NCBI GenBank assembly: GCA_905250025.1
Contig: CAJNOJ010000086.1
Span: 248,001-312,000, forward strand
Length of the DNA stretch: 64,000 nt
Reading direction: 5' to 3'
DNA from: Adineta ricciae
Taxonomy: Eukaryota > Rotifera > Eurotatoria > Adinetida > Adinetidae
Shown here in pieces: positions 1-64,000 of the stretch; the stretch's first letter is position 1; the number at the start of each line of letters is the position of its first letter. The notes under the pieces were generated by a model. The model worked only from the letters and a program-made list of their open reading frames with translations, made no database searches and was not told the DNA's origin. Made by a program: the position numbers and the translations under genes.

Positions 1-1960
1 ATTTCACCATGGCAATCGAATCACGGTCATCGGAAGAGGCTGATTGCAGTTCGAATAAATTCGTTTCAACAAATGGAATGCTATGTTCCACCCCCAGCAC
101 TATCGAATATCATCTCATCGTGCTTATCCATATTTTCGGTATTTTCCAATCGTAGTATATCACCATTACAATTAATCGGCCGAGAGAGAGGAAGTTCATT
201 ACCGACCTCGTCGGATATGTCCTCAGCGCAATACGACTCACCGTTCTTTTGTTTTTATACACTGCCACCTTCGATGCATTTATCCATTTTCTTACTATCG
301 TTGATATTAATTGTTTGTGCTGCGTTTATCATTCACGATTATGCGTCAGGTCTTCATTCATACTCGCTCATTCACAATCTTCGGTCACCTATTAATTGGT
401 TGATCATATTTCTCAGCGATCTTCTATTATGTTTAATTTGGTTACTCATTCTTATTCTTATTGCACGTTTCGTTCATTCATCGACATTCAATGGTCGATT
501 CTTTGCATTAACACCGCTCTTCTTCATTGTTAATTTACCCTTCATTTACCTTCTTGCGAAATTCTTCAAAGCTCCTGTACTAGGCGCAACAGTGATCATC
601 TTCATTCTGCAACTAGCACTCGTTTTGAACGCATTCAAAACTTTTATTGAACTCTTTCGTGGTTATCCTCTATTGTCATTAATTGTGCACATCGTCCGCT
701 GGTCGCTTCTACTTCTATTTCCAAACGTGAATGTATTCATCTTGATCGTGGCTGTACTTCGAAAGTCTTATTGTCAAATTGATGAGTCGATATTAGGACA
801 AGGCGGGGATGACTTTTCTCACGAACGATATCCCTACAAGATATTGATTCATACGTTGATTTTCGTTAGTCAATTTGTCATCTATTTTTTTCTACTCATT
901 ATGGTTGATCTTGGTAAAGTTCAGATTTCTATGTGCGAACGTAAGATCAAAATCAAAGTTCGTAGTGAAGCAGGAGATGATGATGTTCTCGAAGAGAAAA
1001 CTCGAATAAAATCAATGAGTAGTGCGAATCGACGGAAACAAGCGCTTGTTTTGGATAGCCTTACAAAACTTTACCGTGAAGCAATACATCCAGCGGTGAA
1101 TCAACTTTCATTTGCAGTGCCACGTGGACAATGTTTTGGTTTACTCGGATTCAATGGAAGTGGTGAGTATTTCGATCTAATCAATGATTCAAAAGAAATA
1201 TGTTTATGAAATGTTCTGTTTAGGTAAAACAACAACATTTCGTATGCTAGTTGGCGAATTACATTCAACCGATGGTCGAATCTATCGAAACCGACACGAA
1301 TTGATTGGTTATTGTCCTCAAAACGATATCGCATTTCCAGCATTAACGGTTGCACAAACTATTGATTACATTTGTCGTATTCACGGCATAGAACCTTCTG
1401 TATTGAATAATATAATCTTGAGTCAATTTCAATTAGGAAAATATCGACATCGACTAGTATCGAATTTGAGTGGTGGCACTCAACGTCGCCTTCATCTTGC
1501 TCTTTGTCTAATTGGATCACCAACACTTCTTCTACTCGATGAACCGACAGCTAAAGTCGATCCTGTTCTACGTAGTCATATTCGTCTTATACTGCAACAT
1601 CGTCCGATTAACACAGCTATTATATTCGCTTCACATTCAATGCTTGAATGTGAACAACTATGTGAACGATTGACTATTCTTGTTCGTGGTAATGCACGAT
1701 GTTTAGGTTCCATTGACCGTCTGAAAACAAAATATGGTGCAAATTATCGTGTGCGATTGACGTTACTTGAATCATCAGTACAAGTACCATCGCTTATTTC
1801 TGTTGAAAATAGTAATGAATATGTATATCCGAAAGGAAGTTTAGCAGAGTTATTCACACTGCTAGAAGGACTAGTAGAACAGCATCAAATTGCGGCAAAT
1901 TATACAGTACAACTAACATCGTTGGAACATATTTTTTTAACGTTTCAACATTCGATGTGA
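1..1960 (+). CDS. ABCA-family ABC transporter, copy 1 (5' end outside window)
   Basis: C-terminal half of an ABC subfamily A lipid/sterol-type transporter; the frame is open from base 1. Exons 1-1162 and 1224-1960; the 61-bp intron (GTGAGT...TAG) splits the last glycine codon before the Walker A lysine, giving GFNGSGKTTTF. About 632 residues are visible: transmembrane domain 2 with several hydrophobic segments (roughly residues 85-310), then nucleotide-binding domain 2 with Walker A, ABC signature LSGGTQRR, Walker B LLLLDEPTAKVDP and H-loop ASHS. All ATPase motifs are intact, so there is no sign of inactivation here. It matches the last two exons of the complete gene at 10134-14935 almost base for base, with the same intron position and length. 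Substrate cannot be read from sequence. The start and NBD1 lie before the window. Confidence 0.93.
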
Positions 1961-2192
1961 AGAACAAACTCTAGTCAAGTTTTATCTATGCACACCTCAG
2001 TGACTCATAAATATGCAAATTTTGCTTTTTTAGTGATAGAAGTTCATTTACTGAATATTTTGTATTTCGATATTTTCTACATTTTCAATAGATAAATATC
2101 AAAGAACTTAGTATAAACTAATACTTTTTTGATACTCGAAAGTACGAACTTGAGTTTTCGTCCTCGCTTTGACTTTTGAGTCTGACGTGAAT

Positions 2193-2202
2193 AAATATAA
2201 AG
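2193..2202 (+). promoter_or_regulatory. TATA-like box of SDR copy 1
   Basis: AAATATAAAG lies 67 bp before the ATG of the dehydrogenase at 2269. The same motif and surrounding bases occur before copy 2 at 15169-15178, so the core promoter was duplicated with the gene. The rest of 1961-2268 holds only the ABCA 3' flank. Confidence 0.45.
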
Positions 2203-2268
2203 GTAACTCATGCTATTATCTAAGCTATTCTATATCTTCAAAGTTGTCAAAGGTGACCAGCATTCAAG

Positions 2269-3246
2269 ATGTGTCTTACACTTTTCTTCATTATATCTGC
2301 TTATGTACTGTATCGAGTGTATCAATATTTTTTCCCAGCACCGGATGTAAATCCAACTGGTAAATATGTGTTGATTAGTGGCTGCGATACTGGTTTCGGC
2401 CATGGTCTAGCATTAGAATTAGACAAACAAGGCTTTCATGTTCTCGCTGGTATCTACAGTATAAACAATCAACAAAAACTAACATCACTTCTTTCCGATC
2501 GTGCAACTGTGTTCAAACTAGACATTACAAAACAAGAAGACATTGATGATGCATATAAACTAATCAGTAGTAAAACGCAAGTGCTTCATGCATTAGTAAA
2601 TAACGCTGGTGTTGGCGCTTGTGGTTATATTGATTGGGTGACAGTCGATTCCATACGTACAGTAATGGATGTGAATTTTTATGGACATGTGTCTATGACG
2701 AAAAAGTTTTTGCCATTACTTATTGCCAAACGTGATTCACGTGTGGTGAATATCTGTTCGGTTGCTGGTTATTTAGCTGCTCCAGGAATGGTTGCTTATT
2801 GCACATCGAAATACGCATTAGAAGCATTTTCTGATTGTCTTCGGCGAGAAATGTCGGTGTGGAACTTACGTGTGAGTATTATCGAACCAGGTTTTATGAA
2901 AACCCCGATTGTTGAGGGCCATGATGCATCGTTACGCACATTGTGGAACAGTTTGTCCACAGATGTGCAAGATCGTTGGGGAGAGCAACATTTAAAGAAA
3001 CAAGTCGAGGAAGTAGCAAACAATATTTTCATAAAATTCGCTGAAAATCCAAAGAAAGTTGTCAACGTTCTTAGACATGCCGTTATGAACACCAAACCGC
3101 AGATTCGTTATCGACCTGGATGGCAATCGAGTGTCTTAATGTTTACATTATCGACTCTTCCAGCACGGCTAGCTGATATTATTATTGAAAAGGCAAATAC
3201 AGCAGCTGTAAATCCGTCTGGTGTGCGTAGCCAGCTACAAAATTGA
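2269..3246 (+). CDS. Short-chain dehydrogenase (SDR9C/RDH16-17betaHSD6 type), copy 1
   Basis: Intronless, 325 residues. A hydrophobic N-terminal helix (about residues 3-22) should anchor it in the ER membrane, as in retinol and 17-beta-hydroxysteroid dehydrogenases of the SDR9C group. The cofactor motif is GCDTGFG at 38-44, followed by NNAG at 111-114; the catalytic set is Asn136, Ser164, Tyr177 and Lys181 in YCTSK. The SGCDTGFGHGLA start and the SKYALEAFSDCLRRE helix are typical of SDR9C. It probably oxidises or reduces retinoid or steroid alcohols with NAD(H); the substrate is inferred from the family only. About 20 of 325 residues differ from copy 2 (15245-16222). A mosaic third copy lies at 28164. 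A polyadenylation-type AATAAA follows near 3313. Confidence 0.92.
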   Translation: MCLTLFFIISAYVLYRVYQYFFPAPDVNPTGKYVLISGCDTGFGHGLALELDKQGFHVLAGIYSINNQQKLTSLLSDRATVFKLDITKQEDIDDAYKLISSKTQVLHALVNNAGVGACGYIDWVTVDSIRTVMDVNFYGHVSMTKKFLPLLIAKRDSRVVNICSVAGYLAAPGMVAYCTSKYALEAFSDCLRREMSVWNLRVSIIEPGFMKTPIVEGHDASLRTLWNSLSTDVQDRWGEQHLKKQVEEVANNIFIKFAENPKKVVNVLRHAVMNTKPQIRYRPGWQSSVLMFTLSTLPARLADIIIEKANTAAVNPSGVRSQLQN

Positions 3247-3540
3247 ACGAAGCCTTTCTCTTCTATTGAATTTTCTGTATGAACAAACAGAACTCTTTGC
3301 TTTTTTCCGATGAATAAATACTAAATTAGACGGTCTTACAATCGTTCATTAATAATTCATGACAGCGACATCCATCCGTTGAAATCACATCCGATTTGTT
3401 CTTTGTTCTTATCCAATCAAGGAAACATCTTCGTTCTTCTGTTTGTTATTCAATTGTCTTTTTTTGACGTTCGTTCAAAAGATATAAACGATTCATTGCA
3501 GATAGTACGAAGACAAAGAAATTCTTTTTTTTAACCAAAT

Positions 3541-4488
3541 ATGACTGATTTATTTGACTTGAACCTGATTTCCAATCAAGCAACGTCAAAATCTCGACGA
3601 ACGTATTCACAGAGAAATGTTTCATCACTTCAGCTTGAATTAACAAAAAATCGGAAGATGATCAATATGAAAACAGCGAAAACAACGATACTCAATCGAA
3701 CACTTAGTTTCAAACCAATGTCAGAAGCCAGGTTTGACCTGTTCTCTATCTTCTTCAGAAATCATTCTTTTGTTTAGCTCATCATTAGCTAATGTCGAAA
3801 ATACACCAATGAAAAAATCTTCAAGCAAATTCGAAACACCGACTACAAAACAAGAAGTTATCGAAGAGACACCAGTGAAAGATGATGATGTTGAAACTGA
3901 AAACATGCCATCGGATAAGATGATGCGTGATATTCAACGACTTTCTGTTCGTCTTCGTTCAACGATTCCATGTGCGATTGACATTCTCGTTGCAAATCGA
4001 ATTCAAATTCTCCTTTTCATTTTAGTATTCGACATTCCGGTGACAATTAGTCACACAATGAAACCCGCTACTCTTCATCTCTCTCAAGTGGCGAATCGTG
4101 TATCACGTTGTAATTATGTTTTGCGACATTTTGTTCGAGAAGCACAAAAATACTCACCCAAACTTACTGAAATACAAGTCGCAAACGAACCTGCTCTCCT
4201 CTCACAATCTTACGAAAGTATGTCCTACAGCTTGCTTTTCGAAATCAATCTAACAAACTTTTGTTTGTCCGAATATTTAAAGAAGGACGACGTCGTCTCT
4301 TCATTGATTCTCCACAACAGCATGATAACAATTCGATTTCCGAAAATCAACCACCCACAACACCGCGAAAAGCCAGTGGTGTTATTAAACAATTGTTTGC
4401 ATCACCTTCGGCATCATTCAAACGAACAACATCATCATCATCGAATACAAATATTATCGTTCACGATAAACGGCAAAAACTTTTCTAA
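3541..4488 (+). CDS. Novel TP/SP-rich protein, copy 1
   Basis: Not recognised. Four-exon model 3541-3731, 3778-3971, 4026-4217, 4283-4488 (260 residues); introns of 46, 54 and 65 bp. The joined frame fits the paralogue at 16517-17472 with the same junctions. Intron 2 is open in frame, so its removal is inferred from good GT/AG sites and from much higher divergence between the copies there than in the flanking exons. The protein is basic and Ser/Thr-rich, without membrane segments. It has several proline-directed sites (ENTPMKK, ETPTTK, KYSPK, DSPQQ, TTPRKAS, ASPS) of the kind cyclin-dependent kinases use, and a Ser-rich C terminus. A cell-cycle or nuclear role is possible but is a guess. A TATA-like AGATATAAACG lies about 60 bp upstream. 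Confidence 0.6.
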
Positions 4489-4575
4489 TTCTTATCTTGT
4501 TTCTTATTCTTGTTTTATCCTATACGCTCGAATGTGTAAATACAAATAATTATCTTTTTGCTTTCTAGATGACTA

Positions 4576-4792
4576 ATGGATATACGGTGCCGAGCATTAT
4601 ACGGCTCGTTACTGTTCGTATTTTTCATCGTTTGGATTCTCTTATTATCCGAACAATTTAATGAATCCTATCCGCCAATACATCGATCGATTCCACCAGC
4701 TGAACAATATGATTATGTCTTAGAGCCTGGTGACGATATTTGCTCAAACGACGGATCGTTACTATTGGTTGTGTATGTTCATTCGGCAATCG
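4576..4792 (+). CDS. Beta-1,3-galactosyltransferase, copy 1, cut off at an N
   Basis: The first 72 codons of a GT31 glycosyltransferase: short cytoplasmic tail, signal-anchor helix (about residues 7-26) and the start of the luminal stem. It is nearly identical to 17560-17776 of the complete copy, then stops at the ambiguous base 4793. Beyond that base the sequence is an unrelated gene on the opposite strand, so the catalytic domain is absent here. Whether the animal's gene is truncated or the assembly switches contigs cannot be decided from sequence; the lone N favours an assembly join. Confidence 0.85.
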
Positions 4793-4793
4793 N
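4793..4793. other. Ambiguous base at an abrupt junction
   Basis: The only N noticed in the window. To its left lies the duplicated block in plus orientation, to its right the 3' end of an MgtE gene in minus orientation. Neither gene has a stop codon before the N. A single N between two unfinished genes is typical of a scaffold join or collapsed gap. Confidence 0.9.
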
Positions 4794-5506
4794 TCTTTGT
4801 GTTTATGAGACGAAAAATTAACAAGCAGTGTTTGCCCAATAGCACAAGTAATACAAACACCAAGAATATCCATGACGACTTGAATAATCGGACCAGCATG
4901 TGCTGGATCAACATGTACGATACGTTGTAGAACGACTGGAAGAAGCGTCCCAAGTAAGATTGATGATGTTACAATACAGAATAAAGCAATAGCAATAGTT
5001 AATGATGGTAAAACTGCACCGCGTTCTTCAATCCAAACACGAACGAAGCCAACTGAAGTGACTAGCAGGCCAATAATAATCGCAGAAAATGTTTCTCGTA
5101 TAAGAAGTGGTCGAACAGAAAACGTCCGCGATGTTGCTAAACGACGAATAACTAAAACAGCTGCTTGATTACCGGCATTACCGCCAGCTCCGACAAGCAT
5201 AGTTAAATACATAGTTATTAAAATGTGCCGAGAAATTAGATCAGAAAATGATTGTAAAATAAATGATGAACCCGATTGAAGAATCAGTAAAAATGACAGA
5301 AGACAAACTCGAGACCAAATCGTATTTTGTCCTTCTGTTTCTTCTTCTATGTCATTTCGTTGTTTCGAGGATTTCTCCTTTTCACCGTCATCATCTAAAC
5401 GGCGACGAACATGTGCGACAAAGGTTTGCAAATCCTCAGAGGACAACGAAGAGAATTGTTCATCAAATGTATCAATAATTTTCAACGAACGATGCCGCTG
5501 TGTCAT
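4794..5506 (-). CDS. MgtE/SLC41-type magnesium transporter (3' end missing)
   Basis: 237 residues visible from ATG at 5506. A hydrophilic, acidic/basic N-terminal stretch (about residues 1-65) precedes one MgtE integral-membrane domain with five hydrophobic segments. It contains the family hallmark LVGAGGNAGNQAA, which lines the ion pore in MgtE/SLC41 proteins. Role: Mg2+ (or other divalent cation) flux across a membrane. The last hydrophobic segment ends about 15 residues before the N at 4793 and no stop is seen, so the protein may be nearly complete or may have a second domain beyond the junction. The start is the first ATG of the frame; an upstream exon is not excluded. Confidence 0.85.
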
Positions 5507-5733
5507 AGCAGGTAGACAAAAAAAATCTAAAAGTGTCGCAACATAAAATAGTAATATAGATTAAACATAGCCATGACAACATACATTCATATATGATAAC
5601 GAATAGCTATCAAACGCTATTATTACAGCAAGACTAATCGTTTGTTGTTTTTCTTTTTCTCATACAGCTACACGTCATAGTATAGTCAGAATCATCGACA
5701 TCCGACGTGAAGACGTAAAAGAAAGATGAAGAG

Positions 5734-5743
5734 TATATATAAG
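5734..5743 (+). promoter_or_regulatory. TATA box before candidate peptide gene
   Basis: TATATATAAG 33 bp before the ATG at 5776, correct spacing for a very short 5' leader. Confidence 0.4.
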
Positions 5744-5775
5744 TAAAAAGAACGGTGTATGTAGAAAAGAAAACT

Positions 5776-5946
5776 ATGAATCATCCTAAATTGTTTTTGT
5801 GCATCCTTTTGTTATTTGTTCTTTTTATTCATCAATTCGCAGAGCGATGTCGAAGATTAACGTCATTTCTTCTACTCTCTATAGAAGAATTAGTCAATCG
5901 ACTGGAAAGGAAATCATTTCTTCTTGACTTATTTGTTTTGCCATAA
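5776..5946 (+). CDS. Candidate small secreted peptide
   Basis: 56-residue frame starting MNHPKLFLC; not recognised. Residues about 5-20 form a strong signal-peptide core (LFLCILLLFVLFI), followed by basic residues (RCRR, RLERK) that could be processing sites, and a short hydrophobic tail. A good TATA box precedes it and its start sits where transcription would begin. It lies in an otherwise empty interval (5507-6245) between the MgtE and K2P genes. It could equally be a chance frame; there is no paralogue in the window. Confidence 0.3.
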   Translation: MNHPKLFLCILLLFVLFIHQFAERCRRLTSFLLLSIEELVNRLERKSFLLDLFVLP

Positions 5947-6245
5947 TTTCCCGAACAATCACCTTGGCAAATGACTGTATAATGCTCGACTTTCATCAAA
6001 CAAAGGAGCAAATATTCATTAGTTGAAGTGTTATTTGCTAAATATGATCACTATTAAATGACACCGAGCAGTGTGTGAAATAGAACAAGCGGAAATGTGA
6101 CTTGGATACTTGATCGTTCATTCCAATTATTATCCATGAAACCCTATTTAACGAGAAAAAAGAAAGTATAATTGAATGTATTCACATTGTTGTTTACAGC
6201 GATCATTTTAATATATTAAACGCCTACATTAGTGAGCAAAATAAT

Positions 6246-7892
6246 ATGTTAAGTGGAACGACTAGAATTCGTACTCTGCTTTATGTCGATGAGGACGATA
6301 ACAATGATGTTGACGATGACGAACAGGTATTTATGCGTTCGATTGAAACTATTCTAAAGAAAAATGACGAGTAGTGAAAAGAGAAAACGATCAAAGTCAT
6401 TTCGAGAAATCATCGAGTAATTAAGATGAATTATACTGCTCGTCGGAGTTACTCTAACTATATCACATCAAAGATAGTGCCTGTAAGATGGATCTAGCAG
6501 TTTATTCTTTTGTTTACAACGACAAATTTTCGTTTCATTTTAGTTCAAAACTATCTCAGGGGAAGTATCTCATTTACGATCGTCACAAGTTCAACGAATT
6601 CTTGCACCGCTGGTGGCTTTCGATGAAAATGGTGATATACCGCTTAGGGAAAGAAATTCTTCAAGTTTCGTGTCTGCTCGTCCAGTTTCATCGAACAGTC
6701 CTGTGGAATATTGCTGTGGTTTATGTCTATGGAATCGATTGCGACAAGATTTTTGTCGAATTTTTATTCAATTTTTATTTTCACAATTAGGTTTATTTGT
6801 GCTTGTTTGTATGTATATCGTTCTCGGCGGTTTTCTTTTCTATGGAATTGAATCCAAGTATGAATTACGAAAGAATGAACAAATTAAAATCAAACATTTA
6901 CACGGAATACATAAAATTCGTCAGATTGCAACCGACGAATTCAATTGGATGTTAAATGCCTCATTTGAATTACGTTATGCACTTTGGCGTGGAATGATCT
7001 CGCGATCAGATGAATACGACGATTATCGATGGCGTGTCTACGTGCACAGTGAAAGATTTGACCGATTGATTCATAACGAACTCGCTCGAATGCAAGCTGA
7101 TGAAGAGAAACTCTCTGATAAGCAAGATGAATCTTCCGCTACTTCATACGATCAAAAATGGACATTCTCAACAGCCATGCTTTATTCTGCAACAGTTATA
7201 ACAACAGTGGGGTATGGAAATATCACACCGAAATCTATGCTAGGCAAAATGTTCACGTGTCTCTACGCTATGCTTGGCATTCCTATAACAATTATGTATT
7301 TGACCAATACAAGTGATCTACTTGTTTTCCTTTTTGTTAAATATTATTCCATGATGTACAACTTCTTCCATCGGTTAATCAAACGATTTCGTCGATGGCG
7401 AAGATCGCACCAGAGAAGACGATCTGTGGAGGTAAATTATGAAATAAATTTTAACATATGCTTAGCAAATCTTGTTTTCCTAAGATTGATGATGAAGCAG
7501 CAGCAGCAGAACATCGTGTACCAATTTGGATAGCATTCAGCGTTCTTGTTTTATATTTAATAGCTGGTGCTCTTCTGTTTTCTCATTGGGAAGGATGGTC
7601 GTATGTCGATGGTGCTTATTTTTCGTTTATCACATTTACAACCATTGGCCTAGGTGATTTAGTTCCTGGCAAAGGAACGTTAACTGAGAACAAAAATGGT
7701 AAATCGGTTTTATGTGCACTTTATCTACTCTTTGGTCTCGCTCTAACAGCAATGTGTTTCAAATTGATGCAAGATGATATATTCGAATTGAGGCAACGCA
7801 TCTACTCAAAACTGGGATTTTCGATGTATCGAAATCAATATGTTTATCATAATCGACGGCAACATATGCAAGCGCGTGCAAGTAGCACGTGA
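6246..7892 (+). CDS. Two-pore-domain (K2P) potassium channel
   Basis: Exons 6246-6326, 6544-7431, 7485-7892 (458 residues). Exon 1 (27 residues, acidic) is inferred from an ATG, a CAG|GTATTT donor and matching phase; exons 2 and 3 are certain. K2P layout: TM1 about 109-129, a long extracellular cap (about 130-230), pore loop 1 with TTVGYGN (247-253), TM2, a basic cytosolic loop (RLIKRFRRWRRSH), TM3, pore loop 2 with TTIGLGD (around 375-381), TM4 and a short tail. Both selectivity filters are intact. Such channels carry background K+ leak currents at the plasma membrane; the subtype cannot be assigned. The first intron (217 bp) is longer than usual here. Confidence 0.9.
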
Positions 7893-8405
7893 TACATATC
7901 TTTTTTCTCGGGATTTATTCTTTTCTTTTGTCTAAAAAATACAAAACTTTAGAATTTTATTTGTTCTTTCATTCTTATGTCTTTTGTTTCTTTTTATCAC
8001 AACTGCATATGTCTTAGCACTACATAATACAAAAAGGTAGGTTGCATTCTCTCGAGTTATTCGATAATAATCACACAAATGCTAGCTGATGACGACAATC
8101 AATCGATGAAATTATCATTCATTAGAATATAGTAGCGAAACTAACTTTCTCGTTGAAATCTATCGTTTGGTAGCGACATCCAACGCAATCACCACAATCT
8201 CCATCATACATTTCTGATTCGTTTAACATGCAAGATAATGTTGAATATGTACTCATGTCGGCTGTTTTTATCCCCGTGTCTCATAAAGCAAAGTATATTC
8301 AGTTGAAATTGTTCTTTGAGTACTTTTCGACAGATAACTACTTATATTTCGTATTATAGACGCATTCTTTGATTTTAGTATAGTAAAATCCGAGAGAAGA
8401 TCTTG
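7893..8405. other. Intergenic, nothing recognised
   Basis: 513 bp of AT-rich sequence between the K2P stop and the ATP-grasp gene; it must hold the 3' end of one and the promoter of the other. No repeat or further frame supported. Confidence 0.5.
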
Positions 8406-9791
8406 ATGGCTTCAAGGCGTGTTTTGATCTTGGACGATTGCCAAATAGAATCGATTATCGAAGAGTATTCCTGGTCGGATTTAATCGATGATGATGATGA
8501 TATTGAGCTGTACATTTTAACAAGTACTGGTGCATTATCCGAAAAAGATAAGTCTTGTCCACGTGTTCGCGCTTATAAAGAAATCGATCATCCAACAACT
8601 GATGGAACACTCGAATTATGGTCGTATGAAATGCACAAAAAGCATTCATTTACACATGTTTATACCAAAAATGAAGATTTGATCATGCGTGTAGCGCATG
8701 TTCGTTCGCTGCTGAACATTCAAACAGGTTTAACATCTGAGACAATAGCAGCTTATCGGGAAAAGGTTGAAATGAAACAAACTGCGTCTCGAGGTGGTTT
8801 CCCTGTTCCACCGTTTGCTCGTTTGTATGCACCAGCTGATCTAATAGCTTTCATCGAAAAACAAGGATACCCCGTCGTCGTTAAACCGACCCTTGGTTGT
8901 GCAACATCAGGTCTGACATTAATCAAAACGCCTGCCGAGCTAGAAAAATTTCTTTCTGAAAAATTATTCACATGTATCGACATTGATCAACGAATGGATC
9001 TGGTCGGTGAATTGATGGTCGAAGGATACATGAAAGGACATATGTTTCATGTTGATGGCATTGCAAAAGACGGGAAAATTATTCATGCATGGCCATTTAG
9101 TTACCTTCATACATGTTTAGGATTCTCTCAGGAAGGTACAGCTTATGGTAATTCATCCATTCCGAAATCCCATCCACTTCATGATCGTTTATGTAAAACT
9201 GCTCAACGTTTACTCGATATTTTACCGTCTCCCAACGATGGACTGGTATTTCATCTGGAACTCTATGAAAATCTTAATGAAAACCGCTTACCGGACGATG
9301 ATTTCGTACTTTGTGAAATTGCTGCACGTGCACCTGGTGCTTCTATTACTCATCTCATCGATTTGTTATCATTTTCCGACGGTGATTCCAAGCAATCGTT
9401 TGCTCGATTAGACTTCCGTATAAGTGTCTCATTGCCCATCCCTAAGATAACTGAACCTCTCGCTGACAAAGTTGTCACCGATCTTATCATACCGCGCAAA
9501 CCCGGTAAACTTATGTATATACCACGTGAATGTCCAATCCATGATCTTCGGTATATACCCATAGCCAATGTAGACAAACCGACTGTTTATGAAAAATACG
9601 ATGTGAACGGCATGAATGCAGCTTGCCGATTTATCGCCCGAACAAAAACGATGGAAGAGGGACAAGAATTAGTGGAAAAAGGCTTTGAATGGTTCGACAG
9701 TGTGCTGATAAATACGCCATTGGACGAGCCATGTACGGTGGCATTAATCAAAGAACTACATCGCTATTTTCATAGGAAAATTTTTGCTTAA
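8406..9791 (+). CDS. Stand-alone ATP-grasp ligase-like protein
   Basis: Intronless, 461 residues from ATG at 8406. An N-terminal Rossmann-like lobe (about 1-110) with an Asp-rich insert is followed by an ATP-grasp fold. Visible motifs are the ATP-binding lysine in VVVKPTLGCATSG (Lys about 160), the GELMVEGY strand, and a metal-binding stretch ending EIAARAPG (Glu about 304), the equivalent of the E-x-N-x-R segment of carbamoyl-phosphate synthase, BacD and carnosine-synthase-like ligases. Such enzymes activate a carboxylate as acyl-phosphate and join it to an amine; the substrate here is unknown. Lack of introns among intron-rich neighbours and the bacterial-like single-module architecture make horizontal acquisition plausible. 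Confidence 0.82.
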   Translation: MASRRVLILDDCQIESIIEEYSWSDLIDDDDDIELYILTSTGALSEKDKSCPRVRAYKEIDHPTTDGTLELWSYEMHKKHSFTHVYTKNEDLIMRVAHVRSLLNIQTGLTSETIAAYREKVEMKQTASRGGFPVPPFARLYAPADLIAFIEKQGYPVVVKPTLGCATSGLTLIKTPAELEKFLSEKLFTCIDIDQRMDLVGELMVEGYMKGHMFHVDGIAKDGKIIHAWPFSYLHTCLGFSQEGTAYGNSSIPKSHPLHDRLCKTAQRLLDILPSPNDGLVFHLELYENLNENRLPDDDFVLCEIAARAPGASITHLIDLLSFSDGDSKQSFARLDFRISVSLPIPKITEPLADKVVTDLIIPRKPGKLMYIPRECPIHDLRYIPIANVDKPTVYEKYDVNGMNAACRFIARTKTMEEGQELVEKGFEWFDSVLINTPLDEPCTVALIKELHRYFHRKIFA

Positions 9792-10133
9792 TGTACCTTG
9801 TTTTGCTCAATGTAGGCTATTTATGAATCATTTTTAGTCGACTGATTATGTTATTCCAGCGCAATACTATAACGAAATAGGTAGTAAAACTATGCTGATA
9901 TTGAATACGCATTTATTCGTTTGTATATTCATGATCTTGTGAGAAGAATTTATTAAAACTATCGACATGTGCTGCCATCACAAAAATTTGTCGTTCTATT
10001 CGTCATCAGTCCATCTCTACTGATACATAGATCAATCAGAAAGAAAGAGCAATGAGTGTGGGAATAAGCGAAAAAAAGGAAGAGAAGGGAGAATGGTAGG
10101 TTTGTCAACTAGGTTTTGAAGGATAAATTCGAC
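9792..10133. other. Intergenic, nothing recognised
   Basis: 342 bp between the ATP-grasp stop and the ABCA start codon. Purine-rich near 10040-10095; no feature supported. Confidence 0.4.
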
Positions 10134-13100
10134 ATGTCTGTCTATCACCTTCGCTTACTAATTCAAAAATCCGCGCGTTATGCATGGCGTCGTCGAATTT
10201 TTCGCTGTTATCCGAAAATTATCTTCGAACTATTTGTACCTACTATTTGTATCCTTCTACTATGTCTTCTTCGCTGGATGCATTCACCTTCTTCACAAAA
10301 CGGTCCTCAAAACGACTCGTTGAATAGCACATCTTCACCTCGCATCCAAATCAGCCCTACATCGATTATTTCCCATCAGGGTTCTTTTCAAATTTTGAAT
10401 TACACATCCGTTTACCGATGTCCATCATCGAATATAGCAGTGGTGATTACATCTGAACAATTATTTAAACGTTTTACACGCATATGTCCGCGTAGTCACT
10501 TTATCTTTTCGTCTCAACAATCAGATGGACAAATTTTATTGAATACATCCGTAGACACACATCAGATTAGCTATCGATGCTTATATATCAACCCGCACTG
10601 GTGTTGGAAAACGAATCTATTGGCAAAAGAATCTGATACTGTACAAATTCAACATCCTTCGGCATCTCTTTGTTCTCATTTGGACACACAGGCATACAGT
10701 TTAGTACTGAAAGCTTATCTATCAATTGAATCGCTTCTAAACATACCACCGAATAAGCAACAGCTATTAGTTTATACATGGCCATGTTCATCATATGTTT
10801 CCGATGCACTTTTCACGCATTTTCCTCGGTTTACTTTTATCATCATTCTGGTTCTTGTTGATGGATGTATTATGTTTAGTTTTAATTTTCTTTTCCAAGA
10901 ACTCATCGAAGAAAAGCGTCAGGGAATAACCGAACTTCTCCGTTTACTTTCTGTTCGACCGTTACTCAACAGTCTCGCATGGTTTTTGCGTGTTCTCGTC
11001 ATTCAGTTACTAGCAAATTCAATTTTGATCTTCACATTGAAAATTTCATTCGACGGGGCAATCTACCTTGCTTACGTCACAATTTGGTTAATTATTCCAA
11101 CTATTCTCCTCTGGACAATTCATGTTCTCTCGCGATCGATTCTCGTTGCGCATGTGTTTAATAGTGCACTCAAGGCGTCGCTTTGGTCATGGTTCATCTA
11201 TTTTATTTCATTTTGGCTAGCGGTTTCCTCATCAGTGCAATTGCCATTAATAATTCATTTTATCGCTTCAATTTGGCTGCCGTTCTACTCAATAAAACGG
11301 ATATTTGTTGTTTTTATTCAAGTTAATACAAATGCCGGCCGTCATACAGATTTGTTACATGAAATTATTTATATTTGGCTATGCATGATCGTAGGTACTC
11401 TCCTTTTTTGGCTCCTAGCATTCTATTTCGAACGCATTCGACCAGGAAAATATGGGATAGCACGTTCCTGGTCATGGCCTTTAGATTACATTCACAAGAA
11501 ACAATCGAGACGAGAAAGTACTGATTTAACAATGGTAGAAATACCATCAAAACAGCAAACAACTGTTCGAATCAATAATTTAACGAAAAGCTATGGTCAA
11601 TACGGTGCTGAACGACAAGTTGCTGTTGATCATATTTCATTCACGTTAGAAAATTCGACAATACACGGACTAATTGGTCATAATGGTGCTGGTAAAACCA
11701 CGACCATGGAAATGATATGTGGTCTATTGTCTTGCGACTGTGGTACAGTTGAAATTCACAATAAAAACTTATCTGAAAACTTACATGAGCTTCAAGCATG
11801 CATTGGTTATTGTCCACAACAAGATATGCTCTTTTCGCACTTAACCGTTCGTGAACAATTAGAATTCTACGCTCGTATACGATCGAAGGGAAATTCCGTG
11901 GATAATTATCAAATTAAAGAACTGCTTAGTATGATGAGTATGAACGAACACGATCAAAAATTATGCCACACATTATCCGGTGGCATGCAACGGAAATTAT
12001 CGATCGCTTGTGCATTTGTTGGACAAGCAAATATCATAATTTTAGGTAAGATTTCATAGTTCATTAGAAAGCTTATATATGCTAGTTCGTATATTCTTTG
12101 TTACAGACGAACCATCAGCTTCCCTTGATCCTGCGGCTCGTCGGGCGCTTTGGACTTGGCTTCGCGAGCACAAAACGAATCGAACACTGTTAATATCGTC
12201 TCATCTATTGGATGAAGTCGAAGAACTTTGTGATTCAGTTATCATTCTTGATGCTGGTAAAATTCAAGCGCAAGGAACAATTCTTGAACTGAAACAACGA
12301 TACGGACCACCGGGTGATCAACTTCATCTTGATCAGCTGCCAAATTATATTCCAAATGAATGGATTATTGACGAAAATAATCAATATGTACAGATACCTG
12401 ATCGACAACAGTTTATCAGATTACTTGAACGATTGGAAAAAGATTATATTCATTATTCATTAAGGAATACAACGCTCGATGATGTTTTTCTTAGACTAGC
12501 GTCTTCAGAATCATCAACACAAGGTAACGAATTTCTTCGAATACTTTTCTTGACATATATGTATCGAATACTTTGATTAGACGAAGGCAATCTGAAATCT
12601 CAGATTGATGTATTATTTACGACTCGAACAAATTCGCGAATAACTGACCTATGGTTGCAACAAGTGCTTGGTGTATTTATTCGACGAAGTCAGATATTTC
12701 TACGGCGCGCTCGTCTTCTACCTATTGTCTTAATTCTTTATCTACTCTATGCTCTGGCTCCCATCTATTTACCTTCGTTCAATTCATCAACACAGGAACT
12801 TAGTTACATTATCTCATCTCCTTTAGAGCACATCAATGCAATGAATTTAAGACAATTTCCGGTCAAAACCGTGCCATTCTACTCTACATCAAAACAATTT
12901 CAAGAATACTTACAAAGTAAGATGGATTCTGCCGGTCTAAATCCGATCAATCTAATGTTGAGATAATTTTCAGGTATTTCACTATGGCAATCGAATCACG
13001 GTCAGCGGAAGAGGCTAATTGCAGTTCGCATAAGTTCGTTGCAACAAATGGAATGCTATGTTCCACCCCCTGCACTATCGAATATCATCTCATCGTGCTT

Positions 13101-14935
13101 ATCCATATTTTCGGTATTTTCCAATCGTAGTATATCACCCTTACAATTAATCGGTCGAGAGACAGGAAGTTCATTACCAGTCTCGTCGGATATTTCGTCA
13201 ACACAACACGACTCACCGTTCTTTTGTTTTTATACACTTCCACCTTCAATGCACTTATCCATTTTCTTACTATCGTTGATTTTAATTGTTTGTGCAGCAT
13301 TTATCATTCAAGATTATACATCTGGTCTTCATTCATATTCGCTCATTCACAATCTTCGATCACCTATTAATTGGTTGATCATATTTCTCAGCGATCTTCT
13401 GTTATGTTTTATTTGGTTACTCATTCTAATTCTTATCGCACGTTTCGTTCATTCGTCGACATTCAATGGCCGATTCTTTGCATTAACACCACTCTTCTTC
13501 ATTGTTAATTTACCGTTCATTTACCTTCTTGCAAAACTTTTCAAAGCTCCTGTACTAGGTGCAACAGTGATCATCTTCATTCTTCAACTAGCACTTGTTT
13601 TGAACGCATTCAAAACTTTTATTGAACTGTTTCGTGGTTATCCTCTATTGTCATTAATTGTGCACGTCGTCCGCTGGTCGCTTCTACTTCTATTTCCAAA
13701 CGTGAATGTATTCATCTTGATCGTGGCTGTACTTCGAAAATCTTATTGTCAAATTGATGAGTCAATATTAGGACAAGGCGAGAATGACTTCTCTCACGAA
13801 CGATATCCCTACAAGATATTGATTCATACGTTGATTTTCGTTAGTCAATTTGTCATCTATTTTTTTCTACTCATTATGATTGATCTTGGTAAAGTTCAGA
13901 TTTCTATGTGCGAACGCAAGACCCAAATCAAAGTTCGTAGTGAAAAAGGAGATGATGATGTCCTCGAAGAGAAAACTCGAATAAAATCAATGAGTAGTAC
14001 CAATCGACGAAAGCAAGCGCTTGTTGTGGATAGTCTTACAAAAGTTTATCGTGAAGCAATACATCCAGCGGTAAATCAACTTTCATTTGCAGTGCCACAC
14101 GGACAATGTTTTGGTTTACTCGGATTCAACGGAAGTGGTGAGTATTTCGATCTAATCGATGATTCAAAATAAATATGTTTATGAAATGTTTTGTCTAGGC
14201 AAAACAACAACATTCCGTATGCTAGTTGGCGAATTACATTCAACCGATGGTCGAATCTATCGAAACCGACGGGAATTTATTGGTTATTGCCCTCAAAATG
14301 ATATCACATTTCCAGCATTAACGGTTGCACAAACTATTGATTACATTTGTCGTATTCACGGCATAGAACCTTCTGTATTGAACAATATAATCTTGAATCA
14401 ATTTCAATTAGGAAAATATCGACATCGACTAGTATCGAATTTGAGTGGTGGCACTCAACGTCGTCTTCATCTTGCTCTTTGTCTAATTGGATCGCCAACA
14501 CTTCTTCTACTTGACGAGCCAACAGCTAAAGTCGATCCCGTTCTACGTAGTCATATTCGTCTTATACTTCAACATCGTCCGATTAACACAGCTATTATAT
14601 TTGCTTCACATTCAATGCTGGAATGTGAACAACTATGTGAACGATTGACTATTCTTGTTCGTGGCAATGCACGATGTTTAGGTTCCATCGACCGACTGAA
14701 AACAAAATATGGTACAAATTATCGTGTGCGGTTGACGTTACTTGAATCATCGGTACAAGTACCATCGCTTATTTCTGTTAAAAACAGTAATGAATACGTA
14801 TATCCGAAAGGAAGTTTAGCGGAGTTATTTACACTGCTAGAAGGTCTAGTGGAACAGCATCAAATTGCGGCAAATTATACAGTACAATTAACATCGTTGG
14901 AACATATTTTTTTAACGTTTCAACATTCGATGTGA
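10134..14935 (+). CDS. ABCA-family ABC transporter, complete copy 2
   Basis: Full-length ABC subfamily A transporter, 1521 residues, exons 10134-12045, 12107-12523, 12581-12916, 12974-14137, 14199-14935 (introns 57-61 bp). Order: cytosolic N terminus and TM1 with an extracellular domain (to about residue 240), further TM helices (to about 440), NBD1 (Walker A GHNGAGKTTTM about 514-524, LSGGMQRKL about 614, Walker B IIILDEPSASLDP split by intron 1), TMD2 (about 850-1190), NBD2 (GFNGSGKTTTF about 1270, LSGGTQRR about 1358, DEPTAKVDP about 1382). Both ATP sites look functional. ABCA proteins move lipids or sterols; this one is short for the class because of a small first extracellular domain. 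The start is the first ATG of the frame and begins a typical ABCA N terminus. It heads the complete duplicated block. Confidence 0.94.
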
Positions 14936-15168
14936 AGAGCAAGCTCTAGTCAAGTTTTATCTATGCACACCCTCAGTGACTCATAAATATGCAAACTTTG
15001 CTTTTTTAGTGATAGACATTAATTTACTGAATATTTTGTATTTCGATATTTTCTACATTTTCAAAAGATAAATATCAAAGAACTTAATATAAACTAAAAC
15101 TTTTTTGATACTCGAAAGTACGAACTTGAGTTTTCGTCCTTGCTCTGCCTTTTCAGTCTGCCGTGAAT

Positions 15169-15178
15169 AAATATAAAG
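15169..15178 (+). promoter_or_regulatory. TATA-like box of SDR copy 2
   Basis: AAATATAAAG 67 bp before the ATG at 15245, conserved with copy 1 at the same distance. Confidence 0.45.
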
Positions 15179-15244
15179 GTAACTCGTATTATTAACTAAA
15201 CTTTTCTATATCTTCAGAGTTGCTAAAGGTGACCAGTATTCAAG

Positions 15245-16222
15245 ATGTGTCTTACACTTTTCTTCATTGTATCTGCTTATATACTGTATCGAGCGTATCA
15301 ATATTTTTTCCCAGCACCGAATATAAATCCAACTGGTAAATATGTGTTGATTAGTGGCTGCGATACTGGCTTCGGTCATGGTCTAGCATTAGAATTAGAT
15401 AAACAAGGCTTTCATGTTCTCGCTGGTATCTACAGTCTAAACAATCAGCAAAAACTAAAATCACTTCTTTCCGATCGTGCAACTGTGTTCAAACTAGATA
15501 TTACAAAACAAGAAGACATTGATGATGCATATAAACTAATCAGTAGTAAAACGCAAGTGCTTCATGCACTAGTGAACAACGCTGGTGTTGGCGCTTGTGG
15601 TTATATTGATTGGGTGACAGTCGATTCCATGCGTAAAGTAATGGATGTGAATTTTTATGGACATGTCTCTATGACGAAAACGTTCTTGCCATTGCTTGTT
15701 GCCAAACGTGATTCACGCGTGGTGAATATCTGTTCAGTTGCTGGTTATTTAGCTGCTCCCGGAATGGTTGCTTATTGCACATCGAAATATGCATTGGAAG
15801 CATTTTCTGATTGTCTTCGGCGAGAAATGTCGGTGTGGAACTTACGTGTTAGTATTATCGAACCAGGTTTTATGAAAACCCCGATTGTTGAGGGTCATGA
15901 TGCATCGTTACGCACACTGTGGAACACTTTGTCTACAGATGTGCAAGATCGTTGGGGTGAGCAACATTTAAATAAACAAGTCGAGGAAGTAGCAAACAAT
16001 ATTTTCATAAAATTTGCTGAAAATCCCAAGAAAGTTGTCAACGCTCTTAAACATGCTGTCATGAATACCAAACCGCAGATTCGTTATCGACCTGGATGGC
16101 AATCGGGTGTCTTAATGTTTGCATTATCGACTCTTCCAGCACGGCTAGCTGATATTATCATTGAGAAGACAAATACAGCAGCTGTAAAACCATCTGGTGT
16201 GCGCGGTCAGCTACAAAATTGA
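15245..16222 (+). CDS. Short-chain dehydrogenase (SDR9C type), copy 2
   Basis: Intronless, 325 residues, same architecture as copy 1: N-terminal membrane helix, GCDTGFG cofactor site at 38-44, NNAG at 111-114, Ser164/Tyr177/Lys181 catalytic residues, all intact. The roughly 20 amino-acid changes from copy 1 cluster in the N-terminal anchor and the C-terminal third, away from the active site, as expected for two functional paralogues or diverged alleles. It sits in the same position between the ABCA and TP/SP-rich genes. AATAAA follows at about 16289. Confidence 0.92.
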   Translation: MCLTLFFIVSAYILYRAYQYFFPAPNINPTGKYVLISGCDTGFGHGLALELDKQGFHVLAGIYSLNNQQKLKSLLSDRATVFKLDITKQEDIDDAYKLISSKTQVLHALVNNAGVGACGYIDWVTVDSMRKVMDVNFYGHVSMTKTFLPLLVAKRDSRVVNICSVAGYLAAPGMVAYCTSKYALEAFSDCLRREMSVWNLRVSIIEPGFMKTPIVEGHDASLRTLWNTLSTDVQDRWGEQHLNKQVEEVANNIFIKFAENPKKVVNALKHAVMNTKPQIRYRPGWQSGVLMFALSTLPARLADIIIEKTNTAAVKPSGVRGQLQN

Positions 16223-16516
16223 ATTAAGCCCTTCTTTTCTATCGAATTTTCTGCATGAACATACAGAACGCTTTGCTTTTTTCTGATCAATAAATATCAA
16301 ATTAGATGATCTTACAATAGTTCATTAATAATTCATGACAGCGACATCCATCCGTTGAAATCACATCCGATTTGTTCTTTGTTCTTGTCCAATCAAGGAA
16401 ACATCTTCGTTCTTTCTGTTTGTTGTTCAATTGTCTTTTTTTGACGTTCGTTCAAAAGATATAAACGATTCGTTGTAGAGAGTACACAGACAAAGAAATT
16501 CTTTTTTTTACCAAAT

Positions 16517-17472
16517 ATGACTGATTTATTTGACTTGAACCTGATTTCCAATCAAGCAACATCAAAATCTCGACGCACCTATTCCCAGAGAAATGTTTCA
16601 TCACTTCAGCTCGAATTAACAAAAAATCGGAAGATGATCAACATGAAAACAGCGAAGACAACGATACTCAATCGAACACTTAGCTTCAAACCAATGTCAG
16701 AAACCAGGTTTGACCTCTTCTCTTTTTAATCTTCTTTAGAAATCATTCTTTTGTTTAGTCCATCATTAGCGAATGTTGAAAATACGCCCATGAAAAAATC
16801 TTCAAGCAAATTCGAAACACCGACTACAAAACAAGAAGTTATCGAAGAAACGCCAGTGAAAGATGATGACGTTGAAGCTGAAAACATGTCATCGGATAAG
16901 ATGATGCGTGATATTCAACGACTTTCTGTTCGTCTTCGTTCAACGATTCCACGTGCGATTAATTTCCTTCTTGCAAATCGAATTCAAACTCTTCCTTTCA
17001 TTTTAGTATGCGACATTCCTGTGACAATTAGTCACCCAATCAAACCCGCTACTCTTCATCTTTCTCAAGTGGCGAATCGCGTATCACGTTGTAATTATGT
17101 TTTGCGACATTTTGTTCGAGAAGCACAAAAGTACTCACCCAAACTTACTGAAATACAAGTCACAAACGAACCTGCTCTTCTCTCACAATCCCACGAAAGT
17201 ATGTCCTACAGCTTGCTTTTCGAAATCAATCTAAGAAACTTTTGTTTTTCCGAATATTTAAAGAAGGACGACGTCGTCTCTTCATTGATTCTCCACAACA
17301 GAGTGATAGCAATTCGATTTCCGAAAATCAACCACCCACAACACCGCGAAAAGCCAGTGGTGTTATTAAACAATTGTTTGCATCACCTTCGGCATCATTC
17401 AAACGAACAACATCATCATCATCATCGAACACAAATATTAACGTTCATGATAAACGGCAAAAGCTTTTCTAA
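16517..17472 (+). CDS. Novel TP/SP-rich protein, copy 2
   Basis: Second copy of the unrecognised protein at 3541. Exons 16517-16707, 16759-16952, 17007-17198, 17264-17472 give 261 residues; one extra Ser codon in the C-terminal Ser run is the only exon length difference. Intron 1 is 51 bp against 46 bp in copy 1. All splice sites and phases are conserved, which is the best support for the model. Same TP/SP motifs, no membrane segment, strongly basic end (KRQKLF). No function assigned. Confidence 0.6.
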
Positions 17473-17559
17473 TTCTTATCTTGTTTCTTATTTTTGTTTT
17501 ATCCTATACGCTCGAATGTGTAAATACAAATAATTATCTTCTTGTTTTCTAGATGATCA

Positions 17560-18622
17560 ATGGACATTCGGTGCCGAGCATTATACGGCTCGTTACTGTT
17601 TGTCTTTTTCATTGTTTGGATTCTCTTATTATCCGAACAATTTGATGAATCCTATCCGCGAATACATCGATCGATTCCACCAGCTGAACAATATGATTAT
17701 GTCTTAGAGCCTGGTGACGATATTTGCTCAAACGACGGATCGTTACTATTGGTTGTGTATGTTCATTCGGCAATCGAAAACCGTCATCGTCGAGAATCGA
17801 TCCGTACAACGTGGGCATCTCGTTCAATCTTTGGCAAACATATACGAGTGTTATTCATGTTAGGTTCAAGTCATAATGCTGAATTAATGAAACAGACTCA
17901 ATTTGAATTCGATACATATCGAGACATAGTTCAACAAAAATTCATCGATGCCTATCGTAATTTGACATACAAAGGTAGAATGAATCTATGAGGAAATACT
18001 GTACATATCTTTACATGTTGAATGAATTCTAGGAATTATGGCATTAGATTGGATATCGAGACATTGTAATCGAGTGCGATATGTTTTGAAAACAGACGAT
18101 GATATGTTAATCAATATGTTTTCGATTCTGAACCATTTATACACTCTAACATACGTTTATCCGAATGAAAGTTGGCATTATACAATTGCGTGTTTGATGT
18201 GGCGACAAATGCGTGTGACACGCGATCGATCATCGAAATGGTTTGTCTCATCGGATGAATATCCTTATGAACATTTTGCATCCTATTGTTCCGGATCGGC
18301 GTATTTTATTACTCAGGATTTGATTCGGCCACTTTTTGAAACAACTCGTTCGATTCCATTCTTTTGGATTGATGATTATTATATAACTGGCCTATTGCCA
18401 CGTGCCATTCGACCAACGATTCATGTTAATTATTTATATATCAATTCTCTATTTGTTGTCAATGTTGACCTAGTTGAACAACGATTTCTTTCACCTTTCG
18501 GCCTTGCTTCACTTGCATTTGCCCATATGCCATTATCAGTCAATCGTCTTTTACATGTTTGGCAACATCTGATGATCAATAGTCAATCTGCACAGAAATA
18601 TCTCAATCGTACTTATATCTAG
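17560..18622 (+). CDS. Beta-1,3-galactosyltransferase (GT31), complete copy 2
   Basis: Type II Golgi glycosyltransferase, exons 17560-17974 and 18033-18622 (58-bp intron), 334 residues. Signal anchor about residues 7-26, stem, then the GT31 catalytic domain: the RRESIRTTWAS segment that opens the fold, the metal/nucleotide-sugar motif TDDDM (Asp160-162), and WIDDYYITG, the counterpart of the conserved E-D-V-Y-V-G region. It should transfer galactose or GlcNAc in beta-1,3 linkage to glycoprotein or glycolipid acceptors; donor and acceptor are not readable. It is convergent with the GH65 gene, whose stop is 174 bp away. AATAAA lies near 18658. Confidence 0.9.
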
Positions 18623-18796
18623 TCGTTAGTAATCGTTGCTTTTCCTCAGTTTATTTTAAATAAAATTCAACTATCGTGACCCATGACAATAGAGATCATT
18701 TAATGAACAGTTCAAATAGTAAAAGTCGAGATTTTCTTTCACCGCAAGAAAGTTTATTCGGTAAAAAATAAAATATTATCAATTAAATGCGAATCG

Positions 18797-21714
18797 TTAA
18801 AAACAAAGAGGTGTTAATCGACGAATGACTACACGAGTATCAGTTGGAAATGAGTGTTGATCACCGAGTTTCAGTGCATTTTGTTTTCCGTTGTATTCGT
18901 AAATTAGAGGAACAGAATGTTTGTGATCCTGTGCGCTGACGACAATGTCATATTTCTCTTCGCCAATCAATAAATCAATAGAAAATCCTTGATACTTCAA
19001 ACCGTAGAAACTCAGCTTCTTCGCTTGATTTGGTAGATGACCACGAGGTTGCAATTCAAGTTGCTCTAACGTCAAACGAATGCCTCCATAACCGAACAGA
19101 ACAGCTTGCAAGAATCCACCAGCACCTGTTATGAAGTTCACTGCACCAACACCAGATCGAGCTTCTGTCCACACCTGGAAATAGAAGATGAAAGAAATTA
19201 TGCAAAGACTAAGAATATGATCTACACTAACATTGAATGGTGGTCGAACGTAAGTTTCGTATGACCGTTGAAATAGTTGTTGAGCCTTCTCAAAATCACC
19301 TAATTCGAGAAATCCAATGGAATGCATCGACCATGTCATCGCCGGTCCATCATCACGTGTTAGTTTTTCGTATGCTAACAAATCGTTTCGTCTTATTTCT
19401 TCGGTCATTGGCCACATCAACGGGAAACCTAACAGAACAACATCGGCTTGTTTGATTGTTGTATTCTCTAAATAAATGTCAACAAAGCGATATTAATATT
19501 CTTTACAAACTATTCGAATCGATTTATTTACTTAAATCAAAACCTTCGTATTCTAAATGCGTTTGAGTTGCATCATCAAACGGAAAATGTAGATTTGATG
19601 CAATATCTAACCATGCTTGTGGGGGATTCTTACGTGTAATGCAACTAATACGATCAGCTAATCGAATAGAAAGTGAAGCGATTGCATTAGTAAATACCGA
19701 ATTGTTTTTGAACGGTTGAGCATCCTCATCAGGTGGTAGAACAGCTGAGAAATAGAGATAGATACTTTGATGAACGGTATATAACTGAAAACTTACTGAG
19801 TATTTCATATTGTTTTTTCTCGTTATTGTAAATTGCTCTTGAGCCCCAAAATCGAGCAGTTTCATAAATAAGATCTCCGCCCATTTCATTCATTAGCCAA
19901 TCTCGATTGCCTGTTGCTGCAATATATTGTCTGGCTGCAAATGCGATATCACCTGTGATATGCATCTGATAGAGACGAACTTCTGGACAGCAATCAGGCG
20001 TCACATCTACACCAGTTCTCGCACTTTCCCATGGGAATCTAATATCGAATAAATACAATATGGTAACAGCACCAAGGTTCTATTAAAGAGTAACCGATAC
20101 CTCCATCCTTCATATCCGAACAGAGCTGCATTATCAACAGCCGTTTGACGTAAAGCGATTCGATAGGATAAGATTTCTTTTGCTAATCTAAAGCAAGAAT
20201 GGTTGAACAAATAATGGACTGATATTCATGTACTCACGTTGGATAGAAGACGAGTACAGATGGAAACATCCATGTTTCTGTATCCCAAAATGAATGTCCG
20301 CCATAATCTTCACCCAAAAGACCACCACGTGAAAGACTACCTGGACTTAAACCATAGAATTGTTTATGTTCACTTCGTGTGGCTAATGGTGGAAGAGAAC
20401 TTAGAATATAGTAGAAAGCGGCGTTGATCTGTCGTTGTAACTCATCGTCTCCGGTTACACCAATACGTCCATTGGCCCAAACATCATTCCATCGAGATAT
20501 ATGTGCTGCTAGGACAGCATCGGGCTGCCGTTTTTTTGTTGCTAAAAAGAAGTAGAATTCAAGGTTAAGTTATATCTATTTTTAGATCATCGATCAGTTG
20601 AAAACTACCATAATCAAAACTTTGTTTAGCTCGTGATTGTTGTTCATCTATTGAAGTGACGAAAAGATACGTTCGAGTTATTTCATCTTGACCAAGTTCC
20701 AGTCCATCGACGGGCAATGGTGTATAGTAGACAAATACAGATAATGGTTCTGACTGGTATTGCTCATTTTCCACTTGACGTGTTTTACCCGATAACAGAC
20801 TACATGAAACAAACATGTACGATCATCATAGATTATCATTGACGCGATACTACATACACTTGTTGTGAATCACGATGTTTAACTTCGAAATCGATATCGA
20901 CACTTGTCAACTGTTCATTGACATCAACAGGTACAGTAATTTTCTTTCCTGAAAGATATTTGAATGCATAGTTTATATATAATTTTTTAAGAAAAACCTG
21001 TAGATTCCAATCGAGTAAGTACGACATGTGTAAGTAACAGTTCCGTATACTCTTGTGAAGCGAAGAGACTTCGTTCAATTCGTATTTCGTCATTTTCGAG
21101 CGTTTCAGTGAATGTTCCTGTTGCAATCGAATGAGCTGGACTGATTTGTGCTAAGAGAATCTCCTACCTGACGAAACGTTCAGTGCATATAAAGTTGAGG
21201 TAAGATCTACTTGAAATTGCCAATTGAGTGTACTTGGAATTCGTGCACGATGACTAGTTCCTTTGAGAAAATAATCATTGAAAAATTCAACGATCAATAC
21301 ATATGAAAAAAACAAACCATTATCGCCATTGTAGAGACCATTCATATAGATAAAATCACTGAAGACTACTGTAGCAACATGACCATTTCCAATGTATGGT
21401 AAAATACGATAATCGAGCGAAGAACCATTCGAGGGTAACCTAGATAAAAATCACGGTATTATTGTGAAGACTATTCGATAAGGTACTTACTTATCCGTGC
21501 TAAAAACTGTTGTCGACTCAGGTTGATCTATGGGAGCTGTTCGAATAAGAATGAAAACCGTTGAAATCAATAATAGGAAAAACAACATAATAATAGATAC
21601 AATAATAAGTCGTATTCTAACATTGCGGCTTTTATGCTCATGACGAGGATTAGCATACAAATTATGGGTAAATAGTAATCCTTGAAGAGACTCGCACTCA
21701 CTTTCTAACGACAT
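18797..21714 (-). CDS. GH65 glucosidase, PGGHG/ATHL1-like, with N-terminal membrane anchor
   Basis: Twelve exons (minus strand): 21714-21491, 21439-21318, 21260-21168, 21117-20998, 20948-20858, 20799-20609, 20541-20238, 20187-20101, 20038-19797, 19744-19532, 19467-19232, 19174-18797; 766 residues. The body matches protein-glucosylgalactosylhydroxylysine glucosidase / acid-trehalase-like GH65: GHSFWDTETW (362-371), the ENTTIKQADVVLL-type segment near 565-575 (KNTTIKQADVVLL here), DDGPAMTWS and NFITGAGGFLQAVLFG near the end. The family removes glucose from glucosyl-galactosyl-hydroxylysine of collagen. Unusual: about residues 33-57 are a strong hydrophobic segment after a short tail, predicting a type II membrane protein. 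The exon 3/4 acceptor was chosen at 21118 (50-bp intron) because the nearer AG would leave a 17-bp intron. Confidence 0.9.
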
Positions 21715-22975
21715 TTCCGTTGGAATGGATTAATAATCTTGTTTTTTCAAACTCGTTGATCTTCCAAGATTAATCCAATATTATGGTGTGGTTAAAGTGA
21801 GAGACATAAACATGAAAATACGTATATATATATATATATATAAGCACATGATGCGCTATACAGACAGGAGAAGAATACTTTTTCTTGCTTATGATAGTTA
21901 GAGAATGTGCATAGAATGTATCTTCTACTATCGTATGTATATATTCATATGACAGTTGTATAGATACTTCTTTTAGATATAGCGTCTGCTCGTTATTATA
22001 TCAATGAATTTCCCATATTTGATATTTCTCTGTTTGCTGCTGAGAAATCGGACAATTCAATAATTAGATTACATATAAAACATGATTTACACCAGTTTTC
22101 CCTTCATTGCGAACGAAAAATCGAGTTTAGTTGAAAAAAGAATTAATCGAGTCTTTTCCAACTGATACCAATCAACGAATTATCATTGTTGTAATCAGAG
22201 AAGTACAACAATAAATATAGAATAAATTCGATTTTTTAATTCGTAGAGTACATTGCTCAATGAAGATCTACAAATTCAATACACAAGAAGAAAGTAGAAC
22301 GGAAACATAATACGAATATCTTGTATTCCATACGTACTCTTATGTGAGCACAGATAATTTATATTATAGAGACATATTTTGGAGTATACTGAATATAGAT
22401 AAACTCATATACATTAATCATTGCCAGCAGAATATCTCTCGTCTTAACCTCGATTTATGAAATGAGATATTGACAGTGGGATTCGACGATGTATATTGTT
22501 AAAATCGTCTTGTCCTTGAGATATAAAACAAAGATGATTATCATCTGCTTATGTCTTCTAGTACTTTCGCTTGCTCGTTGTTACAGAACTAGATAATCGA
22601 TCTCCCTTAAATAACTACTCCATCCATTTTCATGGCAATTCTACTAACGCAATCATTGATGCTCTGCTGCAAGGAATTTGCACCGATAGAAGAACAGTTT
22701 ACTTTTTCTTAACCGCGTTAAATGTTCTAATTATATTAACCAGGAATTACAAGTATCGGAGATTGTTGAACATAAAGAGAAGATCTGAGTGACATATCAA
22801 TCTAATAAACATTGTGTTCTAGCCAAGACGTTTGTTTGAAAATACATAACATTCATTTATTTTAAATAATGCATAGTTTCATCACATCAGAATGGATAAA
22901 TATGACTAAATGAAACAGAGATACACAAAAGCGAATGATACATTTGATACAAACACTTCTAAAGATTATCATATT
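21715..22975. other. Intergenic AT-rich interval
   Basis: 1.26 kb between two minus-strand genes. It holds the GH65 promoter side and a TA microsatellite (21823-21842). A 73-codon plus-strand frame at 22571 has no supporting feature. Nothing else seen. Confidence 0.5.
21823..21842. repeat. (TA)n microsatellite
   Basis: Ten consecutive TA units about 110 bp upstream of the GH65 start codon; probably variable in length. Confidence 0.8.
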
Positions 22976-24289
22976 CTAGTATCGACCTTTGCATACATTT
23001 TCACAAGTTAGATTGCCAAAGTATGGTATCCATCTCATTTTTTTCACTTTTTCTACGGACGAATAGATATGGTCTATCGAAAAATTATTATTTGGTCCAT
23101 ATGGTGAATTCATGATCGCATCATTAATTGCCTGTCGTCGTGGGTTCTGATGAGGAAATCTCCACTCCGATGTGGCGCTAATCATATGATAAAATACTGC
23201 GTTACTATTATTAAATGGTGAAACAAATACTTCCGCTCCACACTTGTCACATGCATAGAAATTCCTTCTAATCCATTGAATATCATTATCAAATGCGCCC
23301 CAAAAGAGATTTTTATCCTGTGTAATAAAGATCGTTTCTTTCATCCATGAGAAAGATGCATTCGGATATTTTAAAAAGTATTCGACAGTTTTTCCACCAG
23401 AATCGTAAGCGTATCCATTACGTATCATTTGTGAAACATCGAAATTATCAATTGTATCATACAGCTGTGGTCCTATACAGATCAGTCCAATCCAACAGTA
23501 TCGTGCGAATGAGGCGGGATGTTTTCGACAAACGACATCACGAGAATTGAGTAATGTAATAGAATCAAATGGACTTAGAGGAAACACATCACCATCCAGT
23601 AAAAGAATAGCAGTACCGTTTCCAAGATAGTGCTTTGCACGTCTAGCTAAAGCCCAATTAACAACAGCCGTATTTCGATCTGATCCACTACGTGTATTTT
23701 GGTGTTTTTCAATGGGATAGTTATGAAGATTAGCTTTATGAGACTTCGCAACCTTGAGCATATCTTCTGATGGAACATCATCAACAAATAATTCAACAGC
23801 AGCTAAATTGACAGCAAGTTTCCGAACAAGATAGATCTGTGCATCTGCTAGAACATGATGTTTTGTGTGAAAAACAAAGACAGCTATAGAACTTTTCATG
23901 TCATTGTTCTGTTTCAAACGCGAAGCCGGAGGAGGTCGTTCAACTACAAGTAATGCTGGATCAAGAGTGGTCGGAAGCCCAGTAGGCGCAGTAGTAGTAG
24001 GAGAAACTGCAGGTTTTTCATTTTTATGAAGAATTGCAGTCATTGTCGTAACAGACGACATAAGAGTTGTCGTGACATTTACCTGTTGGTTGGGAGTAAT
24101 CGTTGTAGTAATATTCGCATCTAATCCCAATAGATCAACGATTCGACTTCGATTGAGAATTCGATAAAGTACTTGAACTGTGCTTCTGAGCTCATAACTA
24201 TTACTTTGAACTAATATATAATAAACGGTAAAAATAAACAACAACAATAACAATGCTAATCGGAGATAATTAGACCTATTCCATTCCAT
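22976..24289 (-). CDS. Type II membrane glycosyltransferase-like protein
   Basis: Intronless, 437 residues. Short N-terminal tail, signal anchor about 10-27, then a Thr/Pro-rich stem (about 55-125) with several N-glycosylation sequons, typical of a Golgi enzyme. The globular part begins SIAVFVFHTKHH and contains LLLDGDVFP (DGD 232-234), a DxD-type metal/nucleotide-sugar motif, and a Cys-rich C-terminal half (CWIGLICIG, CDKCGAEVF, CENVC). It is glycosyltransferase-like by layout and motif; family and acceptor are not assigned. The absence of introns contrasts with the 12-exon neighbour and may indicate retroposition or transfer. Confidence 0.65.
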   Translation of the reverse strand: MEWNRSNYLRLALLLLLFIFTVYYILVQSNSYELRSTVQVLYRILNRSRIVDLLGLDANITTTITPNQQVNVTTTLMSSVTTMTAILHKNEKPAVSPTTTAPTGLPTTLDPALLVVERPPPASRLKQNNDMKSSIAVFVFHTKHHVLADAQIYLVRKLAVNLAAVELFVDDVPSEDMLKVAKSHKANLHNYPIEKHQNTRSGSDRNTAVVNWALARRAKHYLGNGTAILLLDGDVFPLSPFDSITLLNSRDVVCRKHPASFARYCWIGLICIGPQLYDTIDNFDVSQMIRNGYAYDSGGKTVEYFLKYPNASFSWMKETIFITQDKNLFWGAFDNDIQWIRRNFYACDKCGAEVFVSPFNNSNAVFYHMISATSEWRFPHQNPRRQAINDAIMNSPYGPNNNFSIDHIYSSVEKVKKMRWIPYFGNLTCENVCKGRY

Positions 24290-27200
24290 CTAGAAATAAA
24301 AAGAATTCATTCAAACCGTGTTTTAGTACACATATGAAAATCCGTAGAATAAATCAATTGCATTCAAACGAATTATTCTTTATGTGAAAAGCAATATTGA
24401 TTACAAGGCATTGATTTTCGAAGAGAACAATGACAAATGAACTTTTGTTTAATTGTCAGTTTCAATAATCAACTCTGAAATATTTCGCTCAACACAAAAA
24501 AAATCGTTTTTATTTAATGCTCTCTAATACTGTAGTACACGTGTCTGCAGCGCGCTGATCGATTGAGAAATAAAGCACAAGAGAAAATGTTTCACTTAAA
24601 TGTTTTATAATAACGAAACATGCTTTTACTGTTTGTTTTTTAAACCATTAACGAATAGAATATTACTCTATTCGATACACAATGTTTACAAAAAAACAGC
24701 AACACAGACTTCGAAACGGGGTATTACCTGTCGATCAACTACGTACATACGGAGCATTTTCGTCAACTATCCTGAATATCATGTCCCATCACTATTAGTT
24801 TGTCATTCTATGTTGATCCTATTCACTAGTGCATGACCAGCTATGCGAAACGATGAATAAGCAGACATCTTAGCCTTCAGGGAAAAAACCGTTATCGATA
24901 AATGTCACGCTCTGTCACGATTTCTTACTTTCTACCTGTCGACATTGTGTTCTTTTCTAGAAAATTATCGAGAATGTCTACGTTTGTTTTAAAAACTAGC
25001 TAATCCTCTTTAAAAAATTACATTCGTCGGCAAGATGAACCAACTTGCCTACACAAATGATTCATACATCGTTTGTACAAGCAAAAAAGAGAACGATTGC
25101 CTTTTAAACTAGATAAAAAATCCTTCGATCATTCTTTTGATGTCTACACATGCTTTTTCTTATTAGTCATAACTAGAGAAAAGGTAAAAAATGAATGCGT
25201 GTATAAGACGTGAATACATATTGCTTTTAATGGAGCTCAAATTCATTTGATATCACTCGTTCCTAATTTATCATCTTAGTCTGAACATATTCTATGGTTG
25301 AAATGTAGAAATGAAGAAAGATTCGAACTGTGTGGGGAAAAAATCGTTCAAAAATTTTTCTAAAACTTGAATAAGATACTTCCTGATGTCTTTCTATTTC
25401 GAGTTCTTCCATACTTTTTTAGCACAAGTTCTACTCAACAATACACATGATCTTTGAGTTTTCATTTACTTACGCAAAATAAAATGCTGTTCTATTACCT
25501 TGTAGGTTACATTAATGTGCATAATTGTGATGTTATACCATCTCTGTTCGTTAAGAGAACGACGAATAATATTTTTTTGCATGTCGTCGTATTTTATTAC
25601 GTACGGTTGTGTAATTGACATTGGTCGTAGTACGCGAATTAATTTAGTTGTATTTCTATGTGCTGAATCGTTCAGTTTAATGTTATTCCAACCAGAACAA
25701 ATCAAAAGAAGTTCTCTTTCTCATATAGAAATTTCTTCGGGGAAAATCGTTTGTTTTACGTTAAAAATCAACTTTTGATCTGATTACTCAATTTATTCCA
25801 GTTTATGACGAAGACGCAAACTAAAAAATACGCTTTCCTTATTTCTCTCAACTTTAACGATCAATTCGTATTTGTGAATCGATATCTCAACACTAACTAT
25901 TCATATTTAATTCGATTAATAACAATTACCCTCGCAGTAAACTTGATTACAATAGTATCAATTTATCTTGAAACAAATCGATTCTAATAAAAATTTCGAC
26001 ATTGATTGTTCGTCAAGTCTCGTACTAACCGAGAATAGCTTTTCTATTGTACTATTGTTGACTTGAAGGAAATTTAATTTTTATGGAGAAATCTACAAAA
26101 ATAGAAAATCAATCTCCCGACTAGTAGAAACGCAAATTTGAAAAGAAAACTATTTGTTTTATATCATTTATGAAAAAAATTTCCCTATAATGCACTCCGA
26201 TGCAACGTTTATCATAAAGTGCTTGGTTAAATAATCTATTGAATATACTTGTTGCATCTGTTCACAAGAAAAAAGTAAATATTAGTTTCAATGAAGGCGA
26301 GTTTCTGATCGACTCGTCCTAGTGAGAAATCCTCTGGTAAATATTGATTTTCACGAGAAATACTGAGTAAATAAGCATATTTCCAACTATCGATGTTCAA
26401 ACATTTGCTATTTCTTTCAATCAAACCACTAATAATAGAAATACATTGGATTTCACAAGAGAAAACACTTATTAAGGATAAATTAACCTCAGAACAAAAT
26501 AAAAATGTGACATATTTCAATTTGCTTCATGAGGTATGAGAGATATGAATTCTAAACTTTACAACGCAAACTTACGATGAGTGTCTGAGTGTAACAAAAA
26601 ATGTGTCACCATCTGTGTGTTGTTTCTTAAAACGACTGTTCTTCAGTTAATTTTCTCTTGCTCTTTCTTTCTTCCTATTCTTTTTGAAAAGTAACTATAA
26701 TATATCTATTTACCACTTGTGAATACTATTTTTCAGTCACTTTCGTTAATTATAGGAGAAAATGGAAATGAGTTCTATTAGAAATGACAGATCTGCAATC
26801 TTCTATTACTTTTCACATACTTATTCGCAGCGAAGAATTTCTTTTTTTCTCTTGCACATGTTACATTACAAGTCAATGGATTTTTGTAGTCAAAGAACAA
26901 ACGAATACAGTTAATGTTTTGTATATATTTCGTTACCAATCCCCGATGGAATATGCGAAAAAGGTCTATTTCGGACTTACTGGTATTCTGTTTAGATCAA
27001 ATCGTTTGCACACAGACGAGTAACGGAAGAGACGATGGTTTTATGCATAATCAGCGAACATTTCTTTTCGTGAGAGTCGTTTTTAATTGAAATAAAAAGA
27101 GTTGAAACGGTATTGGCTGTTAACAAACCGACGTTCTCTTTAATAAAATCATTCTTTCAAATGCGTATACATCTCTGTCTGTGATGCATAGAGACAAGGA

Positions 27201-28163
27201 TTTTTCGTTACGTATTTGTCACGGCAATCAAATACTTAAGCAATTCCGCGACATGCACGATCAAAATCAACAGAAAGAGCAAAAAATATATATTTTTATT
27301 TAAACGAAGCCACGTTCATACTTCTCTCCGATGCGAAATACGCCCGTTTTCTAGATTATCGCTCGTCGGAGCATAAACTCTAGATGGTGTGTACAAGAAC
27401 AAAAAAAAATAATGAAAAGAAAATGTCATGAGACCAAATAGTACGTTGTAACGAACGAGCAGTATGAAAGAAACAGTAGAGAACATATTTGTAAGTACGT
27501 TTATTCGTGCTGTTTGTGTTATTTAAAACTCATTTTTTTGGAGTGGGTCGGAAGAAAAAGTACTGCTGAGTGTCATGAAATTAAAATATAACTCACATTA
27601 AAGTCGAAGAACACACGAAAGCGTTATATTTTCTAACTGCTAATCTCTCGCTATCGAGATATTTCACAATCGTCAACTAGAAAGATTGAATGCATATGAA
27701 TGTTAATTTGAAATCTTTAGATGGCATGGTATTCGATATTCGATGTACTGTTTGACAGTTGGTGACGACTCGCTACTATCGAGTAAATTTTAAAAGAATG
27801 ATCTTCGGTAAGATTTCGTTTGAAACTGAAGTTTTTCATATTGAAGTGAAGAAAATAGAGAAAAGAACAACCTCAAGAAATACTTTATTTTCATTGCTTC
27901 GAGTATTTTTTCAAATTGATATTTTAAAAGAAAAACTTTTCTAAGCTGTAAGACATTTTATTTTCCACTGTCTATCGTGATAGTCACTATCTGAAAGCCT
28001 CACAATGGTTATGGGCCGTTCGTCCGACGATTGTAGCTGCATAAACTATAAAAATAAACATGTTTTGTATACCAGCCATAGCCACTGATAATGAAATATT
28101 TTTAAAAAAAGATAAAGAAGCTAGTTTGCCTACTTTCATATATCGTTCTCAAATACGAAAAGG
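24290..28163. other. AT-rich gene desert
   Basis: 3.9 kb with only short, low-quality frames (for example 25466-25705 minus, 26236-26520 minus, 26784-27023 plus), none with a recognisable domain, and some overlapping on both strands as expected by chance. No terminal repeats, tRNA or transposase seen. It must contain the promoter of the GT gene (left) and of SDR copy 3 (right). Confidence 0.5.
28045..28055 (+). promoter_or_regulatory. TATA-like box of SDR copy 3
   Basis: ACTATAAAAAT 109 bp before the ATG at 28164. The upstream sequence is not similar to that of copies 1 and 2. Confidence 0.35.
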
Positions 28164-29138
28164 ATGTTGACCTATGTTATACTTGTGTCTACAATTTTGA
28201 TCAGCTACAAAATCTATCAGTACTTGTTTCCAACACAAAATATAAATCCAATTGGTAAATATGTGTTGATTAGTGGCTGCGATACTGGTTTCGGCCATGG
28301 TCTAGCATTAGAATTAGACAAACAAGGCTTTCATGTTCTCGCTGGTATCTACAGTCTAAACAATCAACAAAAACTAACATCACTTCTTTCCGATCGTGCA
28401 ACTGTGTTCAAACTAGACATTACAAAACAAGAAGACATTGATGATGCATATAAACTAATCAGTAGTAAAACGCAAGTGCTTCATGCATTAGTAAATAACG
28501 CTGGTGTTGGCTATGGTGGATTGATTGATTGGATAACGTTAGAATCGATGCGAAAAATGATGGATGTCAATTATTTCGGACACGTGTCTATGACGAAAAC
28601 GTTCTTGCCATTGCTTATTGCCAAACGTGATTCACGTGTAGTGAACATCTGTTCAGTTGGTGGGTATTTAGCAACGCCTGGAATGGCTTCATATTGTTCA
28701 TCGAAATACGCATTGGAAGCATTTTCTGATTGTCTTCGGCGAGAAATGTCGGTGTGGAACTTACGTGTGAGTATTATCGAACCGGGTTCTATGCGAACAC
28801 CTATGACCGATGGACTTTTGAATTCTATGAAAAATCTATGGAGCGAATTACCCACAGATGTTAAAGAACGATGGGGTGAAAAATTTTACTCATATTCAAT
28901 TGAACGTTTTGTTTCACACGGATTGATGGAAAGAGCAGAGAATCCCAAGAAAGTTATCAATGTACTTAAACATGCGGTGATGAATAGTAAACCATGCATA
29001 CGCTATCGTCCAGGGCTACAATCGCCAATAGTCTTTCCACTATCAATAGTGCCAACTTGGTTAGCTGATAGAATTCTAATGATAGTTATGGGTTCACCGT
29101 ATCAGCCAACTTGTCTTCGTCATCAAATGCAAAGTTAA
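28164..29138 (+). CDS. Short-chain dehydrogenase (SDR9C type), copy 3, mosaic
   Basis: Intronless, 324 residues, same fold and active site as copies 1 and 2: membrane helix about 3-22, GCDTGFG, NNAG, SVGG-type Ser, YCSSK with Tyr and Lys present. Ends and several internal blocks are clearly diverged (the C-terminal 100 residues share only part of their positions), but 28254-28511 matches copy 1 (2359-2616) at all but one base, while copy 1 and copy 2 differ at about ten bases there. Later short tracts (around 28584-28630 and 28698-28783) are again nearly identical to copy 2 or copy 1. The protein looks functional, so this is a paralogue partly overwritten by gene conversion. Confidence 0.92.
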   Translation: MLTYVILVSTILISYKIYQYLFPTQNINPIGKYVLISGCDTGFGHGLALELDKQGFHVLAGIYSLNNQQKLTSLLSDRATVFKLDITKQEDIDDAYKLISSKTQVLHALVNNAGVGYGGLIDWITLESMRKMMDVNYFGHVSMTKTFLPLLIAKRDSRVVNICSVGGYLATPGMASYCSSKYALEAFSDCLRREMSVWNLRVSIIEPGSMRTPMTDGLLNSMKNLWSELPTDVKERWGEKFYSYSIERFVSHGLMERAENPKKVINVLKHAVMNSKPCIRYRPGLQSPIVFPLSIVPTWLADRILMIVMGSPYQPTCLRHQMQS

Positions 29139-30290
29139 TGTTAATATTATTTCAACAGCAGAGTAAGAATAAGGATGTTGACGTCGTTTTGGCAGATGAC
29201 AATTCGTCCCAACTACTTTTCGACCGAGTTTATTCTGTCTTTTCACAATTTTTGTCTCAAATACAATTTATCTTAATAATATGTTGTGTTTTCATATCTC
29301 GTCCGCTTACAAGTAGCCCTAATCTTGTGTTGTCGTGTTGCATTCTGTCTCAATTTTCTTTTCTTTTCTACGTTTCATTCCACAATTTCACTGCTAAAGC
29401 CAATCTCTTTTTATATGAAAGCAAATGCTGTGTATATACAGACAACTCCATTTGTATACGGTGGAACGTCGCTATCTCAAAAGATCAATAAAGAAAAAAA
29501 CGTATTTTCTGTCCTTTACATATAGATATGGACATTATTTCTTTGTGATTTGTTTATCTCATAGCGCTATGTCTTACAACGTCGACAGTATTAAAGATTA
29601 TTCATACCGAATCTCGTGAATTTGAAACTCAAAACTTGAATTTTCCTAAAAAAAAAACAGATCGAAACTAAATTTAGTCAATGTGTAAAAGTGGAATATC
29701 AAATGAGAACTAATTGTAAGTGGACTATATGTAAAGAATTGACATATTATTAAAGCAAGTTGTATTCGAAATGAACTATGAAAAGACGGAATAAAATTGA
29801 ACGAAAATTATGTGAGACGTATAGTATACAGACGAAATGTAAGGAGATGGAATGTAGGGGACGAAAAGTAGGAGTATCTTTAGTCATGTTGACCGCTGAT
29901 GTTTCGTATGACATCATCAAAAAGATAATTCATTAATATAAGATTTTCTTTCACATTTGTTTAAATTAAATCCTCGATTCAACAATGCAAATAAAACAAT
30001 GCATCCTCTTCCTTTTTGTCATCCGAACATCTTCATCATTTGTTAGAGGATTTGTAAATATACATCGTCGTCTTTAACTAAACGAATCTCTTCATTCTCT
30101 TTTCTCTATCATCATCATCATTATCTTCTTCGTTTTCCTTGTCTTTCGCATCGTGTCTCTGTTCATTCGATTTGACTGAGCAAACAAAGACGACATGATG
30201 TTCGTGATGTAATCCGTTGACATAGTAGCATAAGAGATTAAAGACGTATATACGAAATCGATGAACGAATCAAGTTAAGTCACACATATA
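29139..30290. other. Intergenic interval
   Basis: 1.15 kb between SDR copy 3 and the FERM gene. Short frames near 29111-29619 have no recognisable product. A CAT-rich simple stretch lies near 30105-30125. Nothing else supported. Confidence 0.45.
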
Positions 30291-33257
30291 ATGAGTTCAT
30301 CATCAGCAACAAATTCGTCGCTTTCATCATTCTCAGATGAATGTGAAACGAATTTACCAGAAACATCCGTTCAACCGCCGCCACACCTCCATTTAGCGTC
30401 GCAGTCTTTGTCTTCGATTAATACGTAAGTCTTCACATAATTTGTATATGTAAATGAGATACTTAGTAATTATTTGAACATCAAGTATCACCAATGAGTG
30501 TGTGGGCGGAAGGAAACCTGTACACAAAGTTGAACCTGTGTTCAATAGTGAAGCAAACAAAATACGTGTATTTCTTGAAGATGGATCTCTTGGTGAATAT
30601 TCTCTCGGAGAATTAACAACAGCAGAAGTAGGAGAAGAACTAGACAGTAACAGAAAGATGTTTTTCTCGAAATTTTGTGTAGGAAGTTGTAGGCAAGATG
30701 GCTTTACGGTATAGTCTAGGTTCTGATATGCGTCGATACCGACTGACATTGAGTGAAGCACGAGATGCATCGTGGCGATCCATTCGATATATTCGACCAC
30801 AAAAGAAATTAAAAGAGGTATGAACGTTGATACATAAAGTAATTTGTTGTCTTCGATTATACGAAATTGTCATTGATTTAGGTTGCTCAATGGCCATGCA
30901 TAAGTGCTACAACTATATGTACATTACGTGTTGTTATTGTCCCTTCACAAGCTGAGATCTTAGCGGATATAGAACCGATTACGTTCACTTATTTATATCG
31001 ACAGGTAGATTTCAATAGGAAATATATAGTCGCTAGTTTTTGTTTTCACAGAGTATCAATGATTTTGTTCGGGAACGAGCCGGAAGTGAAATCAGTGTTG
31101 ATATTGCCGTACAGTTAACAGCGCTTCTTATTCTTGACGAAGCATTATGCACTGGTACTCGAGCGAATGTACTTGTCAAGTATGTTTCTGTCATTTCTCT
31201 TCATTAGAATTGAAACCTAACTGAAACTAAAAGATAGGCGTTCATGGTTATTCAAACAACTATTACCGCGTTCATTACTTGATCAATTCTCATTAAAACA
31301 ATTGATCCATCGTGTACGAGATCATCTTCAACATACTCATAATATCACTCAAATGATTGTCGCCAGACAATTCATAACAATATTTTCGGAAAATACACGA
31401 TCATTTGCAGGAAAACTATTCCCTGTGAAATTTCCCGTATGTCATTTGATTTTTGTATACGATACAACAATCCGTTTCTATTTCTAATATATCCAGGATA
31501 AACATCGAGATTCGATTTTACTTGTTGGACCGCGGCATCCAATCGCCATCGTTGATCAAACTCGCCGACTTAATTCACCTGTAAGTCACCAGTTAAATTC
31601 AACTCATATGTCGTTAGTATGAATAATTTTTCAGGCTATTACCTTAGTTTCTGCATGGTCACATCTTAGCCGTGTTATCGTTAAACAATATCGAAATGGT
31701 GTTGCTGTTCGTTTGATAACGACTCCTCGAACGACCACAACACTTGATGATGTATCTCTACTTCAACAAGAAATCTCCTTTCTCATTCATACGAATCTAC
31801 TTAATGATCTGATGGCATTTATCGAAGGCTATTCGCAATTAGAAGCATCAAATGTTCCTCTGGCAATCGAACGAATATCTCATATAAGCAAATCGACACC
31901 ATATATGTCAAATAGATCTCAATCAATCAAATCATCGACTGAGAATCCAAGTGAATCATCATGTCGATCACCATTTGTACAACGAATATTAAGCAATAAG
32001 AAATACCATCAGACGTATTCATTAACAAACCCGAAACCAACACCACCAGCTAGCCCATCATTATTTGAGATCACGCGACAATTTTTCACACGAAATCCGA
32101 CGAAAGTGATGGATGCCGATGAACACGAAACAGTTTCTAATGTTCCTAATCGCACGACACTTGTCACATGGCGTACCATAGCTGACACTCATGCAACCAC
32201 ACCACCACCTGCGCCCGTTCTTTACCGAACCGTTATCGACGTGAAGAAACCAGGTAGAATTAATGTTTCTCTCGACATGCTGTAGTAAATACTTTTTCCA
32301 GGCCAAATCGCACAAACGAGTGATGATGATGACGATGATGAAGCACCAGACGTGATCGGTATGTATTCAATCGCACCATTCTTTTGGTTCCTTCTTCAGC
32401 ATAATCAAGTACATCTAATTAATGCAAAGTATAACCTTTACTGATAAATATTTGACGAGTCGATAGGAATTGAAATTGAATTGATACTCTACGCAATTAT
32501 TTGAAAGAGTGTGTGCGTTTCTTTTTATTAGATCTGACAACATCGTATGGTTATTATGGTTGTCTTAGTTTTCCTGTTCGACCACCATCGCCGTTTGCTG
32601 ATGGTCTTGTTTGGTCAGAAATGACAGAACCACGGAACGAATACGACGATGGCGACGAAGACGCAGAGGAAGATACTGGTGGCGTTGTCGTGTGGTCACC
32701 ATCAACAAAACAATTATCTATTCACTACAATTCAAACAATAACAACAACAATGTTCCTTCTCCTTCGCCAACATCAACATCGTCACGTATGGGTGGTACA
32801 TGGAAACGAACATTAGATCGAATCTTAAGACGCGCAAAATTAAGGAAAGGTAATGGAAAATTTCTGCTGACATTTCAATATCATTTTATCTATGTCGATA
32901 GATCCAGTTATGAAAATGTATGATTTTGATGCAATGGAAGATTCAATGATGTCACGTCATCAAAGTAAACATGTGCATTGGGTTGATGACCATGAGACAA
33001 TTTTACAAGCTTGTCATCGCTTTGTTGAGCATTTGAAAATCTTTGTACAAAATGTTGTGCTCGATAAAAATGAAGAAATTCATTTGAAAAATTGTCAAAA
33101 GTCTTTAGCGGAGCTGCATATGCTCACGGATTGTTCGGAATTACAACGAGCATTCGAAGAAACAATTCAACTAGCAAGAAAACAACAGAAAACTGAACTG
33201 CTTCAACAACAAACTATCCTGGCCCATTTAATCTCTCGTACTGTTCTTCCTTCTTGA
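30291..33257 (+). CDS. FERM-domain protein, FRMPD-like
   Basis: Eleven exons: 30291-30424, 30486-30627, 30683-30817, 30882-31004, 31052-31179, 31238-31436, 31497-31580, 31635-32253, 32302-32358, 32532-32849, 32902-33257; 764 residues, all phases consistent. After a Ser-rich N terminus (about 1-45) comes a FERM module: F1 ubiquitin-like part with RVFLEDGS and TTAEEVV, then F2 with the YLYRQSINDFV...VDIAVQLTALLI pattern and SLLDQFSLKQL, closest by eye to FERM-and-PDZ (FRMPD) proteins; F3 follows (ILLVGPRHPIAIVD, LVSAWSHLSRV). The second half is low complexity (acidic run DDDDDDE, poly-Asn, Pro/Ser) and ends in a helical Gln-rich segment. No PDZ domain is visible. Likely a membrane-cortex scaffold. 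Confidence 0.8.
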
Positions 33258-33335
33258 TTTCTCTTCGTACAATAAAACACAAAAATGCGTATATAGGTTA
33301 TTCTTTCTTTCTTTTTGATAAAAAAACGAGTTAGA

Positions 33336-33356
33336 GGAGCAGAGAGAGAGAGAGAA
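33336..33356. repeat. (AG)n short microsatellite
   Basis: AG-rich simple repeat in the 186-bp gap between the FERM and ankyrin genes. Confidence 0.6.
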
Positions 33357-33443
33357 CAAGGTCACTTAGCGGTCAAGCTGATTCTCTGTAGATGTTGATG
33401 ATCAGTTCGCATATGATCCGTGTGTAGAAAGGGTGGAACAAAC

Positions 33444-34734
33444 ATGAATGGGCAATGGCATATTCAACATCAACTTGAACTTCTATCTGCACCAACGACA
33501 GTACAATATCATAGGATAGATACATATTCATCGATCGTTGAAGGCGTGCAACGTGTTAGACGAGTTTTGGCTGGCGACTATCAAATAGGTTTGTTTAGCA
33601 TTGAGATTTTTTAAAGAAAACTAGTGGTATATTATTTCCAGAGAAAGAAAGATTAATCCGAGCATGTTACTCGAATGATATTGAGACGGTACGATGGTTA
33701 CTGGAAAATGACGACGTCAGTCCAAATGATCTGAGAAAGGGTATCAATCGATCAGTCTTGCACGAAGCTGTCTTGCATAGCAATGGTCGGGCACTCGTTC
33801 GTCTCTTGTGTCAACATGGTGCTGATCCGAAACAACGCGATTCATTGGGTTTGTCCAGTTGTGAATTGTTCTATTTTACTTTTCCATCTTAGGTCGTACT
33901 CCTCTTCATTATGCAGCTAGTTACGGACATTTGGATATTCTTATCGAATTGATGCATTTTATACAAGTTCGCGTATCAACGCTGACAGATTTGGAAGGTC
34001 GTTGTCCGTTAATGTATGCTTGTGGTGAAGGTCATTTAGCAGTCTGTCGATGGCTAATCGAATATGGTGATGCTGATTATCATCGACAAGATGATCATGG
34101 TCGTTCTGGTCATTCATATGCATGTCGTAATGGACATGCATCCGTTGTTGAATGGCTATTGCCAATCTTACCTCCCGAGCCAACCAAAACAGGTTGGCAT
34201 CCACTTCATTATGCTTGTGCAGCAGGACACTTTGACATTGTCAAAATTCTTCTACAATATGATAACGAAAATGCACATTTAGTGACGAATTCCGGTCATT
34301 CGGCACTGTTCATGGCAATGCATTCGCCAACAAACGGTTTTGAAATGATGAAATACTTGCTAGATTCACATCGGTCAATTCAATTAACCGAACAAGACAT
34401 TGATGATCTAAACTGTGACAAGTCATTGATTCTATTACTTGCTCAACGTCGTCATTCGCTCACTTATCTATTTAGAATTCTTCATCGAATTGATTATTAC
34501 TTTCCATTACTTCGTCTTCTTCTACTTAGTGAACATACATTTACTTTCGAAGATTTGCTTTTAATTCCTTACCAAGATCATCAAGCATTTGTGCGTCATC
34601 GTTTACAAAATCCATTAAAGTTAAAACAAATTCTGCGCTGTAAGATACGAAAATCACTCGACACAAGTAATACAATTGATGTATTAGAAATTAGTCAAAA
34701 TTTGAAAAAGTTTATTCGTTTCGAACATATGTAA
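33444..34734 (+). CDS. Ankyrin-repeat SOCS-box protein (ASB type)
   Basis: Exons 33444-33588, 33642-33848, 33893-34734 (introns 53 and 44 bp); 397 residues. Ankyrin repeats run from about residue 50 to 270, with clear units such as GRTPLHYAASYGHLDIL, GRCPLMYACGEGHLAVC and GWHPLHYACAAGHFDIV. The C terminus (about 350-397) matches a SOCS box: NPLKLKQILRCKIRKSL and ISQNLKKFIRF resemble the elongin BC-binding and Cullin5 segments. ASB proteins are substrate receptors of Cullin5-RING ubiquitin ligases; the ankyrin domain would hold the substrate. It is convergent with the GH31 gene, stop to stop with only 3 bp between, so the 3' UTRs must overlap. Confidence 0.88.
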
Positions 34735-34737
34735 AAA

Positions 34738-37726
34738 TTATTTGCTTGTGAATGTGTTACATTGTAATTGTGCTAATAATATACTTCGAACATTGGGATC
34801 AAGATTACTGATCTTATTTGCCACTTCATCACATGCACCGGGCATACGTTCATTGAAGAATTGATTTAATTCATCTTTCGCAGTTGCAGGAGCATGGGTT
34901 ATACGAAGACCAGTCGCAGCAGCATCTAATAACAAGGGATAATCATCCATGAAAACAGTTCTGACACCCCATTCGTAGTCAAGTCGTGCCTTAGCTGATT
35001 GACATCGAGCAAGAAGACCCACGAACGAAACCGGCGGTTGAACAAGGAATGGATGCGCGATGCTGTCGGATAGTTGAACTTGTATCATAGTTGCTTGTGA
35101 TGTGGAAACAGCTTGACGAACATAGATGATAACTGAGAGACTTGATCCATCATACGTGTAAGCATTGGTCGTTCCATCTTGACCGTTGATTAGTTCATTG
35201 AATGATTCGTAGATAACAGAAGCGCCATTGATCAGAACGCTCGTAGCAGGAAAGACACCTCGTAGTTGAATTTCATACGATCGTTGTGTTGGAAATGAGC
35301 TAAAAGAACCGGTTGCAGCAGATATAGCTAAATGGGAAAGAGAAAGCGAAGTAATTCTGTATATACATATGAAAATGAACTAACTGAATTGTAAGGTATT
35401 TCCTGATACTGAGTAATCGTAACGAGTGACCGCACTTGTTGTACGCGAAGGATCTTTATATGCTGAAGTAAATCCGTCATCGTCATAAACATATCCTCTT
35501 CCTTTGACGGATCCACCGATTAATGTGTACAAGAGTAATTTTTGTGGAATTTGCTGTGCACGACCAATTCTATCACGGCTACTACGTGGTTCAGGTAAAA
35601 GTGGAATGATGGAACCAACTTGAGCATAGACTGGCATTTCATCGATCGTGAATGACTTCTTGACTGATGATGATGAAAGATCACCGGTGAAGAAGTTAAC
35701 CCATTGGAAGTCAGGTGGAAACCAGATGGGCCAATTATCGACAAGACCAGTACTTGCATCGACAGGTTGACTGATGGGTGAGACGAAAATACTCGATCCA
35801 AAGAAATATTGGTTTGAAAATGTATAAGCTTCGTCATTTTCCGGATAGTTATAGTAGAGCGGAAGAACAACGGATAAACCTGAATCATATGTACGTCGAG
35901 CAGCTGTGTAAAGATAGGGTATAAGCGCTTGACGTAATCGAGTAAATCGGGCTAGATTATTTTGATATATCCAAGGAAACGTCCAAAGTCGTCGATCATT
36001 ATTGGCATTTTTCGTGCAATGTGTTCGAAACATTGGTGAAAACGCACCCCATTGAACCCATCGTGTATACAATTCTGGATCCGGTTCTTGAGTGTGTCCA
36101 CCGAGATCATGACTCCAAAAACCGTAGCCAACATTCGCTGCTGTAGCAGTAAAACGCGGTTGAAATGAAAGCGTGTCCCATGATGGTATCACATCACCAG
36201 AAAAGCCGACTTGATAGCGATGATTGCCAAGGCCACCCCATCGATGTAGAAGAGCTGGACGATTCTGTCCAAAGTAAGGATCAGTGAAAAAGACGTGATT
36301 CAACCAAAACGTTGGATTTGTATATGGTATATCGTTCATCCAACCTTCTTCACCTTGTTGCCAATCTAGCCACCAAAGATCAATACCGGCTTGTTGAAGC
36401 GCATGTAGAACAATATTTGCCCATGCTGACGTAAATTTCTTGTCGGTTACATTGAAAGGTACGTAGTGTTTTGTTGAAGGATCGATGCCCATAGCTTCTG
36501 CCATCTCCTTGTACTTTTCTTCCCATGGTTGAATACCTGAACAAGAGGGACAGGGTAAGTGATGATTGAAATAAAACAAATATTTGTATACCTGATGCTG
36601 GATGGAGATTTAGAGTATTTTTAAGTCCTAGTTGTTTACACCATTGAAGAAATTTTTGATGATCTGGAAATAAATGTTCATCGAATGTATACCCTGACCA
36701 ACCAATTGTTTGGCCAGCTTGATCTTTTGTATCATTCGAAGCTAATTTATAAAATGTAATATGCCAATCCATATCGGTGACAAGTACATCTAGTGGCACG
36801 TCGTGTTGAATATATTCTGTAATGATTTGTCGTTCTTCGTATTCAGCATATGCCCAATAACGACTGAAAAATACACCGAAAATGTACCGAGGTGGAAGTG
36901 GAATCGAACCAGCCAGACGAGTAAATTCGTATAGAGCTTGAGGATAAGCTCGACCATGACCAAACAAATATAAGTCTTGTTGTGCTTGAGATGAATAAAA
37001 ACACGATGATGGACTTTGAAAACAGCATCCACGCAGTTCACAATCGTGTTGATTGGTATTATTGAATGTGCCACAAGTTCGACGTTCGTTCACTGGTACA
37101 GCTTGGCAAAGGGATGGATCAGGTGGTGAATATTGTTTATTGACAATCCATGGCCATTGTGGATCGTCGTCTAATTGTGGTTGATGAGTATCATCGACAA
37201 GAGCATAACCACGACGAGAAATAACGCCGTAGGTACAATGTAAATCACTACGAGGTTGATTTCGACAATCTAGTTCTAATTTGGAATCACGATTTCCATC
37301 TAATGTACGAAGTGTGCCGAGAAGATTACCATCAAACTCTTCGTTCGGTATAGCATTCCATACAACAGTTTCTCCTTTCGAAGGATTGACTTTGACGGTC
37401 ACACGAATGTTGTGTTGACTGAACGTTGTTGCACTATTTCTCAAATATTCTAATGTGATATAGTTCGTATCGATTCGTAGATGAGTATCATTTCGGGTTA
37501 CATTATAGACTGGCGGCGTTGGTTGAATTTGACGTGATTGTACTAGCCATGTTTTACCGTCGAGAAACTCTTTCGTTGGTGACCATTCGAGACGAATAAG
37601 GCGCGTTGATAAGATGGTAAATCGAGCTTGACCTTCGTAGACTATCGATGAAGGGTCAGCTTGTAAAATATTGCCGAAGGCCGTTGCAGTAAGTGCAGAT
37701 AACCATAAGATAAGCACCACCGCCAT
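34738..37726 (-). CDS. Secreted GH31 alpha-glucosidase with trefoil motif
   Basis: Exons 37726-36592, 36536-35385, 35327-34738; 958 residues. A cleavable signal peptide (about 1-18) precedes the GH31 N-terminal beta domain. Cys207-Cys242 form a P-type trefoil pattern (NERRTCG...CELRGCCF) inserted before the (beta/alpha)8 barrel. The catalytic nucleophile should be Asp436 in LWWLDW and the acid/base Asp493 in GFSGD; RDG-like and HDLGGH segments of the family are present. After the barrel comes a C-terminal beta domain and a further 200 residues of lower similarity. It should hydrolyse terminal alpha-linked glucose in the gut or lysosome. Substrate range is unknown. It is convergent with the ASB gene. 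Confidence 0.92.
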
Positions 37727-39003
37727 AGCTGTTAAAAAAAGAAAAATGATAATTGAAAATGATTCTTTCGATGCGAAACATTACTTAGTTTATCAAACAG
37801 TCCTGGACAGATAGATAAGGCAATATTTACCTGATCGAAGTCGTTCTTCGAGTATCTTGGCATACTTGAAAGAGCGGTTATCAGTAACCACTGCGTTCTC
37901 GAATCTTATTCTGTTTGGTATGTAAAAAGCGAAAAAAAAAGAATTCTAATTCATTTTATCTCTACTCAATTCGTAAAGATAGAGTGTCGCTCCTCATATT
38001 TCAATTACTCAGCGTCGAACATAGAACATCAAATATTATATAATTCAATTAATTGCGAATGGAGATAAATATCTTTGTACAACAATCAATGATGAGTGTA
38101 CGGATGCTTTTTTTTTTCAATTTTAGACTTTCGACCATAGTCATCCTTCTTCTAAAATAAATGAAATCCATAATGATTGAACGAATATTTTCTAAGATGC
38201 TCACAGGTTTGTTTTAAAGTTAACTCGATAAATACCTTCAAACTTTGACTGTATGCACACAGATTGATCTTATACCTATATTTCATTATACGCTACTCTA
38301 GCGACATCCTTCCTTATACTAATGTCTCAGTGCGTCTTAAGTATATACTCATATCTTCGTACCGTTATTCACTTATTACATAAATCGTTCTCTCTTATGC
38401 CATACTTCCAGGCAGGATAGCGTATTCTGTATATGTCGCCTGGTGACAGACATTAGGACTACTTGATTTCCCTAGTCCAAGTACACGAGAATGCTCTCAT
38501 TGCATTTTCACGTTACAGAAAAAAGACATTTTTCCTGTTCTCGTCGCATTATATAGTTTCGTACATTTTTCGTTCTACTATTTCCTTTGCATATCTAGCA
38601 AAAATTCCAGAAGAATCTAAAGGATTCTAAGATATTCCATAGTGTTCACGACAAAAACTACCAAGAACTACGATCTGTTGTGAAAGTTTTGCCAGAGTTT
38701 CAATGGCTCAATCTGTCATCTGTTCATAAGTTCTAGATAATTATAGCAGGTTGTATAATGAACTATTATATTCTAGGCATTATCAACAGAGTCGAGAAGA
38801 TAGAGAAATCATCATAGATCACGTGATATACTGAGTTTAATCAGTTGATACAATATGCATTCATAGATAGATAAAAGAGTTAATGATCATAATTGCACGA
38901 TGACTGTTTATCGCCTTCATCAAATAAAAGATTTCTTCTTTCTAAAAGGCCTTTCTTTAGAATAAAGATAATGAGCGATTTGATTTATTTGAATTCATTG
39001 GAA
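37727..39003. other. Intergenic interval
   Basis: 1.28 kb upstream of the GH31 gene and downstream of the small secreted-protein gene (both minus strand). It contains a T10 run at about 38108 and no recognisable gene. Confidence 0.45.
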
Positions 39004-39408
39004 TTAACAAACTCGAGCTGAATGAGTTGGATGGAAAGTAGTACCACCAATGGAGTAGCAAAGTGATCGTGGACCATTGGATTCTTGTGAAAAAACATCA
39101 GCCCATTTGCCGACAAGACGTTGATTTTCACAACGGACTTTCATCCATTGAACACCGTCGGGAAATTCCATTTCACGTGTTTGACCAGCATATATATTTC
39201 CACTAGCTAATGTTAATGGACCTAAGCTATCTTTGACATCGATAAAGCATCGGGCAACATATGCACCACTTGATGAGATGGTAATCTTAATACCTTGGGA
39301 TCCAATAACTATGAGAAACATGAGTTTTGCGTGTGAAATTCAACACAAAGGCAAATTTGAATTAGTATACATACTGAGAAGAGCGAGAAGAGCAATTAGT
39401 TTCAACAT
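39004..39408 (-). CDS. Small secreted four-cysteine protein
   Basis: Exons 39408-39375 and 39308-39004 (66-bp intron); 112 residues. The N terminus MLKLIALLALLS is a signal peptide. The mature part is probably all-beta, with four cysteines (ARCFID, VRCENQ, SLCYS and the final residue) that could form two disulfides. Not recognised; the size and export signal fit an extracellular or vesicle-stored protein. The intron falls inside the signal sequence, a common position for secreted animal proteins. Confidence 0.6.
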
Positions 39409-39650
39409 GGTTTTGTCTATGAATCTGATGCCTGATCAAATGATTGTCATATAGCTGATTGGCAATATATAAAGCGCCTGAATCCGGACAAATATCACGC
39501 CATTTTCAGTTAACCATCTGTTAGATTTCTCAGTGCCCTCTGCTTTCTCTCACGGCTTTTGTTCTAGTCGTTGGATTTTATGAAAACAAAAACGAAGGAT
39601 GGATAATATAAGTAAATAATCGATCATCGATTAGATGTTTTTATAAAATC

Positions 39651-39683
39651 AAAATAAAACAAAACAAAACAAAAAACAAAACA
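39651..39683. repeat. (AAAAC)n simple repeat
   Basis: AAAAC-type repeat just downstream (minus sense) of the Frizzled-CRD gene stop codon at 39696. Confidence 0.7.
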
Positions 39684-39695
39684 ATCGTAATAAAA

Positions 39696-41421
39696 CTAAA
39701 CCTTTTCAGTTGCCGAACGTGTCATAGGAAAGTATTTTTGTCGCTGACGATAATCATGCATCATTCGACGAGGTGGAAAATCAACCAAGATCGGAGTTAA
39801 TGTGTCCGAGAAAGGATCCATGTTGCTAAAAGGATTGAAGCCTGGTGGAAATGGAGACATAGATGTACCTGAGAACAATGATGCGAACGGAGACGATGGT
39901 AAAGCAGGTGGAGGTAATAATGAAGGAAACGCCGACGATGAAAGTTCCGAAAGTGTTGCCGCAGGAAGATTTAGAGATGGAATTATCGATTGGATTGACG
40001 ATGTAGGAGCTGATGGGAATGTTGTTAGAGATGGATTTTGAGACGAAACTAATGATTGAAATGACATTGGAGGAGCTGATGACGCTGTGGGCAAAGCAGG
40101 ATATCCAGATGGCGGTGATGATTGGAATGGTGGTGAAGGAGCTGCAGATGTTGGCGCAAAAGGAACATTTACCGATGGAGCCAATGATGGAAAAGGTGAT
40201 GGAATTGTGACAGACGGTGGTGTTAGAGGAGGATTTGCAGATGCAAGAAATGATGAAAAAGGCGACAGCGGCATGTCTAACTGCGATAGAGCAGATTGTG
40301 TTAAAATGGATGAAAGTGCTGTAGGTGGTAAACCACCGTTAAATGGTACTGAAAAATAAACAGACATGTGTATATTGAGAAATATATAGAAATAATAATA
40401 AAAAACTCACATGGTTGAGCAAAGGATGAGAGAAGTGAACTGTATGGTGATGGATTGACTAGAACAGAAGGATGAATGTAATGATATTTTAGGTCTAGCC
40501 GTGAACATACTTGGACAAAGATCGGAGACTGGTGGAAGCAGTTCGCAAGGAAGAAGATCAAGCGCAGGTGCAGCACATTGGTTTTTGATAGCTAAGTAGT
40601 AAAACTCATAGTGAGGAAAGAATAAAATATCATTTGTTATCGTATACCTCGACAGAATGGCTGGCATGGAAGAACTGGTGGTGCGTCAAATGGTGTTGAA
40701 CACGGCGGAAAGAGTAATGGACACAATAAAAGACGTAACGAGCGTGTACAGCCTGGTGGTGTTATCATTGGATCCAATATTGTTGTCAAAGCTTGTGCTA
40801 TTTGCCACTTTTCGACGTGACCAAACGAGTTCGGCAAGGAATAACGAGCTTGTGGAACAGCACCGCAAATATCCGAAAAGAGTGCATATTGTGGATCAAC
40901 TAAAGAATGGCACGTTGGACCACTTTGAAAAGGCATTTCAGATAAAAATGTTCCAGGAAAGGTCGATAAGAATTTACTATAATAATTAGAAAAAGAAAAA
41001 CAATCAATGGTTCGAATAAAACTTGTCGTTCATTTACCTAAATCCATAACTATGATCTGACCAATCATCAGCATCATACGGATTTTCATATTGTGCTGGC
41101 CAGCGTGTTCGTGATGTATAATCATTCGACACCGCTGACGAGCTATAGGAAGGATAGCGATTACGACGATTACTTGATGATGGTACATAGTCATCTTCTA
41201 CGTGATCATGACTATCATATTTGCTATAATCGTTATTCTTTCGATCTCGGCGATCTAATACCGATGCACCTAAAGAAACAAAATACTTAAAATTGTCGAA
41301 ATTTTTGATAAACCATTGACCTACTATAGCTATTGCTTTTTCGACTAGAAACTCCATCCGACAGAGTTTCTACAACAATGGTTAAAAATACAACAAGCAG
41401 AAGAACCGTTCGAAATTGCAT
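39696..41421 (-). CDS. Secreted Frizzled-type CRD protein with Pro/Ser tail
   Basis: Exons 41421-41325, 41269-41038, 40976-40648, 40591-40511, 40458-40411, 40348-39696; 479 residues. Start chosen at MQFRTVLLL because it gives a clean signal peptide (about 1-22); an in-frame ATG lies upstream at 41511. After a charged Tyr/Ser/Asp-rich linker (33-109) comes a Frizzled cysteine-rich domain from Cys132 to about residue 245: YSLPNSFGH, GCTRSLRLLLCPLLFPPC and PCQPFCR show the conserved PN-x-x-x-H, C-x-x-x-L and C-x-x-x-C spacing. The last 230 residues are Pro/Ser/Leu-rich and low complexity. There is no seven-helix region, so it is not a receptor; it may bind Wnt-like lipid-modified ligands as sFRPs do, or act as a matrix protein. 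Confidence 0.8.
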
Positions 41422-41674
41422 CAGAATTCTTTCTATCGTGGAAAAGATAGTTTCGAAAATGAAAGTGACTAGATATATACATGCGCTCGTGATTTCTAGG
41501 GAGAACAACAATGACTAACCGTCTTTCTTTTGCGTGCGTTATCTTGAGATGAATAAGTACAGTACCTCGATTTAACTATTCTTATACACAAGAAAGAGAA
41601 AAACGTGCAAAGACTTTATATGAGAAATAAGCAGCTCAAATACTTTGGATGCTTAACATATACGGTTGAAAACA
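41422..41674. promoter_or_regulatory. Divergent promoter region
   Basis: 253 bp separate the start codons of the Frizzled-CRD gene (minus) and the SLC22 gene (plus); both promoters must lie here. No clear TATA pair could be assigned. Confidence 0.4.
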
Positions 41675-44442
41675 ATGTCGCCATTGACTGCACCACGTTT
41701 TTCGATATCACCCTATTTTGCTGCATATGATCCAGCTAAACCGGCACCGGTTATCACGAAAACTGTGGAACGAATTCTCTCTGACGCAGGCAGGTTTTTC
41801 TCTTTAATCAGATAAAATTTCTTTCATGTATCATTGATTATCATCTAGGTTCGTTCGGTATCTATCAAATTTCCGTTTTTCTCGTCCTTGGCCTTCTTGC
41901 TGTCGTCCCATCGATGGTCGCTTTTTCCTATGATCTCAATGTTGGTGCACCTGATCATCGCTGTCGTCTATCAGTGAACGACACATACAATACTATACAT
42001 GAACAACATTTTACGAATTTCTTGTCGAAATCGATTGATTATGCTGAAAAGTGTACTATGCCTACGAGTCATTCTTCATCAGATCGACAACCTTGTGTCA
42101 ATGGTTGGGTGTTCGATATGAGGAAATATGGTACCACACTTACCACTGAATTAGATCTTGTATGTGATCGATTTCATTTGCGAGCATTGACACAAAATAT
42201 CTATTCGGCTGGCACGGCCGGATCGATTCTTACTGGTATTCTATCGGATCGTTGGGGTCGACGGAAAACGATTTATCTACTTGTTCTTATCTTACTTCTT
42301 GCATTGAATATAATGCAGTTTTCATTGCATTCTCGTACCCATAGACTTCTTCTGTTTACAATATGTCGATTTTTTCAAGGCTTCGGAACAACATTTCACT
42401 CTGTGTCACTTGTTCTTCTTTCGGAATTAACCGGACCGCGACGACGTGTTCTCGCTGCTAATACACTTGCTTATTCATTTGCATTAGGTCAAATCATCTT
42501 AGCTATTATAGCGAAACAGTTCAAAAATTACAAATTAACATACTGGGCATTAACTTTATATGTTTTACCATTTGTATGTATCTACATACTTATACCTGAA
42601 TCACCCCGATGGCTTATTCGACGCGGTCGTGTACGAGAAGCACGAAAAGTTTTAGAACGAATTTTCCTTATTAATCGTCGACGTATACACGATCGATTAG
42701 AATTATTTTATTCCGATTTGCCGACTGATGTCGTTGCAGCAAGAGAAGCCGAACGCAAAAGTCCGACTTATTTGAACGTATTAAAACGACTGTGTCGATC
42801 GAAATTAATGAGAAAACGATGTTTACTTCTGATCGGTGTTTGGGCTGCCGCACTTTCAGTCTATCTCGGTACGTATCATTTTAATGTCTATAAAAATTGG
42901 ATTGTATGGAAAGACAATTCAGCAAAATATACTTAGTTAATTTCGAGAAAAGAATCTCTCCTTAATAACGCAAATCATCATCAATACGAATATCCTTCAC
43001 GGTTACTAATGAGCAAGAAACCTTCATCACACTCTCAATCTTAATTGATAGTACAACATTCTTTACAAACTTTCATCTTCGCTTTTTTTTTCTTATTTTA
43101 AAAATCATTTTCATTTATCCGCTAACGATCAACCTTTCTACTTCGCACATATAGAGGCGCACGACGTTTTTCTTCAAGGTATTTTTGTTTACCTGTCACG
43201 TCTGAAAAGATATACATTTTCGTTTCATAAGATGGAGGTAATCGAGCTTTCCTCGATGCAATCTTAACCATATTAATAATGCGCCTTTTCTTGCTCTTAT
43301 CGAAAACATCCATCAATCATGCAAAGTGTATGCAAAATATGTGCATATTTTCATAAAACCACAGCTTGACATAAATAGAATTTCATTGAGCAGAGACTTT
43401 TCAAATCTCAATGTTGTCTATCAGTCGAAGGGAGATAAATATAATGAAAATGATCTCTTAAGGTATCAGCAGTGCATTGACAGTACTTACAAATCGGCCC
43501 CATGAATTACTCATAGCTGGTGCTTTTAGCGAAATGATCGGTCTCGGTGTTTGTCATGCACTTGCATCCCGTGTTGAACGACGCCGTCTTCTAATTGTAT
43601 GCTTTATTGCTACGGCATTAGCTTCAGCTCTTGTGCCAGTCACTCGAGATACTCAACCGCATAGTAAATATTCACTTTCTTTTCCAATTAATTCAAACTA
43701 GCTATTCTTTAGTCAGTATTTTGTTTGCTCTTCTTGCAAAACTGACCACATCTTCATGTCAAATGTTGATTGTTGTTTACACGACTGAAACCTATCCCAC
43801 AGCTCTTCGTTCTACGGGCGTCGGTCTATCAGCATGTATAGCTCGTCTTGTTTCCATGATTGGCCCGCAACTGTCTGCTACTCAATATTCACTCTGGTTT
43901 CCATTGCCGTACGTTGTCTATTCGATAGCATCATGTCTAGCAGCTTTGGCTGCTTCTCAATTACCACCAATACATTCACCGTGTAAATTACCTGAAACGG
44001 TTCATGAAGTAGAAAAACAACATGTACAAGTGACATTTGCCGTTGCTTCACCAACGCGAACCATCACTGAACGAAGACCTTCGTCAGCATTGATTCGAGA
44101 TTTAACTTTAACGAAACCAAATTCATCATCAATTATTCCTGACGCGCCACCATCGTCGAATCTACGACGGCACTCAACAGTTGTCAGTTTAGCTCGACAA
44201 AAATCTCGAACTACTCGTCTTCCAACAATAACTGATATGAATGAAGATGAAGTTTGTCTCCTGATTTCTATTGATCTCATATATAAAATTAAATGTGTAC
44301 TTTTTTTGCGCATTAGGATGATATCAAGTCAAATGAACAACAATTGATCTCGGCGATATCACGAATTAGTTCATTACCAACCAATCTATTTGCACTTCGA
44401 CGAAATAGTAGCACTTCTATTGTTCCCGTTCATAATATGTAA
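41675..44442 (+). CDS. SLC22-like organic cation/anion transporter
   Basis: Exons 41675-41789, 41849-42868, 43463-43663, 43713-44251, 44317-44442; 666 residues. It has the SLC22 layout: TM1 near GSFGIYQISVF, a large extracellular loop with Cys residues (about 60-130), the MFS signature ILSDRWGRRKT near residue 170, the central PESPRWLIRRGR motif of the family and C-terminal helices (TETYPTALRSTGVG). It should move organic ions or carnitine-like solutes across the plasma membrane; substrate unknown. The long Ser/Thr-rich cytosolic C terminus (about 540-666) exceeds the family norm. Intron 1 appears to start GC (GC-AG class) because only that donor keeps frame; intron 3 is 594 bp. Confidence 0.88.
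43122..43316 (-). CDS. Possible nested small gene in SLC22 intron
   Basis: 64-residue frame antisense to the SLC22 gene, wholly inside its 594-bp intron, which is about ten times longer than the typical intron here. The product is very basic (KKRR, KIASRKARLPP, EEKRRAPLYVRSRK) and resembles a small ribosomal or mitochondrial protein in composition only. Not recognised. A second ATG at codon 16 would leave 49 residues. It could be a chance frame; the unusual intron length is the main reason to list it. Confidence 0.3.
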   Translation of the reverse strand: MMDVFDKSKKRRIINMVKIASRKARLPPSYETKMYIFSDVTGKQKYLEEKRRAPLYVRSRKVDR

Positions 44443-45595
44443 ATTTCCGTTGAATGAATTAAATAATTTATTTTTTCTTGTGTCTAAACAAAATTACTTG
44501 AATAAAATTCCAAAATATTTCGTGTGTTACACTTTCATTTTCGAGTCGAAAATTCGAGAATCAATAGCTTATCGATTTAATTTTTTTTCCATGATATCGA
44601 TTTATCCAATTAAAGAAAGGAAAAGAAAACATAGCTATGATATTCACTCTATAAAGACGTCTATAGACGAACGTGCATATTTTTCGTATGTCATCTATTA
44701 TAATCAAGGACAAGAGAAAAAGTCCATCAAGGAAAATTGAATCGATTAGCTGTGTTTTTACCTATTAATGCTCACCATTACTACCATCTAATGCTAATTA
44801 ATCGAAACAAAGAAAATCATCTTTAACAAGTTCATTTTTGACTCGTAATCAATTCTTAGTTTCATGTTTCATAGCACGAACAATATATATGCCATAAAAA
44901 CAAAAAAAAATATATTATCATCATGTTGAGTTCAAACCAAGTTAGTACATGCTAGGCAATGGTCTTCTTTCTTTTTCTTGACACTGTCTGCTTAACTAAA
45001 AAAAGTGTACACTGACAGTTTCGCTTCTACAAAGCAAATTCTCGATGATATAGATAACAAGATGATGCAAGCATCTTTTAAGGGCAGACAGTAACCATTC
45101 ACTTTTCTCTGGTTTGTAAGCAAAGGTATATGAATTAATAATGATGAAAATCATTTTTTAATTTATATATATATGTCGCTTATCTGCATATCATATCAGC
45201 GGTTTTTTACATATATATGTATCAAAGTTAAAAAACAAAATAGTCGTTGAAGAACGACCTTGAGTCAATAAATGTTTGTTTGTATCATCAAAGTACGAAT
45301 ATAGGAATGAAAAAAAAAAGTGCAGAGAGAAAGGCACTGATGCATGACATGAATACAAATGCATGTAACGGCAGCTCTGTTTTTTTCCTTCACCGGTGGA
45401 TATATATGTTTATGTGAAACATGAAGGTGAGGTTTTTTGAGTGATATATCACCGTTCTAATATTTGATTCGACATATATTATCAAAATCTATTCACTCAC
45501 CACATACCTGTGTATGTGTTTACGCCGGTTATTCACATAGAAAAAAGCAAAGCAATAGAAAGGGTAAATTGCATATTCGATATCGAGACTAAAAA
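44443..45595. other. Intergenic interval
   Basis: 1.15 kb between the SLC22 stop and the acidic repeat-protein start; short AT dinucleotide runs near 45163-45225, no supported gene. Confidence 0.45.
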
Positions 45596-48500
45596 ATGGC
45601 CACAAGTGGCGATAATAAAAAAGTAGATGAGAGTACTATTAATGATTTAGTAAATGTGGGAAAAGTAGGAACGTCATCGGAACAATCAGTTACCATCAAC
45701 GATCCGGTCAAAGTTACGATTACAGTTGTGCAAGCTGATAAAGATGATAAGACACAAGCACAATCTTCGTCATCATCATCAGCAGCGACAACAAGTACCA
45801 ATAATGATTTAAACACTTTGGGAAAAACTGAAGGCTCTTCAGGAACTCAATCTATTATTATTAATGATCCTGTAAAAGTAACTATAACAGTAACACAGGC
45901 CGCTTCAGAAGATAAACTAGCAGCAACAGCGCCAGCTCCAGCAGCACAAATCATAACTACACAAACAACATCGACAACTGTAGAAGAGGAAGTGTCCGAT
46001 CCTGTGACTATAACACCTAAAACAAATAAAACTACCGATGAAGAGAAGTTGTCGACGGCAGCACCAATTGTGGAGGAGCCCGACGCAGCAGCAGAGAAAG
46101 TGAATGAAGAAACGACGACGACGACAACAACAACAACAACTGGTCCATCAATTGAAGAAGTTAAAGAATCGACACCTGTTGATGAAAATAAGAAAATAGA
46201 AGAGAAAACAACAACGTCACCTGACACTTCTACCGAGGACAAGAAAGAAGAAGCAACACTGGACGAGAAGAAGGAAACTGAACCAGCGTTAGCTGCTGCT
46301 GCTGCAGCACCGGCTGAAGAAGTCAAACAAGAGACTGTAACTGAAACTACCACTGAAGAAAAGAAAGAAGAAGCACCTGCTGCAAGCATTCCACCAGCTG
46401 AAGAAGTTAAGAAAGACGAAACCAAGACCGAAACTACCACCGAAGAGAAAAAGGAAGCTGAACCAGCGTTAGCTGCTGCTGCTGCACCACCTGCTGAAGA
46501 AGTCAAACAAGAGACTGTAACTGAAACTACCACTGAAGAAAAGAAAGAAGAAGCACCTGCTGCAAGCATTCCACCAGCTGAAGAAGTTAAGAAAGACGAA
46601 ACCAAGACCGAAACTACCACAGAAGAGAAAAAGGAAGCTGAACCAGCATTAGCCGCTGCTGCTGCACCGTCTGCTGAAGAAGTCAAACAAAAGACTGTAA
46701 CTGAAACTACCACTGAAGAAAAGAAAGAAGGTGCACCTGCTGCAAGTATTCCACCAGCTGAAGAAGTTAAGAAAGATGAAACGAAGACTGAAACTACCAC
46801 AGAAGAGAAGAAGGAAGAAGCACCATCTGCTTCAAATGCCCCACCCGCCGTAGAAGTTGTAAAAGAAGAAACCAAAACTGAAACTACAATTGAAGGTAAA
46901 GACAAATCAGTATCTGAAGATACAAGTAAATCCGGAGACGCCAAGACAGAAGAAGTATCCCAAGCAACTTCTTCTGCATCAGCAACTCAGGAAACACCAA
47001 AAACAGGAGAAACAACAAGTGTTACTTCTACAGAAACCAAAACCGAATCTGAACCCGCTTTAGCTTCTTCTGCGCCCGATGCAAAAGATGCTAAATCAGC
47101 AGCAGAAAACACAACTATCACTGACGATAGTAAAAAAGAAGACGAATCTAAATTACAAGCTGCTCCAGCTTCGGAAAAAGACGATAACAAACCAAAAGAC
47201 GTTGACTTTCCCATAGTGAAAGACAGCGCGAAAAATCTCACAGATTTTCAACGCAAGAAAGCTGAATACTTTTTCAATGTTAATTTAGGTATGTTATTTC
47301 ACAATTGCAAACATAGTGATTCCTAATTACTGGAAACATTTTTCTCAATTTATTTCAGATATTGAAAATAAAAAATATGTAACATGGGATGATGTTGAAT
47401 TTTATTTATTGGTAGGAGAATAATTAAAAACATAGTGACAAATATTTTTGATTGATTCATATTTTCCCATTAGTTTCATGTTACTGCTGCTGGAAAGGAA
47501 GGTGCCGACGGTGGTGAATTAGAAAAACGATTAAGTCGAGCTGCACGTGCTTTTTGGGAACATATTCATGATCAAGTACCATCATCCGATGGAAAACGCG
47601 ATAAAGTCACATTAGAACAATTTCTTGATACATGGGCTAGTCTTATTGATTATTTTTTTAAAAATGGTAAACTACCATCGTTAGTTCAAGATTTAGTCGA
47701 TCTTGGTTTCGAATTATACTCAAAAAAGGATGGTGACGGTACATCATCATCGATTCCTGCATCATCGTTTGACCAATTGTTTCAAAAGATGAATCTTGAA
47801 CCTCGGCATGCATTGGTAGCATACACATTTCTCACAGAAGTAATAATTGCTTTCTCTTGATGTTCAACGTTGTGTGTATTTTGTATGCAATTTAGAACGG
47901 TACAAAACCATTAGATGCTGATAAAGTTAATTCGATCGTTAGAGCAGTGATTACATCGTCTGATGATGTACATAATTCACGCTTTCTCCTACCAGGCTTC
48001 GCCAACACGATTACCACTAAACCTACTGAAAAGGATGCAAAACAAGAAACACCAGCTGCCGATAAAGGTATCTTCTATTTGAAAGATATATTGTTTTCCT
48101 CGACAATACTAACTGTTGATCTAGTTTTAAAACATAGATTATAACTGAATTAAGCAGAGACAAGTTACTATGCATAAACAAAAATTCATCTATTATTTTG
48201 CATACTATTTGTTTTTACTAATTACCGTTTTCGTATAGATACGGCTGATAAAGAAGCACCAAAACCTTCTCAACCGGAGCAACCTAGTGAACCGAAAGAA
48301 GCACCGAAACCGTCATCAGAACCAAATGCTGCTTCAACCAATCAACAAAAACAACAACAGCAAGCAGGCACACCTCAAACACCAAGTGGATCGGCTAAAA
48401 CACAACAGACTCCAACCAGTCCACAACAGCCAGGTAAGCCACCATCTCCAGGTGCTCCAGGTGGCACAGTTCGACCGCCTCAATCACCAACTCGTCCACA

Positions 48501-49835
48501 ACAGCCACAGCAACCAGGTAGACCATCGCAACCAAATGGTGTACAAAGCTACCAACAGCAGCAGCAACAGCTACAACCAGGCGCACGACTAACACCTCAA
48601 CAACAAAAAGATTTCATCAAACTACAGGATGATAATATCCGTCGCTTGTTAAGTTATTATCATTTGGATGATCGTGAAGTCGTCGAAGTAGATGATGGCC
48701 CAGCACATCGTTTCCTTCTTGTCCATCCCGAACGACCTTTACCACCTTACGTTCAGCAAAATAAACAATTACTTCAACAGCTACAAGGTTTGTATGCTCT
48801 TTTTATTTGTTAGAATACGCAAAGTGGTCTACTATCTATGTTGCAGGCGGTCCAACTATTCTTTCACCACCTGCTCTTCCATCTGGACAACAAACCAGAC
48901 CAGCTCCAACGCCAAGCCAACCAGCTCCTGGGCGAGAAACGCCTTCGGACGATGGCAAACCAAAAGTTACTTTAGAAGAACGTTTAGCCAGTGGTGAAGC
49001 TCAAAAAGGTCCAACGATACCATTACGTAACTTACAACAACAAGGTACGGAAGCACCAACAGCTATACGTCAAGTTTATCCACCAGTAAGTGGATCACAA
49101 CAACAACAACAGAAAACTCAAGCTGGAGGCTACGGACAACAAACTCAAGTAGAGCAGCCAAAACAAGAAGAACAATTGAAAGAAGAAGAGCCACTAAAAC
49201 AAGAAGGACCAAGTAAATCGGAAGAACAAAAGAAGCCTGAAGAACAAACTAAGTCGGACGAATCCTCTGAAACTAAGGTGTCGTCTTCCTCATCCGGCCA
49301 AACAGACGAGAAGAAGGAAATAACTAAAGAAGATGAGGAAAAAATCGTCGAAAGTGTTTTAAAACAAATGACACCCATTGTTGAACAACTCGTTGCAGCT
49401 GAAGTTCGACGTACATTGTTAGCTAAAGAAGGTGGTCAGGATGATGACAATGATTTTGTTCCATTTCCATTCATGTTCGGCGGCGGACCTATGCCACCAC
49501 CAGTAAGTGAACATAGGTGAGCGAGAAACAAACTTCATCTTTCTTTCTTTCTTTTAGGGAGCTAACTTTGGTGGAGTTTCAGGCGGTGCTGCATTCATTC
49601 CTCCCGAATTACTCATGTCAATGATGAGTGATCTAGCACGAGGAGGAGTCGCGGGAGATATGCCTGATTTCTCAGCAAATGCACCCCCACGTGGTCCAGG
49701 TGGTGCACCAGTAGGTGTAGGAGGTTCGTGATTTGAACATCGTTTGTACAGAAAAATTCATTTGACATTTTTTTAGGCTTTATGATGTTCGCCGATGATT
49801 CTCAAATGATGGGCGGTCAACCCCCACGTCCTTAA
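45596..49835 (+). CDS. Acidic repeat protein with EF-hand/SCP-like module and Pro/Gln-rich tail
   Basis: Eight exons: 45596-47288, 47359-47411, 47474-47839, 47896-48067, 48239-48787, 48847-49502, 49558-49723, 49777-49835; 1237 residues. Residues 1-560 are disordered, Glu/Lys/Thr/Ala-rich, with two early INDPVKVTITV repeats and three tandem 60-residue units (46281-46820). Residues about 565-760 resemble a degenerate sarcoplasmic-calcium-binding/calexcitin-type EF-hand protein: FW.HI, LEQFLDTWASLIDYFF, DLGFELYSKKDGDGTSS, then SSDDVHNSRFLLPGF; most Ca-ligand loops look incomplete. The rest is Pro/Gln-rich, then acidic, ending in a Gly/Met/Pro-rich segment. Such composition is seen in stress, cytoskeletal or phase-separating proteins; no function is known to me. 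AATAAATAAA at about 49903 marks the 3' end. Confidence 0.75.
46281..46820 (+). repeat. Three tandem 180-bp coding repeats
   Basis: Period exactly 180 bp (60 codons), starting at 46281, 46461 and 46641; each unit encodes a stretch beginning EPALAAAAA, then AEEVKQETVTETTTEEKKE and SIPPAEEVKKDETKTETTT. A degenerate fourth start follows. Units are almost identical at DNA level, including synonymous sites, pointing to recent expansion or homogenisation. Confidence 0.92.
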
Positions 49836-50759
49836 TTCCATTACAAACTCATTTTTTAACTCTCACTTCATGTCATCTCTTTCAATTTTTAATTCGTAAT
49901 TATAAATAAATACGTCTAGCGTTTTTTAACCACACTGACTGAAATTCTGAAGTAAATTGTAGAAGATCAATAAACGATTGCTTATTTACAATTTCAACCC
50001 CATTCTAAGTGATAACAAGGATTCATAAAATAGAAAATATTAGTTGTTTATCGACATTGAAGAACAATGAAGATAATTTGAATGTGTTACCTTGCTGAAA
50101 CGAATCTCTTTATTGTCAAAAAGAACGAACTTATTATGTCGATTATTCAAGGTATCAACACTAAATATGTTATTAAACAGGTTTTGTTATTATGACAATG
50201 AGAAGACTCAGATTTTAAACCAATGTGTGAAATATCATTTACTGCCGATCAAGAGTTGTTTTAAATGACTAAAACTTCTTATAGTAAAGTAGCTTAGCTT
50301 GAAGATGTCCCTTACATTGAAATAACTACTATTAGTTCGACTTTTCTGCATGTATTTTGTACTTTGACAATAACATCATCGATGTAGAGATTCATTTGTT
50401 ATCATATCTCATCAATCAGTGCTTGTTTTGATTACATTGAGAACTGTTATTATCAACATTAGGCGCCTATTTCAAGCTTTGATGAATGACTATGATAGAA
50501 AATCGTCTCGTCAAAGTTTGACTACTGAAACGAGGGTGTCAAACAAGCATACTAATATATTAGAAAAACAAGTCTCTCATTCATTCTTCTCAACACGTTG
50601 ATCAGTTCACTTTCAATCGAATGTATATTTGTTTCCTCTGAACATTGCACAAGTGATGCTCTGTTGTAGGAATGAAAAATGGCAGAACAATGCGGATAAA
50701 GTCTAGTGCAGTATAGTTGAACAAATGTATTCTATTTCGAGTTGCGTTCTTTATTATGC
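49836..50759. other. Intergenic interval
   Basis: 924 bp between convergent genes (plus-strand acidic protein and minus-strand small protein); polyadenylation-like AATAAATA near 49905, otherwise nothing recognised. Confidence 0.45.
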
Positions 50760-51152
50760 TTATTCAGTGGACTCGCGCGTTTTAATTCGTGCATTTGGAT
50801 TAATCGAAGCGATATGATCGTTGTGCACATCGAACTTCCACTCCGTAACCGGATATGTTACACCATCAAATGGTTGTTCAACTGAGAACGTTTGTTCTTC
50901 GGTTTGTACATCCAATCGACTAATAATTTTACGGCAAATAAATGGAGTCTCAGGCGTCGGTTGATACTCTCGTTCGGGTATACAAACTTGACCACCACAG
51001 TCGAGTTTTACTGAAATTGATTCTTCATGTTGACGGTTTGGACCCGATGAGTAATGTATTGTGCATAATACTGGTTTGTCTGTTTTATTTGAAATGACCC
51101 CAGCGTAAACATGACTAGGTGCTGCGCATGTAACTGACGAAGTAGACGACAT
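50760..51152 (-). CDS. Small hypothetical beta-rich protein
   Basis: Intronless, 130 residues from ATG at 51152 (MSSTSSVTC). The frame is open 24 codons further upstream to an ATG at 51224, but a TATA-like motif overlaps that segment, so the inner start is preferred. No signal peptide or membrane helix. The sequence looks like a single all-beta domain with scattered Cys (VTCAAP, VLCTIHY, LDCGGQVCIP, FICRK). Not recognised. It stands alone between the acidic repeat gene and AP-1 mu. Confidence 0.5.
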   Translation of the reverse strand: MSSTSSVTCAAPSHVYAGVISNKTDKPVLCTIHYSSGPNRQHEESISVKLDCGGQVCIPEREYQPTPETPFICRKIISRLDVQTEEQTFSVEQPFDGVTYPVTEWKFDVHNDHIASINPNARIKTRESTE

Positions 51153-51213
51153 TCGTTTGTAATTGTTTTTCTGATTGAAATTGTATCGGACACGTTTACC
51201 AACAACTAAATGG

Positions 51214-51221
51214 TTATATAC
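51214..51221 (-). promoter_or_regulatory. TATA-like box of small hypothetical gene
   Basis: TATATAAC on the minus strand about 65 bp before the ATG at 51152; it supports the inner start codon. Confidence 0.35.
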
Positions 51222-51673
51222 CACAACTTTCCACCCACGAAAGAAAACAACAATGATGAATAAGAGACAAGTGAAGTATTATTAATATATTTATCGATGA
51301 AGCTTCGGATTTCTTTTCGTTTTTTCTCTTTCCCTCACGTTGTTTTTTCTGCTTACATTGCACAGAATCTTGTTTTTTGTACGTGTTAACATCGAAACGA
51401 CGCCATCATCGAACATAATCGAAGAGAAAAAACAAGAAAATGTATATTATTATATTAATTGTAACTTTTATCTTATTCTTATGTGATATAAATAATAATC
51501 ATTGTTCTTTTCTTCTTTTCATCTCGCGAATATTTGATTCAATACGAGATTAAGAATACTGATTTTAAAAAAAGTCTTGAAATATATTAGGAATGCGAGT
51601 TAGGTGAGTGATTTTGATGGTGATGGTGATAATATCGATGAATATACAAAAAAAGCAAATGTAGAATGAGTAA

Positions 51674-53327
51674 TCATTGTGTACGAATTTGATAATCGCC
51701 ATTTTGTGTTATATATCGAACCCATGGTAATGCTTGATAACCACTTTTTTCTATGATTTTTAAGTAACGAACCTGTATAAGAAATACAAGAAGAAAAAAC
51801 AAGTGATGAATCACCGCATATATGGGAGATAGTCACATACCTGAATGCCTGACGTCGTAAAGTAAGGTATTTCAAATTTGACTTGAATTGGAGGTTTGGC
51901 TTCTTGATCTTCGCTTTGAACGCTTGGTAGTTGAAAATGAGCGCGCATTAGAAATTCTTTTCCACCCTAGAAAGATTTCCAACAATATTTTTCATAGTCG
52001 TGTGTGAAAACAGAAACAAACTGGGAAGGATTTCATTGACCAAATCATTGAATTCTTTTCGGGAACATATTTCACCGTCCCACACGTTGTTTTAAATCGA
52101 CCTGTGTCAGCATCCGATGGAACAGGAATGATTATTTCTACGTTATTTGCCGTCGAACGACGTTTAAATTGTGATTTTGCCTTAACCATGTATTCAACAC
52201 GTGAATGAGAATGTTTCTCGATCGAGGATTCAATCCAGATCAATGGTTTGACCTAAAACGAAGTTCAATCAACGTCTTTGCTTCCCTCAACTAACAAATG
52301 TCTGTCTACTTGGGTGTTCAATCGATAAGACATCAATTCGAATTCACCGTCCGGTGGAACAAAAGAAATCGTTCGATCATTTTCAAAACGAGATAGACGA
52401 ACACATTGGTGAAATTTGACATCTTCTAATTCAACACCCTTGTTTTTCGTACCTAATAAACGAAGAAATATGAGATGTACGACGAAGTTTCTTAAACATA
52501 CGTCCTGTTGTTTCGAAAAGAACTTTATCATTGAGGCCTAAACGTAATTCAGGCATGCCGCTGAGATAAACACGCATTTTGATTGCTCCATTGATTTCCG
52601 AACGTAGAACATTGCCATTTGAACTCACCTACAAAACAAGAAAATCAAATCTTGAAATGACAATGAAGATAAGTCAATTACTAAAAGGTTGACAGATTCA
52701 ATAACATCGAGGAAAACTTCGTTTTTCCGATATTTTAATCCTTCGGATCGCCAACTGACTGTTTGAGTTAAAGCTGGAGGGGGACGAACATCTTCGAGTT
52801 TATGTCCTTCTTGCGTAATATATTCTTGAAGAATTTTAGAGTCAGTCGATTGAGGAAAACCGAAATCCATTAATTCATCGAGTAATTCGTAAACGATAAC
52901 AAAATTATCTCGAATCGATTCTTCTTCCAATTCTTTAAAATATTCACAAAATACACGCACACATTTGTAGAGAAACGATAAAACCATAATAACATTTGCG
53001 TTAATCTTCGTTGTACACACAACTACAAGAATTCAAAAAGAACAAATCGAATGTTTTTTCAAAAGAGAAAATACGAACGATAAACATTGTTATATTTTAT
53101 ATAGACGAAAGCAACGTCGCCATTTTCGAAGATCGGGGATAGTTGAGATTCATCTTCTTTTTCTAATAGCAATTGCATAAACTTCTCGATCACATTCATC
53201 TCAATATCTCCACGGTAATTCCGAGATATGAGCACCTAAAGATAATCATTCGCATCAAGCTACTCAATCAAACAAGTGAACCTACTTTGCCTTTCATATC
53301 CAAAATATAAATAGCTGATGCCGACAT
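51674..53327 (-). CDS. AP1M1: Clathrin adaptor AP-1 complex mu subunit
   Basis: Eight exons: 53327-53286, 53235-53079, 53022-52682, 52628-52502, 52452-52310, 52252-52022, 51966-51841, 51772-51674; 421 residues, nearly the length of animal AP-1 mu-1 (about 423). Start MSASAIYILDMKGK and VLISRNYRGDIEM form the longin-like N-terminal domain; KYRKNEVFLDVIE begins the mu-homology domain that binds YxxPhi sorting signals, and WVRYITQNGDYQ ends it. It works at the trans-Golgi network and endosomes in clathrin vesicle cargo selection, with gamma, beta and sigma subunits. Donor of exon 2 placed at GTTCGT because only that phase restores the conserved NNVYLV join. Highly conserved and clearly functional. 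Confidence 0.96.
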
Positions 53328-53939
53328 TGCCTAAAAAGTGCTTATTGAATGAAAACTAACGACTAGTAAGTATCAGAGAAAAGATAAGAGAGTCAAAAAG
53401 ATTAGGATTTCGTTTTGTTTTGTTTTCTGTACTAGTAGGTATATCTTAGATAGAAGTGTTGATTCGCAATGAAACCAAACTAATCTTACTCATCGACCGA
53501 CAACTTCGGCCAATCAACACATTTAAATTGATAGATGGCAGACATGAGCGCTTTCTTTTGTTCATTCAAATGAACTTCTTATTTTCAATACCAACACGCT
53601 AGTCATTGTGTAGCACGAATAATCTGTGAACCCGAATGATTGTATGTTTGATGCATTCGATAAAAATCTTAACTACGAGTCTAATTTGTTATGGTTATGC
53701 TTCGATTTCTTTCGTTTATACTACATTTAATTGCTGTTTTTTATGCGGTGCTTTGATTGAGTGCGATAACAAAAATATTTGCAGTTATATGTTTAACAGA
53801 TGGGTACGGATGATGTTATGAATTATTTTTCTACTTCTATGTAGTTTAACGCACGGAATGACAATGTGAACTTTTCTTTACAGCGAAACTGAGAAATAAC
53901 TATTGCACAGTTTTCATAGACAAAAAATAAACTGTTCAC
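53328..53939. other. Intergenic upstream of AP-1 mu
   Basis: 612 bp; includes the AP-1 mu promoter. A 61-codon plus frame at 53636 has no supporting feature. Confidence 0.4.
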
Positions 53940-54620
53940 GTTACAAAAGAATTTAGTGAATTGAAGTCAATTGTAAAATTGCCTTTCGATATTTACACTG
54001 TCGTATTGCTCTTTACACTCATTTCTTCTGTCGAATGTGCCGGACAACCAGTATTATATTGAAAACGATGATGAGTAAAATCGATAATCCATGATTAATA
54101 ACAACATCACATGTAGAAAGAACAAATTGGTCATAATAGCACATGTAATCACACAAAGATTGCCGGTAATCATTGTAATTTTCACAAGGAGAAAAGAACG
54201 TAACAATGATACGAAATAGATTATTATAAATCGTCGTTAGAACAAGTGGAAAGTAATGAACGAGAACTTTTCAAGTTTGTGCATTTATCCATCTACTATG
54301 GAAAACTTCGATATGTCTTTCAATGACAGCTCAATCCGTTAATATCACCATCATATTGGACAGTCCGATATCAGCATATGACCAAATTTGGTAGAAAACA
54401 AGTGTTTGTAGCCAGACATGACCAATTCGAACGAAGATCATGTAAGGAAGGTTATCGGTCAATTGAATGAGCAATGTCATAAAGGGCAAAAGAATGATCA
54501 CATGATTACGCAATGGTTTTCGGAGTGTTCGTTATAGAATACATCGATAGAGTAGGTACATTGTGCATAGCACTTGAACTTCAAGATAGATGTTTTTGAA
54601 GAACTGATTACTCAAACATG
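53940..54620 (-). pseudogene. Decayed rhodopsin-like GPCR
   Basis: Reading one minus-strand frame through stops gives a 7TM-receptor-like protein: a TM1-like segment, NHVIILLPF and LTDNLPYMIF (TM2), a TM3 ending VIERHIEVFHSRW (an E-R-H in place of D-R-Y), VHYFPLVLTTIY (TM4), CENYNDYRQSLC (extracellular loop 2), then INHGLSILLIIVFNIILV and RQCKYRKAILQLTSI before TM6. The same frame carries stops at codons starting 54534, 54333, 54273, 54021, 54015, 53955 and 53943. The pattern resembles the large rhodopsin-like receptor families of bdelloids. The N terminus upstream of about 54620 and TM6-7 are not recognisable. No intact copy is in the window. Confidence 0.75.
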
Positions 54621-55768
54621 AAATATCTTTCGTCAGAATGCCAGAAACCTTTTTCTTGTGTTTACAATAAAACTCAGACTCGATGGTAAGCCGTGGCGAA
54701 GATAATTGTATAGAACAGATAGCTGATAATCTGTTACGATCAGAAGAAAAAAAATGAATTGCTGCATTCGCATAATTTCTTTCAAAGAATTTCTATTGTG
54801 ATGGTTTGCCCTTAGAAAAAAAAGTAGATCGACAAAAGTTATATTTTCGTGCACCGTACTTCGCATTAAGGAGGAGCGTAGATGCAATCTACTTTTCTTT
54901 ATGTCGAATAAATCTCGTGGACTTACACGGGCGAAGTGCTAGTTTAACATATCAAGCTTTACATCGCCTGATCCTAATGTTTCTTTTATCTTATTTTTTA
55001 CTGAATAGTTCGCTAGATTAACCAGATCTTGAGATATTGACGACACGTGGTCGAAAAATTCAGTAGGATCTGTTATTTACCGCACAGAAAACTGTATTGT
55101 AAATCCGTCTCTTGCCATTTGAGTTTTTATAAATGGTAACATTCACGAATATAATTCCGTAACCCTTGCTCATGGGACGTAATTCATTTCTTCTACTTAT
55201 TAACCTTCATTACTGGTTCAAATATCAAACTCTGAAGCTCAGTCTATCGTACAAACGCTGTCGTTACAACATACGAAATTATCGACCATATAAAGCGTAT
55301 CAATCAAGCATAAGCAATGGTTTTCACGCACAGAGCGTATATGTAAGATGGCAATTTATTAATGTCTTTAATACATTTGATAGATTTCTTCAGATAATGC
55401 TGAACATTGCACTATTCATGATCTTCAACATTTGAAATGTTTCACAAATCATACAACAAAATTTTAGTTGACTCATCCTATTCATAAAATACTGCATTTT
55501 TACCATCAGGAACCGATTCACTGTAGAGACATCAGAAAAATATGCTATTCAGTTGCAAGTGACGAAAGAAAATTCAAGGTTGTCATATAAATCTCGCTTT
55601 TCATACCCACTTCTCTTTGTGGTTAGTTGAAAAAAAGAGAGAAAAGAAGAAAAATGCATCTACTCTCATCAGCTTACAACGCGACATCGACGAGAAGCCG
55701 TCGTTTGCCGTAGAAAACAAGAAAGAAAAACAAATAGAATCTCACCATTTTCATTAAAATATAACACG
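54621..55768. other. Intergenic interval
   Basis: 1.15 kb between the receptor pseudogene and the coiled-coil gene. Frames at 54633-54887 (minus) and 55166-55435 (plus) have no recognisable domain; the first may be frameshifted 5' remnant of the receptor. Confidence 0.4.
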
Positions 55769-56767
55769 ATGAACTCGTGGGATGCTGAACGTCAACGCAA
55801 ATTAGACAGCGAATTCGATAATGTATATCGCGAACATGAACGACTCGAACAAGATTTGGCTTCTAATCAATACCCAAACTATCAACCACTCATCGATTCA
55901 ATTGATAAATGGGAACAAGACGCAATAAAACGTATACAAAAAACAGCAAAGAAAGCACGAGATGACGTGCAAAGAGTGCTAAAAAAGACCAAACAACAGT
56001 TACAACACGCTTTGTACGATACAGTTACAGAAGAATTGCGCGACACGTTAGACAAGAAGAATAAACTTACGGAGTTTTGTATTGATCAATGGTTAGTCAA
56101 ATTATCCGAACTTCGTAAACAATACGAAAATCTTTCTTCCTCGGTTCAATTTTCATATAAAAATGCTATTCAATTAATTAGAATAGATGAAGCGAGCTTT
56201 GCTGGAAATAAATTTCCTGCTCGACCATATCGTTTCAAGAAAATTCGTGGACGGGTAACGTTTTTCCATGCTGAATGTCTCATCAGTTTCGACTCTCCAA
56301 GTGTTATTTTAAGTCAAGACAAATACTCAACTGGTACTCATTATTTTCATTTTCGCGTGGAAAAAAGTGCTAAAGAACTATTTTTCGGATTTGTCAGCAC
56401 TATCGACTATGAAAATCTACAAAAGAATCTTCAACCGATCGAATCTATGTACGGTTGGTGGAATATCGACCGTCGCGTTCTAGGTGGTCGAAAGGAACCC
56501 TATGTTTCTGCTTTAAACATATACGGTGGTGATGAAATTATTCTCATGATCAATTGTCGTGCAGGTGAAATTTTCCTCGAATATCCATCCATGACGAAAC
56601 TGAACTCCATCAAAGTTCCAGACACATTCCGTTCACATTCATGGCAAGTTATGATCGAAACAGGTCAACCTGGGAAATGTTTACTTCGAATACTCGACTG
56701 GGGTTTAGTAGCACACGGGAAAAAGTATCCCGGAAAGCATTTGCACTGTTTTTGCGAACCAACTTAA
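55769..56767 (+). CDS. Coiled-coil protein with SPRY/B30.2-like domain
   Basis: Intronless, 332 residues. Residues about 1-130 are a charged coiled coil (heptads around AIKRIQKTAKKARDDVQRV and WLVKLSELRKQYENL). The second half has the strand pattern of a B30.2/SPRY-like ligand-binding domain: VTFFHAECLISFDSPSVIL, YSTGTHYFHFRVEKSAKELFFGFVS, YGWWNIDRR, GDEIILMINCRAGEIFLEY. This is the TRIM-like layout without the RING and B-box. Function unknown; in this architecture the coiled coil usually dimerises and the SPRY domain recognises a protein. A single-exon structure is unlike most neighbours. Confidence 0.65.
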   Translation: MNSWDAERQRKLDSEFDNVYREHERLEQDLASNQYPNYQPLIDSIDKWEQDAIKRIQKTAKKARDDVQRVLKKTKQQLQHALYDTVTEELRDTLDKKNKLTEFCIDQWLVKLSELRKQYENLSSSVQFSYKNAIQLIRIDEASFAGNKFPARPYRFKKIRGRVTFFHAECLISFDSPSVILSQDKYSTGTHYFHFRVEKSAKELFFGFVSTIDYENLQKNLQPIESMYGWWNIDRRVLGGRKEPYVSALNIYGGDEIILMINCRAGEIFLEYPSMTKLNSIKVPDTFRSHSWQVMIETGQPGKCLLRILDWGLVAHGKKYPGKHLHCFCEPT

Positions 56768-57137
56768 TCATATTCTTTTATAGTGTAGAGGCACTAAACT
56801 TCCTTTTCATTGAAAGAAAAAAAAAGGAATGCCATTTTGACTATGTACTTTACTCATTCGAATATACCGAGAAAGATTGAAGTATTACCGTTATTACAAA
56901 TATTTGTTAATCGTATTTATTGTCTTTTTGATAACACTTCAAATTTCGAACAGATCAATCAATAACATGTGACATAAAAAGCAAATTGTTCCTCTCTTTT
57001 TCTTACACATCGACTAAGCTTTCGTCGGGATATTTATACGTATAATCTAAGGTGTATTGAAAAAGAATAAGAAACAAAAACAACGAATGACTAGAATTAT
57101 ATCAATTCAAGTCTACACATATACATGGTATATAAGT
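56768..57137. other. Intergenic, convergent 3' ends
   Basis: 370 bp between the stop codons of the coiled-coil gene and the minus-strand Bora gene; no other feature. Confidence 0.4.
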
Positions 57138-58508
57138 TCACATTGAACATTCCATTAGATCAGCGAGTGCATTGTCAAGTACTTGTCGAGCATAATCACC
57201 TACAAAAGAAATAGATTAGCTGGAATTTGAAACAAAAGTCAGGTTTTCGTACTAGGCATTATATGATGTGAATGTAATAATGGCGAACCAATAGACATGT
57301 TTGCAATTGGTGATGAAAGACCTGATAAATGACGTGTTGGACGAAATACAGAAGTCATCACCACAGCGTCTAGATGGAAATCAAATGAAAGTCAGTTGAA
57401 ATGTATTTAGTTTTTATTCGGACCTAGCTGTGGGGAAGATCTGGTGGAATTTGTTGAAGTTTTCAGTGGAATCGGTGAACAATCAGGTGTGACAGGCTTC
57501 TCATGTCTTAGCAATTGATTTCCACGATTTTGATATTGACTTGGGCTAGATGAACGTTGTTCACACTGAAATAATCTCGATAAACTTCAATGAAGAAAAA
57601 CAATTGAACAATTTTACATCGAATATCGAAGAGCGTCGCGGTGGTACTACAAGTGGTATTTCATCCAATAGATCGTCTTCATCATAGAATAGTTTTCGTC
57701 GTATTTGAGAATTGTTTAATGAAGAATTCGATATCGTCACGGGCGGATCTTCTTGATCACTGTTCGAAGCGAAACTTTGAATTAACGATTCCAGGTCAGT
57801 TGTTGGTGGTAACGAAAGACGTGTTTGACAAGCCACTATAAGAAAAGACTTCCAAGATGAGAATCTTTTGAAATTTACAGAAATTACTATGACGAGTATT
57901 TCGCGTTTGATTCAATAGAGAGCTCGAATTCAGCGATGAACTACTTGAATTTGACTGGTTTCTAGCTTTTGGAATGTGATTTGTTGTCACTGGTGTCGGT
58001 AGATCGAGTTGTGTTTGACAGAAATCATCACATGCTCGTTGGTATCGATCTCGTTTGTCTTCGTCACTGAAACAGATTTTCAACGAATGAGAACTGGAAA
58101 GCAAAGAAATCGAGTGAAATACATACAAGAGAGATGTGTCAATTTGAACAATATGTTCACTCAATTGATGAGGGTTGATTTGTGCTTGACGTTCGATCGA
58201 AAGGATATTCTGTACAGATTTATTATCCCGTTCCTAAAAAACCGAAAACATTTGATGGATGAGGAAAACGATTGAATACTTACTTCGTCAAAAATACTGA
58301 AACTAGCCAATCTTTGTCTTAAGTGTACTGATGTCGGTGGATCGAATGGATTGGAGATTAGCCGGTAGTCAGGTGTTTTGTGTTCACGAGGATAATGTAC
58401 GCCATTTTGAAACATAGATTCCGAATTCGGTAACGAATCTTTCATTGTTTTTGCTTGAACAATTGCTTTTTGTCTATTCTCTTCCACCATCAATATCTTT
58501 CTTGTCAT
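57138..58508 (-). CDS. BORA: Protein aurora borealis (Bora)
   Basis: Seven exons: 58508-58284, 58233-58127, 58066-57888, 57835-57618, 57565-57424, 57369-57253, 57199-57138; 349 residues. Bora binds Plk1 and, once phosphorylated by cyclin-CDK, lets Aurora A activate Plk1 for mitotic entry. Recognised by the ordered family landmarks: SNPFDPP, then INPHQLSEHIVQID (the IDP/NPVEI-like box), the DEDKRDRYQRACDDF helix, ACQTRLSLPPTTDLESLI and IRRKLFYDEDD; Ser-Pro sites (SSPSQ, TPDCSPIP, SSPQ, LSSPI, GSPLL) fill the C terminus. Shorter than vertebrate Bora (about 560). Start taken at MTRKIL; the frame is open a further 25 codons up to a splice acceptor at 58583, with no in-frame ATG there. Head-to-tail behind CEP131. 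Confidence 0.85.
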
Positions 58509-58582
58509 CCACTGGACTCGCTTGCATTCATCTAACGTAACACAACAGTTGAATGGCGGGAAGGTATGTACACCAACTCCAT

Positions 58583-58610
58583 CTGTACAATGAAGAAAGA
58601 AAAGACAAAT
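58583..58610 (-). promoter_or_regulatory. Orphan splice acceptor before Bora, possible trans-splice site
   Basis: A pyrimidine-rich tract (TTTGTCTTTTCTTTCTTC) runs into TTGTACAG, ending at 58583, 75 bp before the Bora start. No upstream exon with an ATG and donor fits in the 175 bp back to the CEP131 stop, which also contains a polyadenylation-like AATAAA near 58680-58690. That arrangement fits spliced-leader addition in a CEP131-Bora transcript. Confidence 0.5.
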
Positions 58611-58758
58611 TCAATTGTGAAGCAAAAAAAAAACAATGTAAAAACCAAATCGTCTAGTTTATTAATTTCCTGCTGCTATAAATTTATTAAAGCACGATAC
58701 AAAAAAACAAACAATTGTCTGAAATTATCTGGCATACTATGTTCACTATGCAAAGTCG

Positions 58759-61700
58759 TTACGAAGGTTGTACTTTTCTTGTTGCATTACGAACACTTGT
58801 CGGAACTGTTGAAAGCAATTTTTGCTGTTGTGCTAATAACCCTTCGAGATGTTGCGTTCGTTTAAGAGCAGTTTCGTATTTCACGTGCAATTCATGAACT
58901 TTTTCATCCTTTTTCGCCACTGCTTGTTTGATTCTGCGAAAAGAAAAGGCGAACGTAATGAGTGAAAGCGAAGTATAGAAGGATTACTTGTCTTGAATCG
59001 ATTGAATTTCTTTGTCATGTGTTTGTTTCAATGTTTGAATTTCTTCATTCTTCTTTTCTAATTCCAATTGCTGTCGAGCGCGTAATTCGGCTATTTCACC
59101 TTTGATTCGACGATTTTCATCGTCAGTTAAAACAAGTCGGTCAGCAAATTCTTGTCGAATGATGTCCGATAAACGTTCACGTTCTTGTTGTAAACTATCA
59201 GTGATCTAATACAGATTGATACATCTAATGCAAACACGAACTACATCGAGCATATTTTCTACCTTTTTTATATCAATGATCTCTGTTTCTTTTTGTTTCA
59301 GTAGGATTTGTAATCGGTCTCTATCGCCTATTGAAAAGTTTCGAAATGTGAGTTAGAAGGCAATGAATTATCAATTACCTTCGACTTCGGTTAGTTGCGC
59401 TTTGATTTGATTATAACGTTCTTTCATCTGTCGTTCCGAATTTTCTAATTCATGAATATCGGTTTCGTATTTATCGCGGAGACGACTACATTGTAAAGAT
59501 AATTTTCGAGACAGAACACAGAAATCAACTTACTTGACACGATTATCTGCAATACGTTCTGCTTCTTCTTTCGTCGATGATGTTTCAGCTTCGAATCGAG
59601 TGATAATTTTCTCAATTTCTAAGTCTCGTTCTTGTTTCATCTGTTCTCGTAATTGTCGTTCTCTACTTGCAAACAATGTCTCTTGTTGTTTCATGTAATT
59701 TTCTTCCCAGTTTTGTTTTTCTATTTCTAATTTCTCTTTCAATGATTGAATTTCATTCGCATATCGTTGTTCTTGCTCGAGACGAATCGACTCATATTCA
59801 CGTTTGCTGACTTCAACAACTCTTCGATGATTTTCTTCGATATCACGACGAAGCCTAGATAGAAACGAATAGTTAAGAAGTAGAACATTTCAACATCTTT
59901 GAGATCGTCTACTTATCAATATCTGCTCGCTGTTTAGCTGCTATATCTGCTTGTCGATTCTTTTCTTCTTCGATTTCAGCATAAAGTCGACGTTTCTGTT
60001 CGTTGTAAGATTTCTCCTCGTCGCGTAAGGATTTTTCATATTTTTCTCGTGCTAACTCGCGTTCTCGTGCAATAGCAACCTCTTTCTCACGTTCCAATTG
60101 ATCACGTAGCTCTTCTGTCATTCGAATGTAACGTTGAGCAGCCCGTTCATCAGCTGCTAATAATTCTGCATCATTAATCGCTTTCATTTTTGATAGCTCA
60201 GTCTTGTGGTTACTAATCAGCTTTTGAATTTCAGGTTCTAATCCACGAACAGTCAGCTCTTTGATTTTTTTTGTTTTCTCTTCGATCCAACGTTCACGAC
60301 GTAACTTTTCGGCAGCTTCATGGACATCTTTCAACTTCTGCATTTCTACTTTCTGAGATTCTTCAAGAAGTCGTATTTGATCACGATATTTTGCATCGAT
60401 AGATTTCAATTCATTCACTAAGAATTCACATCGTTCAGAGATTTTCCTCTTATCTTCCATTAACTAAACGAAAAAATATCAGTTTTATTTTTAGTACAAA
60501 AGTACGTAATCGATTATACCTGATCAATGAAATTTAAATGACGTTGAATAGTCGCTTCATATTCACTCTTTTGTACTTCTAAATCACAGTCAAAGTTTCG
60601 TTGTGTTGCTTTCCCGTATCGATAACTCTGCACTAACGGTTGACGTTGGTTGGATTCGTGCTCTAATCTTGCTTGTAGATTATTGTCTCCACTGTCTTGA
60701 AAAAAATTACTAGTTCGAAGTCCATCTTCATGATGAGACCTAGAACTTGTATCAGCTATCAATGATTTGTATGGTTTAGTTTCCTGAAAATTCGTTTGAA
60801 TGCAATTAGTTTGACTTTGTCACTGAATCGTACTTTTATTCGTTGTTCAATGGTTGATGACATTCGATTGTGAGGCAGAGAGACACTTTGCAGTACTTTC
60901 ACTGGCTGTTGCCGACGGTTCGATTGTGAGGAAGCAATGGAACGAGCCGTCCGTGGCGATGGTGAAGGAGTACGATGAGTACTAAATTTTTTAGAACGAA
61001 CACTTGCAACAATAATATCATATTGATTAGTCTCATCACGGCTAGATAAGGCAGAGTTGGTATGGTGTGAAGTGTGCAGTGGAAGATCATCAATAAACGG
61101 CGGTGGTGCTGATGCTGATGGATCAATGAGATAAACTAAAGACAGAAGAGTATTGAAAGTTACCAATGGAGACATGGAATTACTCGAATCATCTTGTAGT
61201 TGAGGTTGGACAGGAAATTGCTCAACTTCTTCTAATTTTTTCAATGATTCATAGACATCATCTAATGTAACTTTGGATGTTAATGTTGATGTAGATGACG
61301 ATGTTGACGTAGATGCTGAGCTGACCGATCTAATTTTCTGCAAAACAAGAGTGTCAAGTGTTTCTTGAATGTAAACGTATCGATTTACTTCGTCGATATG
61401 AACGGAAGGTGGTAACGGAGATTGTCGAGGCGTTCGACGACTTCTTGCTACGCTACTAGTTGATGATCGCCGACTATTATTGGTACTCGCATTTCTTTTT
61501 TCCTCACGCGGAGTTGCCTATATATAAGATGAAAATGGACGAGAATAAAAATGGAAAGGAAAATTTACTGTCGGTGATGGTACTCGTGGTAATTTTGGTT
61601 GATTTTCTGGAAGTTTGTCTTGTTCGAATACGGTCGACTGTTCTTCAAGTCTACTCTCTTCAATTTCTATACGCGATTCATCTTGATGAGATTGTCGAGC

Positions 61701-62718
61701 GGGTGACGAGGACCTTTCGACAGGCGTTGTTCGATTATCAATGTTGACAGATTCGAAAGGTGACACATGTTGCTCACGTTGATGATCAACTGGTTGAAAT
61801 AAATCTGCTCCCATGATGGTTCCATTTAGGCTGTCGCGTGACATACCCAGTGGTCCTACATCTTGAGGGTGATGTTGTTCTGAAGGCACAGATAAATTTG
61901 TTTGATCCAGTTCATTTACCCATCGACGAGTTTCGTCCCAATCATCTCCGTCATCAGATTTTCCTTCTACAGATTTCTGCTGACTCTGTTCGGTAAAGAA
62001 TGATTCCGCCTGATGACGACGTGGAGTTAACACATGGAACACACTCGATGCTGTTGATGATCGTGATGACTAAAATATGCATTCTAACATGAAACAACAG
62101 TAAACTATTGTTCGAAGCCAAACAACATCCTCAAATGTAATACGATTTGAATGAAAAACAAATATTTTTTAGCCGTGAAGTTCTTTTCCTCGAATGTTCC
62201 TATTCAATTTGTAACTCGTTGCATGCTTTACATCGCCACTGTCACAAAAATGCGCATGTAACGCAAATGTTTTATCTACTATGAGACTTTTTTTTAAGAT
62301 CATATGCAGGCAAGGAAATAATATGTCATACTTTTCTATCATGAATTTGAGGTGATGCTGTCAGAGATCGTTGGCTACTATTGCTAAGGCGTCTAAAAGC
62401 ATACGGTAGTAGATCTGTTTCTATTTCAATCAGTAAAGATAATGTGAATGTTACCTTTGTCTCGCTTTACTTAAATTAACACTTGAACTGACACTTGGTT
62501 TTCGTTCTTTTGCACTACCTAAAATAATTTAGAATTTCATATAACTATAAGATACCTGGCACTTTCCTATTACCTTCTCTTGAAGGCGTCGTCTGTTGTT
62601 GTTGGTGTTGCTGAGAATTACTTCGTGCGCTTGATGGACGTGAAGAAATCGGTCCCGGCTGAATCGTAGTACCTTTTATTGATAAATTGAAAGCTACTGA
62701 TGCTGATTGATCACTCAT
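58759..62718 (-). CDS. CEP131: Centrosomal/centriolar-satellite protein CEP131 (AZI1)
   Basis: Thirteen exons: 62718-62574, 62518-62455, 62392-62332, 62069-61569, 61517-61389, 61337-60834, 60783-60520, 60463-59913, 59854-59534, 59485-59379, 59327-59263, 59205-58988, 58933-58759; 1034 residues (vertebrate CEP131 about 1080). Residues 1-500 are Ser/Arg/Thr-rich and poorly conserved. From about 540 the coiled coil carries family signatures: YEATIQRHLNFIDQ, RERWIEEKTKKIKELTVRGLEPEIQKLI, AELLAADERAAQRY, IIRQEFADRL and the C-terminal VAKKDEKVHELH. CEP131 localises to centriolar satellites and the basal body and supports ciliogenesis and genome stability. The IQ motif of vertebrate CEP131 was not seen. 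It starts 311 bp from the divergent RanBP3-like gene. Confidence 0.93.
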
Positions 62719-63029
62719 ACTACACTGTTTGTCTTTTGTCAAACTCGACTTCTGTCCAAACCATGATTACCATACATAGATTTCTTGATTTCACTAAAAC
62801 TAAGCAATAGACTTCTTTTTTTAATCCATAGATGGCAGACAAATTCTCTCGGAGGTTCATAAATTTCATTCGATTGGTTAAATAATGGGATGAATAGAAA
62901 AAAGTGGAATTTAAAACATAGAACCGTTCATTCATTACCAACCGATCGATTCTAGTCTGTTTTCCGGTGATGTCAGTAATATTCATCTAAGTCAATTGAT
63001 TGTTTTGTTTTGTTTTATTTTATTTTAAA
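62719..63029. promoter_or_regulatory. Divergent promoter region CEP131 / RanBP3-like
   Basis: 311 bp between two divergent start codons. A TTTTG/TTTTA simple repeat (63000-63027) abuts the plus-strand ATG. No TATA assigned. Confidence 0.4.
63000..63027. repeat. (TTTTG/TTTTA)n simple repeat
   Basis: Pentanucleotide-like repeat directly before the ATG at 63030; probably part of the 5' leader or a splice-acceptor-like pyrimidine tract. Confidence 0.6.
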
Positions 63030-64000
63030 ATGTCAGACAACGGTATGTACAAATCGGCTTTCGTTCTCTAAAACTTTAAAAGAATTCTTTGAATAGTTGA
63101 AACAACTTTATCTACTGTCGATAAATCTGAAAAAGATATCAAACCAGATGATCCATCATCTACTGTCAATGGGTAAGTTCACAAAACTTAGTTCAAATTC
63201 ATTCCAACTGGATTCACATTCTATAGAGACGTACTTCCATCCGTCACACCTGTTCGATTATTTGGTGAATTTAAACAAAATGGTTTTGGTTTCAATAATT
63301 TATCATCATCGTCGGTATTTGGTCAAACAGCATCGAAAGATAAAGCCGATGACAATAGTACACCAACAACATATTTTACAAGCACACTCGCGAAAATCTC
63401 ATCAACAATAACCAGTGGCTTTGGTTCGTCATCGACACCTTTAGCTGCATCACTTGCAACACTCGGTGCTAAGTACGAATTTCACTCTCAAAATAACTCT
63501 TTAATTGTGATTTTCCCTTTCCAGTAAACCATTATTTGGTGTCTCAAGCGCTACAACTCCGAGCTCGTTTACAGATCTGAAAGCTACATCATCAATCTCC
63601 CTACAAACTAAAACAAATTCCGATGAGAAAGATGAAAACAAAGATGATGAAGACGACAATAAAACTACGTTACTAGAAACAGTCGCTGAATACGAAGCGA
63701 AACGAGCGTCAACACATCCAGCTACGACTATTCAAGGTGATACATCGACTGGAGAGGAAAATGAAATAACCAAATTTCAGGTTCGGATACGTTTGACCTT
63801 TTTTGTTTTAATCGCATTTACGTACGATCGATTCGAATATTTAGATGGCTGGTAAATTGTTCATGTACAGTGCTGAACAGCAACAATTTGTCGAACGTGG
63901 TTATGGAATATTGAAAATTAACGAAAGTCATGATTCTGCTGATTGGGATCGATCGCAAAGTCGATTAAGTAAACTGAAACGACTTGTTCATATAGAAACA
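63030..64000 (+). CDS. RanBP3/Nup50-like Ran-binding protein (3' end outside window)
   Basis: Exons 63030-63042, 63097-63172, 63227-63472, 63525-63780, 63845-64000 and onward; 249 residues visible. A 13-bp first exon encodes MSDN; the phase-consistent join supports it. The N-terminal half has FG motifs (RLFGEF, NGFGFNN, SVFGQT, SGFGSS, PLFGVS) in Ser/Thr-rich sequence, followed by an acidic stretch. Then TGEENEITKFQ...GKLFMYS and FVERGYGILKIN start a Ran-binding domain (RanBD1), with QSRLSKL where RanBP3 has QSRLVMR. Role: Ran-GTP-dependent nuclear transport cofactor. Choice between RanBP3 and Nup50 needs the missing C terminus; the N-terminal Nup50 motif is not evident, which favours RanBP3. 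Confidence 0.82.

Follow-up and report, generated by a model that had tools for sequence, protein, structure and literature searches.

The window analysed here is a stretch of 64,000 nucleotides of the Adineta ricciae genome (C86:248001-312000; G+C content 36.6%), taken from an assembly of 130.5 Mb in 1033 contigs. Three SDR reading frames lie on its forward strand: c1 (2269..3246), c2 (15245..16222), and c3 (28164..29138). The last of these is an intact ORF of 324 codons that matches Pfam adh_short (4e-43) and carries what we take to be the cofactor motif together with aligned catalytic residues, which makes it a DHRS9-like SDR, a dehydrogenase that is probably membrane-bound; the NCBIfam models shown match below their curated cut-offs. 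Like the DHRS9 / 17β-HSD1 type SDR enzymes (PDB 9b2f, 1a27), c3 has the SDR domain, the cofactor motif, and an aligned Asn-Ser-Tyr-Lys; unlike them, it belongs to a set of 16 close paralogs and is characterised by sequence alone. An inverted repeat (29199-29825; arms 29199-29250 and 29774-29825, 75% complementary) begins 60 bases past the c3 stop, and sequence related to it, mobile-element-like, is present on C145, C617, and C437. Elsewhere in the window, a direct tandem repeat of about 180 bases occupies 46262-46887 within the ORF 45596-47326, with copies 91-95% alike.

Codon alignment of the c1, c2, and c3 ORFs divides c3, on the forward strand throughout, into seven segments. The 5' end (28164..28253), probably the N-terminal anchor region, has diverged to 51% identity with c1. 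It is followed by a first tract (T1, 28254..28511), which includes the cofactor motif and NNAG and in which, as the original prediction stated, c3 differs from c1 at only 1 of 258 bases (base 28356) and from c2 at 9, while c1 and c2 differ from each other at 10. The abrupt collapse of identity described for 28512-28583 is also borne out: in this unconverted island (I1), which contains the aligned catalytic Asn and positions 95-96 of the 17β-HSD1 pocket, c3 and c1 share just 49 of 72 bases (68%). The second tract (T2, 28584..28639) has 3 differences from c1 and 3 from c2, with no c3-private base; the resemblance to c2 noted near 28590-28620 is real for 28587-28616, where c3 and c2 are identical, but does not extend to T2 overall. 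A second unconverted island (I2, 28640..28698) holds the catalytic Ser164 and Tyr177 and a pocket loop. The third tract (T3, 28699..28783), with Lys181, has 1 difference from c1 and 2 from c2; base 28698, which the original prediction had included in it, is private to c3. The 3' third (28784..29138) is 56% identical to c1 (197/351). Beyond the coding sequence, flanks of 600 bases give only 10-14-base matches between c1 and c3. Another paralog as the source of the islands was rejected, the best of the 15 others reaching at most 72% identity in I1 and at most 78% in I2.

The original prediction treated c1, c2, and c3 as three gene copies. The first two, however, most likely represent a single gene, whose two alleles the assembler has placed one after the other. 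Two units on the forward strand, 94.1% identical, carry them: the right end of the first occupies 1..4792 of the window (the unit, C86:239797-252792, starts outside it) and the second spans 4794..17776 (C86:252794-265776). Exactly between the two, at 4793 (C86:252793), is a lone N marking a scaffold join, and the homology of the units stops exactly on either side of it; no other N occurs in the 83 kb inspected, nor anywhere across 4794-64000. The divergence between units, 5.57% over 13 kb, is at the level of alleles in A. ricciae, for which a median of 4.55% is given for separately assembled coding homologs (PMC5916493). A second copy near 94% was sought for three flanking stretches and was not found. 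Copies of about 93-97% identity ending at Ns were seen on both of the other two contigs inspected, which were chosen because they contain allele-like SDR pairs: in C522:24001-52394 copies flank the N at 27741 and another takes up the space from the N at 40929 to that at 42096, and in C285:38001-58000 Ns terminate two copies. Intercopy gaps have been published as a sign of false duplication, and c1 and c2 resemble the false heterotype duplications described in PMC9516828: they look like alleles, share a scaffold, and have the gap precisely where the copies join; the proof presented there came from read depth and k-mers, whereas the present case is known from the assembly itself. That c1 and c2 are instead true tandem paralogs, so that three loci exchange sequence, would agree with their tandem placement and with the existence of some real tandem SDR copies (a cluster on contig C4 without N), but the position of the only N, the allele-level divergence, the N-bounded copies on the two other contigs, and the lack of a second copy near 94% for the searched flanks make it improbable. 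The assembly is not purely haploid, since allele-like copies of further SDR genes are found on different contigs, and false duplications seem to be recurrent in it; counts of tandem genes or of exchanges therefore need a check for Ns.

Searching the assembly with the c3 protein gave 73 matches at E ≤ 0.001. The 16 paralogs used here, c3 included, are 51-100% identical; they comprise c1, c2, c3, a six-gene cluster at C4:448-456 kb, one further gene on that contig (C4_864k), and six single sites. The 57 weaker matches were left out. The neighbourhood of C4_864k resembles that of c1, with ABC-transporter and downstream sequence at 68-78%. Ten other SDR pairs were screened, of which eight (five on one contig, three on two contigs) were rejected as further cases of conversion since they are uniformly 92-97% identical over the whole matched length, as alleles are. 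The pair on C89 gave no match, its stretch having 4,417 Ns over the fetched loci. A pair at C285:45001-51000 matched partially, with most of 1 kb at about 90-100% but stretches within the initial 240 bases at 70-78%, and is possibly another mosaic or the edge of a copy. What we take to be the bdelloid telomere repeat had 38 matches against 44 for a reversed control, and thus no excess.

All 120 pairs of the 16 paralogs were tested for clustering of identical codons among the codons for the same amino acid, with 2,000 permutations per pair. Three pairs reached the permutation floor: c1-c3, c2-c3, and the members of the C4 cluster at 449.9 and 453.7 kb (C4_449k and C4_453k). Eight further pairs had uncorrected p values of 0.018-0.05, roughly the chance yield for 120 tests. 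For c1-c3, none of 400,000 permutations equalled the highest-scoring segment of silent-codon identity; for c2-c3, 3 of 400,000 did, and for the C4 pair none of 400,000; the same permutation test found no clustering in the allele-like control pairs c1-c2 and C71-C14. Between c1 and c3, 123 of 128 silent codons are identical in the tracts as against 37 of 83 outside them (islands 13/25, ends 24/58), and in 54 control paralog pairs silent identity is 39-53% in each of the seven segments. A tree of T1 with c3 outside the group of c1, c2, and C4_864k is rejected (p-AU 0.0018); the non-tract columns place c3 elsewhere, yet do not reject a clade of c1, c2, and c3 (p-AU 0.295). GC bias was discarded as a cause, there being no consistent rise in third-position GC within the tracts. 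Within bounded tracts, c3 and a non-allelic gene share more silent-site identity than chance would give, and the mosaic is best explained by interlocus gene conversion. The claim that such conversion into c3 was repeated, probably occurring more than once, is upheld by the near-identity of T1 to c1 and the equal distance of T2 and T3 from c1 and c2.

The second conversion pair lies among the six SDR paralogs at C4:448826-455708. Its members lie within an N-free stretch, separated by about 3.8 kb, and their T1 is only about 62% identical to that of c1, so the case is independent of c1-c3. With segment limits preset from c1-c3, identity between the two is 97%, 96%, and 93% in T1, T2, and T3, 72% and 70% in I1 and I2, and 67% and 55% in the ends. 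Identical silent codons number 116 of 124 in the tracts and 19 of 26 in the islands (p 0.005), and the islands of this pair are less diverged at silent sites than those of c1-c3 (13/25). The core profiles of the two pairs are correlated (r 0.73; 5 of 180 circular shifts as high), and a partial r of 0.733 remains once general conservation is removed.

Alignment of c3 to human 17β-HSD1 gives N136, S164, Y177, and K181 as what is presumably the catalytic tetrad. N136 falls in I1 and S164 and Y177 fall in I2, and the tracts, with K181, the cofactor motif, and NNAG, correspond to the cofactor-binding half and scaffold. The original prediction that conversion keeps the catalytic core uniform is thus unsupported as worded, because three of the four catalytic positions are in unconverted islands. 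It can be kept in a changed form, in which the scaffold would be homogenised while divergence continued in the substrate loops and at the two ends. Twenty 17β-HSD1 residues are listed in PMC3153478 as lying within 4 Å of two inhibitors; of these inhibitor contacts in a distant human enzyme, 16 could be aligned and 4 were dropped. The tracts of c3 hold 2 of the 16 positions, 14 being outside (7 of 243 shifts as low), and both of the two are at tract edges, one in the last codon of T1 and one in the codon spanning the end of T3. T1 ends one codon ahead of the first differing pocket position. In the C4 pair, with tract limits set by hand, 1 of 16 positions is in a tract (1 of 243 shifts as low). 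These distributions suggest, but do not prove, selection against conversion of the loops that determine substrate specificity.

A reading without conversion, in which the tracts are just those stretches of the protein under the strongest constraint, would agree with T2 and T3 being the better conserved segments in control paralogs (amino acid identity 76% and 83%). However, codons are nearly identical at silent sites in the tracts alone, T1 in the 54 control pairs (46% silent, 64% amino acid) does not exceed I1 (53%, 59%), and control conservation barely predicts the profile of either pair (r 0.07 for c1-c3, 0.21 for the C4 pair). Purifying selection alone is ruled out by the silent sites, and this reading has hardly any chance of being correct. 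A chimeric or collapsed assembly, with T1 in c3 being misplaced c1 sequence, is conceivable given the false joins elsewhere and the reliance here on the assembly. It is nevertheless very unlikely, as there is no N across the whole of 4794-64000, the agreement between c1 and c2 extends through the gene and past it, the mosaic would demand several switches at 60-260 bp, and the C4 pair has the same pattern on an N-free stretch. Insertion of one c1 fragment into c3 would need no intron, and a copied piece could yield T1 by itself; that T1, T2, and T3 are all in register, replace homologous sequence without a change in length, and differ in their closeness to c1 leaves this account scarcely credible.

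Conversion being the best explanation, the footprint common to the two pairs may reflect local homology rather than selection, the tracts ending where the sequences become too different. A distance limit on conversion is established, with conversion mainly seen above 80% identity according to PMC3924818, and similarity among the controls is lowest at the ends and in I2 (54% and 57% nucleotide identity). In I1, on the other hand, the controls are as similar as in T1 (67% and 66%), but c1-c3 show no conversion there and the C4 pair is diverged. Local homology could account for the ends and for I2, though not for I1, and we give it a little less than an even chance. The identity of only about 66% between control paralogs in T1 is itself below the range of more than 80% typical of conversion, which means either that conversion acted on very diverged copies or that it has been ongoing since the copies were alike.

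The direction of transfer was probably into c3. The divergence of c1 from c2 in T1 is ordinary (10/258, compared with 5.6% over 13 kb), so T1 would have been copied into c3 and not from a diverged c3. As to the donor haplotype, c1-private and c2-private sites stand at 1:9 in T1 and at 14:6 outside the tracts (Fisher p 0.005, with 12 three-state sites dropped), a baseline whose polarity depends on c3 itself. When C4_864k serves as the outgroup, sites outside the tracts give 7 c1-derived against 13 c2-derived states, and in T1 c3 has 5 of 5 c1-derived and 0 of 3 c2-derived states, with 2 of 10 sites unresolved. The c3-polarised baseline, its reversal to 7:13, and the nearly saturated silent sites to C4_864k make the polarity of the donor weak. 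In the T1 tree the c1+c3 branch has support of 95/37, but a grouping of c1 and c2 without c3 is not rejected (p-AU 0.185), and the tree therefore does not prove c1 to be the sole donor. In addition, c3 is on the contig piece carrying c2, so that donation by c1 requires transfer between homologues or a phase switch. With moderate confidence, T1 is considered recent and c1-like, and T2 and T3 older. The unconverted silent sites of c3 are as far from c1 as those of unrelated paralogs, so its age is only bounded.

Taken together, c3 is very probably an old paralog that has been partly overwritten, probably at least twice, by interlocus conversion from the gene represented by c1 and c2. The donor, probably displayed as two alleles, would lie about 13 kb from c3; T2 and T3 would stem from an older exchange and T1, whose closest match is the c1 haplotype, from a recent one. 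Double-strand-break repair with a non-allelic template may be the mechanism, and selection may purge conversions that overwrite the substrate loops. The favoured course is one in which conversion would have been repeated since the copies were alike, the ends having escaped first. A more specific proposal is that conversion in this SDR family repeatedly homogenises the cofactor-binding scaffold between paralogs saturated at silent sites, and that selection spares the substrate-pocket loops, hence the same footprint in independent pairs, with the recent tract of c3 coming from the opposite haplotype; this we offer tentatively, as somewhat less likely than not.

Mosaic conversion with islands is already known. 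GOT1p1/GOT1p2 of Tigriopus californicus likewise have adjoining regions of low and high divergence in a paralog pair, a pattern interpreted in PMC3728101 as conversion in which selection possibly maintains the islands. Compared with the account given there, c1-c3 differ in the saturated silent sites outside the tracts, in the second pair with the same footprint, and in the location of the islands at the substrate pocket, all within one assembly. Recombination work in A. vaga, as cited here, concerns exchange between homologs (PMC7749112), and among the literature matches listed no title deals with conversion in bdelloid SDR genes, which is not proof of absence. The footprint common to two pairs is the feature that deserves a family-wide test, and its occurrence in two independent pairs makes the idea of loop-sparing conversion testable. 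If that idea is true, a tandem enzyme family would share a proven cofactor scaffold and keep its substrates distinct. In a bdelloid, the c3 mosaic would also record non-allelic exchange in a lineage whose recombination is debated.
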